A DNA stretch of 64,000 nt from an uncultured Psychroserpens sp. (GTDB lineage Bacteria; Bacteroidota; Bacteroidia; Flavobacteriales; Flavobacteriaceae): assembly GCF_947492715.1 (NCBI RefSeq), contig NZ_CANLNS010000004.1:124001-188000 (forward strand), written 5' to 3'. Made by a program: the position numbers and the translations under genes. Below, piece after piece: positions 1 to 64,000 of this stretch. Each line of letters starts with the position of its first letter. Positions within the stretch are counted from its first letter, which is position 1. The notes under the pieces were generated by a model. It searched no databases. It was given only the letters and a program-made list of their open reading frames with translations, and was not told where the DNA came from.

Positions 1-234
1 ATAATATGGAAAGAGTGCATATTCAGAGTTTTTACGTCCCGCCGTTAGTCCTCCATTACTTGATATAAACATCCAGTGATTGGAATCACTCACGATACTC
101 ATAAAAAATGGACGAATTTCATCACTATTTGATATCTTATAATAAGACTCATTATCTATGACCAAATCAGTTAACCTGATTCGTTTTTCTTCAGAAATAG
201 TATTATTTCTCATTAAAGTTGTGTCGTTTATCAT
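1..234 (-). CDS. N-terminal part of an unrecognised protein, cut by the window edge
   Basis: The frame starts with ATG at 234 and stays open for 78 codons to the left edge, so only the N-terminus is visible. No signal peptide or lipobox is seen; the start is polar (MINDTTLMRNN) and is followed by a stretch containing MSIVSDSNHWMFISSNGGLT. It lies 113 bp downstream of the GH16 gene on the same strand, so it probably belongs to the same beta-glucan operon. The lack of an export signal suggests a cytoplasmic protein, perhaps an enzyme acting on imported glucan fragments, but that rests only on position. The family is not recognised from this fragment. Confidence 0.7.
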   Translation of the reverse strand, partial: MINDTTLMRNNTISEEKRIRLTDLVIDNESYYKISNSDEIRPFFMSIVSDSNHWMFISSNGGLTAGRKNSEYALFPYY

Positions 235-347
235 TATCTATATGCTTAATAAAAGTGCATGTCTTTTTTCTTAAAGCTGAGTATCCATGATATGAATACA
301 TTCAACCTTTACTATAAATCGTTTGATAGTTAAAATTTCAAAAATTA

Positions 348-1163
348 CTATTGGTATACCCTTATGTAATCTACCAACATGGATTGTGGGAAAACAGAAT
401 TTTCGTTTGGAGGACCTGGATAATTACCTCCAACCGCAACATTCATAATAATATAAAATGGCTTGTTAAACACCCATTCTCCAGTAACATCCTCTGGTGT
501 AATTTGATTGTACAATACGTCATCTACGTAGTAGTTGATATAATTTGGACCCCATTCGATACCGAAAATGTGAAACCCTGTATCAAAGCGATCGTTTTCC
601 AATTCGAATGATTTTGTAATTGCTTCGCCAGCAGAATATCCTGGGCCATGAACACTACCATTAATTAATGTAGGTTCTTGACCTCTGTTTTCCATAATAT
701 CAATTTCTCCTGTTAATGGCCAAACTACTTCATCAGAATCCGATCCCAACATCCAGAACGCTGGCCAAAGCCCCTGACTCCATGGTAATTGGATTCTTGC
801 TTCGAAACGCCCGTATTGTTGTTCGAATTTATCTTTTGTTTGTATTCTAGCTGACGTATAACCAGACCCTTCAAAAGATTCTTGTCTAGCCGTTATTCTC
901 AGCATTCCGTTTTCAATGACTACATTCTCGGGACGATCTGTATAGTATTGCAATTCGTTATTACCCCAACCTGGCAATCCGATATCTGAGCCATCTCCTA
1001 TGTCATAAGTCCAAATTGTTGGATCAGGAGCTCCGTTGACATCAAACTCTTGAGACAATGTTAAATTATTCAAGGTCGTTACTGTTTGAGTCTCATCTGT
1101 GTTACAATTTGTAAAAACAAACACTATTAGTAATAAACAAGTTATAAGAGAGACATTTTTCAT
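348..1163 (-). CDS. GH16 endo-beta-1,3-glucanase (laminarinase-type) lipoprotein
   Basis: A 271-residue glycoside hydrolase family 16 protein, expected to cut internal bonds of laminarin or a similar beta-1,3-glucan at the cell surface. The catalytic motif GEIDIMENRG is intact: E153 is the nucleophile, D155 the helper and E158 the acid/base. The flanking GYTSARIQTK and WPAFWMLG stretches are typical of bacterial laminarinases. The N-terminus is a lipoprotein signal ending FTNC, with Cys20 as the anchor. The ATG at 1163 was chosen over one 11 codons upstream because it places the signal peptide at the N-terminus. It is the fourth gene of a minus-strand locus behind a regulator, a GH-A/barrel fusion and a binding lipoprotein (44 bp away). 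Family is clear; exact substrate is inferred. Confidence 0.93.
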   Translation of the reverse strand: MKNVSLITCLLLIVFVFTNCNTDETQTVTTLNNLTLSQEFDVNGAPDPTIWTYDIGDGSDIGLPGWGNNELQYYTDRPENVVIENGMLRITARQESFEGSGYTSARIQTKDKFEQQYGRFEARIQLPWSQGLWPAFWMLGSDSDEVVWPLTGEIDIMENRGQEPTLINGSVHGPGYSAGEAITKSFELENDRFDTGFHIFGIEWGPNYINYYVDDVLYNQITPEDVTGEWVFNKPFYIIMNVAVGGNYPGPPNENSVFPQSMLVDYIRVYQ

Positions 1164-1207
1164 TTTAAAATATTTTTTATCTGTTCTAATTAGCATAACC
1201 TTTAACT

Positions 1208-3127
1208 TTAGTTAATTATTTGTATATCATCATAATAGTAAGTGCTTCCATCTCCTGGCACGCCAGGAATAAATTCAAAGAAAACAACAACTCTAACATA
1301 ATCTGGAGCGGTATTCATTCCTGAAAAATCCCACTCTAATTCTTCCCATTCATTACTTGTTGTTGTATTCGCATCTAATTCGATACCAACAGAATTATCA
1401 GCATTTTCTAACCTTACTCTAATTGGTATACCTAGTTTAGGTGACCAAACTTTCATTCGTAATTTTTGAGATGTTGAAAAATCAATTGGTGCATCGAGAT
1501 TGACAAAAGTTCCTGCAAAGAAATCGGCTCCAACCGTTTTTGTAGTTCGCATAACATTAGCCGTAGGATTAATTCCAGTTGGATCTGGATTGGCTTCAAT
1601 TGCAGGATCAGAACCTGCAAAACCTAAAAAGTCATATGTTAATGTTGTAGACTCCCAACCTATTGGCAATTCTACTTGAGTTGCACCAGAATCATCTACA
1701 TTGGGCGAAGGATCTATAACCTCTTTGTAATAATAAATATTATCAACATAGATATTTGAAACTGTTGCATCTGAAACGAAGAACAAAAGACCTAATTGAT
1801 CCCTAACACTTAAACCTGCAAAGTCACCTAATGCAATATCAAAACTCGCCCACCCATTTGACACGAGTTGTGAACTATTTAATGTCACCGATCCAGATAT
1901 TTCATCTGGAGTTTGAACACCATTGAGTATTTCTAATCTTATAAAATCCCCTGCATCTATTGCTTCTTGTACATTAATATCAACATGGAGGTGTGTCATT
2001 TGCGTTGCATCTATTGGAGATACGTTTAAAAATGTACCGACACCTACGAAATTTAAATCTGTATAATTAATAACTTCCTCACCACCAATATTTAATGGAG
2101 GTGCACCTCCTAGTGTCGTTTGAAATGGCGCAAAAAAGCCGTTATAATAATCTACTGGTATATTCGTGTAAGCATCACTAAACAAAGATATCACGTTTTC
2201 AGGATCTCTATCTGGAATTGGCGCTTGAGTAAACTCTCCTAAGGATTCTAATGTTAAGGATCCTGCAGCATCAATACCACCAAGCGTGGCAGTAATTACG
2301 GTAGTTCCCATTCCAACAACATTTACAACGCCTAGTTCATTTACAGTTGCTACACTAGGATTTGAAGATGTAAAATTAAAATATCCAGGTGCCGCTTTTA
2401 CGATTTCATCAATACCTGTTCCTAAATTAAATGTTTGTCTTAAACCAGTTAGCGGACGTTGAGAACCTATAAAGGTAGTTTCGTTTAAATCATTTCCTTC
2501 AAGAATAGCAGGTCTTGGCTGTGCAATAGTACCCAACTTTTCAAATTTTACATCATCTAGCCAAAACGAGAATCCTGTACCACCCTCAGGTCCTTCGGCA
2601 TACCATAGTAATCCTCTTTCTTCAGTTAATTTTGAAGGGTCTGGAATAGGTATAATATATTTTTTCCAGTTTGTCGTAAGTTGAAGCGATCCTGTAATTT
2701 CAGCTTGAAACTTATTCTCACCAAAATCTTGTCCGAATCCAATATCATTTATCGTTCTAGCTTCAGAACCTTTTGCATAAAATGTTAAGGCATCAAATTC
2801 TGATAAGTCACGTCCAGAAGATGTGCGGAAAATAGCACCAGCATAACCACCATCAGGATTACCTTCATTAGGTACATCAAATCGCATTGAAGCATCGCTA
2901 CCACCGAAAGTGGTTTCGGTATCAACAGAAAACGCTTCGAAAAACGAATCTCCAAAAGGAAAGTAATCTAACCCTGCACTAAACCCATCAATAAAAACAT
3001 CTCCGTTTTGTGGAAATCCAGCTTCTATTGCATCATCAGAAATATCTCTATCACAGCCTACTACAGCCATCGAAATACACGCTAGCAATAGTAAAACCTT
3101 TGAATTAATAAACTTTATATTTTTCAT
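1208..3127 (-). CDS. Multi-module glycan-binding surface lipoprotein with Big_2 domain
   Basis: A 639-residue lipoprotein: signal peptide ending AVVGC (Cys25), then three beta-sandwich modules. The first (about 40-195) resembles CBM11/CIA30-type jelly rolls and ends FWLDDVKFEKL. A bacterial Ig-like Big_2 domain follows at about 235-290 with SSNPSVATVNELGVV. A middle CBM-like module spans about 315-465, and the C-terminal module about 490-639 ends with YYYDDIQIIN, a common closing strand of flavobacterial carbohydrate-binding modules. No catalytic motif was found. It sits 11 bp downstream of the GH-A/barrel gene and 44 bp upstream of GH16, so it probably captures the same glucan at the outer membrane in place of a SusE/F-type binder. 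Role inferred from modules and context. Confidence 0.8.
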   Translation of the reverse strand: MKNIKFINSKVLLLLACISMAVVGCDRDISDDAIEAGFPQNGDVFIDGFSAGLDYFPFGDSFFEAFSVDTETTFGGSDASMRFDVPNEGNPDGGYAGAIFRTSSGRDLSEFDALTFYAKGSEARTINDIGFGQDFGENKFQAEITGSLQLTTNWKKYIIPIPDPSKLTEERGLLWYAEGPEGGTGFSFWLDDVKFEKLGTIAQPRPAILEGNDLNETTFIGSQRPLTGLRQTFNLGTGIDEIVKAAPGYFNFTSSNPSVATVNELGVVNVVGMGTTVITATLGGIDAAGSLTLESLGEFTQAPIPDRDPENVISLFSDAYTNIPVDYYNGFFAPFQTTLGGAPPLNIGGEEVINYTDLNFVGVGTFLNVSPIDATQMTHLHVDINVQEAIDAGDFIRLEILNGVQTPDEISGSVTLNSSQLVSNGWASFDIALGDFAGLSVRDQLGLLFFVSDATVSNIYVDNIYYYKEVIDPSPNVDDSGATQVELPIGWESTTLTYDFLGFAGSDPAIEANPDPTGINPTANVMRTTKTVGADFFAGTFVNLDAPIDFSTSQKLRMKVWSPKLGIPIRVRLENADNSVGIELDANTTTSNEWEELEWDFSGMNTAPDYVRVVVFFEFIPGVPGDGSTYYYDDIQIIN

Positions 3128-3138
3128 TTTTCTAATTT

Positions 3139-6100
3139 TTATTTTCCTATATTAATATGTACATATGTTCTAATTTCCCATTCAGAACCATCTGGGAATC
3201 CAACTGCGCTAACAGGAGGTACTCCAAACTCTGGTGCTTGGTTTGGTAAATATCTTGGAGAGAATTGATCTAAAGATCTCCATGTACCTCTAATACCAAC
3301 TGTGGTACTAGGAAGAATAAACCAATCTGGTTTACCTAAAGATGTAGACACATCTAACATTAACTGTAGCGGAAATGTTAAGTTAAAATCTCTGTGGTAA
3401 TCAAATGGTCCCCAATCATTAATTTTAACGTGAGTCTCGAATTTCATTTTCTTATATATCATTCTGATATCTCCCCCGAAACGATCAATTGTTCTCTGAC
3501 TGTCACCATTAGCTTGCCCATTTCCATAATAAAAATTACCAATGATCCCTAGATCAGGTCCAAGTTTTGACACCATTCTTGAGTGTAACTCCCATAAATC
3601 TTCTGCTGGTACAGATGTTGGAAAAGCAAAAAATGTACGATTAGCTAAGAAACCTATATGAGCATCTTGTGTTGTTGGAAGATGGCGAAATACAAAGCCT
3701 AAATTCATAGCAAACTTCGCATCTTCAGCTCGGTCGTTATTCCATTCATAGAACCATGTTCCTGGTTCAGGGTCATAGGTGATTAAAATTTCACCTGCCG
3801 TTGTTTCACGATTACCTCCCCTTACAGCAAATGGATCATCTATAATATTTCTTAATCTACCAGGTGCTTCTACACCGTCTGGCATTGCATCAATCAAAGG
3901 CTTTTGCCACATAAAATTTGGCGCAATTTGAAAATCACCAACAGAGTACGTGAAACCTGTAAGGAAATTGGACATGTTACCACTACCAGAATCTTTTAGT
4001 TTCCATCCAGTAAATGTTAAAGTTTGGTCGGCTCCTCCATTGGCAACTAATCCCATTACAGAACCTTGTGCATACCAATTAAATCTGCCACCTGCATAGG
4101 CAATCTTCGCTTTTCCTCCCCAATTATCTCTTCCTTCAATTTTATCTTCTACAACTACACCACCTCTCATTGCTTGAAAAGAACTACCATTAAGCGGACT
4201 TCCACCCCAGAAACCGCCTAGAGTGACATCAACTTTACCAAATTCTCTTTCAACAACAAGTGTAGCACGCTCAGTTGGCCATGCTGGAATTACACCACTT
4301 CGCACCTGATTAGCATCTAAAATACGTCGACCGTTTTGATCAAATTCAATGTCGGTATCAAGATCTCTATGATAGATTCCTGTAATATCGTAATGTCCAA
4401 CTTTTCGTTGGTATTTTAATAAAGTCGTTGGGTTAGCTCCCCACCATAATTGTGGTCCGAAGGCCGCTTTAAGGCCATCTATTGCTCCCTTACCATCTAT
4501 TTCGAGCCCTAATATTTCACCACCATAAATATCTAAGTTGGGCCCATAATTAGCCTCTGGATACAAGCCAAAGAAATCACCTTCATATCCCCAGTGATAA
4601 TGACCCGTACGATAGAATCCTCTTAAATCGAAGTCTTTAGCATTCCATTCGAATTCCGCTTGGTAAACTCTTAATCTATTAAAATCTGCAATTTCTACAT
4701 CTGTATTATTTCCGCCATCGACGCCAGTAACTGTAATTGGTCGTCCTGCGTTTTCATAGAATATTTCATCAATAGGATTTTCTGCTACGTTTCCTAATAT
4801 ATTAAGATTAACCTTTGCCCTCATATTTGGAGCAGGATTCCCTTCAACACCAATAAAGTAAGATTGCATATGGTCAAACCCTAATTGGTTAGGAAATGCA
4901 TTCACATTTGGATCTTCATTATCTGGTGTTGTAATCAAAGAACCACCAGTGCTAAATGTTGTAAACTTTGCTTGTAAATTGCTAATCCTTATTTTCTGAT
5001 CTCCTCCTCCTTCAAGTGCAGCTTTATCACCTCTAGCTCTCAAAACAGCATCCATTAATTGAATATTATCAAAATATGTGCGTACAGCCTCAGCTGTCAT
5101 CCCCTCGGCATATGGGTTTAGCTGATGCGCCTCTTTCAAGGCATAATATGCGGCTCTTGGATATAATTCATAAAGCCCTCTTGGATCCGTTGGTCCTTTT
5201 GCACAAATTCCGAACCATTCTTCATTCATATTGTTATCACCTTCGGCAATTTGATCTCTGGAGTATCCTCCATTTGCCCAAGATGCGTTATTATCATGTA
5301 CATCCGCATTTTTTCTGTCGTCAAAACCAAATTTCCACCAACCATCACTAAATTGAAAAGTAAAACCTCCAATTGAATTTCCAGTTTCACCTAATCCGGC
5401 GGCATTTTCGTAAATCTCTTTCCAATTTCCTACCATATAATAGGCTTGAGAGTATTGATCCTCTTTATTATCTTTAGCACTAAATGCGTCTGCACCAAAT
5501 TCTGTAAACATTACAGGAATGTTTAATTCATCTTTTACGGTTTGAAACATATCTCGGAAAGAAACACCTCTATAGGTATTTGTACCATAGATGTCAATAT
5601 CTGGACATTCCTCAGCAATGATATCAATAAACAAGACATCACCGTTACAAATGGCTACAGGGTGATTACCATCAATAGACTTCATAGCTTTGGTGACTTC
5701 ATTCATTAATCTATACATTGGCCTTCCTCGATTTTCTCCCACTGCTCTTTTTTGTTCATCTCCTTCAGGAAAATCTTCTGTCTCGGCACCAGCCCAGAAT
5801 AAACCGTAGTTATTCTCGTTACCTAATAAATACATTAATAAACCAGGGGTATCTTTATACTCCTCTACAAGACTTGTTAATTCATTCATTAAAAGTGTTT
5901 GTGTTGCTTCGTCATCATATATTGTTACCGGAGTCCAAACACCATCTATAGTTAAGCCATATCGTCCAAAAGAATGGTTTAACATCGTATAAATACCATA
6001 ATTTTCATAGATATACTGAATCCATTTGGCTGGCACACCAGTATATTGACGTATTACGTTAACACCCATATTTTTTAAGAGTGCCATTTCTCTATCAAGA

Positions 6101-6327
6101 GCAGATTTAATAATATCATCAGACTTTTTAAATAAGTTGGCATCTACGACATCATTACCAATAGGAATGTAATCCCAATTCATACCATTGATCATAAAAT
6201 CTTTCCCATCTACTTTTAATCTCATCCCATCACTGGCACTATCTACATAGACCTTATTGGACTGTGAAAAAGTTAAAAATGTGGCGGCGAAGAAAAGAAA
6301 GATTACAAGAATGTTGTTCTTCATCAT
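3139..6327 (-). CDS. Clan GH-A glycosidase fused to a predicted outer-membrane beta-barrel
   Basis: A 1062-residue exported protein with a Sec signal ending around FLTFSQ. Residues about 30-400 read as a TIM-barrel glycosidase of clan GH-A (closest by eye to the GH2 C-terminal or GH5-like barrels): LLGNENN carries the probable acid/base E171 and MFTEFGAD the probable nucleophile E276. After a linker (about 440-540), residues about 540-1062 are short alternating amphipathic strands rich in Tyr, Trp, Phe and Gly with polar turns, closing with a strand ending YVHINIGK; this is the pattern of an outer-membrane barrel. It is the first gene after the regulator and 11 bp before the binding lipoprotein. 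Start is MM; the second Met (6324) is equally possible. The barrel is judged from composition and periodicity only. Family numbers need a search. Confidence 0.78.
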   Translation of the reverse strand: MMKNNILVIFLFFAATFLTFSQSNKVYVDSASDGMRLKVDGKDFMINGMNWDYIPIGNDVVDANLFKKSDDIIKSALDREMALLKNMGVNVIRQYTGVPAKWIQYIYENYGIYTMLNHSFGRYGLTIDGVWTPVTIYDDEATQTLLMNELTSLVEEYKDTPGLLMYLLGNENNYGLFWAGAETEDFPEGDEQKRAVGENRGRPMYRLMNEVTKAMKSIDGNHPVAICNGDVLFIDIIAEECPDIDIYGTNTYRGVSFRDMFQTVKDELNIPVMFTEFGADAFSAKDNKEDQYSQAYYMVGNWKEIYENAAGLGETGNSIGGFTFQFSDGWWKFGFDDRKNADVHDNNASWANGGYSRDQIAEGDNNMNEEWFGICAKGPTDPRGLYELYPRAAYYALKEAHQLNPYAEGMTAEAVRTYFDNIQLMDAVLRARGDKAALEGGGDQKIRISNLQAKFTTFSTGGSLITTPDNEDPNVNAFPNQLGFDHMQSYFIGVEGNPAPNMRAKVNLNILGNVAENPIDEIFYENAGRPITVTGVDGGNNTDVEIADFNRLRVYQAEFEWNAKDFDLRGFYRTGHYHWGYEGDFFGLYPEANYGPNLDIYGGEILGLEIDGKGAIDGLKAAFGPQLWWGANPTTLLKYQRKVGHYDITGIYHRDLDTDIEFDQNGRRILDANQVRSGVIPAWPTERATLVVEREFGKVDVTLGGFWGGSPLNGSSFQAMRGGVVVEDKIEGRDNWGGKAKIAYAGGRFNWYAQGSVMGLVANGGADQTLTFTGWKLKDSGSGNMSNFLTGFTYSVGDFQIAPNFMWQKPLIDAMPDGVEAPGRLRNIIDDPFAVRGGNRETTAGEILITYDPEPGTWFYEWNNDRAEDAKFAMNLGFVFRHLPTTQDAHIGFLANRTFFAFPTSVPAEDLWELHSRMVSKLGPDLGIIGNFYYGNGQANGDSQRTIDRFGGDIRMIYKKMKFETHVKINDWGPFDYHRDFNLTFPLQLMLDVSTSLGKPDWFILPSTTVGIRGTWRSLDQFSPRYLPNQAPEFGVPPVSAVGFPDGSEWEIRTYVHINIGK

Positions 6328-6649
6328 TTAGTTGTTTTAAATTAGTAATTAAGAGTTGGAACCTCTAAGTTTAATTAATGACTTAGATTTAAGTTTAATA
6401 AAACTCCAAAATCTATTTTGAATACTTGATAGGTAAATTTACTCCTATACATTAAGAAAAAGCCAAAAATGACCTCAACAAAAAACATACATCGCAAAAA
6501 AAACGCTCTTTTTTTGAGAAATACTCAGTTTTTCGTTTGTTTAATGCTTATTACAGCTACCTTAAACAATTTAACTATAACGATGTAAATTGACAAGAAA
6601 GGAAATGTGTATAGGTAATGTATAGGCAAAAACAGCCCATGTATAGTGT
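6328..6649. promoter_or_regulatory. Intergenic control region of the glucan operon with TGTATAGG-type repeats
   Basis: This 322-bp gap between the regulator stop and the glycosidase start holds no gene. It carries TGTATAGG at 6608-6615 and 6619-6626 and TGTATAGT at 6640-6647, spaced 11 and 21 bp start to start (one and two helical turns), plus an exact opposite-strand copy (CCTATACA) at 6444-6451, 117 bp upstream of the glycosidase ATG. Related copies lie upstream of the regulator gene. They are candidate binding sites of that regulator. No exact TAnnTTTG -7 box was found on the minus strand here, so the transcription start is not assigned. Confidence 0.45.
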
Positions 6650-9451
6650 CTAAATTTCCAAAATATAATTTGTTAAGCTAGATTCATGTGGTAAATCCAT
6701 TTTTTTGCGAAGTCTATAGCGTTTCACTTCGACGCTACGAGAGGAAATATTTAACAATGGAGCAATCTCTTTTGAAGATAAATTTAGTCTAAGATAAGCG
6801 CAAAGTCTAAGATCGTTTGGTGTTAAGGACGGATGTTTAGCCTTTACTTTTTTAAGAAAATCCTTATCTGCATTATTGAAAGCCTCTTCAAAGAACTTCC
6901 AATCGTCTGTATTGTTTAGGTTTTTATCAATAATTTTTATAACCGAGTTAAGACCTTCCGTTTTATTAACACCTTTGAGCTCTTCTTTAATGCTATTTAG
7001 GAATTCATTCTTTTTAATAAGGCTCATCGTCGAAATTGCAAGTTCTCTATTTTTATTATCAATATCTTGCTTTAACTGTTCATTTCTTAGCGACATGAGC
7101 TGTTGTTCATTTTCTAATTCTTTAAGTTCTAATTCACGTTCTGCCTCTATAATTAGTTTATCTTTCTGTTTCTTGTAATTTCTTTTGTAAATATTATGAG
7201 TAATAATTGCGAAAGCTATCAGCGACAACGCATAAATAAGCACCAATAGATTTGACAAATACCATGGTTTTTTAATAGAGAACGAATATTCGGCAGTGTT
7301 TTCGGTTATTTGATTTCCAACGCGACCTCGAACATAAAACGTGTAATCTCCAAAAGGCAAATTCTTAAACAGCTCTGATGAGGACTTAGACCATGAGCTC
7401 CATTTATCATAATCTCCGTCTAGCTTGTATTGATATTCAGACTCTAAATATTTATCGAATTCCGCAATACTATAAGTGAATTCGAAATTGTTGCTTTTAT
7501 TATGAAATTCCTTATTCGTTTTGGTTTCTATTGTTCGGCTTTCGGAGTCTAATGCATAATTAGATATTGAATTTATTTGGATATTATAAGATCTATTTCT
7601 CATTTTATTCAAATCCACAACAATGTACCCAAATGAAGAACCGATAAGGTATTTCTGATTATCTATAGGAATAATATTCTCATATCCAGTTATACTTTCT
7701 CTCAATTCGCTTGATAACGGTATCCTTGTAATTTGTGGTGTATCACTAAGCAACCCAGGCGATATAAAGTTTATGTTTCTTTTTGAAAAACTCCAAAGTT
7801 TACCTGGTGTATTCACCAATTTACCAGACACATACGTTTTAGGGTTATAAACTTCACTTAAAACAGTGTCTTTTTTAAACAGGTCTTCACTGCTATCAAA
7901 AGCATAAATACCGTCCTTGTATGCATATAGAATATCAGAATTGAATCTAAGCAAACTAGCGTGTAATCCCTTATTTACAGTGGTATCTTTTTTCACCTCC
8001 AACACTTCTTCATAGCCACTATTAACATCTAATTTATAGACACCTTTATACTCGTGACTCACAAGAATATGATTTCTATCTAGTAGCTCAAAAAATTTAG
8101 AAGATATATCGAATCCATCAATTTTATTTCTAAGTTGCCAATCGTCGTTAACTTTTTCTAAAATGCTCAAACCATTGTAACTTCCCTTTAATAAAAGGTT
8201 TTCATTATGAGGTATCTGTTTTATGCCCCAAGTACCTGCGACATCAAATATTTGCTTCATACCATCGTCGTTAATAATAAAAGTACCTAAATCATGACCA
8301 CAAAAAAGAGTGTCATCATATACTTCTAAACTCCAAACTTGTCCTTTTGTTCCATCCACAAGTTCGAACTCTTCAAGAACATCAAGTGGTTTAACAAATA
8401 ATCCTTGATTTGTTCCAAGGTATAATTTATTTCGGTAGACTTTTGCTGCATGCACAGCTCCCAATTGTCCTTTTTCGTCATTATATACACTAAACGGAGA
8501 TGAGCTGTTAATACAATTAATGCCGTTATCTAAACCAAGCCAAATATTGTCGGTTTTATCTTCAAAAACGGAAAGAACTGTATTATTGGACAAGCCATTT
8601 TTTTGATTATAACTATAGACTATCCTACCTTCGTTGTTAAGTACAATAATACCATTAGAAATTGTTCCAATCGCAAAACTTCCGTCTTTTAATCTCATAC
8701 TGCTATAGGTCGTGAGACTTGAAACAACTTCATTTGACGGAACATCCCATTTAGAAAGCACACCATCATCTAAAACAAAAAAACCTTTTTGATTTGTTTG
8801 AATGATAAAGTTCCCGTCAATACTGAATAAGTTTATAATTCGGTTTGTTTTCAAAAAATCATCATCTGAAAACAATGTTTCTTTACCATTTTCAATTTTA
8901 AAAACACCTTGATTCAGTTTTTGATAATAAATGGTATTGTTAACTTCAACCATCTTAGTTAAAGTTGTTTCTGAATTAATAACATTGAACACTTTCGATT
9001 TTGTGTTGTAACTATAAAGCCTATTTAAAGACTGAAATACTATAAATTCATCCAAAGCAATAATATTCCATATCTGTTCATCTTCAATCATTGGTGACTT
9101 AAGGTCTTTAGACAAAGAGGTATATCCCAACTGGTTAAGACTATCGCGCTTCCAATAACCAAATTCCATATAACAACCAGTATATATTGTGTTTTCAACA
9201 GCTTTTACAGAACGTAATATTGTTTGATTGGGCGTCTTGTATAACTTCCATTTGGCACCATTGAATTCTAATAAACCAATGTTATTAGCGACATAGATAT
9301 AATCATTTTCAGATTGGCTAATAGACCAGTTTTGAGTTTCGGCATTATAGACCTCTGGCAAATAAACCTGAATAGGTGGTATTTCTTGTGCATTAACAGA
9401 TATTGTAGTTAATCCTAAGAATAAAAAAAAGATGCTCTTGTATATTGACAT
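6650..9451 (-). CDS. Membrane-spanning Y_Y_Y / LuxR glycan-sensing transcriptional regulator
   Basis: A 933-residue one-component sensor. Order: signal peptide (1-21, ending VNAQ), a periplasmic two-component-regulator type beta-propeller (about 30-640, with repeats such as DKTDNIWLGLDNGI), a Y_Y_Y domain (about 665-735, YQYKLDGDYDKWS and LPFGDYTFYVRGR), one transmembrane helix (about 742-765), a coiled coil rich in Glu and Lys (about 770-840) and a C-terminal LuxR/GerE helix-turn-helix (about 875-933, LSSKEIAPLLNISSRSVEVK). It has no histidine kinase or receiver domain, so it signals directly from periplasm to DNA, as in the known SusR-like flavobacterial regulators. It precedes the glucan genes on the same strand and probably induces them when glucan fragments appear. 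Confidence 0.9.
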   Translation of the reverse strand: MSIYKSIFFLFLGLTTISVNAQEIPPIQVYLPEVYNAETQNWSISQSENDYIYVANNIGLLEFNGAKWKLYKTPNQTILRSVKAVENTIYTGCYMEFGYWKRDSLNQLGYTSLSKDLKSPMIEDEQIWNIIALDEFIVFQSLNRLYSYNTKSKVFNVINSETTLTKMVEVNNTIYYQKLNQGVFKIENGKETLFSDDDFLKTNRIINLFSIDGNFIIQTNQKGFFVLDDGVLSKWDVPSNEVVSSLTTYSSMRLKDGSFAIGTISNGIIVLNNEGRIVYSYNQKNGLSNNTVLSVFEDKTDNIWLGLDNGINCINSSSPFSVYNDEKGQLGAVHAAKVYRNKLYLGTNQGLFVKPLDVLEEFELVDGTKGQVWSLEVYDDTLFCGHDLGTFIINDDGMKQIFDVAGTWGIKQIPHNENLLLKGSYNGLSILEKVNDDWQLRNKIDGFDISSKFFELLDRNHILVSHEYKGVYKLDVNSGYEEVLEVKKDTTVNKGLHASLLRFNSDILYAYKDGIYAFDSSEDLFKKDTVLSEVYNPKTYVSGKLVNTPGKLWSFSKRNINFISPGLLSDTPQITRIPLSSELRESITGYENIIPIDNQKYLIGSSFGYIVVDLNKMRNRSYNIQINSISNYALDSESRTIETKTNKEFHNKSNNFEFTYSIAEFDKYLESEYQYKLDGDYDKWSSWSKSSSELFKNLPFGDYTFYVRGRVGNQITENTAEYSFSIKKPWYLSNLLVLIYALSLIAFAIITHNIYKRNYKKQKDKLIIEAERELELKELENEQQLMSLRNEQLKQDIDNKNRELAISTMSLIKKNEFLNSIKEELKGVNKTEGLNSVIKIIDKNLNNTDDWKFFEEAFNNADKDFLKKVKAKHPSLTPNDLRLCAYLRLNLSSKEIAPLLNISSRSVEVKRYRLRKKMDLPHESSLTNYILEI

Positions 9452-9490
9452 TTGGACCTAAATAGATGAATTGAGTACAATATACGATTT

Positions 9491-9550
9491 TGTATGGTTA
9501 TATAGACAAGGAATATAGTACCTATACAAAAGACGTCAACTGCCCATACA
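9491..9550. promoter_or_regulatory. Candidate autoregulatory sites upstream of the Y_Y_Y regulator
   Basis: The gap between the adenosine deaminase gene and the regulator start (9451) holds CCTATACA at 9521-9528 and CCCATACA at 9543-9550, 22 bp apart start to start, and TGTATGG at 9491-9497. These match the TGTATAGG-type copies in the glucan operon control region, which suggests that one protein, most simply the regulator, binds both regions. Seen by eye; binding is inferred. Confidence 0.35.
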
Positions 9551-9668
9551 TTTAAACATAAATATCAACAAACAAGAGGGTCAAATCAATTCGCTCGCTG
9601 ATCCTTATCATATTTCATTAGTTCTAATCAGGGTTTAAATCAATATCTTGTAAAGAAGCGTCTCTAAT

Positions 9669-11111
9669 TTATTTGTTTAAAACAGTTGTTATTTTCCGTT
9701 CAAATTCTTCAAATTGTTCATTCAATACCTTTATAGACTTCTCCTTATCCTTCTCATCCATAAATGAATAATCAATACTATTATAGACATATTCCTTAAT
9801 CGTTTCATAGGACGGTTTATAATTCGTAGCCAATAACATATATTCATTTGACAAGTTATTTCTAGACACGCCCGAATCGTCGGTTGAAATGACTAAAGGT
9901 ACACCATAGTTTGAATAAATTAAATAGGGATGTTCTCTACCTTCAACACCAAGGATGAACTTGTTACTGGTTAAATTAATTTCGATTGCAGCTTGATTTT
10001 TAAGTTTAGATAATAATTTATATGATTCATTTTCATAGGGTAGATCAACACCGTGTCCTATTCTTTGCGCACCTGCTATATCTAAAGCCTGATTAATATG
10101 AAATAATAAATTCTTTGGTCTTACCATTCCGATTGTAAGTTCACCTGCATGTAAAGCTCTATTGACATCTGGATATTGCCTTTTAAGGTAATTATACATT
10201 TGCATATGCAGTGTATAGTTTTTTAGAGCAACATAGTTGTTTTCAGGAGCTACAATATTAACACCTACTAGTAAAGGTGTTTTAGTATTGGCAATATATG
10301 CTGAAAGAAGATCTGTATATACCTGTAATGGTTCTAGAACTCTAACGCCATAGCTTTGGAATCTCATGGTGAAATTATCAGTATCAATACCCTCATGATC
10401 CTTAACTATTTTATCTACAAATGTATCTATCTCATTTTCGAAAGCTGTATTGTTTAAATAGACCTTATCTATTTCTTTTAGAATTTCATCTACATCTTCC
10501 TGTGTCTTTACTAGTTCTAATAACGTGTTGAAGTCGTTATCTTGAGGAAAATAATCACTGCTAGACACACCCACTGCACTTAACATGGTTTCAATGTAGG
10601 ATACATTTTCATTAATAGCTCTTTCCTTTAAAATATTCAATCCTATATTCATGTATTCGTCAGAAACGGCTCCAAAATAACCAAACGTATTAAAGAATTG
10701 TAAATCTGGTGGCGGTTCAGAATGATCATGATTTGCAAAATCTAGATCTGACCAAAGTTCTAACAACTGCCTATATAGTGCTGTGTTTTTTATAACCTCA
10801 TCTGCTGTTAATAGCGTACAACCTTGGGTTTCGGAGACATCCTTAATTATTTTTAACGAACAACTATCTATTCGCCAATTCTTATCTCCTACCCAATCTA
10901 AATAGGTTTCTGCATATATGGATCCTGTATAATGATGATGAATATCACCACCTTTAGGCATATTAGTAAAAAATTGATTTAACTCTGCGATGTCATTTGT
11001 TTCTACCAGTTTCTCATAGAAATCTGATGTTGTTTCAAAATCTAACTTATCATTTGTTTTTTTACAGCCTAATATGCACAGGCAAAAACTCATTATTACA
11101 ATATTTTTCAT
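9669..11111 (-). CDS. Adenosine deaminase-family lipoprotein
   Basis: A 480-residue metal-dependent deaminase of the adenosine deaminase/ADGF type, converting adenosine to inosine with release of ammonia. Metal and catalytic motifs are present: GGDIHHHYTGS (His58-60), ALHAGE (metal His and catalytic Glu), RIGHGVDL and STDDSGVSR. The N-terminus is a lipoprotein signal with LGC at residues 14-16, so the enzyme should sit in the periplasm or at the outer membrane, unlike the cytoplasmic enzymes of the same operon. The ATG at 11111 gives a clean signal peptide and a 4-bp gap to the upstream gene; an ATG at 11123 would overlap it. Last gene of the purine operon. Confidence 0.88.
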   Translation of the reverse strand: MKNIVIMSFCLCILGCKKTNDKLDFETTSDFYEKLVETNDIAELNQFFTNMPKGGDIHHHYTGSIYAETYLDWVGDKNWRIDSCSLKIIKDVSETQGCTLLTADEVIKNTALYRQLLELWSDLDFANHDHSEPPPDLQFFNTFGYFGAVSDEYMNIGLNILKERAINENVSYIETMLSAVGVSSSDYFPQDNDFNTLLELVKTQEDVDEILKEIDKVYLNNTAFENEIDTFVDKIVKDHEGIDTDNFTMRFQSYGVRVLEPLQVYTDLLSAYIANTKTPLLVGVNIVAPENNYVALKNYTLHMQMYNYLKRQYPDVNRALHAGELTIGMVRPKNLLFHINQALDIAGAQRIGHGVDLPYENESYKLLSKLKNQAAIEINLTSNKFILGVEGREHPYLIYSNYGVPLVISTDDSGVSRNNLSNEYMLLATNYKPSYETIKEYVYNSIDYSFMDEKDKEKSIKVLNEQFEEFERKITTVLNK

Positions 11112-11115
11112 AAGA

Positions 11116-12111
11116 CTAGTCATTATCTTCTACATTTGCTTTTAACTGTTGCAATACATAATCATAAAAAGCATCTGAGTTTTTCAAATTAAAATAAACA
11201 GATTGTGCATTTCTATTTTCCATTTGATGTATCCAGCCCTGAGTGTCATTTCCCCATTCTTCTATTGTTAAAGATATCTCTTCTGGATCTGCGAAGATGT
11301 CATTTGCAGCAGTTCCTAGGAAACATGTGGCTAAAGTATTCCACATTTCATAAAATGGCTCATCTTTTACCAAACCATAAGCTTCACTAACAAATTGTGA
11401 CAGATTAAAATCCTTTGCCTGCGCGGCAAGTTCAGTTTTAAATGCATCTGTAATCTTTGCCTTATCTGTAATGTCCAGTGGAAACATATGAATCCCGCTA
11501 AACGTAGTAAACAATTCGTTAACCGCAAAAGGATCCCAAAAGGCATTCCATTCGGCTTTATCATTTGCTATTTCCCGAGGCACAGAAACCGTTTTATCAT
11601 ACAAATTTCCTTTCACAAAAATGGCACCTCCCATCCAAATAACTTTCTTAATTCCTTTAATAAGTTCTGGGCGCCTTTTTAACACTGTGGTAATTGCTGT
11701 AATCGGACCTGTAGCTAATACAATTACAGGTTCGCTCATTATCATGGCCTCTAATAACAATACTTCTATCATATCTTCTCCAGATTGATATGGCGGCGTT
11801 ACATGACTCTTAAAAGGATATAAGGATTCTATAGTGCCCATTGTAATGCAATCTTTCCTATAAGACCAAGGAAAGGCGTTCCATCCTCTAGCCATACTTA
11901 AAGTTAGTGGAATATTCTTTTTCTCTAAACCTAGAAATTGATGTACTTTACTAGATGTATCCATAGCTGGAGTAGCAATACAATCGGCATTGGTTACAAC
12001 AATACCTTTAATATCTATATTTGGCATTGAACTAAGCACTGCTGTGGACACAAAATCATCAATTGCGGCACTATGATTAAAAATTACTGGTGTTGGTTTT
12101 GAAGTTGTCAT
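11116..12111 (-). CDS. Divergent inosine-uridine nucleoside hydrolase-like protein
   Basis: 331 residues of the nucleoside hydrolase superfamily, which splits nucleosides into base and ribose. Family marks are the N-terminal strand-loop ending IDD (residues 17-19), KKVIWMGGAIFVKGNLYD and the WNAFWDP segment. The usual DxDxGxDD calcium and catalytic motif reads NHSAAIDD here: the first two Asp are Asn12 and Ser14 while the last two remain. The late HD motif is also replaced, near PFYEMWN. The calcium site and proposed general base are therefore altered, and activity or substrate may differ from textbook enzymes. It lies between xanthine dehydrogenase and adenosine deaminase, so inosine, guanosine or xanthosine are reasonable substrates. 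No export signal. Confidence 0.8.
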   Translation of the reverse strand: MTTSKPTPVIFNHSAAIDDFVSTAVLSSMPNIDIKGIVVTNADCIATPAMDTSSKVHQFLGLEKKNIPLTLSMARGWNAFPWSYRKDCITMGTIESLYPFKSHVTPPYQSGEDMIEVLLLEAMIMSEPVIVLATGPITAITTVLKRRPELIKGIKKVIWMGGAIFVKGNLYDKTVSVPREIANDKAEWNAFWDPFAVNELFTTFSGIHMFPLDITDKAKITDAFKTELAAQAKDFNLSQFVSEAYGLVKDEPFYEMWNTLATCFLGTAANDIFADPEEISLTIEEWGNDTQGWIHQMENRNAQSVYFNLKNSDAFYDYVLQQLKANVEDND

Positions 12112-12133
12112 ATTTTTATTTTTTTACTAAAGT

Positions 12134-15100
12134 TTATTTAAGAGTCATTTGATCTAATGCCACATGGCAAGCTGCTTGTATTTTAGGTATTGTTGCAGGT
12201 GCTGTCATTTCTACCCATCCTTCATGGCCGACTTCTTTATAAAATGCAAGTATGGCTTGTTTGATAGCAAAAAACACAGAGTTGGCAAGTACTAAAGGTG
12301 GTTCTCCTATACCCTTTGAAGATTTCACAGCTCTTGCTGCGAGTTTTGGATCTAATCTTTCTTGTGGAGTCAATCGATCATCAAATATCGAAATTCTAAA
12401 ATCTGTAGGTATGGATTTTGTCCCTGGAGGTTTATAATCCCAGGTATTCACAGAAGTTATGGCTTCTTTTGGAATACCTTCAATTGGTGTCTCTTTTGGT
12501 CCTTGTTTAATCATTTCCTCGGTCGTTAAATACCCCAATCCTTGAACAAACGCACCTTCTAACTGACCTACATCAATTAAAGGGTTAAGACTTTTTCCTA
12601 AATCAAATAAGATATCTGTTCGTTTTGTTTCGAATTCTCCTGTTAGAATGTCTACTTCAACCTCACTTACAGCGGCAGAATATGTAAAGTAAAAGAAGGG
12701 TCTGCCTATTGGATCTGTGTTATCTACAACATCATGATGAGGGGCTCTATATCTAGCAGACTCACTTAAGTTTATTCGACTTGAATAGGCCCATTCTATA
12801 ATCAATGGCCATACCTCAGACCAATGGTCTCTCCAGTTACGTACAATAGTCTTAACTTTTAAGGCATCCTGAGAATCGGCCTCTACAGCTTCAGCAAAAT
12901 ATAGGACATTATCTTCTAGATCAATACACATTTGTTCTAGGCGGTTTCTCAGTGCTAAACACGCTTTTTGAACTGCACCTCCATTAAGATCAGATCCTGT
13001 AGATGCTGCTGTTGCAGAGGCATTATTAACAATATTAGTATTCGTTTCTGCCATTTTAATATATGAAATTGGAATACCCAATGCTTCTGCAGCAATTTGA
13101 GCCATTTTAGTTTGAATACCTTGCCCCATTTCAACGCCACCATGATGTACCAAAACAGAACCATCTCCAGAATAAACTAATACATAAGCTCCTCCTTGAT
13201 TTAAAGCTCCTCTCGGACCATTAAAAGAAATCCCATATTTTAAAGGAATCATAGAAATTCCTTTCTTTTTCCATTTATTATTGGCGTTAAATTCTTCAAT
13301 GCTGGCTTTTCGTTTTTCAAAGTCTGAGGACGTTTTTAAGTCGGTCCATATCTGATTGATATTGTTCCATTTCAATCCTGCTAAATATGGCGTATAATCG
13401 TAAGATGTGGTACTAAAATCTTTTAAAGTGATAAGTTTATCAATATTTGAAGGTCCTATTAAACCTTCAATATTATGACTATTTATAGCCATTTCTAATT
13501 CAGTTTCATCCTTATACACTACATCCTTTAAAACTTCCAAACTATGCAATGTTGATTTATCAAAACCAAACATTTCTAAGACACTTAATGTCCAATCTGT
13601 AATTTGAAAACTTGTCCATTTAACTTGTCCATCTTTATAAAAATTGCGCTCTCTAATTTCTTCTGGGCTAATACCACACTCAAAAGCCGTTCGTTCAATA
13701 CATTCTTCGAGTATGTTCATACTTTGAACCAAACCAAAAGCTCTAAATGCTGTGTTGCTTATCTCATTAGTTTGACAGACGTTACCAGTAACTTTTAAAT
13801 GTTTAATATTATAGGCATTATCGCCACTTAATACAGATAAGTCCATTACGGGAAAAGAAAGGTCATAAGTATTTCCTCCATTGGAAATATAATTCATTAC
13901 CATTCCTGTTATTTTACCAGACGGCTCAAATTGTGTTGCAAAGTGACCATAAAACGGATGTCTATTTCCACACATAATGAAGTTAGTTTCTCTAGACATT
14001 TTTAAACGAACTGGGCAATTGTGCTTATGAGAAGCGATGGCAATTGGTCCAGCAATAAATCGAGCTCTAGATTGCCTGCCTCCAAATCCGCCTCCAAGTC
14101 GCTGTACAGTTACTTTTACATCAGCTGCATCGATACCTAAAATACTCGCTACAACACTCTGGTCGTCGGCCAAATTTTGCGTTGTAGAATACAATATCAT
14201 ATCTTTATTTTCACCTGGAATAATTAGACCAGTCATGGTTTCCATGTAGAAATGGTTTTGATATCCTGTGGCATGATTTCCGTGAGAAAAACTGTGTTCA
14301 ATATTAGTATCTCCATGAGCTAATCTTTCTAAGTTTTCAAGAATAGCAATATCACTACCTGGTCTAATCATTTCTTCAATATGACTTAAACCTGGATTTG
14401 TACTTGGAGATTGAGGAAAATAGTGTTGTTTTTGTAAGGCTTCATCAATGTAAATTCCTCGTTGCTCTTCATACTTTATGCAATGTCGTCTTATATACTC
14501 GGCAATGGTATTTGATAAGGCTTCGGTCTTTGCTAAAACAATGGCAAGAGGTGCCCCTATCGTAGTAATCTCTTCAGGAAAAAAGACCTCAGAATCTTCT
14601 CCTTTTTTAAGAATTAGTGTCGGTATTTGATCATCTTCCGAAGGCACAAATAGAGGATCGTCTAATCCCGCTCCTCCCCAATTATTTAAGCGATTATCCT
14701 CGTGAATATCAGCATAAGTAATTAAATCGGTAAAACCTGAAAACTTATCACTTAAGAAGTGTACCAATTCCTCTACACTCACTTTTTCTTTACGTGGTAG
14801 ACAATAACCAAAAGTTCCCTTTGAAATTGTACTGTAGACAAACGCCGCTTCCAAAGTATTTGGAGGTGTTAATACGCTGGACGTATAGATGGCTTCTCCT
14901 GTAGCCTGCATGAAAGCGGATAGCTTTACAAAAGGTGCTGATACTGGTAGTTCATCTTCATATGAATTATAAAACTGAATACCTGATGAAATATCGTCGT
15001 GCAAATTATCATTCAACGAATCTATATGTTCTGAAACTTTAATATGTCGTTGTTTACATACTGAAACAAAAAATTTATAGAATAATGAAGACACCAAATT

Positions 15101-16678
15101 TTGACGATAAGAAAACGGTATTTGATTGATCTCTAAAAGTTCATTACAATCATTTTTTGGTGGTTCATAATTTCCAATTTCATCTCTAATTAAATGCAAT
15201 GCATTACTTAAAGTATCCTCATTCCATGGCATTCCAGATAACATTTTAGACACATGAGATAAAATGACAGGTTTAAATTTGAGTCCCTCGGAAGTATCAT
15301 CATAGCTAGCATTGATTCCATTTACGACAAAATGACTTTCTACGACCTGTTCATTATTATCCAATGTCACCTTAAATCCAGCATTTACTATGGCATGACA
15401 ATCTTCCACACGCCTGCGAATTTTGAAGGTTTTTATGTAGTCATTCTTCTTTGTATAAGGTATTGTAATGGCATAATAAATAGCATCTTTACCTAACTCT
15501 GAAGCCTTTGGCAATTTCAGAATTGGATATGTTACTGTTGAAGTATCCTTACTCGTTTTCACCGTTATTGTCGCCTCAAGAGTTGCTAAAACCAAAACCA
15601 AATCTGAGAGAAACCCTTTGTTGGTTCCAATAAAAATATTTCCAGCTAGAGTTGCTTCATTTCGCACTTGCAGATTGGCTACTTTATGAAGATGTTCCTT
15701 TAAAGCGACAAGCCCCTTACTTAAAGGTTCTTCCAGTTTTTCTATTTGATTTTCAAGCACATTCAAAAACCTAGACAACGTAATTTGCCCGCCAACAGTT
15801 AAGCTATTCTCTGTAGATTTAACAGATTGTAGTTCGGTGATTTTAGAAATATCAATAATACATTTTGGATCTTGATAGGCTTCATTATAATTTGCTTTGG
15901 TAGGATAAATTCCAACTGCTGTATTACCACTCATCAGCTGCAAGTTAGGACCTACAGGACCATACTCATCTAATAAACCAAATAACTCTGGGAGTACTGT
16001 TGGTCTAAAATAACTATAGTCATTCTGGCTAAAATGAAGGCTGTCTGGGTTTTCCATATACTCTGCAAAGTCTTTAGGAATATTGATTTTCGTGGCATGT
16101 GGTTGTGCCTTTGGTTTATAATTAGGATCTAATTCTATTTCTGGTATATGCTTTGGTGGTTTATAATTACTCGCCAATTTTTTAAAGCCATCTAATATTG
16201 GACGATACCCTGTACATCGACAGATATTCCCATCAAATAATTCCTCAACTTCCCTTACATTTGGCTTTGAATCTTCCTGCATTCTTGTAAACATATTCAT
16301 AACAAAACCTGGCGTACAATAACCACATTGAGAACCATTATTAGCAGCAATAGTCCATTGTATTTCGTCTACTGCTGTTTTAACATTACCAATGCCTTGA
16401 GTGGTTGTTATCAATGTACCATCTATAGAGGATAATGGGCGTAGGCATGCATTAATAGCTCGGTTGGTTATTCTTCTCAGCACCTTGTCATAACCCGTTA
16501 ACATTACAGTACAAGCACCACAACCTCCTTGTCCGCAAGCTATTTTGGTTCCGCCTTTTCCAATCTCGGGCAAATGCAAAAAATCTATAAGTCGCATTTT
16601 GGGAGACACATTAAACAAGGTCCTTTTTTTACCATCGAGATAAAACGTAAGGTGATTTTTATACTCAGAAACTTCCAT
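12134..16678 (-). CDS. Single-chain xanthine dehydrogenase (2Fe-2S / FAD / molybdopterin)
   Basis: A 1514-residue molybdo-flavoenzyme that oxidises hypoxanthine to xanthine and xanthine to urate. Order: a plant-type 2Fe-2S domain (Cys48, 53, 56 in CGQGGCGAC, then Cys78), an alpha-helical 2Fe-2S domain (Cys118, 121, 153, 155; QCGYCTPGF and CRCTGYRP), an FAD domain (about 225-500, with VRNEATLAGNI), then the molybdopterin domains with QRLGGGFGGRQSR, FRAFGLVQ, GGVEMGQGIQ and the catalytic Glu in KGIGEPP. All cofactor domains are on one polypeptide as in eukaryotes, whereas many bacteria use two or three subunits; it is also longer than the roughly 1330-residue animal enzymes. The start at 16678 (MEVSEYKN) avoids overlap with the upstream gene. 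Confidence 0.93.
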   Translation of the reverse strand: MEVSEYKNHLTFYLDGKKRTLFNVSPKMRLIDFLHLPEIGKGGTKIACGQGGCGACTVMLTGYDKVLRRITNRAINACLRPLSSIDGTLITTTQGIGNVKTAVDEIQWTIAANNGSQCGYCTPGFVMNMFTRMQEDSKPNVREVEELFDGNICRCTGYRPILDGFKKLASNYKPPKHIPEIELDPNYKPKAQPHATKINIPKDFAEYMENPDSLHFSQNDYSYFRPTVLPELFGLLDEYGPVGPNLQLMSGNTAVGIYPTKANYNEAYQDPKCIIDISKITELQSVKSTENSLTVGGQITLSRFLNVLENQIEKLEEPLSKGLVALKEHLHKVANLQVRNEATLAGNIFIGTNKGFLSDLVLVLATLEATITVKTSKDTSTVTYPILKLPKASELGKDAIYYAITIPYTKKNDYIKTFKIRRRVEDCHAIVNAGFKVTLDNNEQVVESHFVVNGINASYDDTSEGLKFKPVILSHVSKMLSGMPWNEDTLSNALHLIRDEIGNYEPPKNDCNELLEINQIPFSYRQNLVSSLFYKFFVSVCKQRHIKVSEHIDSLNDNLHDDISSGIQFYNSYEDELPVSAPFVKLSAFMQATGEAIYTSSVLTPPNTLEAAFVYSTISKGTFGYCLPRKEKVSVEELVHFLSDKFSGFTDLITYADIHEDNRLNNWGGAGLDDPLFVPSEDDQIPTLILKKGEDSEVFFPEEITTIGAPLAIVLAKTEALSNTIAEYIRRHCIKYEEQRGIYIDEALQKQHYFPQSPSTNPGLSHIEEMIRPGSDIAILENLERLAHGDTNIEHSFSHGNHATGYQNHFYMETMTGLIIPGENKDMILYSTTQNLADDQSVVASILGIDAADVKVTVQRLGGGFGGRQSRARFIAGPIAIASHKHNCPVRLKMSRETNFIMCGNRHPFYGHFATQFEPSGKITGMVMNYISNGGNTYDLSFPVMDLSVLSGDNAYNIKHLKVTGNVCQTNEISNTAFRAFGLVQSMNILEECIERTAFECGISPEEIRERNFYKDGQVKWTSFQITDWTLSVLEMFGFDKSTLHSLEVLKDVVYKDETELEMAINSHNIEGLIGPSNIDKLITLKDFSTTSYDYTPYLAGLKWNNINQIWTDLKTSSDFEKRKASIEEFNANNKWKKKGISMIPLKYGISFNGPRGALNQGGAYVLVYSGDGSVLVHHGGVEMGQGIQTKMAQIAAEALGIPISYIKMAETNTNIVNNASATAASTGSDLNGGAVQKACLALRNRLEQMCIDLEDNVLYFAEAVEADSQDALKVKTIVRNWRDHWSEVWPLIIEWAYSSRINLSESARYRAPHHDVVDNTDPIGRPFFYFTYSAAVSEVEVDILTGEFETKRTDILFDLGKSLNPLIDVGQLEGAFVQGLGYLTTEEMIKQGPKETPIEGIPKEAITSVNTWDYKPPGTKSIPTDFRISIFDDRLTPQERLDPKLAARAVKSSKGIGEPPLVLANSVFFAIKQAILAFYKEVGHEGWVEMTAPATIPKIQAACHVALDQMTLK

Positions 16679-16697
16679 ATAATTTGTATTAATTAGT

Positions 16698-17840
16698 TTA
16701 ATGAGGACATGAATCACCAGTTTCAGGTGCCTTGTTAGCTGCACTCATATGCGGACAAACAACATCTTGCATGACTGGCCCTAATAAATCCACTTGACCA
16801 GATAGATCATCTCTTGGTTGACTATGATCTGTGAGAATCATTGCCGCCGCTGATCTGTCTTCTAAAATCCGAGCTAGAAAATGTAATGCTGGATCCACAT
16901 CTGTAAGATTAGTTACAATCAAAAGATGCTCATCCAAGGCTTCTTCTCCATCTGCCATTTCAGGTAAAATACATTGTGCAATTGAGTTTAACTTTCGGGT
17001 TACCCATTCTCCTTGAACGATAACGTATAAATTTGCCCAATCTTCTTCAGAAAATGTATCTCTCCATGTTTGCATTAATGTGCTTATTCCTAATTGCTGC
17101 GTTGATGCTGCAATCACTTGGGATTGTACGATAAGTTTATAGAGTGTATCATCTGGATTATCTTTATCGTCGCTGGTCATGTTACACCATTTTTGAAACA
17201 CTTCTGCAGGGGATTCGTCGTCACTTAATTGGAATGCTGTGTTATCTACAAAATCGATTGAGGATTTTAACAAGTCTTTCATCACTTTAATGACATGAGG
17301 CACTACTGTATCTTCGTCTAAATGAGGTGGCGCATCGTCAAATTGACCAGTGACATTATTTAAATCCATTACCAATTTCCGCTTTAATCTATCATCAATT
17401 TGATAGCCCTTTTCAACATCAATATCATCTATCGTTGACAAGGCCTTTGCTAATACATTTCTATAATCTTCCATTGGTGCTCTCCAGCCTTGATTTTTGG
17501 GGTCTGTACTATAAGGACCAAAGCATCCAAAAATACCAAGAGGCGCATGCGCAATAGATTTTGCCATATAAAACAATCTGGCTACAGGCTCAACAGTATA
17601 TCTGGCCTCTTCTCCATATTCATCTCTAACTAAAGTAAATTTTCCGCCGCCAGGCGTAAATTGAGCAACAATTACCGGTTGAAATTTTGTTAAATCGGCT
17701 TGGACTCTATCTTGTAAATCGTCCATATGAGCCAACATTTCTGTATCCACTTTAATGACGTTTGCAATAGCTTCTGCGTTTAAACTAGAATCAACAATTG
17801 AGATGTGATCCTTCCAGTTAAAATTTGAATTCGTTTCCAT
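16698..17840 (-). CDS. Unrecognised 380-residue protein of the purine operon
   Basis: Not assigned to any family. It is soluble-looking, acidic, without signal peptide or membrane segments. Visible features are a Gly-rich stretch TPGGGKFTLVRDEYGEE (about 63-79), a probable helical core (about 85-320) containing LGIFGCFGPYSTDPKNQGW and PPHLDEDTVVPHVIKV, and a C-terminal tail with two CPH triplets separated by 13 residues, the second forming the exact C-terminus. The paired Cys/His triplets could bind a metal or an Fe-S precursor. It fits tightly between guanine deaminase (25-bp gap) and xanthine dehydrogenase (19-bp gap), so co-expression with both is nearly certain. A partner or maturation role for the molybdoenzyme is a guess from position. 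The gene is real: ATG start and length consistent with neighbours. Confidence 0.85.
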   Translation of the reverse strand: METNSNFNWKDHISIVDSSLNAEAIANVIKVDTEMLAHMDDLQDRVQADLTKFQPVIVAQFTPGGGKFTLVRDEYGEEARYTVEPVARLFYMAKSIAHAPLGIFGCFGPYSTDPKNQGWRAPMEDYRNVLAKALSTIDDIDVEKGYQIDDRLKRKLVMDLNNVTGQFDDAPPHLDEDTVVPHVIKVMKDLLKSSIDFVDNTAFQLSDDESPAEVFQKWCNMTSDDKDNPDDTLYKLIVQSQVIAASTQQLGISTLMQTWRDTFSEEDWANLYVIVQGEWVTRKLNSIAQCILPEMADGEEALDEHLLIVTNLTDVDPALHFLARILEDRSAAAMILTDHSQPRDDLSGQVDLLGPVMQDVVCPHMSAANKAPETGDSCPH

Positions 17841-17865
17841 TTGAAATAGTATTTTAGTTTATCGG

Positions 17866-18636
17866 TTAGTAATCTGTATGAGGAACAACCTTCCATGTAT
17901 TGAAGGCATCCAGTGAATTTGGTGTACTGCATTGAAATACTTTCATACTCCTTTGATAATACGGTTTTGATAGTTCGTTATAAATTTCTTCATCAGAAAA
18001 GTTAACACCTTGCACAGCGGCATCGTAACGTGTGGCCGAAAAATACATGTGTTTCAAACTTGCCCAGCTAATCGCTGAAAAACACATTGGACATGGTTCT
18101 GCAGAACTAAATATGACACAATGAGATGTTTCGCTTTTTTGAGGTAACTTAGAATGGCCTTTTTCTATTTTAGACAAATCAAAAACACCTAGAGATGCAC
18201 AGACGCTCCGAATCGTCATCACTTCGGCATGTGCCGTTGGATCGTTTATAGCGGTAACTTGATTATGATTTTTCCAATAACGAATAATCTCTTGAGTATC
18301 ATCATCTATCTGAACAATTACGGCTCCAAATGGCCCTCCTTCTTCTCCTATAGATGCTTTGGCCTCCTCACAAGCCATTTCTATCCATTTATTACTTTTA
18401 ATTCTAATTTTTTCATAGACTTCGTCTACGATTATATTTGATGTTTGCGCTGGAAAATATTTGCATTGATCTTGATCATCTAAAGTACATTTTGGAACAA
18501 AGCCGTTCCAAGGTTGTGTGGCAGATGGGTCTATAGGGTCATGTTCTACATGAAATAGTTCTCCATTGCCAGGAATAGGTTGCGAGAGGTAAGGTTTTTT
18601 TTCGTTTGATGAAACCGATTGCTTTTTTGAGTCCAT
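17866..18636 (-). CDS. Guanine deaminase of the cytidine deaminase-like fold
   Basis: A 256-residue zinc deaminase expected to convert guanine to xanthine, feeding the xanthine dehydrogenase two genes downstream. The zinc motifs are DPTAHAEVMTIR (His ligand and catalytic Glu) and SAEPCPMCFSAI (two Cys ligands). The C-terminal segment AAVQGVNFSDEEIYNEL and the Tyr-rich tail resemble bacterial GuaD rather than the tRNA adenosine deaminase TadA. An N-terminal extension of about 75 residues with no recognised domain precedes the deaminase core. It is the first gene of the purine operon, with a putative -7 box about 120 bp upstream. Confidence 0.85.
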   Translation of the reverse strand: MDSKKQSVSSNEKKPYLSQPIPGNGELFHVEHDPIDPSATQPWNGFVPKCTLDDQDQCKYFPAQTSNIIVDEVYEKIRIKSNKWIEMACEEAKASIGEEGGPFGAVIVQIDDDTQEIIRYWKNHNQVTAINDPTAHAEVMTIRSVCASLGVFDLSKIEKGHSKLPQKSETSHCVIFSSAEPCPMCFSAISWASLKHMYFSATRYDAAVQGVNFSDEEIYNELSKPYYQRSMKVFQCSTPNSLDAFNTWKVVPHTDY

Positions 18637-18754
18637 AATGTCTTATTTAGTTTGAATGTATACAGGTTAATGTGCTATTATTTAGCTTACTCAAAACACA
18701 AATATTAAGCTCAGTAACTATAAAATTAAAGTCACGATTAACTTGGAGTCATCT

Positions 18755-18762
18755 CAAAGGTA
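18755..18762 (-). promoter_or_regulatory. Putative -7 box (TACCTTTG) of the purine operon
   Basis: Read on the minus strand the sequence is TACCTTTG, an exact match to the Bacteroidota -7 consensus TAnnTTTG. A start of transcription about 7 bp downstream would leave a leader of about 110 nt before the guanine deaminase ATG. The -33 element is only partly matched. The rest of the 266-bp gap 18637-18902 shows no gene. Confidence 0.4.
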
Positions 18763-18902
18763 TAGCATCGCATAATGCGAAACAATAGGTATATATACGT
18801 GTATTTGGCAGAGTGGTTTTGAATAAAACACTCAAAACAACGGGCAGTATTCTGCTACAGAATGTACTACCTTGGCCTTTTAAAGAAAAAAACTATCGAC
18901 TG

Positions 18903-19715
18903 TTATAAATAGATATATATTGGAGATACCATAGACATTTCGGTATTCGTTTTTATAACTTGCAATTGGCTAGGAATTGGCATCGGTAATCCTTTAAATA
19001 AAATTCTCGATATTTTTACGCCCATTTCACTTTCAGTACAAACCAAATCAAAAGTATGTTTAGGAATTTGACTAAGTACAATATTGTCTCCTATAGATGT
19101 AAAAGCAATTGCTTTTTGTCCATTGTTTAACACCACTTCTTTTCCTGAATCAAATTCTACTTCGGAGTTGCTCTTAATTGAGAGTTCGTTATAGTGTTCC
19201 TGGCTATTATTTATGATATTATATTGCCATTTTGTGGCTCGTGAAGAAAAGTCTATTCTATAATGACCTATAGCATCTTTAGCTAAATGCATTAAAATGT
19301 CAGAGAATTGTATTCTTAACGTAAATAAATTAGCAGAGCGCTTCTGAAATTGTTGGTTCAAAACTATAAAGTCTCCTTCTGCATGACTCTGTTCAGAATC
19401 AAATAAGAGTGTTTTTATATCATCAAGAGGTAAATTTGTATACTGATAAAAAACTTGGTCTGTAGACTGAGCATTAAATTCGAAATAAGAATGCTCTGTG
19501 GCCTTAGTTATATAATTGAGAAAGGTATCAAAAGGTACTTTTCCTCTCGAATAAAACTGAAAGCCTTTATCGATATTCAAAACTTTAAGATTAAATCTAT
19601 CCATCAATTCACTTGTAGATTTCGATGGTTTATAAGTTAGCCCTTCGCAAAAGCCTGTTTTAAAGTAAGTATGAGTAACCAGTAAATCGAATAGTATCCT
19701 ATAACTATTATTCAT
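18903..19715 (-). CDS. Unrecognised 270-residue protein
   Basis: ATG start, no signal peptide, no membrane helix. The N-terminal pattern LLVTHTYFKTGFCEGLTYKP followed by a helix (STSELMDRFNLKV) and many beta-rich segments suggests a mixed alpha/beta protein ending in PIYIYL. It stands alone on the minus strand with a 479-bp empty gap upstream and 266 bp downstream. The opening pattern reminds me of uncharacterised Bacteroidota proteins that are sometimes encoded near contractile injection systems, but no such genes are in this window and the recollection is unverified. No function is assigned. Confidence 0.7.
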   Translation of the reverse strand: MNNSYRILFDLLVTHTYFKTGFCEGLTYKPSKSTSELMDRFNLKVLNIDKGFQFYSRGKVPFDTFLNYITKATEHSYFEFNAQSTDQVFYQYTNLPLDDIKTLLFDSEQSHAEGDFIVLNQQFQKRSANLFTLRIQFSDILMHLAKDAIGHYRIDFSSRATKWQYNIINNSQEHYNELSIKSNSEVEFDSGKEVVLNNGQKAIAFTSIGDNIVLSQIPKHTFDLVCTESEMGVKISRILFKGLPMPIPSQLQVIKTNTEMSMVSPIYIYL

Positions 19716-20194
19716 TTTTTAACTGTATTATTAAATATCTGTGCTGCATCAAAAATCGATCTATCAATTTGACGATCGGAAATTCACATCATTAATGCAT
19801 AAAAAAAAGAAATTATAGGTCTGGGATAAATCTAGTAAAAATTACTCAAGTATTAAAACTAAATAATCAAGAATAACATTGAACAGTTAAAGCAAAGGAA
19901 TTAAAGTATATAATAGTTACTTTTCTAAGGAGAAATTAACCTTATAGGCTTTATTAACTTTTCTATGTTTAGGGTACAAATTTGGTACAGTAAAATAAAA
20001 AACAGTCAAATTAGACATTCAAGTAATATTATTTTAAAAATAATTTATTTGAATTATGTTGATGAAAAGTTAGAATCAAGAATAGACGAGCTAAAATAAT
20101 GATGAAAACTGATTTAAAAGAATCATCCAACATGGTCAATGAATCTCATTTCGGTATTTGTTTTTTTTAGGATAAACGGTCTGATTAACGTATT
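19716..20194. other. Gene-free A+T-rich intergenic stretch
   Basis: No convincing open frame, RNA gene or strong hairpin was found in this 479-bp gap between the orphan 270-residue gene and the beta-lactamase-fold gene. One small near-palindromic feature, GTACAAATTTGGTAC around 19975-19989, could be an operator for the downstream orphan gene, but it has no second copy nearby. Confidence 0.5.
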
Positions 20195-21598
20195 TTACAT
20201 ATTAACCTTCGGGTAGGCTCTCACCCAATATTGAAGATAGAGCACTTTACCATTTTTATCTTTAAAAACACCATAACTAGTAGAAGGTTTATTTTCACGA
20301 ATTGTTACAATGTTATCTTCTCCTCTTTTCTTTAACTCATAACTAGGCCCTCCATCAACGCTCATAACAAAAGTATCCTCCTTTTTGAACACTTTAATCC
20401 TAGCTCCAATCCCTTGAGTATATGTTCCAATGAGTTCTTGGCCTTCCTCTTCTGAAATATCGGTTAGTTCGACATTATTACTAATTAGTGAACAGTTGCC
20501 ATTTATTACAGTTTCTACTGCTTTTTTTATAACGTTCCATTGATTAATTCCAGAACCATTAGCCAAAACAGTCACAGAAAAACTCTGTTCTGGTACACTT
20601 AAAAATGCGGCTTTATATCCAGGCATGCCACCACTGTGCCATATTGCATTGGTATTACAGTAGGTAGAATGGAATAACCCGTAACCATATTCCCAATAAG
20701 CGCCTGTCATTTTTTTGTTTGAAAACACTTCCAAAACAGCATCCTTTAATTTGTTATCAAATTGATCTTTATGATCTATTTGTAACCACATTAAAAACTT
20801 ATTTAATTCTTCGGCTGTTGTCAATGCCATACCTGAAGCTCTTCCTCTTGCATTATCTGGAATTGTAGTGTTAGTAGAATAGTTTGGACCTGAACCACTA
20901 TGACCAAAAGCCACATTTTTAGGATTAGCAACATCAAATCTATAAGTAGTAGCTTTCATGTTAAGAGGCTCGAAAACAAGTTTCATCATAGCTGTGTTAA
21001 AATCCCAACCTGTTAAAGATTCGATTACGGCTCCCGCTAAATCATAATTAGTATTTGAATAACTAAAAACCATCCCAGGCTCACCAAAGAACTTATCACT
21101 TCCCAAGGTTTTTGCCATTTTAATTTGCTGTGAAAGTCCAGATGGCCCAAAATTATCTGATTCATCTTTTAGCCCTGACGTATGTGTTATTAATTGTCTA
21201 GTCGTTAGTTTTCCTATTTCCGAATTTAATCCAGAGATATAGGTAGATATGTTCTTATCTAAATCCAGTTTACCAAGCAACGACAACTTTATGGCTGCAT
21301 AGGCGACAAAAACTTTTCCTGTTGATGCATTTTTAAACAGGGTCTTGTTATTCGCTTTTATTTTCTTATTAAAATTACTGTAACCAAAACTTTTGTTATA
21401 GACTTCTCCGTTATACATAATTGATACCTGAATACCAGGAGCTCCTCCATTACTCAATTCGTTAAGAAGTTCTTTTTCAAAAGAAGAAAAGATATCGTTC
21501 ACATGTGGACTAGGCTGTGGAATATTTAGTGTATGAAATTGCGCGTATGATGTTGTAAATCCAAACATCATTATTATTAAATTCAATTTTAGTTTCAT
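20195..21598 (-). CDS. Exported class C beta-lactamase-fold serine hydrolase
   Basis: A 467-residue protein of the beta-lactamase class C / AmpH-like / D-aminopeptidase superfamily. The active-site marks are STGK (Ser nucleophile and Lys, in FKNASTGKVFVAYAA), the Tyr motif YSNTNY and HSGG. It has an N-terminal signal peptide (MKLKLNLIIMMFGFTTSYAQ), so it acts in the periplasm or outside. A C-terminal extension (about 385-467) resembles the DUF3471-type beta-barrel often attached to these enzymes. Such proteins are usually peptidases or esterases rather than antibiotic-resistance enzymes; the substrate cannot be told from sequence. Start at 21598 is the first ATG; the frame upstream offers only a TTG. 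Confidence 0.85.
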   Translation of the reverse strand: MKLKLNLIIMMFGFTTSYAQFHTLNIPQPSPHVNDIFSSFEKELLNELSNGGAPGIQVSIMYNGEVYNKSFGYSNFNKKIKANNKTLFKNASTGKVFVAYAAIKLSLLGKLDLDKNISTYISGLNSEIGKLTTRQLITHTSGLKDESDNFGPSGLSQQIKMAKTLGSDKFFGEPGMVFSYSNTNYDLAGAVIESLTGWDFNTAMMKLVFEPLNMKATTYRFDVANPKNVAFGHSGSGPNYSTNTTIPDNARGRASGMALTTAEELNKFLMWLQIDHKDQFDNKLKDAVLEVFSNKKMTGAYWEYGYGLFHSTYCNTNAIWHSGGMPGYKAAFLSVPEQSFSVTVLANGSGINQWNVIKKAVETVINGNCSLISNNVELTDISEEEGQELIGTYTQGIGARIKVFKKEDTFVMSVDGGPSYELKKRGEDNIVTIRENKPSTSYGVFKDKNGKVLYLQYWVRAYPKVNM

Positions 21599-21622
21599 TA
21601 TATTATTGTTTATTCGTTTGCT

Positions 21623-21630
21623 CAAATTTA
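21623..21630 (-). promoter_or_regulatory. Putative -7 box (TAAATTTG) for the serine hydrolase gene
   Basis: The minus strand reads TAAATTTG, matching TAnnTTTG exactly, 25 bp upstream of the ATG at 21598. A start of transcription about 7 bp further would give a short leader of under 20 nt. No clear -33 box. Confidence 0.35.
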
Positions 21631-21934
21631 GCTTTACATTAGTTTTTAGGCTTCCGTTTTTTTAAAAACAGGACATAGTTTTATGACCTTTTTAACAATT
21701 GGTCAAGTGATTTTAAAAAAAGATTTATTGGTTTAGTTTTATTCATTATAAAATTATTTAGACTCTAAATTTATCCAGCAAAGAAGAATTACCTTTTTAA
21801 AAACTGAAGTATAACTAAGATGCATTTAATGGTTGACTTTCCTTTTTCAGTGAAACTGGAGATTTATTTGTGAATACTTTAACAGATGAAAAAATAGCAG
21901 ATTTCATACTTTTATATTTCATAATTTAGTGCTT
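21631..21934. other. Divergent intergenic region, no gene seen
   Basis: About 300 bp between the divergent serine hydrolase and AraC regulator genes. It contains A/T runs and no open frame with support. A near match to the -7 consensus (TAGTTTTA) occurs around 21735 on the plus strand but is far from the AraC start. No clear palindrome. Confidence 0.4.
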
Positions 21935-22927
21935 ATGAATCTAGTTGTTGCTTTAACTATGTTTTCGGGTATAGCCGTATCAAGTTGTTTGTTTATGTCT
22001 ATCTATTTCTTCTTTGTTAGAAAGGAAAATAAGTTTCTAGATATTACTATTGGACTAATATTTTTTTCAATGGCGATGAGAATTTCTAAATCTATGCTAA
22101 TTTACTTGGTAAATGGTATGTCGTTAACCCAAATATCAATAGTACTCTTGGGATATACTATTGCTGCGCCTCTTTTACTCCTTCATTTCAAATATTTATT
22201 TTCGGAATCGAAAAAATTTAAGGTTTATAATCTAGTGCATTTTTTAGGTCCAATAGTTCTTTTTTTAATACTAATAACTGATAGTTATAGAGCTAATGAC
22301 GTATACATTTGGGGTAATTATTTCTTCTTGATATATCTTATATACATTGGAGTTAAGTACATTTTTAACTCTAAATATAAGTCCAAACTCACAAAATGGC
22401 ACCACTATTTATATTATGGAATGTTTGGATTGATAATAGCCTTTTCAATTCAAAATTTTTCAAGAGGTCAAACTAATTATACTATTGGATTGATAATAGC
22501 CTCAACTATTATATATGTTCTATTTTTTGTAGCATTAAATTCACCATCCGTTATAAAGAAAAAGTATTCGGCGAAAGTCACTCATGAGCTTATTGAAAAT
22601 ATTAAGATTGCACTTGAAAGGGATAAAATGTATTTACAATCAGGAATTTCTATTGCTCAACTCTCAAAGACATTAGACAGCCCTGAATACTTAGTGTCTA
22701 AAGCCATTAATGCTGTATATGGAAAAAACTTTAAAGATGTGATTAATGGTTTTAGAATAGCAGATGTTAAAACAAAACTGATTAATCCCAATTTTTTAAA
22801 TGAGAAAATTGAAAATCTAGCTTTTGATGTTGGTTTTAACACGTCTTCAGCTTTTTATAGTGCTTTTAAAAAGGAAACCTCAATGTCTCCAAGGTCTTAT
22901 CAAAAATCACATCAAAAATTTGAATAG
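21935..22927 (+). CDS. Membrane-anchored AraC-family transcriptional regulator
   Basis: A 330-residue protein with about seven hydrophobic helices in residues 1-205 (MNLVVALTMFSGIAV onward) and a C-terminal AraC/XylS double helix-turn-helix in about 215-330, where the second motif reads IENLAFDVGFNTSSAFYSAF and is followed by KKETSMSPRSYQ. This architecture is common in flavobacteria, where the membrane part senses an unknown signal and the DNA-binding part faces the cytoplasm. The ATG at 21935 is preferred over an in-frame GTG two codons earlier. It is divergent from the serine hydrolase gene, which may be its target. Confidence 0.87.
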   Translation: MNLVVALTMFSGIAVSSCLFMSIYFFFVRKENKFLDITIGLIFFSMAMRISKSMLIYLVNGMSLTQISIVLLGYTIAAPLLLLHFKYLFSESKKFKVYNLVHFLGPIVLFLILITDSYRANDVYIWGNYFFLIYLIYIGVKYIFNSKYKSKLTKWHHYLYYGMFGLIIAFSIQNFSRGQTNYTIGLIIASTIIYVLFFVALNSPSVIKKKYSAKVTHELIENIKIALERDKMYLQSGISIAQLSKTLDSPEYLVSKAINAVYGKNFKDVINGFRIADVKTKLINPNFLNEKIENLAFDVGFNTSSAFYSAFKKETSMSPRSYQKSHQKFE

Positions 22928-22989
22928 CTATTTATTTTTATCCAGATAACTAATGATGTACTAGAATATATTGAATACATCTTTTAGAA

Positions 22990-23373
22990 CTATTTCATCG
23001 AAAATAAGTTGTTTATATATTTTTCATTAGTTAAAGATTTAAAAAATCTAATAAATACACTACTCTCAGAGAACCTTAAGAGGTAACTTATCTCTTCATT
23101 AGATTTTTGATTTTCCTTGAGGTAGGTTTTAACCAATCTTAATTGTAAACTATACTCAACGTTTTTAAAGGGTATATCTAACTTCCTTAGCTTTCTTTGT
23201 AAAGCTCGTTCAGAAATATGAAGTTTTTCTGAAGCCTTATCAATTGAAATTCGTTCAGGTTTCTGACTTAGTATACATTTTTTTAATTTATAGACTAACT
23301 CATCCTCTGTTGGCAGGTTATTCATTTCATTTTCAACTTTAGTCTTTAAATTTTCAAGAAGACCAAATTCCAC
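22990..23373 (-). pseudogene. AraC-type DNA-binding fragment lacking a sensor domain
   Basis: 127 codons from a GTG at 23373 (an ATG at 23325 is also possible). The C-terminal part is an AraC helix-turn-helix pair: SEKLHISERALQRKLRKLD, then EISYLLRFSESSVFIRFFKS. Typical AraC proteins of this type are about 300 residues with an N-terminal sensing domain. Here the frame meets a stop codon just upstream (near 23401), so that domain is missing. It may be a decayed regulator or a small stand-alone DNA-binding protein. It lies back to back with the ilv operon, so a role there cannot be excluded. Confidence 0.5.
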
Positions 23374-23578
23374 ATGCTTAGAATGTTTGCCTATTATGTT
23401 TTAAACTAATCCAACAAATTTAATTAAAAATTTGATGCCTGAACGTCATACAGAACAACATGTAAACGACTCAAAAACAAGCATTTAAACAAAATAAAAG
23501 TAACATGAGTTTAGTTCAATCAGAAATATTCACAACATAAAAAAAACACGATAATATAATTTAGAACTTTAAAATATT

Positions 23579-23665
23579 ATGAGCGCATATTACAATAACG
23601 AAAGTATCATATACCAACAAGAAGTTTTAGGAGAACGTAAAAGAAATCTATCAAAAGCCGTATGA
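23579..23665 (+). CDS. 28-codon ORF translationally coupled to ilvD
   Basis: An ATG at 23579 opens 28 codons that end in TGA overlapping the ilvD start as ATGA (23662-23665). The peptide begins [16 protein letters not shown] and ends LSKAV. It holds some Ile, Val and Leu codons but no run of them, and no terminator hairpin follows, so a classical attenuation leader is not well supported. The exact overlap suggests that ribosomes finishing the peptide reinitiate on ilvD. A TAATTTAG sequence near 23558, one base off the -7 consensus, would start transcription just before this ORF. Too short for family recognition. Confidence 0.5.
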
Positions 23666-25341
23666 GTCAATTAAATAAATACAGTAAAACAGTGACGCAA
23701 GATCCAACACAGCCAGCTGCTCAAGCGATGTTGCATGCTATCGGATTAACCAAAGAAGATTTTTACAAACCTATTGTGGGAATTGCAAGCACAGGATACG
23801 AAGGCAACCCTTGTAATATGCATCTTAACGACTTAGCCAAATTGGTCAAAGAAGGGACGAAAAATGAAGATGTAATAGGTCTAATTTTCAACACAATTGG
23901 TGTGAGTGATGGTATTTCAATGGGCACACCAGGAATGCGATATTCATTACCATCAAGAGATATTATTGCAGATTCAATGGAAACTGTAGTACAAGCCATG
24001 AGTTATGACGGATTGGTAACCGTTGTAGGTTGTGATAAAAATATGCCTGGTGCTTTAATGGCAATGATTCGTTTAGATCGTCCTTCAATTTTAGTTTATG
24101 GAGGTACAATTGATTCTGGATGCCATGAAGGTAAAAAGCTAGATGTTGTTTCTGCATTTGAAGCTTGGGGAAGCAAGGTTGCCGGTACCATAACTAAAAA
24201 TGAATATCAGAATATTGTAGAAAAGGCATGTCCAGGAGCTGGAGCATGTGGAGGTATGTACACTGCAAATACAATGGCATCTGCAATTGAAGCACTAGGA
24301 ATGACATTACCCTTTAATTCGTCTAATCCAGCATTAAGTGATGCGAAAAAACAAGAATCTGTAAGAGCTGGAGAAGCGTTAAGAGTACTATTAGAAAAAG
24401 ACATAAAGCCTTCAGATATTATCACAAGAAAGTCAATTGAAAATGCAGTAAGACTAGTTACCATATTAGGTGGCTCTACAAATGCTGTACTACACTTTTT
24501 AGCAATTGCAAGAGCAGCTCAAATAGATTTTACATTAAAAGATTTTCAAGATATAAGTGATAGCACACCATTTTTGGCAGATTTAAAACCAAGCGGAAAA
24601 TATCTCATGGAAGATGTACATGACGTTGGTGGAATTCCTGCAGTTATGAAATACCTACTTAAAAAAGGACTCATTCATGGCAACTGTTTAACTGTTACAG
24701 GAAAGACAATAGCTGAGAATTTATTAGAGGTAGATGATTTAACTGAAGGACAAGATGTCATTAAACCAATTGAGGAGCCAATTAAAATCTCAGGGCATTT
24801 AAGAATGTTATACGGCAATTTAGCTACAGAAGGAAGTGTCGCGAAAATCACTGGTAAAGAAGGACTAAGTTTTAACGGAAAAGCTAAAGTTTTTGAAGGA
24901 GAATACGCAGCAAATGACGGCATTAGAGATGGAAAAGTAGAAAAAGGAGATGTTGTTGTTATTCGTTATGAAGGCCCAAAAGGAGGGCCAGGAATGCCAG
25001 AAATGTTAAAGCCAACCGCAGCCATAATGGGAGCAGGTTTAGGTAAGGATGTTGCCTTAATTACCGATGGAAGATTTTCTGGTGGAACACATGGTTTTGT
25101 TGTTGGACATATTACTCCAGAAGCTCAAGAAGGTGGAACAATTGCCTTTGTTAAAGATGGTGACATTATATCTATAGATGCAGAAACCAACACTATTTCA
25201 GTTGAAGTTTCAGAAATAGAATTACAAAAAAGAAGACAAAATTGGAAAGCACCAGACTTAAAATTTGAACGCGGAGTTCTTTACAAATATGCAAAGACAG
25301 TATCATCTGCTTCGAAAGGTTGTGTTACTGACGAATTTTAA
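23662..25341 (+). CDS. ilvD: Dihydroxy-acid dehydratase
   Basis: A 559-residue Fe-S dehydratase of the IlvD/Edd family that makes the 2-keto acids of valine and isoleucine from their dihydroxy acids. Visible marks are [14 protein letters not shown] with a cluster Cys, [18 protein letters not shown] with another, [10 protein letters not shown] and [13 protein letters not shown]. Length matches the family. First large gene of the ilv operon, coupled to a 28-codon ORF through an ATGA overlap and 12 bp before ilvB. Confidence 0.97.
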
Positions 25342-25353
25342 AAGACATTAAAG

Positions 25354-27090
25354 ATGAAAGAAACTCAAACAATACAAAAGACATATAATACTGCACAAAC
25401 TACAGAACGAATTTCTGGTAGTGAAGCCATTGTGAGATGCTTACTTGAAGAGGGTGTAAAAGTACTTTATGGTTATCCTGGAGGGGCTATTATGCCTGTA
25501 TATGACGAATTATATAAATATCAAGATAAGATCCATCATGTACTAACTCGTCATGAGCAAGGTGCTACGCACTCAGCTCAAGGCTATGCAAGAATTTCTG
25601 GAGAAGTTGGAGTTGCTATGGCAACTTCTGGTCCAGGTGCTACGAATCTTATCACAGGTATTGCAGACGCTCAAATAGATTCTACACCTATGGTATGTAT
25701 TACCGGACAAGTACCTTCACATTTATTGGGTAGCGATGCATTTCAAGAAACTGATATCGTTGGTATTTCAACACCAGTTACTAAATGGAATCATCAGATA
25801 ACTAAGGCTTCTGAAATTCCAGAAGTTATGGCTAAGGCATTTTATATTGCCAAAAGCGGGAGACCCGGACCCGTTTTAATTGACATCACTAAAGACGCTC
25901 AATTTGAGGATTTCGATTTTAAGTATGAAAAATGCACTGGGATTAGAAGTTATAAACCTGTTCCTGAAACCGATAAGTCATCATTAGCAGCAGCAGCAGA
26001 ATTAATTAACAACGCAAAAAAACCAATGGTGGTTTGGGGGCAAGGTGTCATTTTAGGTGAAGCAGAAGAAGAATTTAAGGCCGTAATTGAAAAAGCGGGA
26101 ATCCCTTCTGCATGGACTATTCTTGGTGCTTCTGCAATTCCAACGTCTCATCCCTTAAACATTGGAATGGTTGGGATGCATGGAAATTACGCACCTAATG
26201 TTTTAACTAACGAATGTGATGTACTTATTGCAATAGGCATGCGTTTCGATGATCGCGTAACTGGAAATCTTGCTACGTATGCAAAACAAGCCAAAGTCAT
26301 TCATTTTGAAATTGATCCTGCAGAAATAGATAAAAATGTAAAAGCAGATATAGCAGTTCTTGGTAATGCTAAAACGAGTCTTGCTGAAATACTTTCTTTA
26401 ATAAAACCAAATTCGCATACAGAGTGGCATCAAAAATTTAAGGACTTATATGATATTGAGTATGAAAAAGTTATTAAGAGCGATTTGCATCCAACAAAAG
26501 AAGGTCTAACAATGGGTGAAGTATTGAAAGAAATTAACATCCAAACTAAAGGAGAAGCAGCCATTGTAAGTGATGTTGGTCAGCACCAAATGATTGCCTG
26601 TCGCTATGCTGAGTTTAACAAAACTAAAAGTAATATTACTTCTGGAGGTTTAGGAACTATGGGGTTTGGTTTGCCAGCTGCTATTGGAGCTAAAATGGCT
26701 GCACCAGAACGAGAAGTTATTTCTATTTCTGGAGATGGAGGTTACCAAATGACCATTCAAGAACTAGGCACCATTTTCCAACAAAAAACAGCCGTAAAAG
26801 TCGTTGTACTTAATAATGATTTCCTAGGAATGGTAAGACAATGGCAACAACTATTTTTTGATAGACGTTATGCGTCTACTGAAATGACAAATCCAGATTT
26901 TGTAGCTATTGCAAAGGGGTATTATCTCAATGCAAAGCGTGTAACCAAACGAGAAGAATTAGCCTCAGCTGTTGAAGAAATGATAGCTAGTAAAGAACCA
27001 TATTTCTTAGAGGTATGTGTAGAAAAAGAAGATAATGTATTCCCAATGGTACCTTCTGGTGCTTCGGTTTCAGATATAAGATTAGAATAA
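25354..27090 (+). CDS. ilvB: Acetolactate synthase, catalytic (large) subunit
   Basis: A 578-residue thiamine diphosphate enzyme that condenses pyruvate with pyruvate or 2-ketobutyrate. The N-terminal ThDP domain shows VLYGYPGGAIMPVYDEL and the catalytic Glu in RHEQGATHSAQGYAR. The central FAD-type domain spans about 205-345, and the C-terminal ThDP-binding motif is GDGGYQM with following NND near residues 465-490. It works with the small regulatory subunit encoded next. The 112-bp gap to ilvN holds a nested palindromic repeat, unusual inside an operon. Confidence 0.96.
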   Translation: MKETQTIQKTYNTAQTTERISGSEAIVRCLLEEGVKVLYGYPGGAIMPVYDELYKYQDKIHHVLTRHEQGATHSAQGYARISGEVGVAMATSGPGATNLITGIADAQIDSTPMVCITGQVPSHLLGSDAFQETDIVGISTPVTKWNHQITKASEIPEVMAKAFYIAKSGRPGPVLIDITKDAQFEDFDFKYEKCTGIRSYKPVPETDKSSLAAAAELINNAKKPMVVWGQGVILGEAEEEFKAVIEKAGIPSAWTILGASAIPTSHPLNIGMVGMHGNYAPNVLTNECDVLIAIGMRFDDRVTGNLATYAKQAKVIHFEIDPAEIDKNVKADIAVLGNAKTSLAEILSLIKPNSHTEWHQKFKDLYDIEYEKVIKSDLHPTKEGLTMGEVLKEINIQTKGEAAIVSDVGQHQMIACRYAEFNKTKSNITSGGLGTMGFGLPAAIGAKMAAPEREVISISGDGGYQMTIQELGTIFQQKTAVKVVVLNNDFLGMVRQWQQLFFDRRYASTEMTNPDFVAIAKGYYLNAKRVTKREELASAVEEMIASKEPYFLEVCVEKEDNVFPMVPSGASVSDIRLE

Positions 27091-27091
27091 A

Positions 27092-27188
27092 CGTCAGTTC
27101 GAGTGAATTTCAAAGAAGTGCAACGGGTTTGAAAATTGTATCGAGAACAATCTTATCTCGTACCTCAAAAAAATCACTTGAAATAACG
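27092..27188. repeat. Nested palindromic intergenic repeat (copy 1)
   Basis: A roughly 97-bp element filling the ilvB-ilvN gap. The outer arms begin CGTCAGTTCGAGTGAATTT and end with an imperfect inverted partner (AAATCACTTGAAATAACG); an inner hairpin pairs GTATCGAGA with TCTCGTAC. A shorter element with matching outer arms lies at 35544-35596 in the glt operon. I recall similar elements scattered in flavobacterial genomes. As it is transcribed with the operon, the folded RNA may affect processing or relative expression. Confidence 0.7.
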
Positions 27189-27202
27189 AAAAGAAAATAA
27201 AA

Positions 27203-27733
27203 ATGAATTCAGAAAAACAACATTATACAGTTTCGGTATACACTGAAAATAACATTGGTCTATTAAATAGACTTTCGGCTATTTTTCAAAGACGACATAT
27301 CAACGTAGAGAGCTTAAACACTTCTGCTTCAGAAATTGAAGGGGTTTCAAAATTTACAATTCTCGTTAATGTAACGGAATCGCAGATTAAGAAAATTATA
27401 GGGCAAATTGAAAAGCAAGTCGAAGTTATAAAAGCATACTATCATACCGAAGAGGACACCATTTATCAAGAATCGTGCATTTTCAAAATAAAATCAGATT
27501 TATTGTTTGAAGAGCGTCAAATTCAAAACATCATTAAAGAAAGTAATGCCAGAATTGTCACTGTAAACAAAGAGTTCTTTGTTCTAGAAAAATCTGGAAG
27601 GCGACAAGAAATAGAATTATTGTATAGAGAATTAAATGCTTTTGGTATTATGCAATTTACACGTTCAGGCAGAATTGCAGTAACTAAAGACGAAATGAAA
27701 ATATCAACAATGCTACAAGCATTTCAAAATTAA
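27203..27733 (+). CDS. ilvN: Acetolactate synthase, small regulatory subunit
   Basis: 176 residues with an N-terminal ACT domain (about 5-80, YTENNIGLLNRLSAIFQRRH and VEVIKAYYHTE) and the conserved C-terminal ALS small-subunit domain (IFKIKSDLLFEERQIQ to the end). It binds the large subunit and usually confers valine feedback inhibition. Located 112 bp after ilvB, downstream of a palindromic repeat, and 27 bp before ilvC. ilvH would be an equally acceptable symbol. Confidence 0.93.
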   Translation: MNSEKQHYTVSVYTENNIGLLNRLSAIFQRRHINVESLNTSASEIEGVSKFTILVNVTESQIKKIIGQIEKQVEVIKAYYHTEEDTIYQESCIFKIKSDLLFEERQIQNIIKESNARIVTVNKEFFVLEKSGRRQEIELLYRELNAFGIMQFTRSGRIAVTKDEMKISTMLQAFQN

Positions 27734-27760
27734 AAAGAGTTTAAAAAAATAGAGAAAAAC

Positions 27761-29260
27761 ATGTCAAATTATTTCAGCACATTACCACTAAGAGAGCAAT
27801 TAGAGCAATTAGGAAAATGCCGCTTTATGGATGCTTCAGAATTTGAAGATGGTGTAAACGCTTTAAAAGGAAAGACAATAGTTATTGTAGGTTGTGGAGC
27901 ACAAGGACTCAACCAAGGTTTAAACATGAGAGATTCTGGATTAGACATTTCTTATGCTTTACGTCAACAAGCTATCGATGAACAAAGAGCATCATATAAA
28001 AATGCAACGGCTAATGATTTTAATGTTGGCACCTATGATGAGTTAATTCCAAATGCCGATCTCGTTTTAAATCTAACACCAGACAAACAACATACCAATG
28101 TCGTAAAAGCTGTAATGCCGTTAATGAAAAAAGGCGCAACCTTAAGCTATTCTCATGGATTTAATATTGTTGAAGAAGGCACAAAAATTCGTGAAGACTT
28201 AACAGTTATTATGGTTGCACCAAAGTGCCCAGGAACTGAGGTTAGAGAAGAATACAAAAGAGGTTTTGGAGTACCTACATTAACAGCAGTACATCCAGAA
28301 AATGATCCAGAAGGAAAAGGTTGGGCACAAGCCAAAGCCTATGCAGTAGCCACTGGTGGGCATAAAGCTGGCGTTTTAGAATCTTCATTTATTGCAGAAG
28401 TGAAATCTGATTTAATGGGAGAACAAACCATTTTATGTGGTTTATTACAAACAGGAGCCATTTTATCCTTTGACAAAATGGTAGAAGAAGGTATTGAACC
28501 CAGTTACGCCGCTAAATTGATCCAATTTGGTTGGGAAACAATTACAGAGGCTTTAAAACATGGAGGGATTACTAACATGATGGACCGTTTATCCAATCCA
28601 GCTAAAATCAAAGCTTTTGAATTATCAGAAGAACTTAAAGACATTATGCGTCCATTATTTAATAAACATATGGACGACATCATTTCTGGTCAGTTTTCAA
28701 AAACAATGATGGAAGATTGGGCAAATGATGATATCAATTTATTAAAATGGAGAGCTGAAACAGGAGAAACAGCTTTTGAAAAGACAGCTTTAACTACAGA
28801 TCATATTTCTGAACAAGAGTATTTTGACCATGGCGTATTATTAGTAGCTTTTGTAAAGTCTGGAGTGGAGCTTGCTTTCGAAACTATGGTAAGTGCAGGT
28901 ATTATTGAAGATTCTGCTTACTACGAATCATTACACGAATTGCCGTTAATTGCAAACACAATAGCAAGAAAGAAACTATTCGAAATGAATCGTGTAATAT
29001 CTGATACGGCAGAATATGGGTGTTATTTATTCGATCATGCCTGCAAACCGTTGCTAACAGAATTTATGAAAACCGTTGATACATCAATCATCGGAAAACC
29101 ATATTCAGATACAACTGGTATTGATAATATTGAACTCATCGCAGTGAATGATGCCATTAGAAATCATCCAATTGAAGCGGTAGGACAGCGCTTAAGAGCC
29201 GCAATGACAGCAATGAAAGTCATTAAAAGTGCTCCTACTGAAGAATCCGTTTTAGCTTAA
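27761..29260 (+). CDS. ilvC: Ketol-acid reductoisomerase, class II (long form)
   Basis: A 499-residue enzyme that isomerises and reduces acetolactate or acetohydroxybutyrate with NADPH and magnesium. The Rossmann motif is [15 protein letters not shown], followed by an arginine-rich cofactor stretch (ALRQQ). The duplicated C-terminal knotted helical domain makes it the long, E. coli-like class II form rather than the roughly 330-residue class [20 protein letters not shown] is a family signature. Part of the ilv operon. Confidence 0.96.
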
Positions 29261-29303
29261 ACAGATCTTGATATTCTTAACTCGATTTTAGGATTACTCT
29301 AAT

Positions 29304-30572
29304 ATGAACAACGTAACCACCTCATACAAACCATCGCTAAAAGCTGTTGAGTCTGCTGCGGAAAAATTAAAAGGGATTGCTTCCGTAACACCTTTGATTA
29401 AGAATGTGCAGTATTCAAAACAGTTTGATGCCAATATCTTCTTCAAAAGAGAAGATTTGCAACAAGTACGTTCTTATAAAATAAGAGGAGCCTATCATAA
29501 AATGTCCTCATTAAACGCCTCTCAAATTGAAAATGAGATTGTTTGCGCAAGTGCTGGTAATCATGCGCAAGGGGTTGCTATTTCTTGTAAACTCTTAAAA
29601 ATAAAGGGAACAATCTTTATGCCTTCACCAACACCAAATCAAAAGATTGAACAGGTAAAAATGTTTGGTGAAGACTATATAGACGTGGTTTTAGTAGGCG
29701 ACACATTCGATGATGCCTATCATGCCGCAATGACAGCATGTGAGCGACTTAACAAAACGTTTATTCACCCTTTTGATGACGAAAAGGTAATTGAGGGACA
29801 GGCTACAGTTGGTTTAGAAATCATAGATCAAGCTAAAACTCATCCCATACATTATGTATTTGTTCCTATTGGTGGAGGTGGTTTATCGGCTGGTCTATCT
29901 AGTGTATTTAAGACTTTATCGCCTCAAACTAAAATTATTGGTGTTGAACCTAAAGGTGCTCCTTCAATGTTAACTTCAATTAATAACAACAGAAACACAA
30001 CATTAAAATCTATTGAAAGTTTTGTAGATGGTGCCGCTGTAAAACGTGTTGGTGATTTAAATTTTGCAATTTGTAAAGAAACACTAGACCATGTCGTTAC
30101 AGTTGATGAAGGCAAAATTTGCCAGACGATTTTAGATCTATATAATAAAGATGCTATTGTTGTAGAGCCAGCTGGCGCTTTGAGTCTTTCTGCTTTAGAA
30201 CAATTTTCTAAAGCTATTAGAGGTAAAAATGTTGTATGCGTCATTAGCGGAAGTAATAACGACATTACGCGTACTGCCGAAATAAAGGAACGCGCCCTAC
30301 TCTATGCTAATTTAAAGCATTATTTTATTGTGAAATTTCCACAACGTGCAGGTGCATTAAGAGAATTTGTGACGACTATTTTGGGACCAGATGATGACAT
30401 CACTCATTTTGAATATACAAAAAAGGTAAACAGAGAAAAGGATGTTGCTGTAGTAGGTTTGCAATTAAAATCGCATAAGGATTTAGAACCTCTAATTACC
30501 AAAATGAAACTTCATAATTTCTTTGGAGATTACCTCAATGATAAACCTGATTTATTTCAGTTTTTGGTTTAG
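29304..30572 (+). CDS. ilvA: Threonine ammonia-lyase (threonine deaminase)
   Basis: A 422-residue PLP enzyme producing 2-ketobutyrate, the first committed step to isoleucine. The PLP lysine lies in REDLQQVRSYKIRGAY; VPIGGGGLSAG is the phosphate-binding loop. The C-terminal part (about 330-422, FPQRAGALREFVTTIL) is a single ACT-like regulatory domain, so this is the shorter biosynthetic form with one rather than two such domains. It lies 43 bp after ilvC and 24 bp before the proC-like gene. Confidence 0.94.
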   Translation: MNNVTTSYKPSLKAVESAAEKLKGIASVTPLIKNVQYSKQFDANIFFKREDLQQVRSYKIRGAYHKMSSLNASQIENEIVCASAGNHAQGVAISCKLLKIKGTIFMPSPTPNQKIEQVKMFGEDYIDVVLVGDTFDDAYHAAMTACERLNKTFIHPFDDEKVIEGQATVGLEIIDQAKTHPIHYVFVPIGGGGLSAGLSSVFKTLSPQTKIIGVEPKGAPSMLTSINNNRNTTLKSIESFVDGAAVKRVGDLNFAICKETLDHVVTVDEGKICQTILDLYNKDAIVVEPAGALSLSALEQFSKAIRGKNVVCVISGSNNDITRTAEIKERALLYANLKHYFIVKFPQRAGALREFVTTILGPDDDITHFEYTKKVNREKDVAVVGLQLKSHKDLEPLITKMKLHNFFGDYLNDKPDLFQFLV

Positions 30573-30596
30573 TTTTACAACCAAATTCATTTACTT

Positions 30597-31394
30597 ATGA
30601 AAATAGCAATAATTGGAGCAGGAAACTTAGGCTTATCAATTGCCAAAGGATTACTATCTGGCAATGTATTAACATCATTATACCTTACCAAGCGACATAT
30701 TAATGACATAGAAGGTTTAAAAGCTAATAAAAAAGTTAGTATTACTAGTGATAATACATTAGCCATAGAAAATTCTGATGTTATCATTTTTGCAGTACAG
30801 CCTAATCATCTGCCAGCTGTGTTACGTAAAAACGCATCGGCTTTAAAATCTCGTCATACAATAATCTCTACAATTACTGGGTTTTCAATTGATAAAATAG
30901 AGGCTATTATTGGAGAAGGGTTTACCATTATTCGGGCGATGCCAAATACGGCAATTGCTGTTGGTAAGTCGATGACATGTATTTGTAGTAATAAAAAAGC
31001 GCAATTAAAACTCAATATAGCTCATAAAATATTTAATACACTTGGTACAACCTTAGTCATTCCTGAAAGACAAATGCAAGCGGCTACAGTCGTTTGTGCT
31101 AGCGGCATTGCATTTTGGATGCGCTTTATTAGAGCTTCTACTCAAGCCGCAATACAAATGGGATTTGACGCTTCGGAAGCTCAAAAATTAGCAATGCATA
31201 CTTGTGAAGGGGCAGCACAATTATTAATTAACACACAAAATCATCCAGAGCAAGAAATAGATAAGGTAACAACACCTAATGGCTGCACAATTGAAGGATT
31301 AAACGAAATGGAACATCAAGGTTTGAGCTCATCTATAATTCATGGCATGGTAGCCTCTTTCGAAAAAATAAATGGTATAAAAGAGCGGTTTTAA
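30597..31394 (+). CDS. proC: Pyrroline-5-carboxylate reductase family protein
   Basis: A 265-residue oxidoreductase with an N-terminal Rossmann motif (IAIIGAGNLGLSIAKGLL) and a C-terminal helical domain containing VTTPNGCTIEGLNEMEHQG, close to the P5CR signature. It would reduce pyrroline-5-carboxylate to proline using NAD(P)H. It is the last gene of the ilv operon, 24 bp after ilvA, so proline synthesis may be tied to branched-chain synthesis here, or the enzyme may act on another cyclic imine. Confidence 0.85.
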   Translation: MKIAIIGAGNLGLSIAKGLLSGNVLTSLYLTKRHINDIEGLKANKKVSITSDNTLAIENSDVIIFAVQPNHLPAVLRKNASALKSRHTIISTITGFSIDKIEAIIGEGFTIIRAMPNTAIAVGKSMTCICSNKKAQLKLNIAHKIFNTLGTTLVIPERQMQAATVVCASGIAFWMRFIRASTQAAIQMGFDASEAQKLAMHTCEGAAQLLINTQNHPEQEIDKVTTPNGCTIEGLNEMEHQGLSSSIIHGMVASFEKINGIKERF

Positions 31395-31413
31395 ACGCTA
31401 AGGAAATAGTCTC

Positions 31414-31554
31414 CATCTTTTAAAGAAGCGCATCGAAAACTAAGTGACGGAACCAAATGACGCTTATGAACCTGAATTAAATAAAATCGCTAAAACTGAA
31501 GTGTTTTACCAAAAATACTTAACAGGTTATATTAGCTTATTAGTTGTGGCATAA
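31414..31554 (+). pseudogene. Possible frameshifted gene remnant
   Basis: Between the proC-like gene and the convergent LuxR gene, one plus-strand frame reads SPSFKEAHRKLSDG and then hits a stop. A neighbouring frame, opening with GTG at 31444, continues PNDAYEPELNKIAKTEVFYQ to a stop at 31552-31554. Joined by a single-base shift they look like one coherent peptide tail. The end overlaps the last codons of the LuxR gene. The parent family is not recognised and the signal is weak. Confidence 0.2.
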
Positions 31555-32285
31555 AAAATAGCTTCTGATATACTAGACACTTGTATTTTGTCAAATAATT
31601 TTCGACGATGAAATTTCACCGTATCTGGTGAAATAAATAATTTTTCAGAGATTTCCTGCACCTTAAATCCTTGTGCCGAAAGTTGTAAAATTTCTTTTTC
31701 ACGCTGAGAGAGTGTTGGCTTTTGCTCATCTTTCCAGCAATTATCTATCAGACAATACGATTTTATTTGATTACTATTAGATTTATAAACCTTGATATTA
31801 CCAGATGTGTTATTCTCTGCCAACGAAACAATACAAAGGGCTTTCCAAACTTTTCCTTCTTCTGTAATAAAAATAGGTGTTAGTTTTTGATTAATAAGAA
31901 TAGAGGTGTTTTCCTTATTTTTTAATCTAAAATCATAAGCAATCGTATAAAGTTTACGTTCTTCTAAAGGTACCTGATCATAAAGATCAAATCCTACTTG
32001 ATTAATCTTTAAAAGTAATCGTAAATCTTCTTCAACCACATTTTCAAAATAAAATTGATATCCTAAAACTTTAACTTCTTCTGGCGTCTTTCCGCATAAA
32101 AACAGAGGGTTATCTGAGACATACTCGAAAGACTGCTTTTCATAATCTATAACATAGATACTTTTATAAGTTGTACGCGCAAAAGCATCAATAACACCGA
32201 GGTAATCTGACAGTTGCTTATTATCACTCTCTGTTAAATTTTGAACGGTATTTTTAAACGAAAAAAAGTCTTTTTCACTATTCAT
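31527..32285 (-). CDS. PAS-like / LuxR-type transcriptional regulator
   Basis: A 252-residue cytoplasmic regulator. Residues about 30-175 resemble a PAS sensor fold (YIVIDYEKQSFEYVSDNPLF-like start, then YDFRLKNKE), and the C-terminal 65 residues are a LuxR/GerE helix-turn-helix: TLSQREKEILQLSAQGFKVQ, then SEKLFISPDTVKFHRRKLFD. The start at 32285 is the first ATG; upstream only TTG is available. An exact minus-strand -7 box lies 6 bp upstream of the ATG, implying a nearly leaderless mRNA. The divergent gene and the matched palindromes between them suggest it controls itself and its neighbour. Confidence 0.85.
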   Translation of the reverse strand: MNSEKDFFSFKNTVQNLTESDNKQLSDYLGVIDAFARTTYKSIYVIDYEKQSFEYVSDNPLFLCGKTPEEVKVLGYQFYFENVVEEDLRLLLKINQVGFDLYDQVPLEERKLYTIAYDFRLKNKENTSILINQKLTPIFITEEGKVWKALCIVSLAENNTSGNIKVYKSNSNQIKSYCLIDNCWKDEQKPTLSQREKEILQLSAQGFKVQEISEKLFISPDTVKFHRRKLFDKIQVSSISEAIFYATTNKLI

Positions 32286-32290
32286 ATGAG

Positions 32291-32298
32291 CAAATATA
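32291..32298 (-). promoter_or_regulatory. Putative -7 box (TATATTTG) of the LuxR regulator gene
   Basis: The minus strand reads TATATTTG, an exact TAnnTTTG match, ending only 6 bp before the ATG at 32285. Transcription would start within a few bases of the start codon, giving a leaderless or near-leaderless message. The palindrome at 32313-32330 is centred about 27 bp upstream. Confidence 0.45.
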
Positions 32299-32312
32299 TA
32301 GATTAAATAAAA

Positions 32313-32330
32313 ACTACCCTTCTGGGTAGT
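32313..32330. promoter_or_regulatory. Palindromic operator candidate, ACTACCC-N4-GGGTAGT (copy 1)
   Basis: A perfect inverted repeat with 7-bp arms and a TTCT spacer, just upstream of the -7 box of the LuxR gene. A second copy with one mismatch lies at 32377-32394, 64 bp away (about six helical turns). Both copies sit 27-34 bp upstream of exact -7 boxes, on opposite strands. Likely binding site of the adjacent LuxR protein. Confidence 0.6.
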
Positions 32331-32376
32331 CAATTTTAAAAAATAATTGATTAAGAATATCAGCTCATTATTTAAA

Positions 32377-32394
32377 ACTACCCTTAGGTGTAGT
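32377..32394. promoter_or_regulatory. Palindromic operator candidate, ACTACCC-N4-GTGTAGT (copy 2)
   Basis: Matches copy 1 except for one base in the right arm and two in the spacer (TTAG). Its centre lies about 34 bp upstream of the -7 box at 32416-32423, roughly the -41 position expected for a class II activator of the plus-strand gene at 32551. Confidence 0.6.
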
Positions 32395-32415
32395 CCATAA
32401 AAAAAGAATAGCCAT

Positions 32416-32423
32416 TAGTTTTG
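32416..32423 (+). promoter_or_regulatory. Putative -7 box (TAGTTTTG) for the esterase-like gene
   Basis: Exact match to TAnnTTTG on the plus strand. A transcription start near 32430 would leave a leader of about 120 nt before the ATG at 32551. No clear -33 box; the palindrome copy 2 overlaps that position, consistent with an activator-dependent promoter. Confidence 0.45.
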
Positions 32424-32550
32424 AGTCATCATCAATCAAAAAACGAACAGTTAAAAAGTCGAATAAAATGAGCCATAATAAATCTTGACACCAAACAAGA
32501 TCTTTCATGGTGAATTACATCTAATAGAAAAAATGATAAAATTTAAACCT

Positions 32551-33807
32551 ATGAAACAGTTACTATTTATAGTTGTCTTATGCTCTTATTTAAGCGGAAT
32601 TTCACAATCAAAAAAAGCCTACCTAAAACAAAATCGCTTTGATCTTAATTCTGAAACATTCAATTTTCCACAAAAGGATTTTAATATTATTGGTTTTGGC
32701 GCTTATCACGGCAGTGCTAAAACGGAAGACGTGGAGTTAAAGTTATTGCAGTCATTAACCAAAGATGGTACTATAAAATATTATTTACCCGAAACAGATT
32801 TTAGTGTGGCTCATTATTATAATGAGTTTATGAAAACCGGTGATACACTATTATTAAAAGACCTCGTTATTCAAAACGGAATGCATGTAAGGCAAGAGCG
32901 TACCATTGAAGTATATGAAAAATGGAAGACTCTTAAACGTCTAAATGATAAGCTCCCAAAGCCTAATAGGATTAAAATTCTAGGCGCTGATGTTGTGAGC
33001 AATTATAAATATAGCTCTAAGCATATTCTAAAACTCATAGACGAATCTTTCAAAACAGAAGTATTAAGTGAGCTTCGTGAAATGGTGAAAATAGACACTA
33101 CAAGTTATGCCAGAGGCGAACTCAGTTATGCTCATGGTGTATTAGATAGGTTAATTAAAGACTATGAAGTTAATACAAGTGCTTATAATACTAAGATAAA
33201 AGACCTAAAAGTATTTAGGCATATCATAGATGGTATTAAAAATTCAATGGCTAAAAAACAACGCGAACCATCTATTTATGATAACTATCTTTTTTTAAAA
33301 GAGCACTACAATTTTGAAAACCAAAAGCCATTTATGAGAATAGGTTTTTGGCACCTCGAAAAATCGAGAGAAGGTAAAAACGCTAACCCTCCATTTTTTA
33401 CCAAGCTAATAGAAAATGAGATATATCCAAAAGACAAGGTTATTTCAGTAATAGGATATTTTACAGAAAGTGAGGTCGTTTGGAACGAACTTTATGATGA
33501 TAATGGAAATTACACAGGATATACGATAGAAGGAGGATTTGGTATTGGCGATTATGAAAAAGAATATTTTAGAGGCATCCAAAATTTAAAAAACACCAAA
33601 CTGTCTGATAAAACTTTATTTCGCTTAAATAGCAGTAACACTCCATATGCTAATAATGAACCTGATTTAATAGATATTATAATGACCGATGAAAAGTCCA
33701 ACAGTGAAGCCGTAAAAGGGATGCCCACAATTGATTTTTTAGATTATGCTATTTTAATATCAAACTCAAAAGCTTCCACTCCTATTTACGAATTGGACCA
33801 TTTATAA
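32551..33807 (+). CDS. Exported erythromycin-esterase-like (EreA/ChaN-type) protein
   Basis: A 418-residue protein with a Sec signal (MKQLLFIVVLCSYLSGISQS). Residues following the signal read NIIGFGAYHGSAKTED and later YLPETDFSVAHYYNEFMKTG, matching the order of the GEaTHGt and E...N-Yi-G segments of the erythromycin esterase superfamily; MRIGFWHLEKS gives a further conserved-position His. The superfamily includes hydrolases and heme-uptake-related proteins, so drug hydrolysis should not be assumed. The ATG at 32551 was chosen because it places the signal peptide first; another ATG lies 6 codons upstream. It is divergent from the LuxR regulator and probably controlled by it. Confidence 0.6.
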   Translation: MKQLLFIVVLCSYLSGISQSKKAYLKQNRFDLNSETFNFPQKDFNIIGFGAYHGSAKTEDVELKLLQSLTKDGTIKYYLPETDFSVAHYYNEFMKTGDTLLLKDLVIQNGMHVRQERTIEVYEKWKTLKRLNDKLPKPNRIKILGADVVSNYKYSSKHILKLIDESFKTEVLSELREMVKIDTTSYARGELSYAHGVLDRLIKDYEVNTSAYNTKIKDLKVFRHIIDGIKNSMAKKQREPSIYDNYLFLKEHYNFENQKPFMRIGFWHLEKSREGKNANPPFFTKLIENEIYPKDKVISVIGYFTESEVVWNELYDDNGNYTGYTIEGGFGIGDYEKEYFRGIQNLKNTKLSDKTLFRLNSSNTPYANNEPDLIDIIMTDEKSNSEAVKGMPTIDFLDYAILISNSKASTPIYELDHL

Positions 33808-33831
33808 TCAACATAACAAAAACACAAGATC

Positions 33832-33882
33832 ATGACAACACTTATAGAACTCATAATTAATATTGTTTTAATTCTACTATAG
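33832..33882 (+). CDS. 16-residue hydrophobic peptide ORF (tentative)
   Basis: An ATG at 33832 opens MTTLIELIINIVLILL and a TAG stop, 22 bp after the esterase-like gene. The peptide is almost entirely a short hydrophobic helix, as in some small membrane peptides. It is too short to judge by coding statistics, so it may be chance. Confidence 0.2.
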   Translation: MTTLIELIINIVLILL

Positions 33883-33926
33883 ACAACGACCATTACTTTA
33901 AACCTATCTTTAATAATTTATTTAAC

Positions 33927-33954
33927 AAAAAAAGCATCTGGAAACAGATGCTTT
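33927..33954 (-). terminator. Rho-independent terminator of the glt operon
   Basis: A perfect 10-bp stem, AAAGCATCTG paired with CAGATGCTTT, around a GAAA loop. On the minus strand it is followed by a run of T (plus-strand A at 927-933), as expected for a terminator about 70 bp after the gltD stop. On the plus strand the tail is TTTAAAATT, weaker, though it may also stop the convergent esterase-like transcript. Confidence 0.85.
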
Positions 33955-34023
33955 AAAATTCTACCCAATAATAAACTTGCCCTCAGAATTATTATAGCGA
34001 TAGAAACCTTTAATTCAAAATAG

Positions 34024-35487
34024 TTATATACTTACCAAATCTCCATCAGTATTTTTAGTGGCTAAATCAGATTTACCCATTAAATAACTATCCACTTGCC
34101 TAGCCGCTTCTCTACCTTCAGAAATTGCCCAAACAATTAAGGATTGCCCACGTCGCATATCACCAGCTGTAAAGATATTTGGGATATTCGTTTGGTATTT
34201 ACCATAAGACGCTTTGTAATTTGAACGTGCGTCTTTATCAATGCCTAATTTATCCGCTAGTGTAGATTCAGGACCAGTAAACCCTAGTGCCAATAAGGCT
34301 AAATCACAAGGCCAGGTTTTTTCTGTACCTGCAATTTCAATAAGTTTTGGACGCTCACCAGGTATCGTTTCCCATTCTACATTTACCGTTTTTAGAGCGG
34401 TTAATTTTCCATTTTCATCCGTAATAAATTCCTTTGTATTAATTAACCAATTGCGCTCAACACCTTCTTCATGAGAAGTAGAAGTTTTTAACTGCAATGG
34501 CCAATATGGCCAAGGTGTGGTAGGTGAACGATGACCTGGTGGTTTTGGCATAATTTCAAAGTTAATAACCGATTTTGCGCCTTGACGATTAGATGTCCCA
34601 ATGCAATCACTTCCTGTATCTCCTCCTCCAATAACAATTACGTTTTTATCCGTTGCTAGTATTTGATCTTTTATATCCTGACCAAACACCACTTTGGTTT
34701 GTTGGGTTAGAAAATCCATGGCTTGAACGACGCCATCGGCATCAATGCCAGGAGTTGGCAAACTTCGTCTTTGGGTCGCTCCACCACAAAGTACGATAGC
34801 ATCAAATCCTTTTAATTGCTTGACATCATAGTTAACACCAACATTGACATTAGTTTTAAATACAATACCTTCTTTTTCAAGTATGGCTAAACGACGATCT
34901 ATAATGCCTTTTTCCATTTTAAAATTAGGAATACCATAACGTAGTAAACCTCCAATAGCATCATCACGTTCAAAAACTGTAACCGCATGACCTGCCCTGT
35001 TTAATTGCTGTGCTGCTGCCAAACCTGCAGGGCCAGAACCAACAATAGCAATCGTCTTATCTGTTCTTATTTTTGGAGGTTGTGGTTTAATCCAACCTTC
35101 TTTAAAAGCACGTTCTACTATGTTTTTTTCAATATTCTCTATGGACACTGGATCTTCAATAATACCTAAAACGCAAGATTGCTCACATGGCGCAGGACAT
35201 AAGCGACCTGTAAATTCAGGGAAATTGTTTGTTGAATGCAAAATCCAAGAAGCTTTTTTCCATTCACCTTGATGCACCATATGATTAAAATCTGGAATTA
35301 AATTCCCAAGCGGGCAAGCACTATGGCAAAACGGAATTCCGCAATCCATACAACGTGAACCTTGTTTTGTAAGATCCTTATCATTTATAGGTATTGTAAA
35401 CTCTTTATAATGTTTTATACGATCCTCTACTTGCTTGTACTTTTCGTCTCTTCTTTCGAATTCTTTAAAACCTGTTACTTTTCCCAT
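34024..35487 (-). CDS. gltD: Glutamate synthase (NADPH), small subunit
   Basis: A 487-residue flavoprotein that passes electrons from NADPH to the large subunit. N-terminal Cys clusters for 4Fe-4S centres are in CMDCGIPFCHSACPLGN and CPAPCEQSCVLG. The FAD site is AIVGSGPAGLAAAQQLNRAG and the NADPH site VIGGGDTGSDCIGTS. Length fits the family. The start at 35487 (MGKVTGFKEF) is the family start; the in-frame ATG 15 codons upstream is less likely. It follows gltB after a 176-bp gap containing a palindromic repeat. Confidence 0.95.
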   Translation of the reverse strand: MGKVTGFKEFERRDEKYKQVEDRIKHYKEFTIPINDKDLTKQGSRCMDCGIPFCHSACPLGNLIPDFNHMVHQGEWKKASWILHSTNNFPEFTGRLCPAPCEQSCVLGIIEDPVSIENIEKNIVERAFKEGWIKPQPPKIRTDKTIAIVGSGPAGLAAAQQLNRAGHAVTVFERDDAIGGLLRYGIPNFKMEKGIIDRRLAILEKEGIVFKTNVNVGVNYDVKQLKGFDAIVLCGGATQRRSLPTPGIDADGVVQAMDFLTQQTKVVFGQDIKDQILATDKNVIVIGGGDTGSDCIGTSNRQGAKSVINFEIMPKPPGHRSPTTPWPYWPLQLKTSTSHEEGVERNWLINTKEFITDENGKLTALKTVNVEWETIPGERPKLIEIAGTEKTWPCDLALLALGFTGPESTLADKLGIDKDARSNYKASYGKYQTNIPNIFTAGDMRRGQSLIVWAISEGREAARQVDSYLMGKSDLATKNTDGDLVSI

Positions 35488-35543
35488 CTTTTTCCTGCTT
35501 TCTAATTTTAATTTATATTGCCTGTCATGCATTTTGAAAAATT

Positions 35544-35596
35544 CGTCAATCCGAGTGGTTGTCCTGAGTTCAATTCAGGAAAAGCTTGAACTGACG
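35544..35596. repeat. Nested palindromic intergenic repeat (copy 2, short form)
   Basis: Outer arms CGTCAATCCGAGTGGTT and GCTTGAACTGACG match those of the repeat at 27092-27188 (in inverse orientation), and an inner hairpin pairs TCCTGA with TCAGGA. It lies inside the gltB-gltD gap, so both copies in this window are inside amino acid operons between large and small subunit genes. Confidence 0.65.
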
Positions 35597-35663
35597 TTTT
35601 TTATAATATATCCAATCAAAATGTATAATTGGTATTGTCTAGTATCTTCAAATTATTAGCTGA

Positions 35664-38600
35664 CTATACTAATGCTTCAACCATTTGTTCTTCGGTTTCC
35701 AAGCGTTTTAATGCGCGCTTGTATTCTGTTGGCATAACTCTTACAAAATGACCTAAACTCGTTTCCCAATCTGCTAATAATTGTCTTCCTCTTTGACTGC
35801 CTGTGAATTTTACATGCTTCTCAATTAAGGTTTTTAAATCATTAGTATCTTCTTTTTCGATAGCTTCAAACTCGATAGTTTCCGTATTACACAAACCGTT
35901 TACAAATTTGTTTTCTGGATCGTAAACATAAGCCACTCCTCCACTCATACCAGCTGCAAAGTTTCGACCAGTTTTACCAAGAACCACTACTTTTCCGCCT
36001 GTCATATATTCACAGCAATGATCGCCAACACCTTCAACAACTGCAGTTGCACCAGAATTCCTAACTGCAAAACGTTCTCCAGCAATTCCATTAATATAAG
36101 CCTGACCATTAACTGCACCAAACAAACACACATTACCAATGATGATATTGTCTTCTGCTACAAAATCTGCCTTTGCTGGTTTCTTTATGATGAGTTTTGC
36201 TCCAGATAAACCTTTCCCTAGATAATCATTAGAATTTCCTTCAAGAATAAAACTTAATCCATGCGCACCAAAAGCACCAAAACTTTGCCCAGCAGAACCT
36301 TTAAAATTGATGTTTAACGTGTCTTCGGGTAGGCCTAAATGACCATATATTTTAGAAATTTCGTTGCTCACAATGGCACCAACTGTACGATTGGTGTTCT
36401 TTATTGCATAAGACAAATTCATTTGCTCTTTTCGATACAAAGCGCGATGTGAATCTTTAAGAATTTTGAAATCTAAGACATTATCAAGGTTATGATCCTG
36501 CTTTTCAGTATTCTTAACAGTCATCTGATTATATGCTGCTGGTCTGTGTAATATTGATGATAAATCTAAACCTTTTGCTTTGTAATGCTTAATCGCTTTA
36601 TTAGCATTAATCTTGTGGGTTTGGCCAACCATTTCTGACATGGTTCTAAACCCTAATTCTGCCATAATCCCTCTTAATTCTTCTGCGATATAGTAGAAGA
36701 AATTAATCACATGTTCAGGTGTGCCCTTAAAGTTTTTGCGTAACTCTTTATCTTGTGTTGCAATACCAACAGGACACGTGTTTAAATGACATTTACGCAT
36801 CATTATGCACCCTGAGGCCACTAAAGGTGCAGTTGCAAATCCGAATTCTTCAGCACCCAATAATGCGGCAATAGCGACATCTCTACCTGTTTTTAGTTGC
36901 CCATCGCATTCAACGACAATTCTACTTCTTAAACCATTAAGCACTAAAGTTTGTTGGGCTTCAGCTATACCTAATTCCCATGGCAAACCAGCATGTTTTA
37001 ATGATGTTAATGGTGAAGCTCCAGTCCCTCCATCATAGCCAGCAATTAAAACAACATCTGCTTTTGCTTTCGCTACTCCTGCTGCTATAGTACCAACTCC
37101 AACTTCAGAAACCAATTTCACATTTATTCTAGCATCCCGATTGGCATTTTTTAAATCGTATATTAATTGTGCTAAATCTTCTATTGAATAAATATCGTGA
37201 TGTGGTGGCGGCGAAATCAAACCCACAAAGGGTGTCGAATTTCGAGCTGCTGCTATCCAGGGAAGCACCTTTTCTCCTGGCAGCTGACCACCTTCACCAG
37301 GCTTTGCTCCTTGAGCCATTTTAATTTGAATTTCTTTGGCATTAGTTAAATAATGAGAGGTTACACCAAAGCGACCAGATGCAACTTGCTTTATAGCAGA
37401 GTTTCTACTGTCACCATTAATATCTGGCTGAAAGCGACTACGATCTTCTCCGCCTTCACCAGAATTGGATTTCCCTCCAATTCTATTCATCGCAATTGCC
37501 AAATTTTCGTGTGCTTCTCTAGAAATTGAACCATAAGACATGGCTCCCGTTTTGAAACGTTTTACTATTTCTGTCCAAGACTCTACTTCCTCAATTGGGA
37601 TGGGGTCGATATTATTAAATTCAAATAAGCCACGAATGGTCATTAAGTTTTTAGATTGTTCGTTGATATTTTTTGCATAAATATCATAACTCGTTTGATC
37701 ACTCAATCTAACAGCTTGTTGCAATTTTGCCACTGTAGTGGGATTAAATAAATGACGTTCTCCATTTCGTCTCCATCTGTAGTCTCCTCCAATGTTTAAA
37801 CCTAAACTTTTATCAATGTGCTTGGTCGGATAGGCATGTTGGTAGCGTTTATCGATTTCCTTTTCGATTTCATATAGACCAATACCTTCAATTCTAGATG
37901 CTGTATATGGAAAATATTTCTCTACAAACTGTGAATTAAAACCAACGATTTCAAAAATTTGAGAACCTCTATAGGAACGTAAAGTTGAGATTCCTATTTT
38001 ATTCATCACTTTCAGAATCCCTTTTCCTATTGCTTTGTTAAAATTATCAACGGCTTTTTGTTCATCCATAGCAGTAATGAACCCTTCTTTCACTTGTATT
38101 CTAATAATTTCATTTACCATATACGGATTTACGGCACTGGCTCCATAACCAAATAAAGTTGCAAAATGATGTGGTTCACGCGGTTCTGCAGATTCAATAA
38201 TAATATCGAAATACGAACGCTTTCGTAAGCGATTCAACTGATGATTTACATAAGAACAGGCTAAAAGTGCTGGTATTGGCGCCTTCTTTTTACTGACTCC
38301 TCTGTCAGATAAAATAATGATGTTTGTTTTTCGATCTAGCGCTTTTTCAATTTGAATGATAATATTATCTAACGCATCTTCAAGTCCGTTAAGACCTTTT
38401 TCTTTTGTATATAATATTTCTACAGTTTCTGCTTTGAAACTTTCAACTGTAATGTTCCTAATTTTCTCTAAATCATCATTTGAAATTACAGGATTTTGAA
38501 TTTTCAGTTTTCTACATTGTCGTTCTGTAATACTAAAAATATTTCTATCCTTTCCTAAAGACAGGCTAATATCTGTTACAATTTCTTCACGAATACCATC

Positions 38601-40184
38601 TAAAGGCGGATTAGTTACTTGAGCAAATAATTGTTTGAAATAATTAGAAATGAGTTGTGGTTTGTTAGATAAGACAGCCAAAGGTGTATCAATTCCCATA
38701 GAACCCAACGCTTCTTTGGCCTTTTGAGCCATTGGTGTAATAACTTCCTGTATATCTTCAAACGTATAATTAAATAATCGCTGTCTTGTTTTAATATCTA
38801 AGGTTTCTACAGGACAGCTTGTTCCTGTATAAGGAATATCTTTTAGATGTAACCTTGTTTTATCTAGCCACTCTTGGTATGGTCTTTCTTTAACAATTTT
38901 GCTTTTTATTTCTTCATCATTAATGATTCTGCCTTGGTTCATGTCTACTAAAAACATCTTTCCTGGTTCTAAACGTCCATGACGTTCTACATTTTCAGGC
39001 GCAATATCTACAACACCAATTTCTGAAGACATGATTAGTTTTCCACTTTTAGTAACTGTATATCGTGACGGCCTTAGGCCATTTCTATCAAGTAATGCTC
39101 CAATATAGTTTCCATCCGTAAAAGGAATAGAAGCTGGCCCATCCCAAGGCTCCATAATACATGCATTATAATCGTAAAAAGCCTTACGCTCTGGCGACAT
39201 CGTGGCATGTTTCTCCCAAGCTTCGGGTATCATCATCATCATTACTTCTGGCAATGAGCGCCCTGTATGTGTTAATAATTCTACGACCATATCCATGGAA
39301 GCTGAATCTGATTTCCCAGGTAAAATGATTGGAAATAATTTATCTATCTGAGGACCAAAAACGTCACTTTTCATAATTTCTTCACGAACACGCATGCGAC
39401 TTACATTTCCGCGAAGTGTATTGATTTCTCCATTCTGACACATAAATCGGAACGGTTGCGCTAACTCCCAAGTAGGCATTGTATTCGTTGAAAAACGCTG
39501 ATGTACTAAAGCCAAACGCGTAACCAAATCGTCTTCTTGTAAGTCTTTATAATAGGCTCCAATATCCTCTGGCATAATGATACCCTTATATATTAAGGTT
39601 GTCGTTGACAAGCTAGACACATAGAAATATGAACTTTGCGACATTTTAGAATGTCGAATCGTATGTTCAGTTATTTTTCGTGCTGCATACAATTTTGCAT
39701 TAAAATCTGATTCTGAGACTTCATTAGATTTTCCAACAAAAATTTGTTCTATATTAGGTTCTGATGCCAAAGCAATTTCACCTAATTGCGTTGAATCTAC
39801 AGGTACCACTCTCCATCCTATTACAAAGAGCCCTTGAGCAATAATTTCTGCTTCGAAAGTGTCTTTACAGAATTTATATTGATTTCTGTTTTTTGGTAGG
39901 AATACCATACCAACAGCATACTTTCCTTTTACAGGAACTTTAAAACCGCAAACACGTTTAAAATAGATATGAGGAATATCAATTAATAAACCAGCTCCAT
40001 CACCAGTTTTACCATCTGCACTAACACCTCCTCGATGCTCCAATTTCACAAGAATTTCTAAAGCATCATGGATAATTTGGTTGGTCTTTTCTCCTTTAAG
40101 ATTACAAATAAATCCTGCACCACAATTTTCGTGTTCAAATTCTGGTAAATAAAGCCCTTGTTTCTTTAACATAATTGATGACAT
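35664..40184 (-). CDS. gltB: Glutamate synthase, large subunit
   Basis: A 1506-residue GOGAT large subunit that makes two glutamates from glutamine and 2-oxoglutarate. A short propeptide precedes CGAGF, whose Cys21 should become the N-terminal nucleophile of the glutamine amidotransferase domain (21 to about 430). A central domain, the FMN-binding synthase domain (about 800-1190, with GGEDRSRF and [14 protein letters not shown]), the 3Fe-4S cysteines in [15 protein letters not shown], and a C-terminal GXGXG helix domain follow. All domains are intact. Start at 40184; a second ATG four codons later would also precede Cys21. Confidence 0.96.
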
Positions 40185-40368
40185 TTTGATGGTTTCTACA
40201 CCTTAATATATCTGTAATATATATTGTAAAATTCGATTTAAAAAAAAGCCGAAACACTTTTCTCATATCGATAATTAAGAGCTTTCAAATTGAAAATTTG
40301 ACAATATTATTGAGCTTTAATATGAAATCTGCAATTAAAAAATATTCAATAAAAAAGGAGCTTTGTTA

Positions 40369-40382
40369 CGAAAACGTTTTCG
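40369..40382. promoter_or_regulatory. Perfect palindrome CGAAAACGTTTTCG
   Basis: A 14-bp perfect palindrome with a central CG, resembling LacI/GalR-family operators, located 185 bp upstream of gltB and 233 bp upstream of the divergent outer-membrane protein gene. No LacI-type gene is in the window. The regulator is unknown. Confidence 0.35.
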
Positions 40383-40486
40383 AAAACTTACTTCTGTTAA
40401 ATATTATTCATGAAAAACCAAAAATATATGCATTTTTCAAAAATCACGATTTCTTAAATTTCAAAAAATAAGCGATAAAATTATTG

Positions 40487-40560
40487 TACCCCTATTTTTT
40501 ATGGGTATAAAATATCAAAAACATAAAAATCAAACAAAATACCCCCTTTTTTTATGGGCA
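40487..40560 (+). promoter_or_regulatory. Two phased inverted-repeat sites upstream of the ammonium operon
   Basis: Two related 21-bp sites of the form TACCC-N11-GGGTA: 40487-40507 (perfect 5-bp arms) and 40540-40560 (right arm GGGCA). They are 53 bp apart start to start, about five helical turns. The second is centred about 30 bp upstream of the -7 box at 40576-40583, overlapping the -33 position; the first lies near -90. This is the layout of an activator with two binding sites, plausibly responding to nitrogen status. The protein is not identified. Confidence 0.5.
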
Positions 40561-40575
40561 TAGATGTCATTTATA

Positions 40576-40583
40576 TAGTTTTG
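40576..40583 (+). promoter_or_regulatory. Putative -7 box (TAGTTTTG) of the ammonium operon
   Basis: Exact match to TAnnTTTG, 32 bp upstream of the ATG at 40615. The transcription start would be near 40590. The remainder of the 430-bp gap 40185-40614 holds no gene apart from the sites listed separately. Confidence 0.55.
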
Positions 40584-40614
40584 AATTGAATTTAATCAAC
40601 AAAATATAATCATT

Positions 40615-41349
40615 ATGAAAAAATTATTTACCATTTCAATGTTCTTAATTACCTATAGCCTAATTGCTCAAGATGATGCAGCAACTGATGATAAAATAGA
40701 CTTTGGATTGAATCTCAACCACGACGCTTTTTTTGGATTTAATCCCATGATGACATTTGGCTACACCATTAATGAAAACAGTGCAATAACTGCCTATGGT
40801 ATTCAATGGGGAGCTGGCACAGGGAGTGCTTGGGGACAATGGACTGAATTTGGCTTAGGCTACAATAAAACCTTAGGTTACTTTGATATTAATCCTCAAA
40901 TAGGTTTTACGATGGGCAACTTACTTTCGAGTGGAGCAAGCCAAAAAGGTATTGTTGGAGATGGTATAGTGCCGAATCTTACAGTTAATTATGATTCCAA
41001 TAAACTAGAAGGTCAAATTTACTTTGGCTATTATGCTGCCTTGACTGATAAAACAGAAGTAGGAGATGCAACAAATAATTACATACACTACTGGGCTAAT
41101 TTTGGCTTCAAAGTCGCATCATTTTTATCACTAGGAGCTCATTTCGAAGAACTCTATTTGAGCGGAGGAGATATAAATGGTGGTGGAGAACTCGATAGAA
41201 CAGATGGCTACAAATGGCTTGGACCTTATTTAGAATTAAAAAAAGGATCATCAGGTTTAAGGGTTTCGCTTGGAGCAAATTTAGCTGACGAAGATGACAG
41301 ATTTGCCCAAAATGATTTCTATAAACTTACATTTTTCACCTCTCTTTAA
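40615..41349 (+). CDS. Outer-membrane beta-barrel protein of the PII/ammonium operon
   Basis: A 244-residue protein with a signal peptide (MKKLFTISMFLITYSLIAQ) and short aromatic-rich strands separated by Asp/Gly/Asn turns, ending FYKLTFFTSL with a terminal-strand pattern typical of outer-membrane barrels. It is the first gene before PII and the ammonium transporter (24-bp gap), an arrangement I recall from other Bacteroidota, where such proteins are described as porin-like. It may let ammonium or small nitrogen compounds through the outer membrane; that is inferred from position only. Confidence 0.8.
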   Translation: MKKLFTISMFLITYSLIAQDDAATDDKIDFGLNLNHDAFFGFNPMMTFGYTINENSAITAYGIQWGAGTGSAWGQWTEFGLGYNKTLGYFDINPQIGFTMGNLLSSGASQKGIVGDGIVPNLTVNYDSNKLEGQIYFGYYAALTDKTEVGDATNNYIHYWANFGFKVASFLSLGAHFEELYLSGGDINGGGELDRTDGYKWLGPYLELKKGSSGLRVSLGANLADEDDRFAQNDFYKLTFFTSL

Positions 41350-41373
41350 GTTGTTAATCTAATTTTAAATATC

Positions 41374-41712
41374 ATGAAAAAAGTTGAAGCAATTATTAGG
41401 AAATCAAAGTTTTCTAAAGTAAAAAGAGCGCTCCACGATGTAGGCGTAAATTTTTTCTCTTATTGGGATGTCACAGGGCTTGGAAACGAAAAAGAAGGTC
41501 ATGTTTACAGAGGTGTTTCTTACAGCACAAGCGATATACAAAGGCGATATCTTTCTATAGTTGTAAATGATGATTTCGAAGACATCACTGTAAAGACTAT
41601 TCTCGATTCGGCATATACGGGAGATGTTGGAGATGGCAAAATATTTGTCTCTCATATCGAAGAGGTTTACAGAATACGAACTGGAGAAAAAGGAGGACAA
41701 ACTTTAAAGTAA
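41374..41712 (+). CDS. glnK: Nitrogen regulatory protein PII
   Basis: A 112-residue PII family protein that binds ATP/ADP and 2-oxoglutarate and regulates the ammonium channel encoded next (4-bp gap). Conserved parts are MKKVEAIIRKSKFSKVKRAL, the T-loop YRGVSY whose second Tyr corresponds to the uridylylated Tyr51, the B-loop TGDVGDGKIFV and the end IRTGEKGG. The T-loop is followed by a variant stretch (STSDIQRRYL) compared with E. coli. The linkage to amt supports the GlnK name. Confidence 0.93.
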   Translation: MKKVEAIIRKSKFSKVKRALHDVGVNFFSYWDVTGLGNEKEGHVYRGVSYSTSDIQRRYLSIVVNDDFEDITVKTILDSAYTGDVGDGKIFVSHIEEVYRIRTGEKGGQTLK

Positions 41713-41716
41713 ACAC

Positions 41717-42958
41717 ATGGATTTATTTACAATAAACAATGTATGGATGATGATCTGTACAGCGCTCGTCTTCTTTATGCATTTAGGTTTTGCATTTTTG
41801 GAAATCGGGTTAACACGACAAAAAAATACGATAAACATATTATTTAAAAATATGTTTATCATCACTGTAGGTTTACTACTTTATTGCTTAGTAGGTTTTA
41901 ATCTTATGTATCCTGGATTCGAATCTGGAGATTGGGGAATTCTAGGTTCGGCTGGTATTGGTTTAGATTCTCCTTTAACAGAAGCAGGCTCTTTAGACTT
42001 AGCTTACAATGAAGGCTACACCTATTGGACAGATTTCTTATTTCAGGGTATGTTTGCAGCAACGGCGGCAACCATAGTTTCTGGTGCGGTTGCAGAACGC
42101 ATGAAAATTGGTCCGTTTATGATTTTCACCATAATCTATGTTGGATTCATTTATCCGATTGCAGGATCTTGGAAATGGGGAGGTGGATTTTTACAAACAC
42201 TAGAAACTCCATTTTACGATTTTGCTGGTTCTACATTAGTACACTCGGTTGGTGGATGGGCCGCTTTAGTCGCTGTATGTTTACTAGGTTCTAGAATTGG
42301 TAAATTTAAAGATGGAAAACTACAAGCCATTCCAGGACACAACATTCCAATAGCAACAGCTGGTGTTATTATATTATGGTTAGGTTGGTTTGGTTTTAAT
42401 GGAGGGTCTGTTCTATCTGCCAACCCTGAATTAACATCACTAACTTTAGTTACAACATGCTTGGCAGCTGCCGCTGGAGGTGTTGGCGCTGCAATCGCTT
42501 CAGTTGCTAAGTTTAAAAATCTAGACTTAACCATGTTTCTTAATGGTATTTTAGGTGGGCTTGTTGCTATTACAGCTGGAGCAGACCAAATGAGTCCTAC
42601 AGATGCTATTATCATAGGCGCCATTGCTGGAGTAATAATTGTATTTGCAGTATCTTTAATTGACCGTTTAAAACTAGATGACCCAGTTGGTGCTATTGCA
42701 GTACACTTAGTATGTGGTATTTATGGAACACTAGCTGTAGGTGTCTTTGGAAATCTAGCAGGTGGAACTCAGTTTTTAAGTCAACTTATTGGAGTCGTAT
42801 CTTATGCTGCTTTCAGTTTTGTATCGGCTTTTTTAATCCTCTTTATCATGAAGAAAACTATAGGTATTAGAGTTTCTGAACAAGAGGAGCTTCAAGGTTT
42901 GGACAAACATGAACATGGTATGAGTGCGTATTCAGATTTTAGAATGAATGAACACTAA
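41717..42958 (+). CDS. amt: Ammonium transporter
   Basis: A 413-residue Amt/Mep/Rh channel with about 11 transmembrane helices. The twin pore histidines are in LVHSVGGWAAL and AVHLVCGIYGT. AGSWKWGGGFL and WLGWFGFNGGS are family motifs. It lacks a cleavable signal peptide and ends with an acidic and His-containing tail where PII proteins bind. Last gene of the operon, followed by a strong terminator. Confidence 0.96.
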   Translation: MDLFTINNVWMMICTALVFFMHLGFAFLEIGLTRQKNTINILFKNMFIITVGLLLYCLVGFNLMYPGFESGDWGILGSAGIGLDSPLTEAGSLDLAYNEGYTYWTDFLFQGMFAATAATIVSGAVAERMKIGPFMIFTIIYVGFIYPIAGSWKWGGGFLQTLETPFYDFAGSTLVHSVGGWAALVAVCLLGSRIGKFKDGKLQAIPGHNIPIATAGVIILWLGWFGFNGGSVLSANPELTSLTLVTTCLAAAAGGVGAAIASVAKFKNLDLTMFLNGILGGLVAITAGADQMSPTDAIIIGAIAGVIIVFAVSLIDRLKLDDPVGAIAVHLVCGIYGTLAVGVFGNLAGGTQFLSQLIGVVSYAAFSFVSAFLILFIMKKTIGIRVSEQEELQGLDKHEHGMSAYSDFRMNEH

Positions 42959-42991
42959 AAAAGTAAATTTTAAATTTATTGGTAATTAACT

Positions 42992-43025
42992 AAAAACCCT
43001 CTAAAGAATTCCTTAGAGGGTTTTT
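42992..43025. terminator. Bidirectional terminator between amt and ppc
   Basis: A perfect 13-bp stem (AAAAACCCTCTAA with TTAGAGGGTTTTT) around an 8-base loop. The A and T runs form part of the stem on both strands, so it can end both the plus-strand ammonium operon and the minus-strand leu-ppc operon, whose last stop is at 43067. Confidence 0.9.
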
Positions 43026-43066
43026 ATATGGTTATACAGTTAATTTATTCTCCCATAAATGGGTAA

Positions 43067-45649
43067 CTAAGCCGAATTTCGACTTGCGTTGATATTACCA
43101 AATAATGAGCGAGTTACCATGCTAGTATACACTTTCATTTCCTCATTATCAGGTTTTACACCAGATTTTTCAAGTTCTTGAATCTTCTTTAGCGCATACT
43201 GTTGAATCGTTAATAAAGGTAAAACGATAGACTCTCTAACTGCAATAGATGCTCTACCTGCTGGTTCTTCTTGCATTAATTCTTTATATCCAGTAAGTTT
43301 AAGGATAAGACGCTTTGACGTTTCATATTCATTATAAATGATTTTCCAAAATTCTCCATACTCTGGATCATCAGCCATATATCGTGTTAAATCAAAGAAA
43401 GACTTTGACAATGACATCATACTGTTCTCAATAAGTGTTTTAAAGAAATCTGAAGTTTTAAATAGCGTTTGCACTTTTTCAAACTCTCCAGAATCCTCAT
43501 AATGTTTTAAAGCTGTACCTACTCCAAAAAAGCCTGGCACATTTTGTTTTAATTGGCTCCAAGAACCCACAAAAGGAATAGCTCTTAAATCTTCAAAGAC
43601 TAAACCTTCAGACTTACCACGTTTTGATGGACGACTTCCAATATTTGTCTTGGCATAATACTTAAGCGTACTCATATGTTCTAAATATGAAATAAACTTT
43701 GGATGCGCTTTAAAATCTGAATAGGCTTTATAACTTCGATTAGACAAATCTGCCATTACTTCTCTATTCTCATGAGTCATACTTAAATCTGTCTCACTGA
43801 TACTATTATGAATTCCTGAACTAATTAATTGTTCAAGATTATACTGAGACGATTCTAGAGTTCCAAAATTAGAACTAATTGTTTGTCCTTGTATGGTTAG
43901 CTGTACTTCTTTATCTTCAATAGTTGGCCCAAGAGATGCATAAAAATTATGCGTTTTTCCACCACCACGTGCTGGTGGTCCTCCACGACCATCAAAGAAA
44001 ATAACAGTCACACCATAATTTCTAGACACTGTTGTTAAATTTTCTTTAGCTTTATAAATAGCCCAATTTGCCATTAAATAACCACCATCTTTAGTACCAT
44101 CACTAAAACCTAGCATTATGTTTTGCTTATTTTCTCTAGATTTTAAATGCTTTGCATATTCTGGATTTGTATATAAGGCTTCCATGACTTCTGGCGCATT
44201 CTGTAAATCCGTTATGGTTTCAAAAAGCGGTCCAATATCTACTGTCAATTCATCTTGAAATGCCACCAATTTTAACATTGCAAATAATTGCATAACATTA
44301 AGCGTGGTCTGGTTGTTACTAATAATATAACGATTAGCAGCTTTCTCGCCATTAGTCACCTGAATCGTCTTTATAGCTTTCATTGTTCGTAAGGCTTTCA
44401 AGGTGTCTTCATCTTTGATTAATGATAAATCAACCTCTCCCTTAACTTTAGACAAAAACGTTACCTGTTCTTTTTCTGATAAATCGTGATAATTCTTTGG
44501 AAAAATATCGCTTCCGCTTTCAATCAAGGCATTAACCATATCATTAAAGAATTGATTATGCTTACGACTGTCTTGTCTTATATCTAAATTTGCGAAATGA
44601 AACCCAAACAAATGGATTTTATTAAGCAAACTATTAACCTCTGACACATAAAGTGATTGATGCTCGCTTACAATACTATTTTTTATCTCTTTTAGCTCTT
44701 CTGCAAACGTCTGAGCTGTTAGGTTGGAATTTTTGTTCGTAATAATTTTATACAATTCTGTTTCTAAAACTACTATCCGCTCTTCCACACCAGCAAAGGT
44801 TAGTTTTCGTCTTAATCGACGTGCATCTCTGTAATAGTTTTTAATAACTGTATCTCTTAATCTTTTTGCAACATTTAAGGTTATTTCTGGAGTCACAAAT
44901 GGATTTCCATCTCTGTCACCTCCAGGCCAAAAACCGATATTTATAATATCGTTTTCAATTTGTTCGCCTTCAAATATATTCTGCTGAATATAATCATATA
45001 TTGTCCCAAAAGACTTATAAAACACATTCTCTAAATACCATATTAAACTCACGGCTTCATCATAAGGAGTAGGCTTTTTATGCTTAAAAAAAGGCGTCTT
45101 TCCTAGCTGAGCTAATAGGTTATTAATTCTAAGCAAATCATTTTCTCGAATGGCTTCAGTTAAATCTGTAATGATCCCTAGTACCGAACCAGGATAAAAC
45201 TGTGTTGGATGGGCAGTTAAAACAATACGAACCTTAAACTCTTCTAAATATTTTCTGAGCGTATCGAGTTTATTATTTTTTGTTACCGATTCCTTCAAAC
45301 TTCGAAGTGTTCCAATACCATCCATATTATTTACAACAGGAAACGCTGCATCTTCAATAGCATCGAACAAAACGACTTGGCGCTCTATATACTGAATAAA
45401 TCGAAATAGTAAATTAATTTGACTTTTAGGAGATCTTCTTGCTTGGTATTTTTTAAAGAATGTATCAACAATTGTTGTTGGATCTTCTTGATTGGCAAAT
45501 CCTTTTTTACAGGTCTCATGAAACAAAGGCAATAAGACTCCTGTTTTTGTAATCGTATCAAACGGTAAGGTCATAAATATACTGTTGTATATCTGATACT
45601 TGGATAATACATTTTGATTGAATCTCGTAAGTTTTGGCTGTGTAGGCAT
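43067..45649 (-). CDS. ppc: Phosphoenolpyruvate carboxylase
   Basis: An 860-residue enzyme that fixes bicarbonate onto PEP to make oxaloacetate. Catalytic marks: VLTAHPTQFYPG with the essential His, GFWPGGDRDGNPFVT, and FFDGRGGPPARGGG, the glycine-rich loop in the variant seen in Bacteroidota. Slightly shorter than the E. coli enzyme (883). It starts 5 bp after leuB and is thus co-transcribed with leucine synthesis, an uncommon pairing. Confidence 0.95.
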   Translation of the reverse strand: MPTQPKLTRFNQNVLSKYQIYNSIFMTLPFDTITKTGVLLPLFHETCKKGFANQEDPTTIVDTFFKKYQARRSPKSQINLLFRFIQYIERQVVLFDAIEDAAFPVVNNMDGIGTLRSLKESVTKNNKLDTLRKYLEEFKVRIVLTAHPTQFYPGSVLGIITDLTEAIRENDLLRINNLLAQLGKTPFFKHKKPTPYDEAVSLIWYLENVFYKSFGTIYDYIQQNIFEGEQIENDIINIGFWPGGDRDGNPFVTPEITLNVAKRLRDTVIKNYYRDARRLRRKLTFAGVEERIVVLETELYKIITNKNSNLTAQTFAEELKEIKNSIVSEHQSLYVSEVNSLLNKIHLFGFHFANLDIRQDSRKHNQFFNDMVNALIESGSDIFPKNYHDLSEKEQVTFLSKVKGEVDLSLIKDEDTLKALRTMKAIKTIQVTNGEKAANRYIISNNQTTLNVMQLFAMLKLVAFQDELTVDIGPLFETITDLQNAPEVMEALYTNPEYAKHLKSRENKQNIMLGFSDGTKDGGYLMANWAIYKAKENLTTVSRNYGVTVIFFDGRGGPPARGGGKTHNFYASLGPTIEDKEVQLTIQGQTISSNFGTLESSQYNLEQLISSGIHNSISETDLSMTHENREVMADLSNRSYKAYSDFKAHPKFISYLEHMSTLKYYAKTNIGSRPSKRGKSEGLVFEDLRAIPFVGSWSQLKQNVPGFFGVGTALKHYEDSGEFEKVQTLFKTSDFFKTLIENSMMSLSKSFFDLTRYMADDPEYGEFWKIIYNEYETSKRLILKLTGYKELMQEEPAGRASIAVRESIVLPLLTIQQYALKKIQELEKSGVKPDNEEMKVYTSMVTRSLFGNINASRNSA

Positions 45650-45654
45650 TTAAT

Positions 45655-46773
45655 TTATATAATAGTCGACTGACCTAAGTGAATATTTGTAAAGTTCATA
45701 TTACTGTCATTAGGATTATTGATGAAATCTTCTATAAACTCTCCTACTTTACCCGTAGTTATATTATTGTATTTCATATTAATGTCTGGTGTAGAAACAT
45801 CTAGTTTCAGAGATTTTTCTACAGCTTGTTTTATCAATTCAGATTCAGCAAATAAATCAAAATGCTCCAATAACATTGCTGCTGATAAGATTGACGCAAT
45901 TGGATTAGCAATACCTTTGCCTTCTGCCTGTGGAAATGATCCATGAATAGGCTCAAACATGGCATATTTATCTCCAATTGAAGCAGAAGCTAACAATCCA
46001 ATTGAGCCTCCAATAACACTTGCTTCATCACTTAAAATATCACCAAACATGTTTTCAGTTAAAATAACATCAAACTGTTTTGGGTTTAATATCATTTGCA
46101 TAGCAGCGTTATCTACAAACAAATAATCTAGCTTAACGTCTTGATATTGTACAGCAATTTCGGCAACAACTTTTCTCCAAAGTCTTGAGCTTTCTAAGAC
46201 ATTAGCTTTATCCACTAAAGTTACTTTATTTTTCCTGTTTTGAGCAGCTTGAAACGCTAAATGTGCAATACGCTCAATTTCTTCTCTAGAATATGAACAC
46301 AAATCGGAAGCCCTATTACCATCCTCGCTTAAGTCCTTTTCGCCAAAATAGATCCCTCCTGTTAACTCTCTATAAATACTAATATCAGTACCTTGAATAA
46401 TATGCTTTTTTAAAGGTGATTTACCTAATAATGTTTCATACGCTTTTACAGGCCTTATATTAGCATAGAGACCTAGTTCTTTTCTTAATTTGAGTAAACC
46501 TTGTTCTGGACGCACTTTGGCAGTTGGATCATTGTCATATTTTGGATGCCCAATAGCTCCAAACAAAATAGCATCAGACGATTTACATAAATCCAAAGTT
46601 TTTTCTGGCAAAGGATCGTTGTATTTGTCAATGGCCATAGCTCCAACATCTCCGGTTACAAACTTAAAATCATGATTAAATTCGAACGCAATTGCTTTTA
46701 ATGCTTTTACTGCTTGGTTTGTAACTTCTGGTCCTATACCATCACCTGGCAAAACGGCTATATTTAATTTCAT
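45655..46773 (-). CDS. leuB: 3-isopropylmalate dehydrogenase
   Basis: A 372-residue NAD-dependent decarboxylating dehydrogenase. Motifs: LPGDGIGPEV at the N-terminus, RELTGGIYFGEKD for substrate and cofactor binding, FDVILTENMFGDILSDEASV for the metal site and PIHGSFPQAEGKG near the adenine pocket. Length is normal. Between leuD (6-bp gap) and ppc (5-bp gap). Confidence 0.96.
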   Translation of the reverse strand: MKLNIAVLPGDGIGPEVTNQAVKALKAIAFEFNHDFKFVTGDVGAMAIDKYNDPLPEKTLDLCKSSDAILFGAIGHPKYDNDPTAKVRPEQGLLKLRKELGLYANIRPVKAYETLLGKSPLKKHIIQGTDISIYRELTGGIYFGEKDLSEDGNRASDLCSYSREEIERIAHLAFQAAQNRKNKVTLVDKANVLESSRLWRKVVAEIAVQYQDVKLDYLFVDNAAMQMILNPKQFDVILTENMFGDILSDEASVIGGSIGLLASASIGDKYAMFEPIHGSFPQAEGKGIANPIASILSAAMLLEHFDLFAESELIKQAVEKSLKLDVSTPDINMKYNNITTGKVGEFIEDFINNPNDSNMNFTNIHLGQSTII

Positions 46774-46779
46774 ATTATG

Positions 46780-47370
46780 TTAGTATATTTTATGAGCTTC
46801 AAAAGCTTCGATTTGTTCTTTATTATTAATTAAGTAATCGATATCATCATATCCATTTATCATACACGTTTTCTTGTAAGCGTCTATTTCGAAATTCTCA
46901 GAAATGTCTAAACCCACTATTGAAATCCTTTGGTTCTGAAGATTAATTTCGAGTTCTGTATTTGGGTTCGACTCAATTCTATTTAGCAAATTGATTAGAA
47001 ACGACTCGGAAACTTGAACTGGCAATAAGCCATTGTTTAATGCATTACCTTTAAAGATATCTGCAAAGAAACTAGATACTACGACTCTAAAACCGTAACC
47101 TACAATAGCCCAAGCAGCATGTTCTCTACTCGATCCGCAACCAAAATTATCTCCTGCAACTAATATACTTCCAGAATATTTTGAATTATTTAATATAAAT
47201 TCTGAGTTTTCAGAACCATCTTTATGATACCTCCAATCCCTAAATACATTATCTCCAAACCCTTTTTTATCCGTTGCTTTTAAAAAGCGAGCTGGTATAA
47301 TTTGATCTGTATCAACATTCTCAATATTCAATGGAATAGCTGTTGATTTTAATGTTGTAAACTTCTCCAT
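46780..47370 (-). CDS. leuD: 3-isopropylmalate dehydratase, small subunit
   Basis: A 196-residue swivelling subunit of isopropylmalate isomerase. Typical marks are [16 protein letters not shown] and the substrate loop [13 protein letters not shown]. Its ATG overlaps the leuC stop by one base (TAATG), indicating translational coupling. Confidence 0.96.
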
Positions 47371-48755
47371 TAATTTAAGTGTTTCGTAATATCAATTATT
47401 TTTCCTTCGACTGCTGTAGCAGCTGCGACGAGAGGACTTGCCAAAATCGTTCTAGATCCTTGGCCTTGTCGTCCTTCAAAATTTCGGTTTGATGTAGACA
47501 CACAATATTCACCTTGTGGAATTTTATCATCATTCATGGCTAAGCACGCTGAGCATCCAGGTTGGCGTAATTCAAATCCTGCTTCATCAAAAACAGTTTT
47601 TAAACCCTCTTCTATAATCTGAGCTTCAACTTGTTTACTTCCAGGCACTAACCAAGCCGTTACATTATTGGCTTTTTTCTTTCCTTTTATAAAATCTGCC
47701 GCCACTCTAAAATCTTCTATTCTAGAATTGGTACAACTTCCTATAAAGACATAATTGATTGGTTTATTAATTAGACTCTCACCAGCCTCAAAATTCATAT
47801 ATGCCAATGATTTTTTAAATGAAGGATTTTCATCTTTAGGAATCTTTTCTGAAATTTTAATTCCCATTCCTGGATTAGTTCCGTAAGTCACCATGGGTTC
47901 TATATCTTCAGCTTCAAAATGATATTCTTTGTCAAACTGTGCTCCATCATCTGTTGGTAAGGTCTTCCAATAGGCGACTTTTTTAGCAAAATCTTCACCC
48001 TTAGGTGCAAATTTCCGACCTTTCACATAATTAAAAGTTGTTTCATCTGGTGCAATCATTCCACCTCGTGCTCCCATTTCAATACTCATATTACAAACAG
48101 TCATACGTCCTTCCATACTCATCTCTTCAAAGACATTTCCTGCGTATTCACAGAAATATCCTGTACCAGAATTGGTTCCTAATTTTGAAATGATATAAAG
48201 AATGACATCTTTTGGCAGCACGCCTTTCTTTAATTTTCCATTAACGGTAACCCTTAAACTTTTAGGCTTAGTAAGCAATAAACACTGGCTCGCAAAAACT
48301 TGCGCCACTTGACTTGTTCCTATACCAAATGCAATAGATCCAAAAGCACCATGAGTTGAAGTATGACTGTCACCACAGACCATAGTATAACCTGGTTGCG
48401 TAACTCCTAACTCTGGAGCCATTACATGAACAATTCCATTATATTGATGTCCTAGTTCATATAAAGTGATGTTGTTTTTTTTACAATTTTCAGACAACTG
48501 TGCTAATTGATTTCTAGACAACGCATCTTCAATTGGCTGATCTTGATTTATAGTGGGCGTATTATGATCTGCAGTTGCCACAATTTGGTCTGGTCTAAAA
48601 ATAGGAATTCCACGATCTTCTAATTCGTTAAAAGCTTGCGGACTTGTAACTTCATGGATTAAGTGTTTATCGATATATAATATCTGTGGGCCATTTTTTA
48701 TACTACTAACCACATGAGCATCCCACACTTTATCGAATAATGTTTTTTTACTCAT
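47370..48755 (-). CDS. leuC: 3-isopropylmalate dehydratase, large subunit
   Basis: A 461-residue aconitase-family subunit carrying the 4Fe-4S cluster. Cluster ligands lie in [12 protein letters not shown] and in [26 protein letters not shown] is the family signature. It overlaps leuA by one base and is coupled to leuD in the same manner. Confidence 0.96.
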
Positions 48756-49930
48756 TATGCTGAAAGAATTTCTTGATATACTTTACTTGTTTCTATGATT
48801 TGATGGATATCATTATCATTTATTTCTTTGTTTCGATCTGCAAATTTTAAAAAGTTAGCATAGACTTCATCCAATTGTAACTTTGTTAATTCATAGCCAA
48901 CATTTTTAGCTCTATAAGCTAAGGCTGCACGACCACTTCTTGCAGTTAAAATAATAGCCGAATTGGTAACACCAACATCTTTTGGGTCAATAATTTCGTA
49001 GGTTTCACGATTTTTAATCACTCCATCTTGATGAATTCCTGAACTATGTGCAAAAGCATTTGCACCAACAATTGCTTTATTAGGTTGTGTGTAAATTCCC
49101 ATACTATCACTCACCAATTGGCTCATTCCATAAAGCATTGACGTATTAATGTTTGTATCTAAATTTAGGTAGGGATGTTGTTTTAGCACCATCACCACTT
49201 CTTCTAGAGCAGTATTTCCTGCTCGCTCACCAATACCGTTAATCGTACATTCAATTTGGCGCGCTCCATTTATAACGCCTTCTATTGAATTTGCTGTTGC
49301 TAATCCCAAATCATTATGACAATGGCATGATAAGATTGCCTTTTCTATACCCTTTACATTTTCTTTTAAATACTTAATCTTAGCGCCATATTCACTTGGC
49401 AAACAATAACCGGTTGTATCTGGAATATTTAAAACAGTGGCACCTGCTTTGATAGCTACTTCGCATACTTTTGCTAAATACTCGTTATCCGTTCTACCTG
49501 CATCTTCAGCATAAAATTCTACATCTTCTACAAACGATTTGGCATATTTTACAGCATCAAAAGCACGCCTTAAAATATCTTCTTGAGTCGTTTTAAACTT
49601 ATGAACGATATGTGATTCAGAAGTTCCGATTCCTGTATGGATTCTTGGTTTAACTGCATATTTCAACGCTTCTGCGGCCACTTTAATATCATTTTGTACT
49701 GATCGTGTTAAGCCACAAACCGTTGCATTTTTTACAATTTTTGAAATTGCTTCAACGGATTTAAAATCACCTGGACTAGAAACAGGAAAACCTGCCTCAA
49801 TAACATCTACACCAAGCCTATCTAACTGTTCGGCAATTACACTTTTCTGATCTGTATTGAGTTTGCAACCTGGAACTTGCTCTCCATCGCGAAGTGTTGT
49901 ATCGAAGATTTGAATATTGTTATTTGACAT
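48755..49930 (-). CDS. leuA: 2-isopropylmalate synthase, short form without regulatory domain
   Basis: A 391-residue TIM-barrel synthase that condenses acetyl-CoA with 2-ketoisovalerate. Motifs: [13 protein letters not shown] at the start, the metal site around [29 protein letters not shown] and [11 protein letters not shown]. The C-terminal leucine-binding domain of full-length LeuA (about 510 residues or more) is absent, so classical allosteric feedback by leucine is not expected unless supplied otherwise. Context in leuACDB supports LeuA rather than homocitrate synthase. Confidence 0.93.
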
Positions 49931-50074
49931 TTATCAAAATATAGTTTAGTATTGTCTTACGAATTTAAGTTTTGGGTTTATTTAAATACTTAAGACTTTC
50001 TTCGTTTATACGATGTTCAAAAGCAAACTTTAACAGCAATGTTTTGATTATCAATTAAATAACTTATTATTATT

Positions 50075-51616
50075 TTGACAACTAAAGATCAAAAAGATTA
50101 TTTATTTTCACTTGTAAAGTCTCTAACAAAGTCTGAGAAACGACAGTTTAAACTTTATGTAGGAAGGCTTGGCGTGAATTCTGATTCCAAGTTTTTGAAT
50201 TTATTTAACCTATTAGACAAAACAAAAACATATAATGAGGCAGCCATTATAAAAACTGGCATTGTAAAAAAACAGCAACTTGCTAATGTAAAAGCGCATT
50301 TATACAAGCAGATTTTAATTAGTCTTAAATTAAACCCAGCACACCAAAATATACGCTCACAAATAAGAGAGCAACTGGATTTCGCTTCCATTTTATATCA
50401 TAAGGGTTTATACAAACAAAGTTTAAGAATTCTTAACAAAGTCAAAGATTTGGCCATAGCTAATGAAGAAAAAAACATGGCCTTTGAAATCGTTGAACTC
50501 GAAAAAATAATAGAGTCTCAATACATTACAAGAAGTATCAGTTCTCGTGCAGATGAACTGGCAATTCAAGCACGCGATTTGAGTGCGCAAAATGTAATTA
50601 CCAGTAAACTCTCTAATTTATCATTACAACTTTACAGCATTATCTTAAAAACTGGTTATGTTAAAAACGAAGATGAATATAAAATAGTGACACAGTATTT
50701 TACCGATAGGCTTCCAGAAATTACTTGGGACAAGCTAGGGTTTAGAGAGAAACTGTGGTATTACAAGGCCCATTTATGGTATAATTTTTTACGTCAAGAT
50801 TTCTTAAATTGCTATAGGTATGCTGCAAAATGGGTTGACCTATTTCATCAGAATCCTAGTATGATTAACCTTAACCCTGTATTCTATTTAAAAGGAAATA
50901 ACTACTTATTAGAATCTCTTTATTTCATTAATAATAAACCCAAATTTGTAAAAAAATTAGAGCATTTTAAAACAACTGTAGACAGTCCGAGATTTAATAA
51001 AGACGGAAACGTTTCTACTTTAATTTTTTTGTACACTAATTTTCATAGCATCAATCAACATTTTATTGATGGCAGTTTTGAAGAAGGACTAAAATTGATT
51101 CCAAAAATCGAAAAATCACTAGTGCTTTTTGATAGTAGAATTGACCCTCATCATAAAATGATTTTTTATTACAAGTTTGCTAGTTTACATTTTGGAGCTG
51201 GTAACAATAAGGCTTGTATTACATATTTAGATAAAATAATTTCTAACAAATCGCTCTCTATGCGTGAGGATCTTCTTTGTTTCTCTAGAGTTTTAAACCT
51301 TGTTGCTCATTATGAAGCTGGTATAGATTATCATTTAGAAACACTTTTAAGAAGCACATATAAGTTCTTAATAAAAATGAACGATCTACACGAAGTACAA
51401 AAAGAAATGATTAAGTTCATTAGAAATCTACAAGATATTTACCCTCATGATTTAAAAAATGCCTTTAAAAATTTATTAGAGCGACTCAAAATTTATGAAG
51501 ACCATCCTTTTGAGCGTAGAGCTTTTTTATATTTAGACATTATTTCTTGGTTAGAAAGTAAGATTGAAAACAAGCCCGTTGCGGAAATAATTCAACATAA
51601 ATATTTAGTAAAATAA
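50075..51616 (+). CDS. Unrecognised 513-residue helical-repeat-like protein
   Basis: Almost entirely alpha-helical, with TPR-like spacing in places (for example LYKQSLRILNKVKDLAIAN) and no signal peptide or membrane segment, so probably a cytoplasmic scaffold. The start is TTG (MTTKDQKDYLF); upstream in frame are only ATT codons and then a stop at 50060-50062, so no ATG is available at this end. It is divergent from leuA across a 144-bp gap. I have the impression that such proteins are conserved in flavobacteria but cannot name a family. No function assigned. Confidence 0.75.
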   Translation: MTTKDQKDYLFSLVKSLTKSEKRQFKLYVGRLGVNSDSKFLNLFNLLDKTKTYNEAAIIKTGIVKKQQLANVKAHLYKQILISLKLNPAHQNIRSQIREQLDFASILYHKGLYKQSLRILNKVKDLAIANEEKNMAFEIVELEKIIESQYITRSISSRADELAIQARDLSAQNVITSKLSNLSLQLYSIILKTGYVKNEDEYKIVTQYFTDRLPEITWDKLGFREKLWYYKAHLWYNFLRQDFLNCYRYAAKWVDLFHQNPSMINLNPVFYLKGNNYLLESLYFINNKPKFVKKLEHFKTTVDSPRFNKDGNVSTLIFLYTNFHSINQHFIDGSFEEGLKLIPKIEKSLVLFDSRIDPHHKMIFYYKFASLHFGAGNNKACITYLDKIISNKSLSMREDLLCFSRVLNLVAHYEAGIDYHLETLLRSTYKFLIKMNDLHEVQKEMIKFIRNLQDIYPHDLKNAFKNLLERLKIYEDHPFERRAFLYLDIISWLESKIENKPVAEIIQHKYLVK

Positions 51617-52097
51617 CTATCATAATTTTCTGAATCTAGCAAAATTGACAATGAAAACATTAACTTTAGCTAGAGACTGTTACTTCCCAATACAGAAAAT
51701 GAGATTATAGATTTTATAAAAGCCTAAAAATTGAAGATACAATTTTGATGTCTCTAATTTCGCAAAACAGAACCCATAGTCTTCCCGTACTATGGGTTCT
51801 TAAAAACAACCTCCTTATTTAAAAAATAAGGAGGCCTGGCACAGTCGCTGGGTTACCCCTTTTATAATCCCAACGACTTATTTTATTATCAAAAAAAACC
51901 CACAACCTTTCAGCCATGGGTCTATCAAAACCTCTTGCCTCAAAATAAAGAGATTTTTCACTATTAAGCCTAATGCATGTTCATTGTACAGTTCTTATTT
52001 TTAGCCAAAAATTAAATAGACTATATAACCGATTAGCATGTAAAATATCATTAGGAATAATTCTAACTTATACTGTTTCAAATAAGTTTCCATTACT
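51617..52097. other. Convergent intergenic region with several hairpins
   Basis: A 481-bp gap between convergent genes without a supported ORF. It holds perfect hairpins at 51769-51800 (12-bp stem AGAACCCATAGT) and 51810-51834 (11-bp stem CCTCCTTATTT), a near-perfect one at 51844-51877 (GTCGCTGGG with CCCAACGAC) and a small one at 51932-51952 followed by ATTTTT. Some of these surely serve as terminators for the two converging transcripts; the density is greater than that needs. Confidence 0.55.
51769..51834. terminator. Pair of perfect hairpins, probable bidirectional terminators
   Basis: The first stem pairs AGAACCCATAGT with ACTATGGGTTCT around CTTCCCGT. The second pairs CCTCCTTATTT with AAATAAGGAGG around a three-base A loop. 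Neither has a long T run directly after it on the plus strand; on the minus strand the second has T-rich sequence in stem and loop. They lie about 150-220 bp after the 513-residue gene. Confidence 0.5.
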
Positions 52098-52937
52098 TTA
52101 TTCCTTTACGAGCTTAATCGTAGTAATTGATCCAGTATTACTTTCAAGTTTCAATAAATACACTGCAGCTTCTAACTGACTAACATCTATACGCTCAAAC
52201 GATTCTATTTGTGATAGCATACGTTTTCCATTAATATCATAAATCTCAATACCGATTAACGCATTGATGTTTCCTCTAAGGAAAACCTCATCTTGTGCTG
52301 GATTTGGGTACAAACTAACATCTAGTACCTGAGCTTCTACCTCCTCTGTTGACAAAGTATCAAAACTATATGATTTTGTACCACTTATAATATTAAACTC
52401 ATTGGTAAAGTTTACCATCGAATCATCTGTAATATCAACCTGCATAAAAGCATCCAAAGATCCATTAATCGCTGGATGACTTGCCAAGTTGGAATCATTT
52501 TCTAATAACCTAATTTCTCCTGAAGTCGGTGTTCCGTTTACGGTAATACTCACCAAAGGAATCACTTCGCCACTTCCATGAGCGCTTAATGTTCCCCCTG
52601 AAGTATCAGTTGTAATTAAAAACAAGTCTTTATCTGCCATACTTGGGTCAAGTCCTGCTACATTTGCCCCTGGTATAGGAGTTATTGTTTCACTTGTTCC
52701 TGCTGGAAATACTTGATCTATGGTTATAGTAACACCATCAGGCAAAACTAATACAAAGCCATAAGACTGAGTAATTGGTGCAAAACCTCCTGAATCAAAT
52801 TGTGATACTGCAGCTACTGTAAAACTATAATCACTGTTCTGTATCAACGTAAAATCATAATTTTGTGATATACTTTTTGTCGACAGCATACTCATTACTA
52901 GTATAACTACCATTTTTAAAGGGGTAATTGTTTTCAT
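52098..52937 (-). CDS. T9SS-sorted, cohesin-like small surface protein
   Basis: A 279-residue secreted protein. Signal peptide about 1-25 (ending SISQ), then a beta-sandwich-like body (YDFTLIQNSDYSFTVAAVSQ, then a segment with GFVLVLPDGVTITIDQVF) that resembles a cohesin-type fold by eye. It ends with a type A T9SS sorting domain: VSLYPNPAQDEVFLRG, GIEIYDINGKRML and LEAAVYLLKLE, closing IKLVKE. It should be exported across the outer membrane by T9SS and anchored at the surface. It follows the giant adhesin gene by 50 bp. The start at 52937 gives a clean signal peptide. The cohesin likeness is a by-eye judgement. Confidence 0.85.
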   Translation of the reverse strand: MKTITPLKMVVILVMSMLSTKSISQNYDFTLIQNSDYSFTVAAVSQFDSGGFAPITQSYGFVLVLPDGVTITIDQVFPAGTSETITPIPGANVAGLDPSMADKDLFLITTDTSGGTLSAHGSGEVIPLVSITVNGTPTSGEIRLLENDSNLASHPAINGSLDAFMQVDITDDSMVNFTNEFNIISGTKSYSFDTLSTEEVEAQVLDVSLYPNPAQDEVFLRGNINALIGIEIYDINGKRMLSQIESFERIDVSQLEAAVYLLKLESNTGSITTIKLVKE

Positions 52938-52987
52938 TTTTAAATAATTTAAAGTGTTATTATATATCAATTGAATGTTCATTGGAC

Positions 52988-55900
52988 CTAGTATTTATTA
53001 TTCTCAAATTCATTTCTGCGCTGCATGTATCTTGCCATACTACCTGATGGTAACTGGGCATTGATAGGCCAAGTGCTTAAGCCTAAGAAATTACCAGGGT
53101 AGCTAATTACATTTTGGAGTATAAATGGGAGTTCGGAATTACCTCCTGCATATTGAATAATACCATCCATATTGACATCTCTATTGGAATATCCGCTTGA
53201 TTGATGCGTAGGTAAACCTAAAAAGTTAGTACCATCATTAAGCACATAAGATAAAATGCTTGGATTGTCTGGAAAACCTCCTGAATACTGGACAATACCA
53301 TCACCATTGGCATCACCAGCCCACATACCAACAATACCTGTAGGCATACCAAATGTAGTCTGGGCATTGCTGCCATAAGTTGCTACACTACCATCTGTAA
53401 AATCTACTATTGTTGATGTACTACTTAAAGCAATAGCACTACTACTCATAATCCCCAGATGATTACGATGTTTGATTGTTATATAATAATCATCTTCTGG
53501 TTGTTCAAAGACCAATGCTGAAATACCATCTACATCTACCATATCACCATCACGTTGTAATAAGGCGGATTGGCTATCAACAACTATTGTATTGTCATTT
53601 TTATCTCTTAATTCTACCCATATCCAATCTACGATATCATTATCAATAACACCAGAACCAGAAGTTCCACCTGTATTAAATACCGAAGCTTCACAAATTG
53701 AGTTATCTGCATACGGACTTGTGGTAGGTATTAATCCAGCAACGCGTAAATCATCACGCATTAAGTGTTCTTCTCCTGCATTTGGATTTAAACTTGTACC
53801 TTGTAAATAGACTTTTGGGGAAAGTTTAATAGGTTCTTCTACAGTAACATTAGACAAACAACTAGAAGAATTACCATTATCTTCATATGCAAATACATTA
53901 ATTGGAATTGTAGTACCAACATCAGAGGAATCTACTATTAATAAAGGTTTATTTATATAAATCATTTCGGAACTAAAAGTTAGCGTTCCATCAAGAAAAC
54001 TATTTGAAACTGTATTAGCAGCAGTTAAATAATATGTTTTATCACTCTCTAAAGTAAATGTATTTGAACCTGATCCGTTAGAAACAGTTCCATCCTGATT
54101 AAAAATAGCAATACCTAAATAACCAGGACGCGTATCAAAATTACCTCCATTTTCATTAAACTCTCCTTCCCAAATAATAACAAATGATTGACCAAATTCT
54201 GATATTATATTGAATGTATAGTCTCCTGTAGTAGGTGGTTTTAACTCAAACAACTCGTAAAAGTAAGATGAGCCAGCAGTAAGAGCGTCACTTGGGTTTT
54301 CATCATCAATATTAACAGGAATTTCTAAACCTGTACCAAAAGCAAGGGTAGGTGTTGATAAATCACTAGTAGCACTTGCAAGTTCAGCAGGTGTTAAATC
54401 ATATGTACCATCAGCAGATAAGGTAACTGTTGGCGATTCACATGTTATTACAATTGTATTACAAAGACTATCACCATTAATTGTCCAACCATGGTCATCT
54501 ATAAGTGTTTGTCTATCATTTTCTGATAAACAGTATATTAAACCATATGCGCCCAAAGTAGCACCTGATGGGATATCATCAATTCCATCATCTATTAAAG
54601 GACTAGTATCGTCTGCCCAACCTATTAACAAGGCATCATAGTTTTCGGTAGAGAGTGCTACATTGTTTAGCATACCTGCAGCATTCACTAAACTTGTGAT
54701 ATCCCAATCTCCTAGATTTTGATCAAAAGAAGTTGCGCTATCAAACATAAAAGCCATAGCATTAACATTAGATACATCCCAATTATTTAAGGGTTGATTA
54801 AAGTCTGTACAACGAGAAAACATTCCTGCCATTTCTGTTACACTGCTAACATTCCACCCAGAAATATCACTATTAAATTTTACAGCATCTATAAACATAA
54901 TACTCATATTTGTAACATTAGATACATCCCAGTTATTGAACGAATCATTTCCTACTAGCGATGCACATGAATTAAACATGTTTTGTAAGTTGGTTACATT
55001 AGACAAATCTGGCGTGTCAGAAGCGGTTACATTTAAATTGCCACAACCTGTAAAAGCATTTAGCATAGTAGACCATTGTATATCTCCCCATTGGGTAACT
55101 TCTTTTATTTTGGCTTTATTTGCTTGTGAAGAACTACTAAAATCTATTCTTGGAAAATTGCCAAAAACCTTTACTTCATATTCATTTGCAGAGGCAAACG
55201 TATGAGATGTATCGCCAGTTATGCCTTGGTCAATAGTACCATCTCCCCAATCTACTGTATAATTATATCCACCACCTGTGGTAGGAATGGTTATACTTTC
55301 TCCAGCTTCTACGTTCCATTTGGTAATAAAAGGTTCAAAACCACAGAGTGGTTCTTGGTTACCATCGTTAATAGTCCAACCATAGGTGTTCTCTAATTCG
55401 ATTCTTGCAGCTTCTCCATCACAGTATTGACTACCACCACCATTGAATTCTAAACCTGTTGGTATTGGTCCTTCTCCTGCGTCTTGAGTTGCCCATCCTA
55501 TTAATAAAGCATCATAGTTTTCTGTAGAGAGTGTTACACCAGCAAACATATTATTTATAATATCTAAACTTGTAATATCCCAATCGCCTAGATTTTGATC
55601 AAAAGAAGTAGCGCCAAAAAACATATAACTCATATAGGTTACATTAGATACATCCCAAGAATTAATATCTTGATTAAATGATTCTGCTTCATAAAACATT
55701 ACACTCATATGGGTTACATTAGATACATCCCAAGAACTAATATCTTGATTAAATGATGTTGCTCCTAAAAACACTCCATCCATATAGGTTACATTAGACA
55801 CATCCCATGAATTGATATCAGTATTAAATAATTCGGCTTCATTAAACATATAAGACATGTTATCAACATTAGATAAATCTGGTGCATCTGTTGCGTTTAC

Positions 55901-58900
55901 TGTTAAGTTTTTACATTTAGAAAAAGCATAATGCATAGAAGACCACTGTATATTTCCCCATTGGTTCACCTCAAGTATTTTTTCTGGACCAGATGGATCG
56001 AGAAAAGCCTCAAAATAAATTCTAGGAAAATCACCATAAATTTTCACTTCGTAAACACCTGGTGTAGCATACTCATGAAAGGCGTTACCGGTTAAGCCTT
56101 CGTCTAAAGTACCGTCTCCCCAAAGAACCGTATAATTATAAACTTCTCCAGGAAATGTTGGTATTATAATTGAAGAAGAGTTAGATGTCCCAGAAACATC
56201 TGTATTCCAAGTTGTTATAAAGGGTTCAGGATTAACACATGTTGGGTCTTGTTGACCATCATCAATAGACCAACTAAAATTTGTTATTAAACGAGCCCTT
56301 TCAATTTCTCCATTACAATAACGACTATTTCCTGCATTGAAATTAACGTTACTTGGTATTGGGCCTTCTCCTGCTTCTTGAGTAGACCAACCTATTAACA
56401 AAGCATCGTAATTTTCTGTTGAAAGTGTTACACCTCCAAACATACTAGAAGCATTATCTAAACTTGTGATATCCCAATTATCTATATTTTGGTTAAAAGA
56501 GATTGCATTATTAAACATGTTTATCATATTAGAGACATTTGAGACATCCCAATTGTTAAACGAATCATTTCCTACTAGAAATGTACATGAATTAAACATG
56601 CCTTGTAAGCTGGTTACATTAGACAAATCTGGCGTGTCAGAAGCGGTTACACTTAAATTATTACACTCTGTAAAAGCATTTAGCATAGTAGACCACTGTA
56701 TATCTCCCCATTGGGTAACTTTTCTTATTTTACTTTTATTTGCTCCAGTAGAACTACTGAAATCTATTCTTGGAAAATCGCCATAAATTTTAATTACGTA
56801 TGTACCTGGTATGTCATACTGATGAGAAGCATCACCCGTTTGATCATATTCTACAGTAGCATCTGCTAAATCGCTACCATCACCCCAATCTATTACATAA
56901 TCATATCCGCTACCAGTTGTTGGTATTTCTATAGTTGGAAAATCACCTGTAAGTTGCCATTCGGTAATAAAAGGCCTTCCTAAACCACAAAAGTCATCTG
57001 GACCATCACCAAAAATGTTCCAAAAATGATTAAACAATAAATTTAATCTAGCATTTTCACCATTACAATATGTATAGCCATTGGCAATGAATGAAACGCT
57101 ATTTGGTATTGAACCTTCTCCTGCTTCTTGTGTTGACCAACCAATTAAGAGCGCATCATAATTATCATAAGAGAGTGCTGTATCTGTAAACATATTATTG
57201 GCGGTAACTAAACTTGTAATATCCCAATTACCAACGTTTTGATCGAGATTAGTTGCTGATTCAAACATATTATTCATGTTTGAAACATTAGACATATCCC
57301 AATTATTAAACATATCATTTTCTGTTAAAGAAGTACAATCTTTAAACATAGATGACGTATTTGTAACATTAGATAAATTTGGTATGTCAGTAGCTGTAAC
57401 TTTTAAATTACTACATTCTAAAAAAGCACCTTCCATTGAAGACCACTCTATAGCGCCCCATTGTTTAACTTCTCTTATTTTAGCTCTATTTGTAGATGTT
57501 GAGCTTCCAAAATGAATTCTTGGGAAATCTCCATATATTTTCACATCATATTGTCCAGTAGAAGTATACTCATGAGAAACATTACCTGTTTGATTATAAC
57601 TAAAAGCACCGTCACCCCAATCTACTTGATAATTATAGCCATTTCCATTTGTAGGTATTTCTATAATTCTATTACCATTTGCATTCCATTCGGTAATAAA
57701 TAATTCTTCTTCAGTAACACCACAAAATGGATCTCGGCCACCATCGCTAATAGCCCAACCGTATGTGCTCATTAATTCGGTTCTTGCAGCTTCCCCATTA
57801 CAATAGAGACTCTGAGGTGCATCAAAAGCTGAACCTGTAGGTATCTGCGTTTCTCCTGCATCTAAATTTGCCCAACCTATTAATAAATTATCATAATTAG
57901 TAGTTGATAAGCTAGTATTACTAAACATTGCAAAAGCATTATTTAATGAGCTGATATCCCAAGCTCCAAGATTCTGATTAAATGATGATGCACTAGCAAA
58001 CATACCATTAGCATTAACTAAATTTGATGTATTCCAAGTAGTAACATCTCCATTAAACGCATATGCATCTAAAAACATTCCAGTCATGTTAATTACATTA
58101 GATACATTCCAGTTATTAAGAGGTTGATTAAATTCTGTGGCGGATAAAAACATTCCTTCCATAGTAGTTACATTAGATACGTTCCAGCCATTTAAAGGTT
58201 GATTAAATATTGTGGCAGAAAAAACCCCTTCCATATCAGTCACATTAGATACATCCCAGTTACTTATATTTTGATTGAATATACTTGCCCTAGCGAACAT
58301 ATGATTCATATTTGTAACGTTAGACAAGTTTGGTGGCGTGACTGGCAAAGATTCTAGGTTACTACACCCATTAAATGCCTCTAACATGGTTTCCCAAACA
58401 TTATCTCCCCAACTTACTACACTTTTTAATATTGGAGCATTTGCATCATTTAGATCTACATCTGAGAATCTGAAATAGGAAATATTTCCATATACTTTTA
58501 TAGTATACTCTTCTGCAAGAGCGTAATTATGGTTAGTATATCCTGTATGTCCTGTTGTAGATGTTCCATCTCCCCAATCTACAGTATATGTTTCACCCGT
58601 ATATGGCATAAATGGCAACTGAAAATCCTGGTTTGCTGTAGGTGATATAATTAATTCTATTGGGCAACTAATATTAGATACAGATACTGATGCCGTACAA
58701 GTATCTGTATTACCACCTCCATCAATAGCAGTAATTGTAACATCATCAATATTTACAGTGCTACAATTAATAAACATTGGTAAAGACGAACTTATGCTTG
58801 TGTCTACAGACATTGTTCCTGTTAAATTCTCAAAAGTTGTACTTGTACTTGATGCTGCATATATGTGCATATAGTATTTTACACCTGCACTTAAGGTCGT

Positions 58901-61501
58901 GGTTGTATTTCCACTTACAACTTGACCTGTAGCAATATCAATTGTTGTATCGGCTATAAGACCATCTCCATTTTCTGTAGGCGGAATATCCCATATACTA
59001 TATCTAAATTGAGGCACAAACGTCCCTACACCTCCATCGTTTTTGGTAAGGTTAAAATCAAACGTATACGCTCCATTAGATGGTACCATGAAGATTGAAG
59101 ATTGATGGTATAAGTTTGAATGTACAGGACTTGTGTTGTCTATATTAACGTAAAATTGATCATACTCTACTAAAAAATCTAATTGACTAGAATTATCGGT
59201 AGAGCCATTGTCAAAATCTGAAGGTAAAATGATATATCCAATATCTGTTGTTGGGAGTTGTGGAAGAGTAACATCTTGACAACTAATTGTTGGTCCTTCT
59301 GTATCTTCTACAGTTATAGTAAATGTACATTCATTTGTATTTCCAGCAGCATCTGTAACTGTAAAGGTTTGGATGGTCTCACCAGTTGGGAACAATTCTC
59401 CACTACCCAATCCACTGGTTTGAGAGATTTGTAAATCTTCTGTTGCTGTACAATTATCAGTAGCATTAAGCGTAAAATTAACAATAGCACCTGTACTGTT
59501 TGGATCTATATCAACAGTAATATCTGTAGGGCAATCTATAAATTCTGGCGCTACTGTCTCGGTAACATTTATACTTGGTATACAACTAGTATTTTGCCCA
59601 TTATCTTCATATGCATACACACTATTAGTTGGTATAATAGTTCCGGCATCAGAACAATCTAAATCTAAGGTAATTGAAGAAGGCCCATTTACATAAATTA
59701 ATTCTGAGCTAAAAGCTAGTGTTCCTGTAAAAAATAGATCTTCTCCATCTTCTACCACAGACATGTAATAGGTCTTATCTTGCTGTAAGCTAAAGGTATT
59801 GTTGTTACTTCCTTGAGCTAGCGATCCATTTGCATTAAAACTCGCAAACCCCACATAACCTGGTCTTAAAGCAAAATCTCCTGTGTTTGGATTAAAACTA
59901 TCTTCCCAAATAAATAAATTACTCGAATTATTACCAGACAAAGTAAACGTATAACTTCCTGTAGTTGGCGGTATTAACTCAAATAACTGATAATGAAAAC
60001 CTGTTGGTGAATTAAGAATTTGATCTGTAGGGCTATTATTATCTAATACAACCGGAACTTCTGTTCCTGTACCAAAAGCAAGATTAGCAGTTGCTGATAA
60101 ATCGTTGGTAGCATTTGCAAGTTCATTTAGTGTAAACTCATATACGCTTATATTTTCATCGACTATAACAGAAGGTGATTGACAAGTAATTACAGGTGGG
60201 TTGTCAATAACTACATTATAACTACAAATACTACTTTCATTTCCGCTAGTATCTACGATACGATATTGTACTGTAAAATCTGAAGTAGGCACTGTACCAA
60301 AAGCAGGACCAGCATCTACTCGTTCTATAACCAATTGACTGTTAGCATCATAATTATCACTACTACCAGTAAGACTAGGTTCTTGTAATGTTTCGCCTTC
60401 TAGTAACACAACATCTGTAGTTGGACATCCGCCAAGTACAGGTGCTTCTGTATCATTTACAATGACATTGAAGGTACACGATTGTTCTTCTCCGTAATTA
60501 TTAGTGTACGTATAAGTAACTTGTCTTGGTTGACCTATAAAATATGTAAAACCAAAACCAGTGGGACTATATGCGTCTGTGAATGTATCACTAGGGCAAG
60601 GCGCATTATCATTAATGGTTATGTTACTCCCATCAAAGTCTGCCGGAAGAATAGTGGTAAAACTTTGACCAGGATCGTTACCAACAATATAATCGCTACA
60701 TTGTAGGTCTGCATAGTTACCGCTAATAACTGTTATTGTTGCAGTACAACTATCAGTAAGACCGTTAGAACTAATGCTTAAATCAATAAAATTATTACTT
60801 CCAAGGTTAGAACAATCAAAATTAATATTTCCGTTATAGATTATAAAGCCACCTTGAGTAGTAGAACCATTGTTAACATCAGATGCATTTATACTTGCCT
60901 CACCATTAGCATCTAATATTACTGTAAGGTCTCTACAACGAGCTATTGGAGGTTCATCTTTATAATGTATATGAAACTTCAAATCTCTGGGTATCCAAGC
61001 ATTTGGCACTCTAAAATCAGAAAAAATAAACATATTTCCTTGTGCATATGGGTTACTATCATCATGTTTTATATCTATATGACTATTAGGACTATCTTTT
61101 ATGATTCTAATTCCATACTCTGTCCCGGATTCTACTTCTGAAGGATTATCAAATAAAACATATTGTTCTACTCCTTGATTAGAAGCAGAATGGGTGCTGA
61201 TGTTTCTTGTTCCGGTTGCCAATAACTCAGGATTATTACTAAAAGGGTTTTTGTACATCTCTACTGTTACATCATTTTGTCCTTGTAGAACTTCATGAGT
61301 CCAAAAGGAAAATGCTTCAATTTCTCCATCACAAGTTGCTATAAATGAATTTCCCATTATATCGATGACCTCATCACGATCATTGGCACCTGACTGTACA
61401 ATATCATGTACCGGACCACATTGTGCTTTAACATTTTGTGGGCTAAAAAAAGAAATGAGAATGAATAAGGCCGATGTAATTAAAGGGGTTTTTGCTTTCA
61501 T
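52988..61501 (-). CDS. Giant secreted surface protein: HYR, BspA/DUF285 arrays, dockerin-like C-terminus
   Basis: A 2837-residue protein. Signal peptide 1-26 (NVKAQ), a jelly-roll-like region (about 27-185), HYR/Ig-like domains (about 190-950), then five modules in about 940-2350. Each module opens with a short PKD-like sheet (VDWGDG, VKIYGDFPRI) and continues in 25-residue BspA/DUF285 repeats (DVSNVTNMxxMF, FNQxLxxWD). A pre-peptidase-type domain seen at about 435-645 recurs at about 2350-2555. The conserved C-terminal part (from KVYLQGTSLNPNAG) ends with two calcium-loop motifs, GDANGDG near 2730 and DVNMDG near 2775, like a dockerin. No T9SS sorting domain is present. Probable adhesin or binding protein held at the surface by the neighbouring cohesin-like protein (inferred). 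Confidence 0.88.
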   Translation of the reverse strand: MKAKTPLITSALFILISFFSPQNVKAQCGPVHDIVQSGANDRDEVIDIMGNSFIATCDGEIEAFSFWTHEVLQGQNDVTVEMYKNPFSNNPELLATGTRNISTHSASNQGVEQYVLFDNPSEVESGTEYGIRIIKDSPNSHIDIKHDDSNPYAQGNMFIFSDFRVPNAWIPRDLKFHIHYKDEPPIARCRDLTVILDANGEASINASDVNNGSTTQGGFIIYNGNINFDCSNLGSNNFIDLSISSNGLTDSCTATITVISGNYADLQCSDYIVGNDPGQSFTTILPADFDGSNITINDNAPCPSDTFTDAYSPTGFGFTYFIGQPRQVTYTYTNNYGEEQSCTFNVIVNDTEAPVLGGCPTTDVVLLEGETLQEPSLTGSSDNYDANSQLVIERVDAGPAFGTVPTSDFTVQYRIVDTSGNESSICSYNVVIDNPPVITCQSPSVIVDENISVYEFTLNELANATNDLSATANLAFGTGTEVPVVLDNNSPTDQILNSPTGFHYQLFELIPPTTGSYTFTLSGNNSSNLFIWEDSFNPNTGDFALRPGYVGFASFNANGSLAQGSNNNTFSLQQDKTYYMSVVEDGEDLFFTGTLAFSSELIYVNGPSSITLDLDCSDAGTIIPTNSVYAYEDNGQNTSCIPSINVTETVAPEFIDCPTDITVDIDPNSTGAIVNFTLNATDNCTATEDLQISQTSGLGSGELFPTGETIQTFTVTDAAGNTNECTFTITVEDTEGPTISCQDVTLPQLPTTDIGYIILPSDFDNGSTDNSSQLDFLVEYDQFYVNIDNTSPVHSNLYHQSSIFMVPSNGAYTFDFNLTKNDGGVGTFVPQFRYSIWDIPPTENGDGLIADTTIDIATGQVVSGNTTTTLSAGVKYYMHIYAASSTSTTFENLTGTMSVDTSISSSLPMFINCSTVNIDDVTITAIDGGGNTDTCTASVSVSNISCPIELIISPTANQDFQLPFMPYTGETYTVDWGDGTSTTGHTGYTNHNYALAEEYTIKVYGNISYFRFSDVDLNDANAPILKSVVSWGDNVWETMLEAFNGCSNLESLPVTPPNLSNVTNMNHMFARASIFNQNISNWDVSNVTDMEGVFSATIFNQPLNGWNVSNVTTMEGMFLSATEFNQPLNNWNVSNVINMTGMFLDAYAFNGDVTTWNTSNLVNANGMFASASSFNQNLGAWDISSLNNAFAMFSNTSLSTTNYDNLLIGWANLDAGETQIPTGSAFDAPQSLYCNGEAARTELMSTYGWAISDGGRDPFCGVTEEELFITEWNANGNRIIEIPTNGNGYNYQVDWGDGAFSYNQTGNVSHEYTSTGQYDVKIYGDFPRIHFGSSTSTNRAKIREVKQWGAIEWSSMEGAFLECSNLKVTATDIPNLSNVTNTSSMFKDCTSLTENDMFNNWDMSNVSNMNNMFESATNLDQNVGNWDITSLVTANNMFTDTALSYDNYDALLIGWSTQEAGEGSIPNSVSFIANGYTYCNGENARLNLLFNHFWNIFGDGPDDFCGLGRPFITEWQLTGDFPTIEIPTTGSGYDYVIDWGDGSDLADATVEYDQTGDASHQYDIPGTYVIKIYGDFPRIDFSSSTGANKSKIRKVTQWGDIQWSTMLNAFTECNNLSVTASDTPDLSNVTSLQGMFNSCTFLVGNDSFNNWDVSNVSNMINMFNNAISFNQNIDNWDITSLDNASSMFGGVTLSTENYDALLIGWSTQEAGEGPIPSNVNFNAGNSRYCNGEIERARLITNFSWSIDDGQQDPTCVNPEPFITTWNTDVSGTSNSSSIIIPTFPGEVYNYTVLWGDGTLDEGLTGNAFHEYATPGVYEVKIYGDFPRIYFEAFLDPSGPEKILEVNQWGNIQWSSMHYAFSKCKNLTVNATDAPDLSNVDNMSYMFNEAELFNTDINSWDVSNVTYMDGVFLGATSFNQDISSWDVSNVTHMSVMFYEAESFNQDINSWDVSNVTYMSYMFFGATSFDQNLGDWDITSLDIINNMFAGVTLSTENYDALLIGWATQDAGEGPIPTGLEFNGGGSQYCDGEAARIELENTYGWTINDGNQEPLCGFEPFITKWNVEAGESITIPTTGGGYNYTVDWGDGTIDQGITGDTSHTFASANEYEVKVFGNFPRIDFSSSSQANKAKIKEVTQWGDIQWSTMLNAFTGCGNLNVTASDTPDLSNVTNLQNMFNSCASLVGNDSFNNWDVSNVTNMSIMFIDAVKFNSDISGWNVSSVTEMAGMFSRCTDFNQPLNNWDVSNVNAMAFMFDSATSFDQNLGDWDITSLVNAAGMLNNVALSTENYDALLIGWADDTSPLIDDGIDDIPSGATLGAYGLIYCLSENDRQTLIDDHGWTINGDSLCNTIVITCESPTVTLSADGTYDLTPAELASATSDLSTPTLAFGTGLEIPVNIDDENPSDALTAGSSYFYELFELKPPTTGDYTFNIISEFGQSFVIIWEGEFNENGGNFDTRPGYLGIAIFNQDGTVSNGSGSNTFTLESDKTYYLTAANTVSNSFLDGTLTFSSEMIYINKPLLIVDSSDVGTTIPINVFAYEDNGNSSSCLSNVTVEEPIKLSPKVYLQGTSLNPNAGEEHLMRDDLRVAGLIPTTSPYADNSICEASVFNTGGTSGSGVIDNDIVDWIWVELRDKNDNTIVVDSQSALLQRDGDMVDVDGISALVFEQPEDDYYITIKHRNHLGIMSSSAIALSSTSTIVDFTDGSVATYGSNAQTTFGMPTGIVGMWAGDANGDGIVQYSGGFPDNPSILSYVLNDGTNFLGLPTHQSSGYSNRDVNMDGIIQYAGGNSELPFILQNVISYPGNFLGLSTWPINAQLPSGSMARYMQRRNEFENNKY
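54921..55100. repeat. Near-identical internal repeat of the giant gene (copy A)
   Basis: This stretch, encoding part of the last BspA/DUF285 module, is almost the same DNA as 56541-56720, offset 1620 bp. Much of it is identical at nucleotide level, including synonymous positions, pointing to recent duplication or gene conversion. Recombination between the copies would delete 1620 bp, exactly 540 codons, and keep the frame. Confidence 0.8.
56541..56720. repeat. Near-identical internal repeat of the giant gene (copy B)
   Basis: Partner of copy A at 54921-55100. Both encode the same sequence around NDSFNNWDVSNV and the following TPDLSNV segment, and flank the fourth module, so that module could be lost or amplified in frame. 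Confidence 0.8.
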
Positions 61502-61554
61502 GATTATTTTATTTAAATCATGTGCAAGTTAGATTGGGTATTAGCTTTATAAAA

Positions 61555-61591
61555 TACGAGACGGCTCGTAAATATTACGTACCAGTACGTA
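61555..61591. promoter_or_regulatory. Two phased palindromes upstream of the giant gene
   Basis: TACGAG-ACGG-CTCGTA at 61555-61570 and TACGTA-CCAG-TACGTA at 61576-61591 are perfect 6-4-6 inverted repeats, 21 bp apart start to start (two helical turns). Their centres are 61 and 82 bp upstream of the giant gene ATG. A related palindrome precedes the receiver-like gene. NarL/FixJ-type regulators bind such TAC-containing repeats, and one is encoded 0.5 kb upstream. The transcription start could not be assigned. Confidence 0.6.
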
Positions 61592-61665
61592 TGGGTAAAA
61601 ACTGTTTATTGCTAATTATGTATACTCAATCACTGGAATAAACAAAGTTTTCAATTAGACATATC

Positions 61666-61983
61666 TTAGGAAATGGTATAATTTTGAGATAATGTAAATT
61701 CTATTTTATGAAAGTCTTGTTTGTTATTTTTCAGTATCAAAAGTTTAGACTTTATACCTTTAAAAATCAATGCGTTTTGAATGTCTTCTGCGCTTAAATT
61801 GGGTAGATCTTCTTCAACTATTATAAGCTCACTATAGTTTTGAATGATGTATGCTAACGCCTTAAAACCGTCATCAAATACTTGAACATTTTTTAGATGT
61901 TTTTTTAGAATCCCATTTTTTAATTTATTCGTATATTTTTTATTGCTATGCGCTAGTACAATTTGCATATTCTTATCTATCAT
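61666..61983 (-). CDS. Degenerate receiver-like protein
   Basis: 105 residues with the order of a response-regulator receiver domain: beta-1 MQIVLAHSNKKYTNKLK, beta-2 KNVQVFDDGFKALAYI, beta-3 SELIIVEEDLPNLSAEDIQ, beta-4 SKLLILKNN. Where receivers carry the phosphorylated Asp (LDxxMP) this one has VEEDLP, so the acceptor is replaced by Glu and normal phosphorylation is unlikely; Glu could mimic the phosphorylated state. No output domain. Start at 61983 is the first ATG. It lies between the giant surface gene and the response regulator on the same strand, so a regulatory role for the surface protein is plausible. Confidence 0.65.
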   Translation of the reverse strand: MIDKNMQIVLAHSNKKYTNKLKNGILKKHLKNVQVFDDGFKALAYIIQNYSELIIVEEDLPNLSAEDIQNALIFKGIKSKLLILKNNKQDFHKIEFTLSQNYTIS

Positions 61984-62039
61984 AATTGGAAAGAACTGCA
62001 ATATAATATGAGGATGGCTCTTTTGGTATAAGTGCTAAC

Positions 62040-62054
62040 ACGTAATTATTACGT
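62040..62054. promoter_or_regulatory. Palindrome ACGTAAT-T-ATTACGT upstream of the receiver-like gene
   Basis: A perfect 15-bp palindrome, centred 64 bp upstream of the ATG at 61983. It shares ATTACGTA with the second palindrome upstream of the giant gene, at the same distance from the start codon. Candidate operator of the response regulator encoded at 62068-62715. Confidence 0.55.
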
Positions 62055-62067
62055 ATTACTACTTATA

Positions 62068-62715
62068 TTATTGGGATAGAATAATACTTCTATTCACTAA
62101 AGCCCAGTTTGTTAGTGTATTATTTTCCTTTTTAAGATTTAATTTGTCTATAATATTACTGCGATGTTTTTCAATAGTTCTGATAGATAGTGATAAAGAG
62201 TCTGCTATATCTTGATTAGAAATCTCTTGAGCTATAAGTTTTAATATTTTTGACTCTGAAAGGGTTAATAATTTTAAACGCTTGAGTTCTTCGGTTGCCA
62301 AATTAATGGGTTGCTCATCAATAGATTTACTGAAATATATATGACCATTTAAGACTTCATTTATACAGTGTTCGATTTCAAAAAATGTATCTTCTTTAAG
62401 CAAATACCCATCAATTTGAAATGTTTTGGCTTGAACAATATAGTAAGACTCTTTGTGAAATGACAAAATAATAAATTTTGTTTTAGCCCCTTTTTCTCGT
62501 GCCATTTTTATGACTTCAAAACCAGTAAGTATGGGCATATCAATATCCAAAAATGCTATTTGAGGTTGCAGTTTTAGAATAACTTCTAAGGCTTGAATTC
62601 CATTACTAGCCTGACCAATAATATTATAGCCATTTGATAGTAGCTCATCATTCAAACCTTTTAAAAGCATTGGATGGTCATCTGCAGTTACTATAGTAAT
62701 CTCGTTTTTATTCAT
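62068..62715 (-). CDS. NarL/FixJ-type response regulator
   Basis: 215 residues: an N-terminal receiver (about 5-120) with acidic pocket VTADDHPM, phospho-acceptor Asp in IAFLDIDMP and conserved Lys in GYLLKEDTF, and a C-terminal LuxR/GerE helix-turn-helix (about 148-210, LLTLSESKILKLIAQEISNQ and ADSLSLSIRTIEKHRSNI). The kinase gene stop is 1 bp before its start, so both are expressed together. The palindromes at 61555-61591 and 62040-62054 are likely targets. Confidence 0.94.
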   Translation of the reverse strand: MNKNEITIVTADDHPMLLKGLNDELLSNGYNIIGQASNGIQALEVILKLQPQIAFLDIDMPILTGFEVIKMAREKGAKTKFIILSFHKESYYIVQAKTFQIDGYLLKEDTFFEIEHCINEVLNGHIYFSKSIDEQPINLATEELKRLKLLTLSESKILKLIAQEISNQDIADSLSLSIRTIEKHRSNIIDKLNLKKENNTLTNWALVNRSIILSQ

Positions 62716-62716
62716 C

Positions 62717-64000
62717 TTAAATTGGAATGGTTAATGTCATTTCTGTTCCTTTTCCTTTGTTGCTATTAAAATTCATTTGCCCTCCTATCATTTTTGCACG
62801 TTCAAATAAGGTTTTTAACCCTAAAGCCATACTTTTATATTTAGACTCAAAATCAAAACCTTTACCATTATCACTTATAACAACAATTAAACTTTCAGCA
62901 GTATTATCAACTTTCATTTTAACGGCTTTCGCTTCTGAATGCTTTACAACATTACTTAACGTTTCTTGAATAATCCGGTAAAGATGTAATTCGGATTCTT
63001 TGGAAAGTACATCATCAATATTATCTATCTCATCAGTAAAAAACAAATCTGTATTTACATTAATACTATACACTAATGCATTAATAGATTCTGTTAAGCC
63101 CAAGCGTTCAAGGTTGGAAGGATGTAAGCCTCTTGAAATACTCCGTATTTCTTCTAATGTAGAACTCGCTAAATTTTCGGCATCTATACTGCCAAGAGTT
63201 TTTGTGGTCTTAGATAGCAACATGAGCTTTTGACCAACACTATCATGTAATTCACGAGCCAGTCTAGAGCGTTCTTTTTCTTGAGTCTTAATAAGGTTAT
63301 GTGAATATTCCTCCTGCATCTGATTTTTGAGTTCATTGTGCTTTCGCATCTTTTTAAAATGAAAGTATCCAAAAATGATAATTGCAATTAAAACCCCTAT
63401 TACGATAGACCAATAAATCCTTGCCGATTTTCTTTTTAAATCTAATGCCAGGTTTTCTTTTTCAATAGCACTTATAGCTTTCTCTTGCTTAAGCGTATTC
63501 TTTGCGTTTTGAAGACCTATTTTCCGAAGTAAAAAAGCATCTTCAAGTAATTGTGCTGATCTGTTAGAATTTAAACTGTCCTGAAGTTTAAAATGAGTTT
63601 TTACTAAAGTACTAGCTATATCAAATTGACGTGTAGCATATGCATATCGTTGCTGTATCTTAAGTAATAATAATTTTGATTTGAAATATTCCTCAGGGGT
63701 TTCCTTATAATTTGTTAAGTTATTAAAATGGTTTTCAATTTCTGACAGTAAGCTTCTTGCTTTTGTATAATTTCCTAATAATATTTCTACATCAGCATAT
63801 TGCAAACCCGCTCGAAGCCATCGTTCTCTCCATTGATAGCCTTTTCTAAGTTTTGAAAAATACTCATAATTCTTTTTAAAAAGCGTTCCAGCTTCTGCGT
63901 ATTTGCCTTGCTCCATATATACCAGAGCTATATTATCTTTGATGCTAGAATCTAAGGTAAGTGTTCCATTAAATACTGAATCTGGATACCCATCTCGCTT
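62717..64000 (-). CDS. TPR-containing sensor histidine kinase (N-terminus cut by window edge)
   Basis: The frame is open to the right edge, so the N-terminus lies outside; at least 427 residues are visible. TPR-like helices occupy the first part (for example MEQGKYAEAGTLFKKNYEYF), followed by one transmembrane helix (IYWSIVIGVLIAIIIFGYF), a coiled linker, a HisKA_3 domain with phospho-acceptor His in KERSRLARELHDSVGQK, and a HATPase domain with the N box ETLSNVVKHS and G boxes SDNGKGFDFE and GLKTLFERA. This is the NarX/DesK-like class that pairs with NarL/FixJ regulators such as the one next to it. The periplasmic TPR region may sense a peptide or protein signal; that is inferred. Confidence 0.92.
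   Translation of the reverse strand, partial: KRDGYPDSVFNGTLTLDSSIKDNIALVYMEQGKYAEAGTLFKKNYEYFSKLRKGYQWRERWLRAGLQYADVEILLGNYTKARSLLSEIENHFNNLTNYKETPEEYFKSKLLLLKIQQRYAYATRQFDIASTLVKTHFKLQDSLNSNRSAQLLEDAFLLRKIGLQNAKNTLKQEKAISAIEKENLALDLKRKSARIYWSIVIGVLIAIIIFGYFHFKKMRKHNELKNQMQEEYSHNLIKTQEKERSRLARELHDSVGQKLMLLSKTTKTLGSIDAENLASSTLEEIRSISRGLHPSNLERLGLTESINALVYSINVNTDLFFTDEIDNIDDVLSKESELHLYRIIQETLSNVVKHSEAKAVKMKVDNTAESLIVVISDNGKGFDFESKYKSMALGLKTLFERAKMIGGQMNFNSNKGKGTEMTLTIPI

Follow-up and report, generated by a model that had tools for sequence, protein, structure and literature searches.

Many marine Bacteroidota carry, inside a laminarin gene cluster, a gene in which a glycosidase is fused to an outer-membrane-type barrel. 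Here, it is proposed that the product of this gene is probably a laminarin (beta-1,3-glucan) uptake protein, that is, a plug-free pore with a periplasmic glycosidase. Few carbon flows in the sea are larger than that of laminarin, whose uptake by Bacteroidota is interpreted almost wholly in terms of SusC/SusD. A second route of entry is suggested by the conserved fusion in laminarin operons, together with three fused genomes for which the search for SusD gave no match.

The fusion gene and its parts

The window (the whole stretch of DNA analysed, 64,000 nucleotides from an uncultured Psychroserpens sp.) contains the open reading frame at the place given by an earlier reading of the sequence only. 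This frame is real, as 80 of the 80 kept relatives align from residue 21 or earlier to residue 1057 or later. The gene and its parts are as follows:

3139..6327, minus strand: fusion gene, 1062 aa, with signal peptide, GH-A glycosidase, linker and 24-strand barrel (open reading frame and model)
6265..6327, minus strand: signal peptide, residues ~1-21, signal peptidase I type, judged by eye
5353..6252, minus strand: GH-A TIM barrel core, residues 26-325 (model, conservation and best Foldseek match, a GH158 endo-beta-1,3-glucanase)
5815..5817, minus strand: codon of E171, predicted acid/base (conservation)
5500..5502, minus strand: codon of E276, predicted nucleophile (conservation)
4993..5127, minus strand: linker, variable and partly helical, residues 401-445 (model and conservation)
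3148..4992, minus strand: outer-membrane-type barrel, residues 446-1060, 24 strands (model)

About 25 residues, including the signal peptide, precede the enzyme domain. By a simple pattern, a lipobox was absent from 109 of the 111 fused relatives, and the two matches (L012 and L020) are cysteines inside the hydrophobic stretch. Mean conservation of residues 400-445, around the linker, was 0.51 over 32 diverse sequences. Models, built from 81 sequences having 72-86% identity to the first one, were of modest confidence, both at full length (pLDDT 66.1, pTM 0.46) and for the barrel alone (see below). These models and the structural matches support the presence of a clan GH-A glycosidase and an outer-membrane-type barrel in a single polypeptide, in line with the sequence-only reading.

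Distribution and history of the fusion

The fused relatives form two sets. The first (L001-L080) includes the best 80 of the 417 relatives that were confirmed in 421 candidate stretches, with record titles corresponding to Flavobacteriaceae or to genera of this family; the second has 31 fused loci from a sample of 395 genomes, not counting the window's own genome and G305 (a 3.7-kb contig). No fused pair between the two sets exceeds 97% identity, and L045 and L046 are 99% identical. The 58 matching genomes comprise 33 with the fusion (including G204, which is cut by a contig end), one with a broken fusion (G235), nine with the unfused enzyme and 15 with weak matches only, which were set aside. 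L152 is a broken fused gene. Among 385 sampled genomes, 35 contain the barrel, and no genome of this sample encodes it as an intact stand-alone protein.

The nine genomes with the enzyme alone lack the barrel, so these homologues do not show the whole protein to be a periplasmic enzyme, one of the outcomes that the sequence-only reading had named as contrary to its proposal. Four of the unfused homologues (L114, L115, L116 and L150) seem to carry a lipid anchor, by eye and by pattern. In the enzyme-domain tree of 52 rows, which by itself does not give the direction of change (loss or gain), the unfused rows need at least five changes. In the unfused L149, a similarity of 65 residues to the barrel start (40%, E 3e-10) runs across the stop codon of the enzyme. 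Both observations disfavour a recent fusion from separate genes, and it is therefore more likely that the barrel was lost several times than that it was newly fused.

The enzyme domain

In the model, the enzyme part forms a TIM barrel whose strand 1 (residues 46-50) comes directly after the signal peptide and a small hairpin. The clan GH-A pattern is present, with the Asn-Glu acid/base (N170-E171) after beta4 (model strand 163-168) and the Glu nucleophile, E276, after beta7, as the last residue of model strand 272-276. Both glutamates, already singled out as catalytic from the sequence, are invariant in 81 of 81 aligned sequences, and the same holds for all 121 proteins compared, of which 112 are fused (including the window's own) and nine unfused.

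The best structural matches found by Foldseek were the GH158 entries 9p26 (E 1.9e-13) and 6pal (E 1.2e-11), with PslG (5bx9) also among the fold matches. Membership of GH158 has this fold match in its favor, yet its profile match is marginal, as GH2 1yq2 (E 0.0018) came ahead of GH158 (E 0.0057) in the PDB profile search. The Pfam GH2 TIM model gave 18.3 bits, below its cut-off of 21, and the NCBIfam beta-galactosidase PRK10340 gave 21.5 bits (E 4.2e-5), far under its cut-off of 1284. The enzyme sequence appears to lean slightly toward GH2 beta-galactosidases and, because of this, the proposed specificity for beta-1,3-glucan is argued from the fold and the gene neighbourhood. GH2 enzymes have sugar-binding and Ig-like domains N-terminal to the TIM barrel. 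Such domains are absent ahead of the TIM barrel in the model, and GH2 membership was rejected on domain layout as well as on the score under the cut-off.

The barrel

A barrel had been placed at residues 540-1062 from the sequence; the barrel itself is supported, and its start lies near residue 446. The model of residues 446-1060 has 24 antiparallel strands (pTM 0.70, pLDDT 70.7), counted after leaving out strands shorter than 7 residues. Short extra strand pairs (e.g., 716-729) make the number of 24 uncertain by about 2, with no change of parity. All 50 listed structural matches (of 802 at E ≤10) are outer-membrane barrels, instead of the stacked soluble beta-sandwiches that had been considered as the contrary outcome for the C-terminal half. 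They include BtuB-BtuG and XusA-XusB, in which a Bacteroides barrel was solved together with its surface lipoprotein, and similarity to known barrels by TM-score is low (0.20-0.37 by query).

The alternating pattern had a mean contrast of 0.432 over the 24 strands; shuffling the residues within strands gave 0.247 (sd 0.038), and the strands of the TIM part gave 0.262. None of 2000 shuffles reached the observed value, which points to a pattern exceeding chance in a test that, having its strands taken from the model, is not independent of it. No Pfam match was found in the barrel at E up to 0.05, a weak GH2 match was the sole Pfam match of the whole protein at E up to 1, and a plug domain and a TonB-dependent-receptor Pfam match are both absent.

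The gaps between model strands have a median length of 28 after odd strands and of 2 after even strands (p 6.7e-5). The model thus combines the hallmarks of an outer-membrane beta-barrel: antiparallel amphipathic strands, even in number, that are joined alternately by long loops and short turns on opposite sides. From this loop and turn pattern, the N-terminal enzyme apparently sits on the periplasmic side of the barrel, and the likely order is therefore entry followed by cutting. This probably reverses the sequence-only reading, in which the enzyme cuts first and then hands its products to the pore.

That reading also implied an enzyme facing outside, as in an autotransporter-like display in which it passes through or around the barrel. 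Type V autotransporters have their passenger at the N-terminus and their barrel at the C-terminus, a general layout shared by the fusion, and some unfused relatives look like lipoproteins and are possibly surface-exposed. However, the barrel of type Va autotransporters, also C-terminal, has 12 strands versus 24 in the model, the loop and turn pattern puts the N-terminus inside, and no Pfam autotransporter match was found, all of which makes this display quite improbable. For the pore favored here, the predicted outer loops are more conserved (0.766) than the strands (0.712, p 9e-4), with inner turns at 0.679, as expected if the outer loops shape a selective channel.

Operon and gene order

The operon is of the beta-1,3-glucan (laminarin) type, and its content includes GH16, a GH149-type phosphorylase (6hq6, E 0), two GH17, GH30, MFS_2 and LacI. 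Genes accompanying the fusion in the window are as follows:

6650..9451, minus strand: regulator, first gene of the cluster, with Y_Y_Y and LuxR-type HTH similarity, both just below the Pfam cut-offs
1208..3127, minus strand: partner lipoprotein, 639 aa, with a lipobox followed by C-DRDISDD and a Big_2 domain; probable surface glycan-binding protein
348..1196, minus strand: GH16 laminarinase-type lipoprotein (C-NTDETQ)

The partner lipoprotein matches PDB entry 8qx6, named PKD domain-containing protein (E 4.9e-6), and its homologue L141 gave 22.9 bits with SGBP_B_XBD, below the cut-off of 26.4. The lipobox pattern is simple and misses some proteins, matching 78 of 114 partner-labelled and 76 of 111 GH16-labelled ones; several of those missed still show a cysteine and then acidic residues.

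Downstream of the enzyme gene, the first annotated gene on the same strand encodes the lipoprotein in 108 of 109 readable fused loci (L062 and L118 end before the downstream gene and were excluded) and in none of seven unfused homologues (excluding L116 and L117, which have no annotated same-strand gene downstream). L139 is fused and has no lipoprotein downstream. In both sets, the median gap between fusion and lipoprotein genes is 16 bp, with extremes of -91 and 536. Neighbouring genes were identified by BLAST against single reference proteins (E ≤1e-8), which divergent genes can escape.

In the secretion systems for alginate, PNAG and Psl, an outer-membrane protein is accompanied by a carbohydrate enzyme in the periplasm. 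The fusion could serve exopolysaccharide export in the same way, and the fold match to PslG would agree with it; however, the operon genes scanned are catabolic enzymes, a phosphorylase, an MFS transporter and regulators, with no glycan synthase recognised among them, and this function is highly improbable.

In the laminarin uptake proposed here, the surface GH16 laminarinase would cut the polymer, which the adjacent surface lipoprotein would hold, perhaps also serving as a lid. We infer an open pore and inward transport, with oligosaccharides entering through the wide, plug-free 24-strand outer-membrane barrel, and the glycosidase at its N-terminus, on the periplasmic side, would cut them on emergence. 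The lipoprotein GH17, the lipoprotein GH30, the MFS transporter and the cytoplasmic GH149 phosphorylase would complete the degradation.

Relation to SusC/SusD

The departure from the usual SusC/SusD arrangement suggested by the sequence-only reading holds for the window's own operon and does not extend to a simple replacement. In its genome, five PF07980 and six over-cut-off SusC places all fall outside C4:106001-188000, leaving the operon without a SusC/SusD pair; the nearest pair, of laminarin type, is ~85 kb from the fusion. A SusC-like gene is present in the stretch around the fused genes in 22 of 80 loci of the first set and 4 of 31 of the second (26/111), both being lower bounds for the up to 8 kb and the 19-kb stretch examined, respectively, and it is on the same strand as the fusion in 25 of the 26. 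On these counts, the idea that the fusion strictly replaces SusC/SusD was rejected. Along with the SusC/SusD pair of the own genome, they indicate that uptake often has another route besides the barrel. Additionally, SusD is absent by three models (PF07980, PF12771 and PF14322) from the fused genomes G066, G051 and G255, which are 99-100% complete.

These SusC-like genes and the laminarin-type pair would also suit a barrel without a pore, merely anchoring the periplasmic glycosidase at the outer membrane beside SusC. This seems unlikely, as 24 strands with predicted outer loops more conserved than strands would be needless for an anchor, three fused genomes have no SusD by the three models, and a lipid anchor, as some unfused homologues seem to have, would be cheaper. 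The uptake protein may, more tentatively, represent a previously unrecognised outer-membrane glucan importer of Bacteroidota, consisting of a plug-free 24-strand pore with a lipoprotein cap and its own periplasmic glycosidase, which would work without SusD and TonB and pull its substrate in by cutting on entry. This raises the questions of whether Bacteroidota have a non-TonB sugar pore and whether an enzyme tied to the pore makes import faster.

Comparison with known systems

The sugar porins LamB, OprB and CymA are plug-free barrels for oligosaccharides, as predicted for the fusion; they differ in having fewer strands and no fused enzyme, and no Pfam family, including those of the porins, matches the barrel of the fusion. 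Loci of the SusC/SusD type share with the fusion operon an outer-membrane barrel, an adjoining surface-type lipoprotein, GH16 and further glycosidases, whereas the fusion operon has neither plug nor SusD and the enzyme is built into the barrel protein. A description of the fusion was not found among the papers listed by searches of open-access literature, judged by titles and abstract starts, a scope that takes in few subscription papers and preprints and does not imply absence from print.

BuGH158 (PDB 6pal) is a GH158 endo-beta-1,3-glucanase with a C-terminal Ig-like domain (PMC7157763). It has in common with the fusion the fold, the Asn-Glu acid/base after beta4, the Glu nucleophile after beta7 and the location in beta-1,3-glucan loci; however, sequence similarity is marginal, and the Ig-like domain is absent from the fusion model, where the linker and then the membrane-type barrel follow.

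In a 2026 paper on a Muricauda laminarin locus, the gene at the position of the fusion is called a GH2 beta-glycosidase, among the same neighbours (GH16, GH149 or GH3, GH17 and a LuxR-type regulator) (PMC13188888). Its identity with the fusion is by genome and gene order, not by accession: L038 comes from contig SGIU01000001, which that paper names, and its gene at this place is the fusion, while L010 belongs to the strain of the paper's JAMFMA01 entry but has another contig number. The published annotation thus appears to file the fusion as a GH2 enzyme, and the terms "outer membrane", "porin" and "beta-barrel" are absent from the main text of the paper, figure and supplements apart.

FbGH17B of Formosa is an MFS-GH17 fusion in a laminarin locus, and its authors knew in 2018 of no transporter-CAZyme fusion like it in other bacteria (PMC6246565). 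Both proteins have a transporter and a glucanase (both predicted, in the fusion described here) in one chain within a laminarin locus; FbGH17B joins a helical inner-membrane transporter to GH17, whereas the fusion joins a barrel of outer-membrane type to a GH-A enzyme of uncertain family.

The fusion gene and its operon

The enzyme-barrel fusion is real and widely conserved. It is encoded in a minus-strand beta-1,3-glucan degradation operon, which includes the following genes in the window:

348-1196, minus strand, GH16
1208-3127, minus strand, lipoprotein
3139-6327, minus strand, fusion ORF (1062 residues)
6650-9451, minus strand, regulator

Beyond the window (L082, a locus of the same genome), the operon contains a beta-1,3-oligosaccharide phosphorylase (match 6hq6, E 0), which published work assigns to GH149, as well as GH17, GH30, MFS_2, a second GH17, a CBM-like protein bearing a type IX secretion tail, and a LacI regulator. 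A purine-breakdown-like cluster in the window (9669-18636, minus strand; names by eye) comprises an adenosine-deaminase-like lipoprotein, nucleoside hydrolase-like and deaminase-like genes and a single-chain xanthine-dehydrogenase-like protein of 1536 aa. Elsewhere, 52988-61501 (minus strand) encodes a 2837-aa protein with many DMSNVTNM...MF-type repeats (by eye), probably a large surface protein.

The two halves of the protein

The sole Pfam match on the enzyme half was GH2, below threshold (18.3 bits vs 21). The AlphaFold2 model of the full fusion (pLDDT 66.1, pTM 0.46) has eight TIM strands (46-50, 91-95, 113-118, 163-168, 224-229, 246-250, 272-276, 318-325), with N170-E171 after beta4 and E276 at the end of beta7; this modeled placement is the clan GH-A arrangement, and it upholds the two catalytic glutamates proposed in the sequence-only reading. 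N170, E171 and E276 are invariant across 112 fused and 9 unfused proteins. Foldseek against the PDB placed GH158 endo-beta-1,3-glucanases first (TM 0.55 by target), followed by GH2 glucuronidases and GH157, and a sequence profile placed GH2 beta-galactosidase (E 0.0018) slightly ahead of GH158 (E 0.0057). According to PMC7157763, BuGH158 activity requires N136, E137 and E220. Judged from fold and context, the predicted substrate of the fused enzyme is taken to be beta-1,3-glucan.

The C-terminal half is very probably an outer-membrane-type barrel. No Pfam family matched residues 450-1062 up to E 0.05. Counting strands of at least 7 residues, both the full and the barrel-only models (the latter with pTM 0.70, pLDDT 70.7) have 24 within 446-1060; a few shorter pairs fall outside this count. 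Among 307 PDB matches at E up to 0.001, every one of the 50 listed is an outer-membrane barrel; examples are BtuB, FepA/PfeA, LptD, OccK and PapC. Their TM-scores are low (0.20-0.37 by query) and do not fix the exact barrel shape. Lipid-type residue alternation along the barrel strands gave a contrast of 0.432 vs 0.247 (sd 0.038) in shuffles, reached by 0 of 2000, and of 0.262 in the TIM-part strands. The earlier claim of a glycosidase and an outer-membrane barrel in one chain is thus supported by the TIM and 24-strand models and by the listed matches, all of them outer-membrane barrels. Predicted outer loops are more conserved than strands (0.766 vs 0.712, p 9e-4), with strong conservation in 575-603 (0.94), 626-632 (0.93) and 970-986 (0.93), which would fit a selective channel.

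Side of the membrane

In outer-membrane barrels, the loops outside are long and the turns inside short. In the full model, 30, 40, 29, 7, 30, 27, 26, 31, 25, 13, 17 and 29 residues follow the odd strands and 2, 3, 6, 2, 2, 4, 2, 20, 2, 2 and 10 the even ones, with a similar pattern in the barrel-only model. Strand 1 would therefore run outward and the preceding enzyme would likely sit in the periplasm, which reverses the order first proposed, in which the enzyme cuts and the pore then takes the products.

Conservation, partner genes and loss of the barrel

Each species was represented by a single genome in the collection searched, and of its 421 candidate stretches 417 were confirmed as relatives; in each of the best 80 of these (first set) the match covers at least residues 21-1057 (71-86%). 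A 395-genome sample of the phylum, source of the 31 fused loci of the second set, had the fusion in 33 genomes, a broken copy in 1 and the enzyme only in 9. The barrel region was present in 35 of 385 genomes (the 33 with the fusion, the one with the broken copy, and G119, which retains a remnant), and as an intact stand-alone protein in none of the 385.

The next annotated same-strand gene 3' of the fusion encodes a CBM-type lipoprotein in 79/79 readable loci of the first set, drawn from the best 80 of 417 relatives, and in 29/30 of the second, with a median gap of 16 bp in either set and a maximum of 536 bp (L041). The exception, locus L139, has a chitinase-like gene (by eye) in its place and, upstream, a CBM-like protein bearing a type IX tail. 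GH16 lies no more than three annotated genes past the fusion in 77 loci of the first set and 29 of the second. By contrast, the lipoprotein directly follows none of the 7 readable unfused genes (GH149 in 6, GH30 in 1), and none of the genes labelled in the 9 unfused loci is of the partner lipoprotein type, though 4 of these loci have a GH16-type gene elsewhere. From this pattern, barrel, lipoprotein and GH16 behave as one outer-membrane module. The common signal peptide motifs (partner C-(D/E)RD..., GH16 C-xxDETQ) have acidic residues directly after the cysteine, a surface export mark of Bacteroidota lipoproteins.

In the enzyme-domain tree (52 rows), unfused forms are placed among fused ones and need at least 5 changes. 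In the unfused locus L149, a 65-residue similarity to the barrel start spans the enzyme stop codon and is a direct trace of barrel loss:

L149 3426-3620, decayed barrel start, crossing the stop of the unfused enzyme gene (ORF end 3461)

Because of this remnant and the tree, repeated barrel loss is the simplest reading.

Relation to SusC/SusD

The genome itself has 5 SusD (PF07980) and 6 above-cut-off SusC places, all outside the operon stretch. At a distance of ~85 kb from the fusion is a SusC/SusD pair whose SusD is 74% identical to that of the unfused laminarin locus of genome G304. The pair forms part of a cluster in L187, a locus of this genome outside the window, with no adjoining enzyme gene seen:

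L187 6695-14149, SusC-SusD pair followed by two further lipoprotein-like genes

A similar set is directly upstream of the fusion in L061 and L120. Within the flanks examined, a SusC-like gene occurs near the fusion in at least 22/80 loci of the first set and at least 4/31 of the second; both SusC and SusD are present in 2/9 unfused loci. PF07980 SusD is absent in 5/33 fused genomes, two of which carry other SusD types. Genomes G066, G051 and G255 have no SusD by PF07980, PF12771 or PF14322; TonB-dependent transporter relatives are present in all three, with one SusC above cut-off in G051 and none in G066 and G255. Some lineages therefore carry the fusion together with SusC/SusD, and others carry it with no SusD.

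Proposed mechanism and comparison with known systems

On balance, and with moderate confidence, the following full uptake mechanism is favored. GH16, identified by family and probably located at the surface, would cut the glucan, and the lipoprotein would bind it and may cap the barrel like BtuG and XusB, whose paired barrels are among the fold matches of the fusion barrel. Oligosaccharides would enter through the barrel and, following the modeled topology, be cut by the tethered glycosidase at its periplasmic mouth, before passing to GH17, GH30, MFS and GH149, as assigned by family.

In Muricauda laminarin loci described in 2026, the upstream position is given to a GH2 beta-glycosidase, and GH16 and GH149 are also present (PMC13188888). 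A contig named there is the source of L038, in which the gene at the GH2 position is the fusion, and L010 comes from another strain named in that paper, whose main text does not contain the words outer membrane, porin or beta-barrel. Croceitalea and Croceivirga laminarin loci were reported with GH2 beside GH17 and CBM proteins in a Maribacter study (PMC11345257), and the fusion is present in both genera here (L021, L029).

In another part of the window (34024-42958), two glutamate-synthase-like genes (34024-35532, 35664-40184) are grouped with an ammonium-transporter-like gene (41717-42958) and the gene of a small barrel-like protein of 244 aa (40615-41349), all by eye; this cluster resembles the laminarin-induced porin cluster FORMB_11920 of Formosa (PMC6246565).

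The Formosa MFS-GH17 fusion (PMC6246565) is an inner-membrane analogue of the enzyme-barrel fusion, and no paper listed in the open-access full-text searches describes an outer-membrane counterpart. The components of the enzyme-barrel fusion are of known kinds; for their combination and probable arrangement, the literature searched gave no earlier description.
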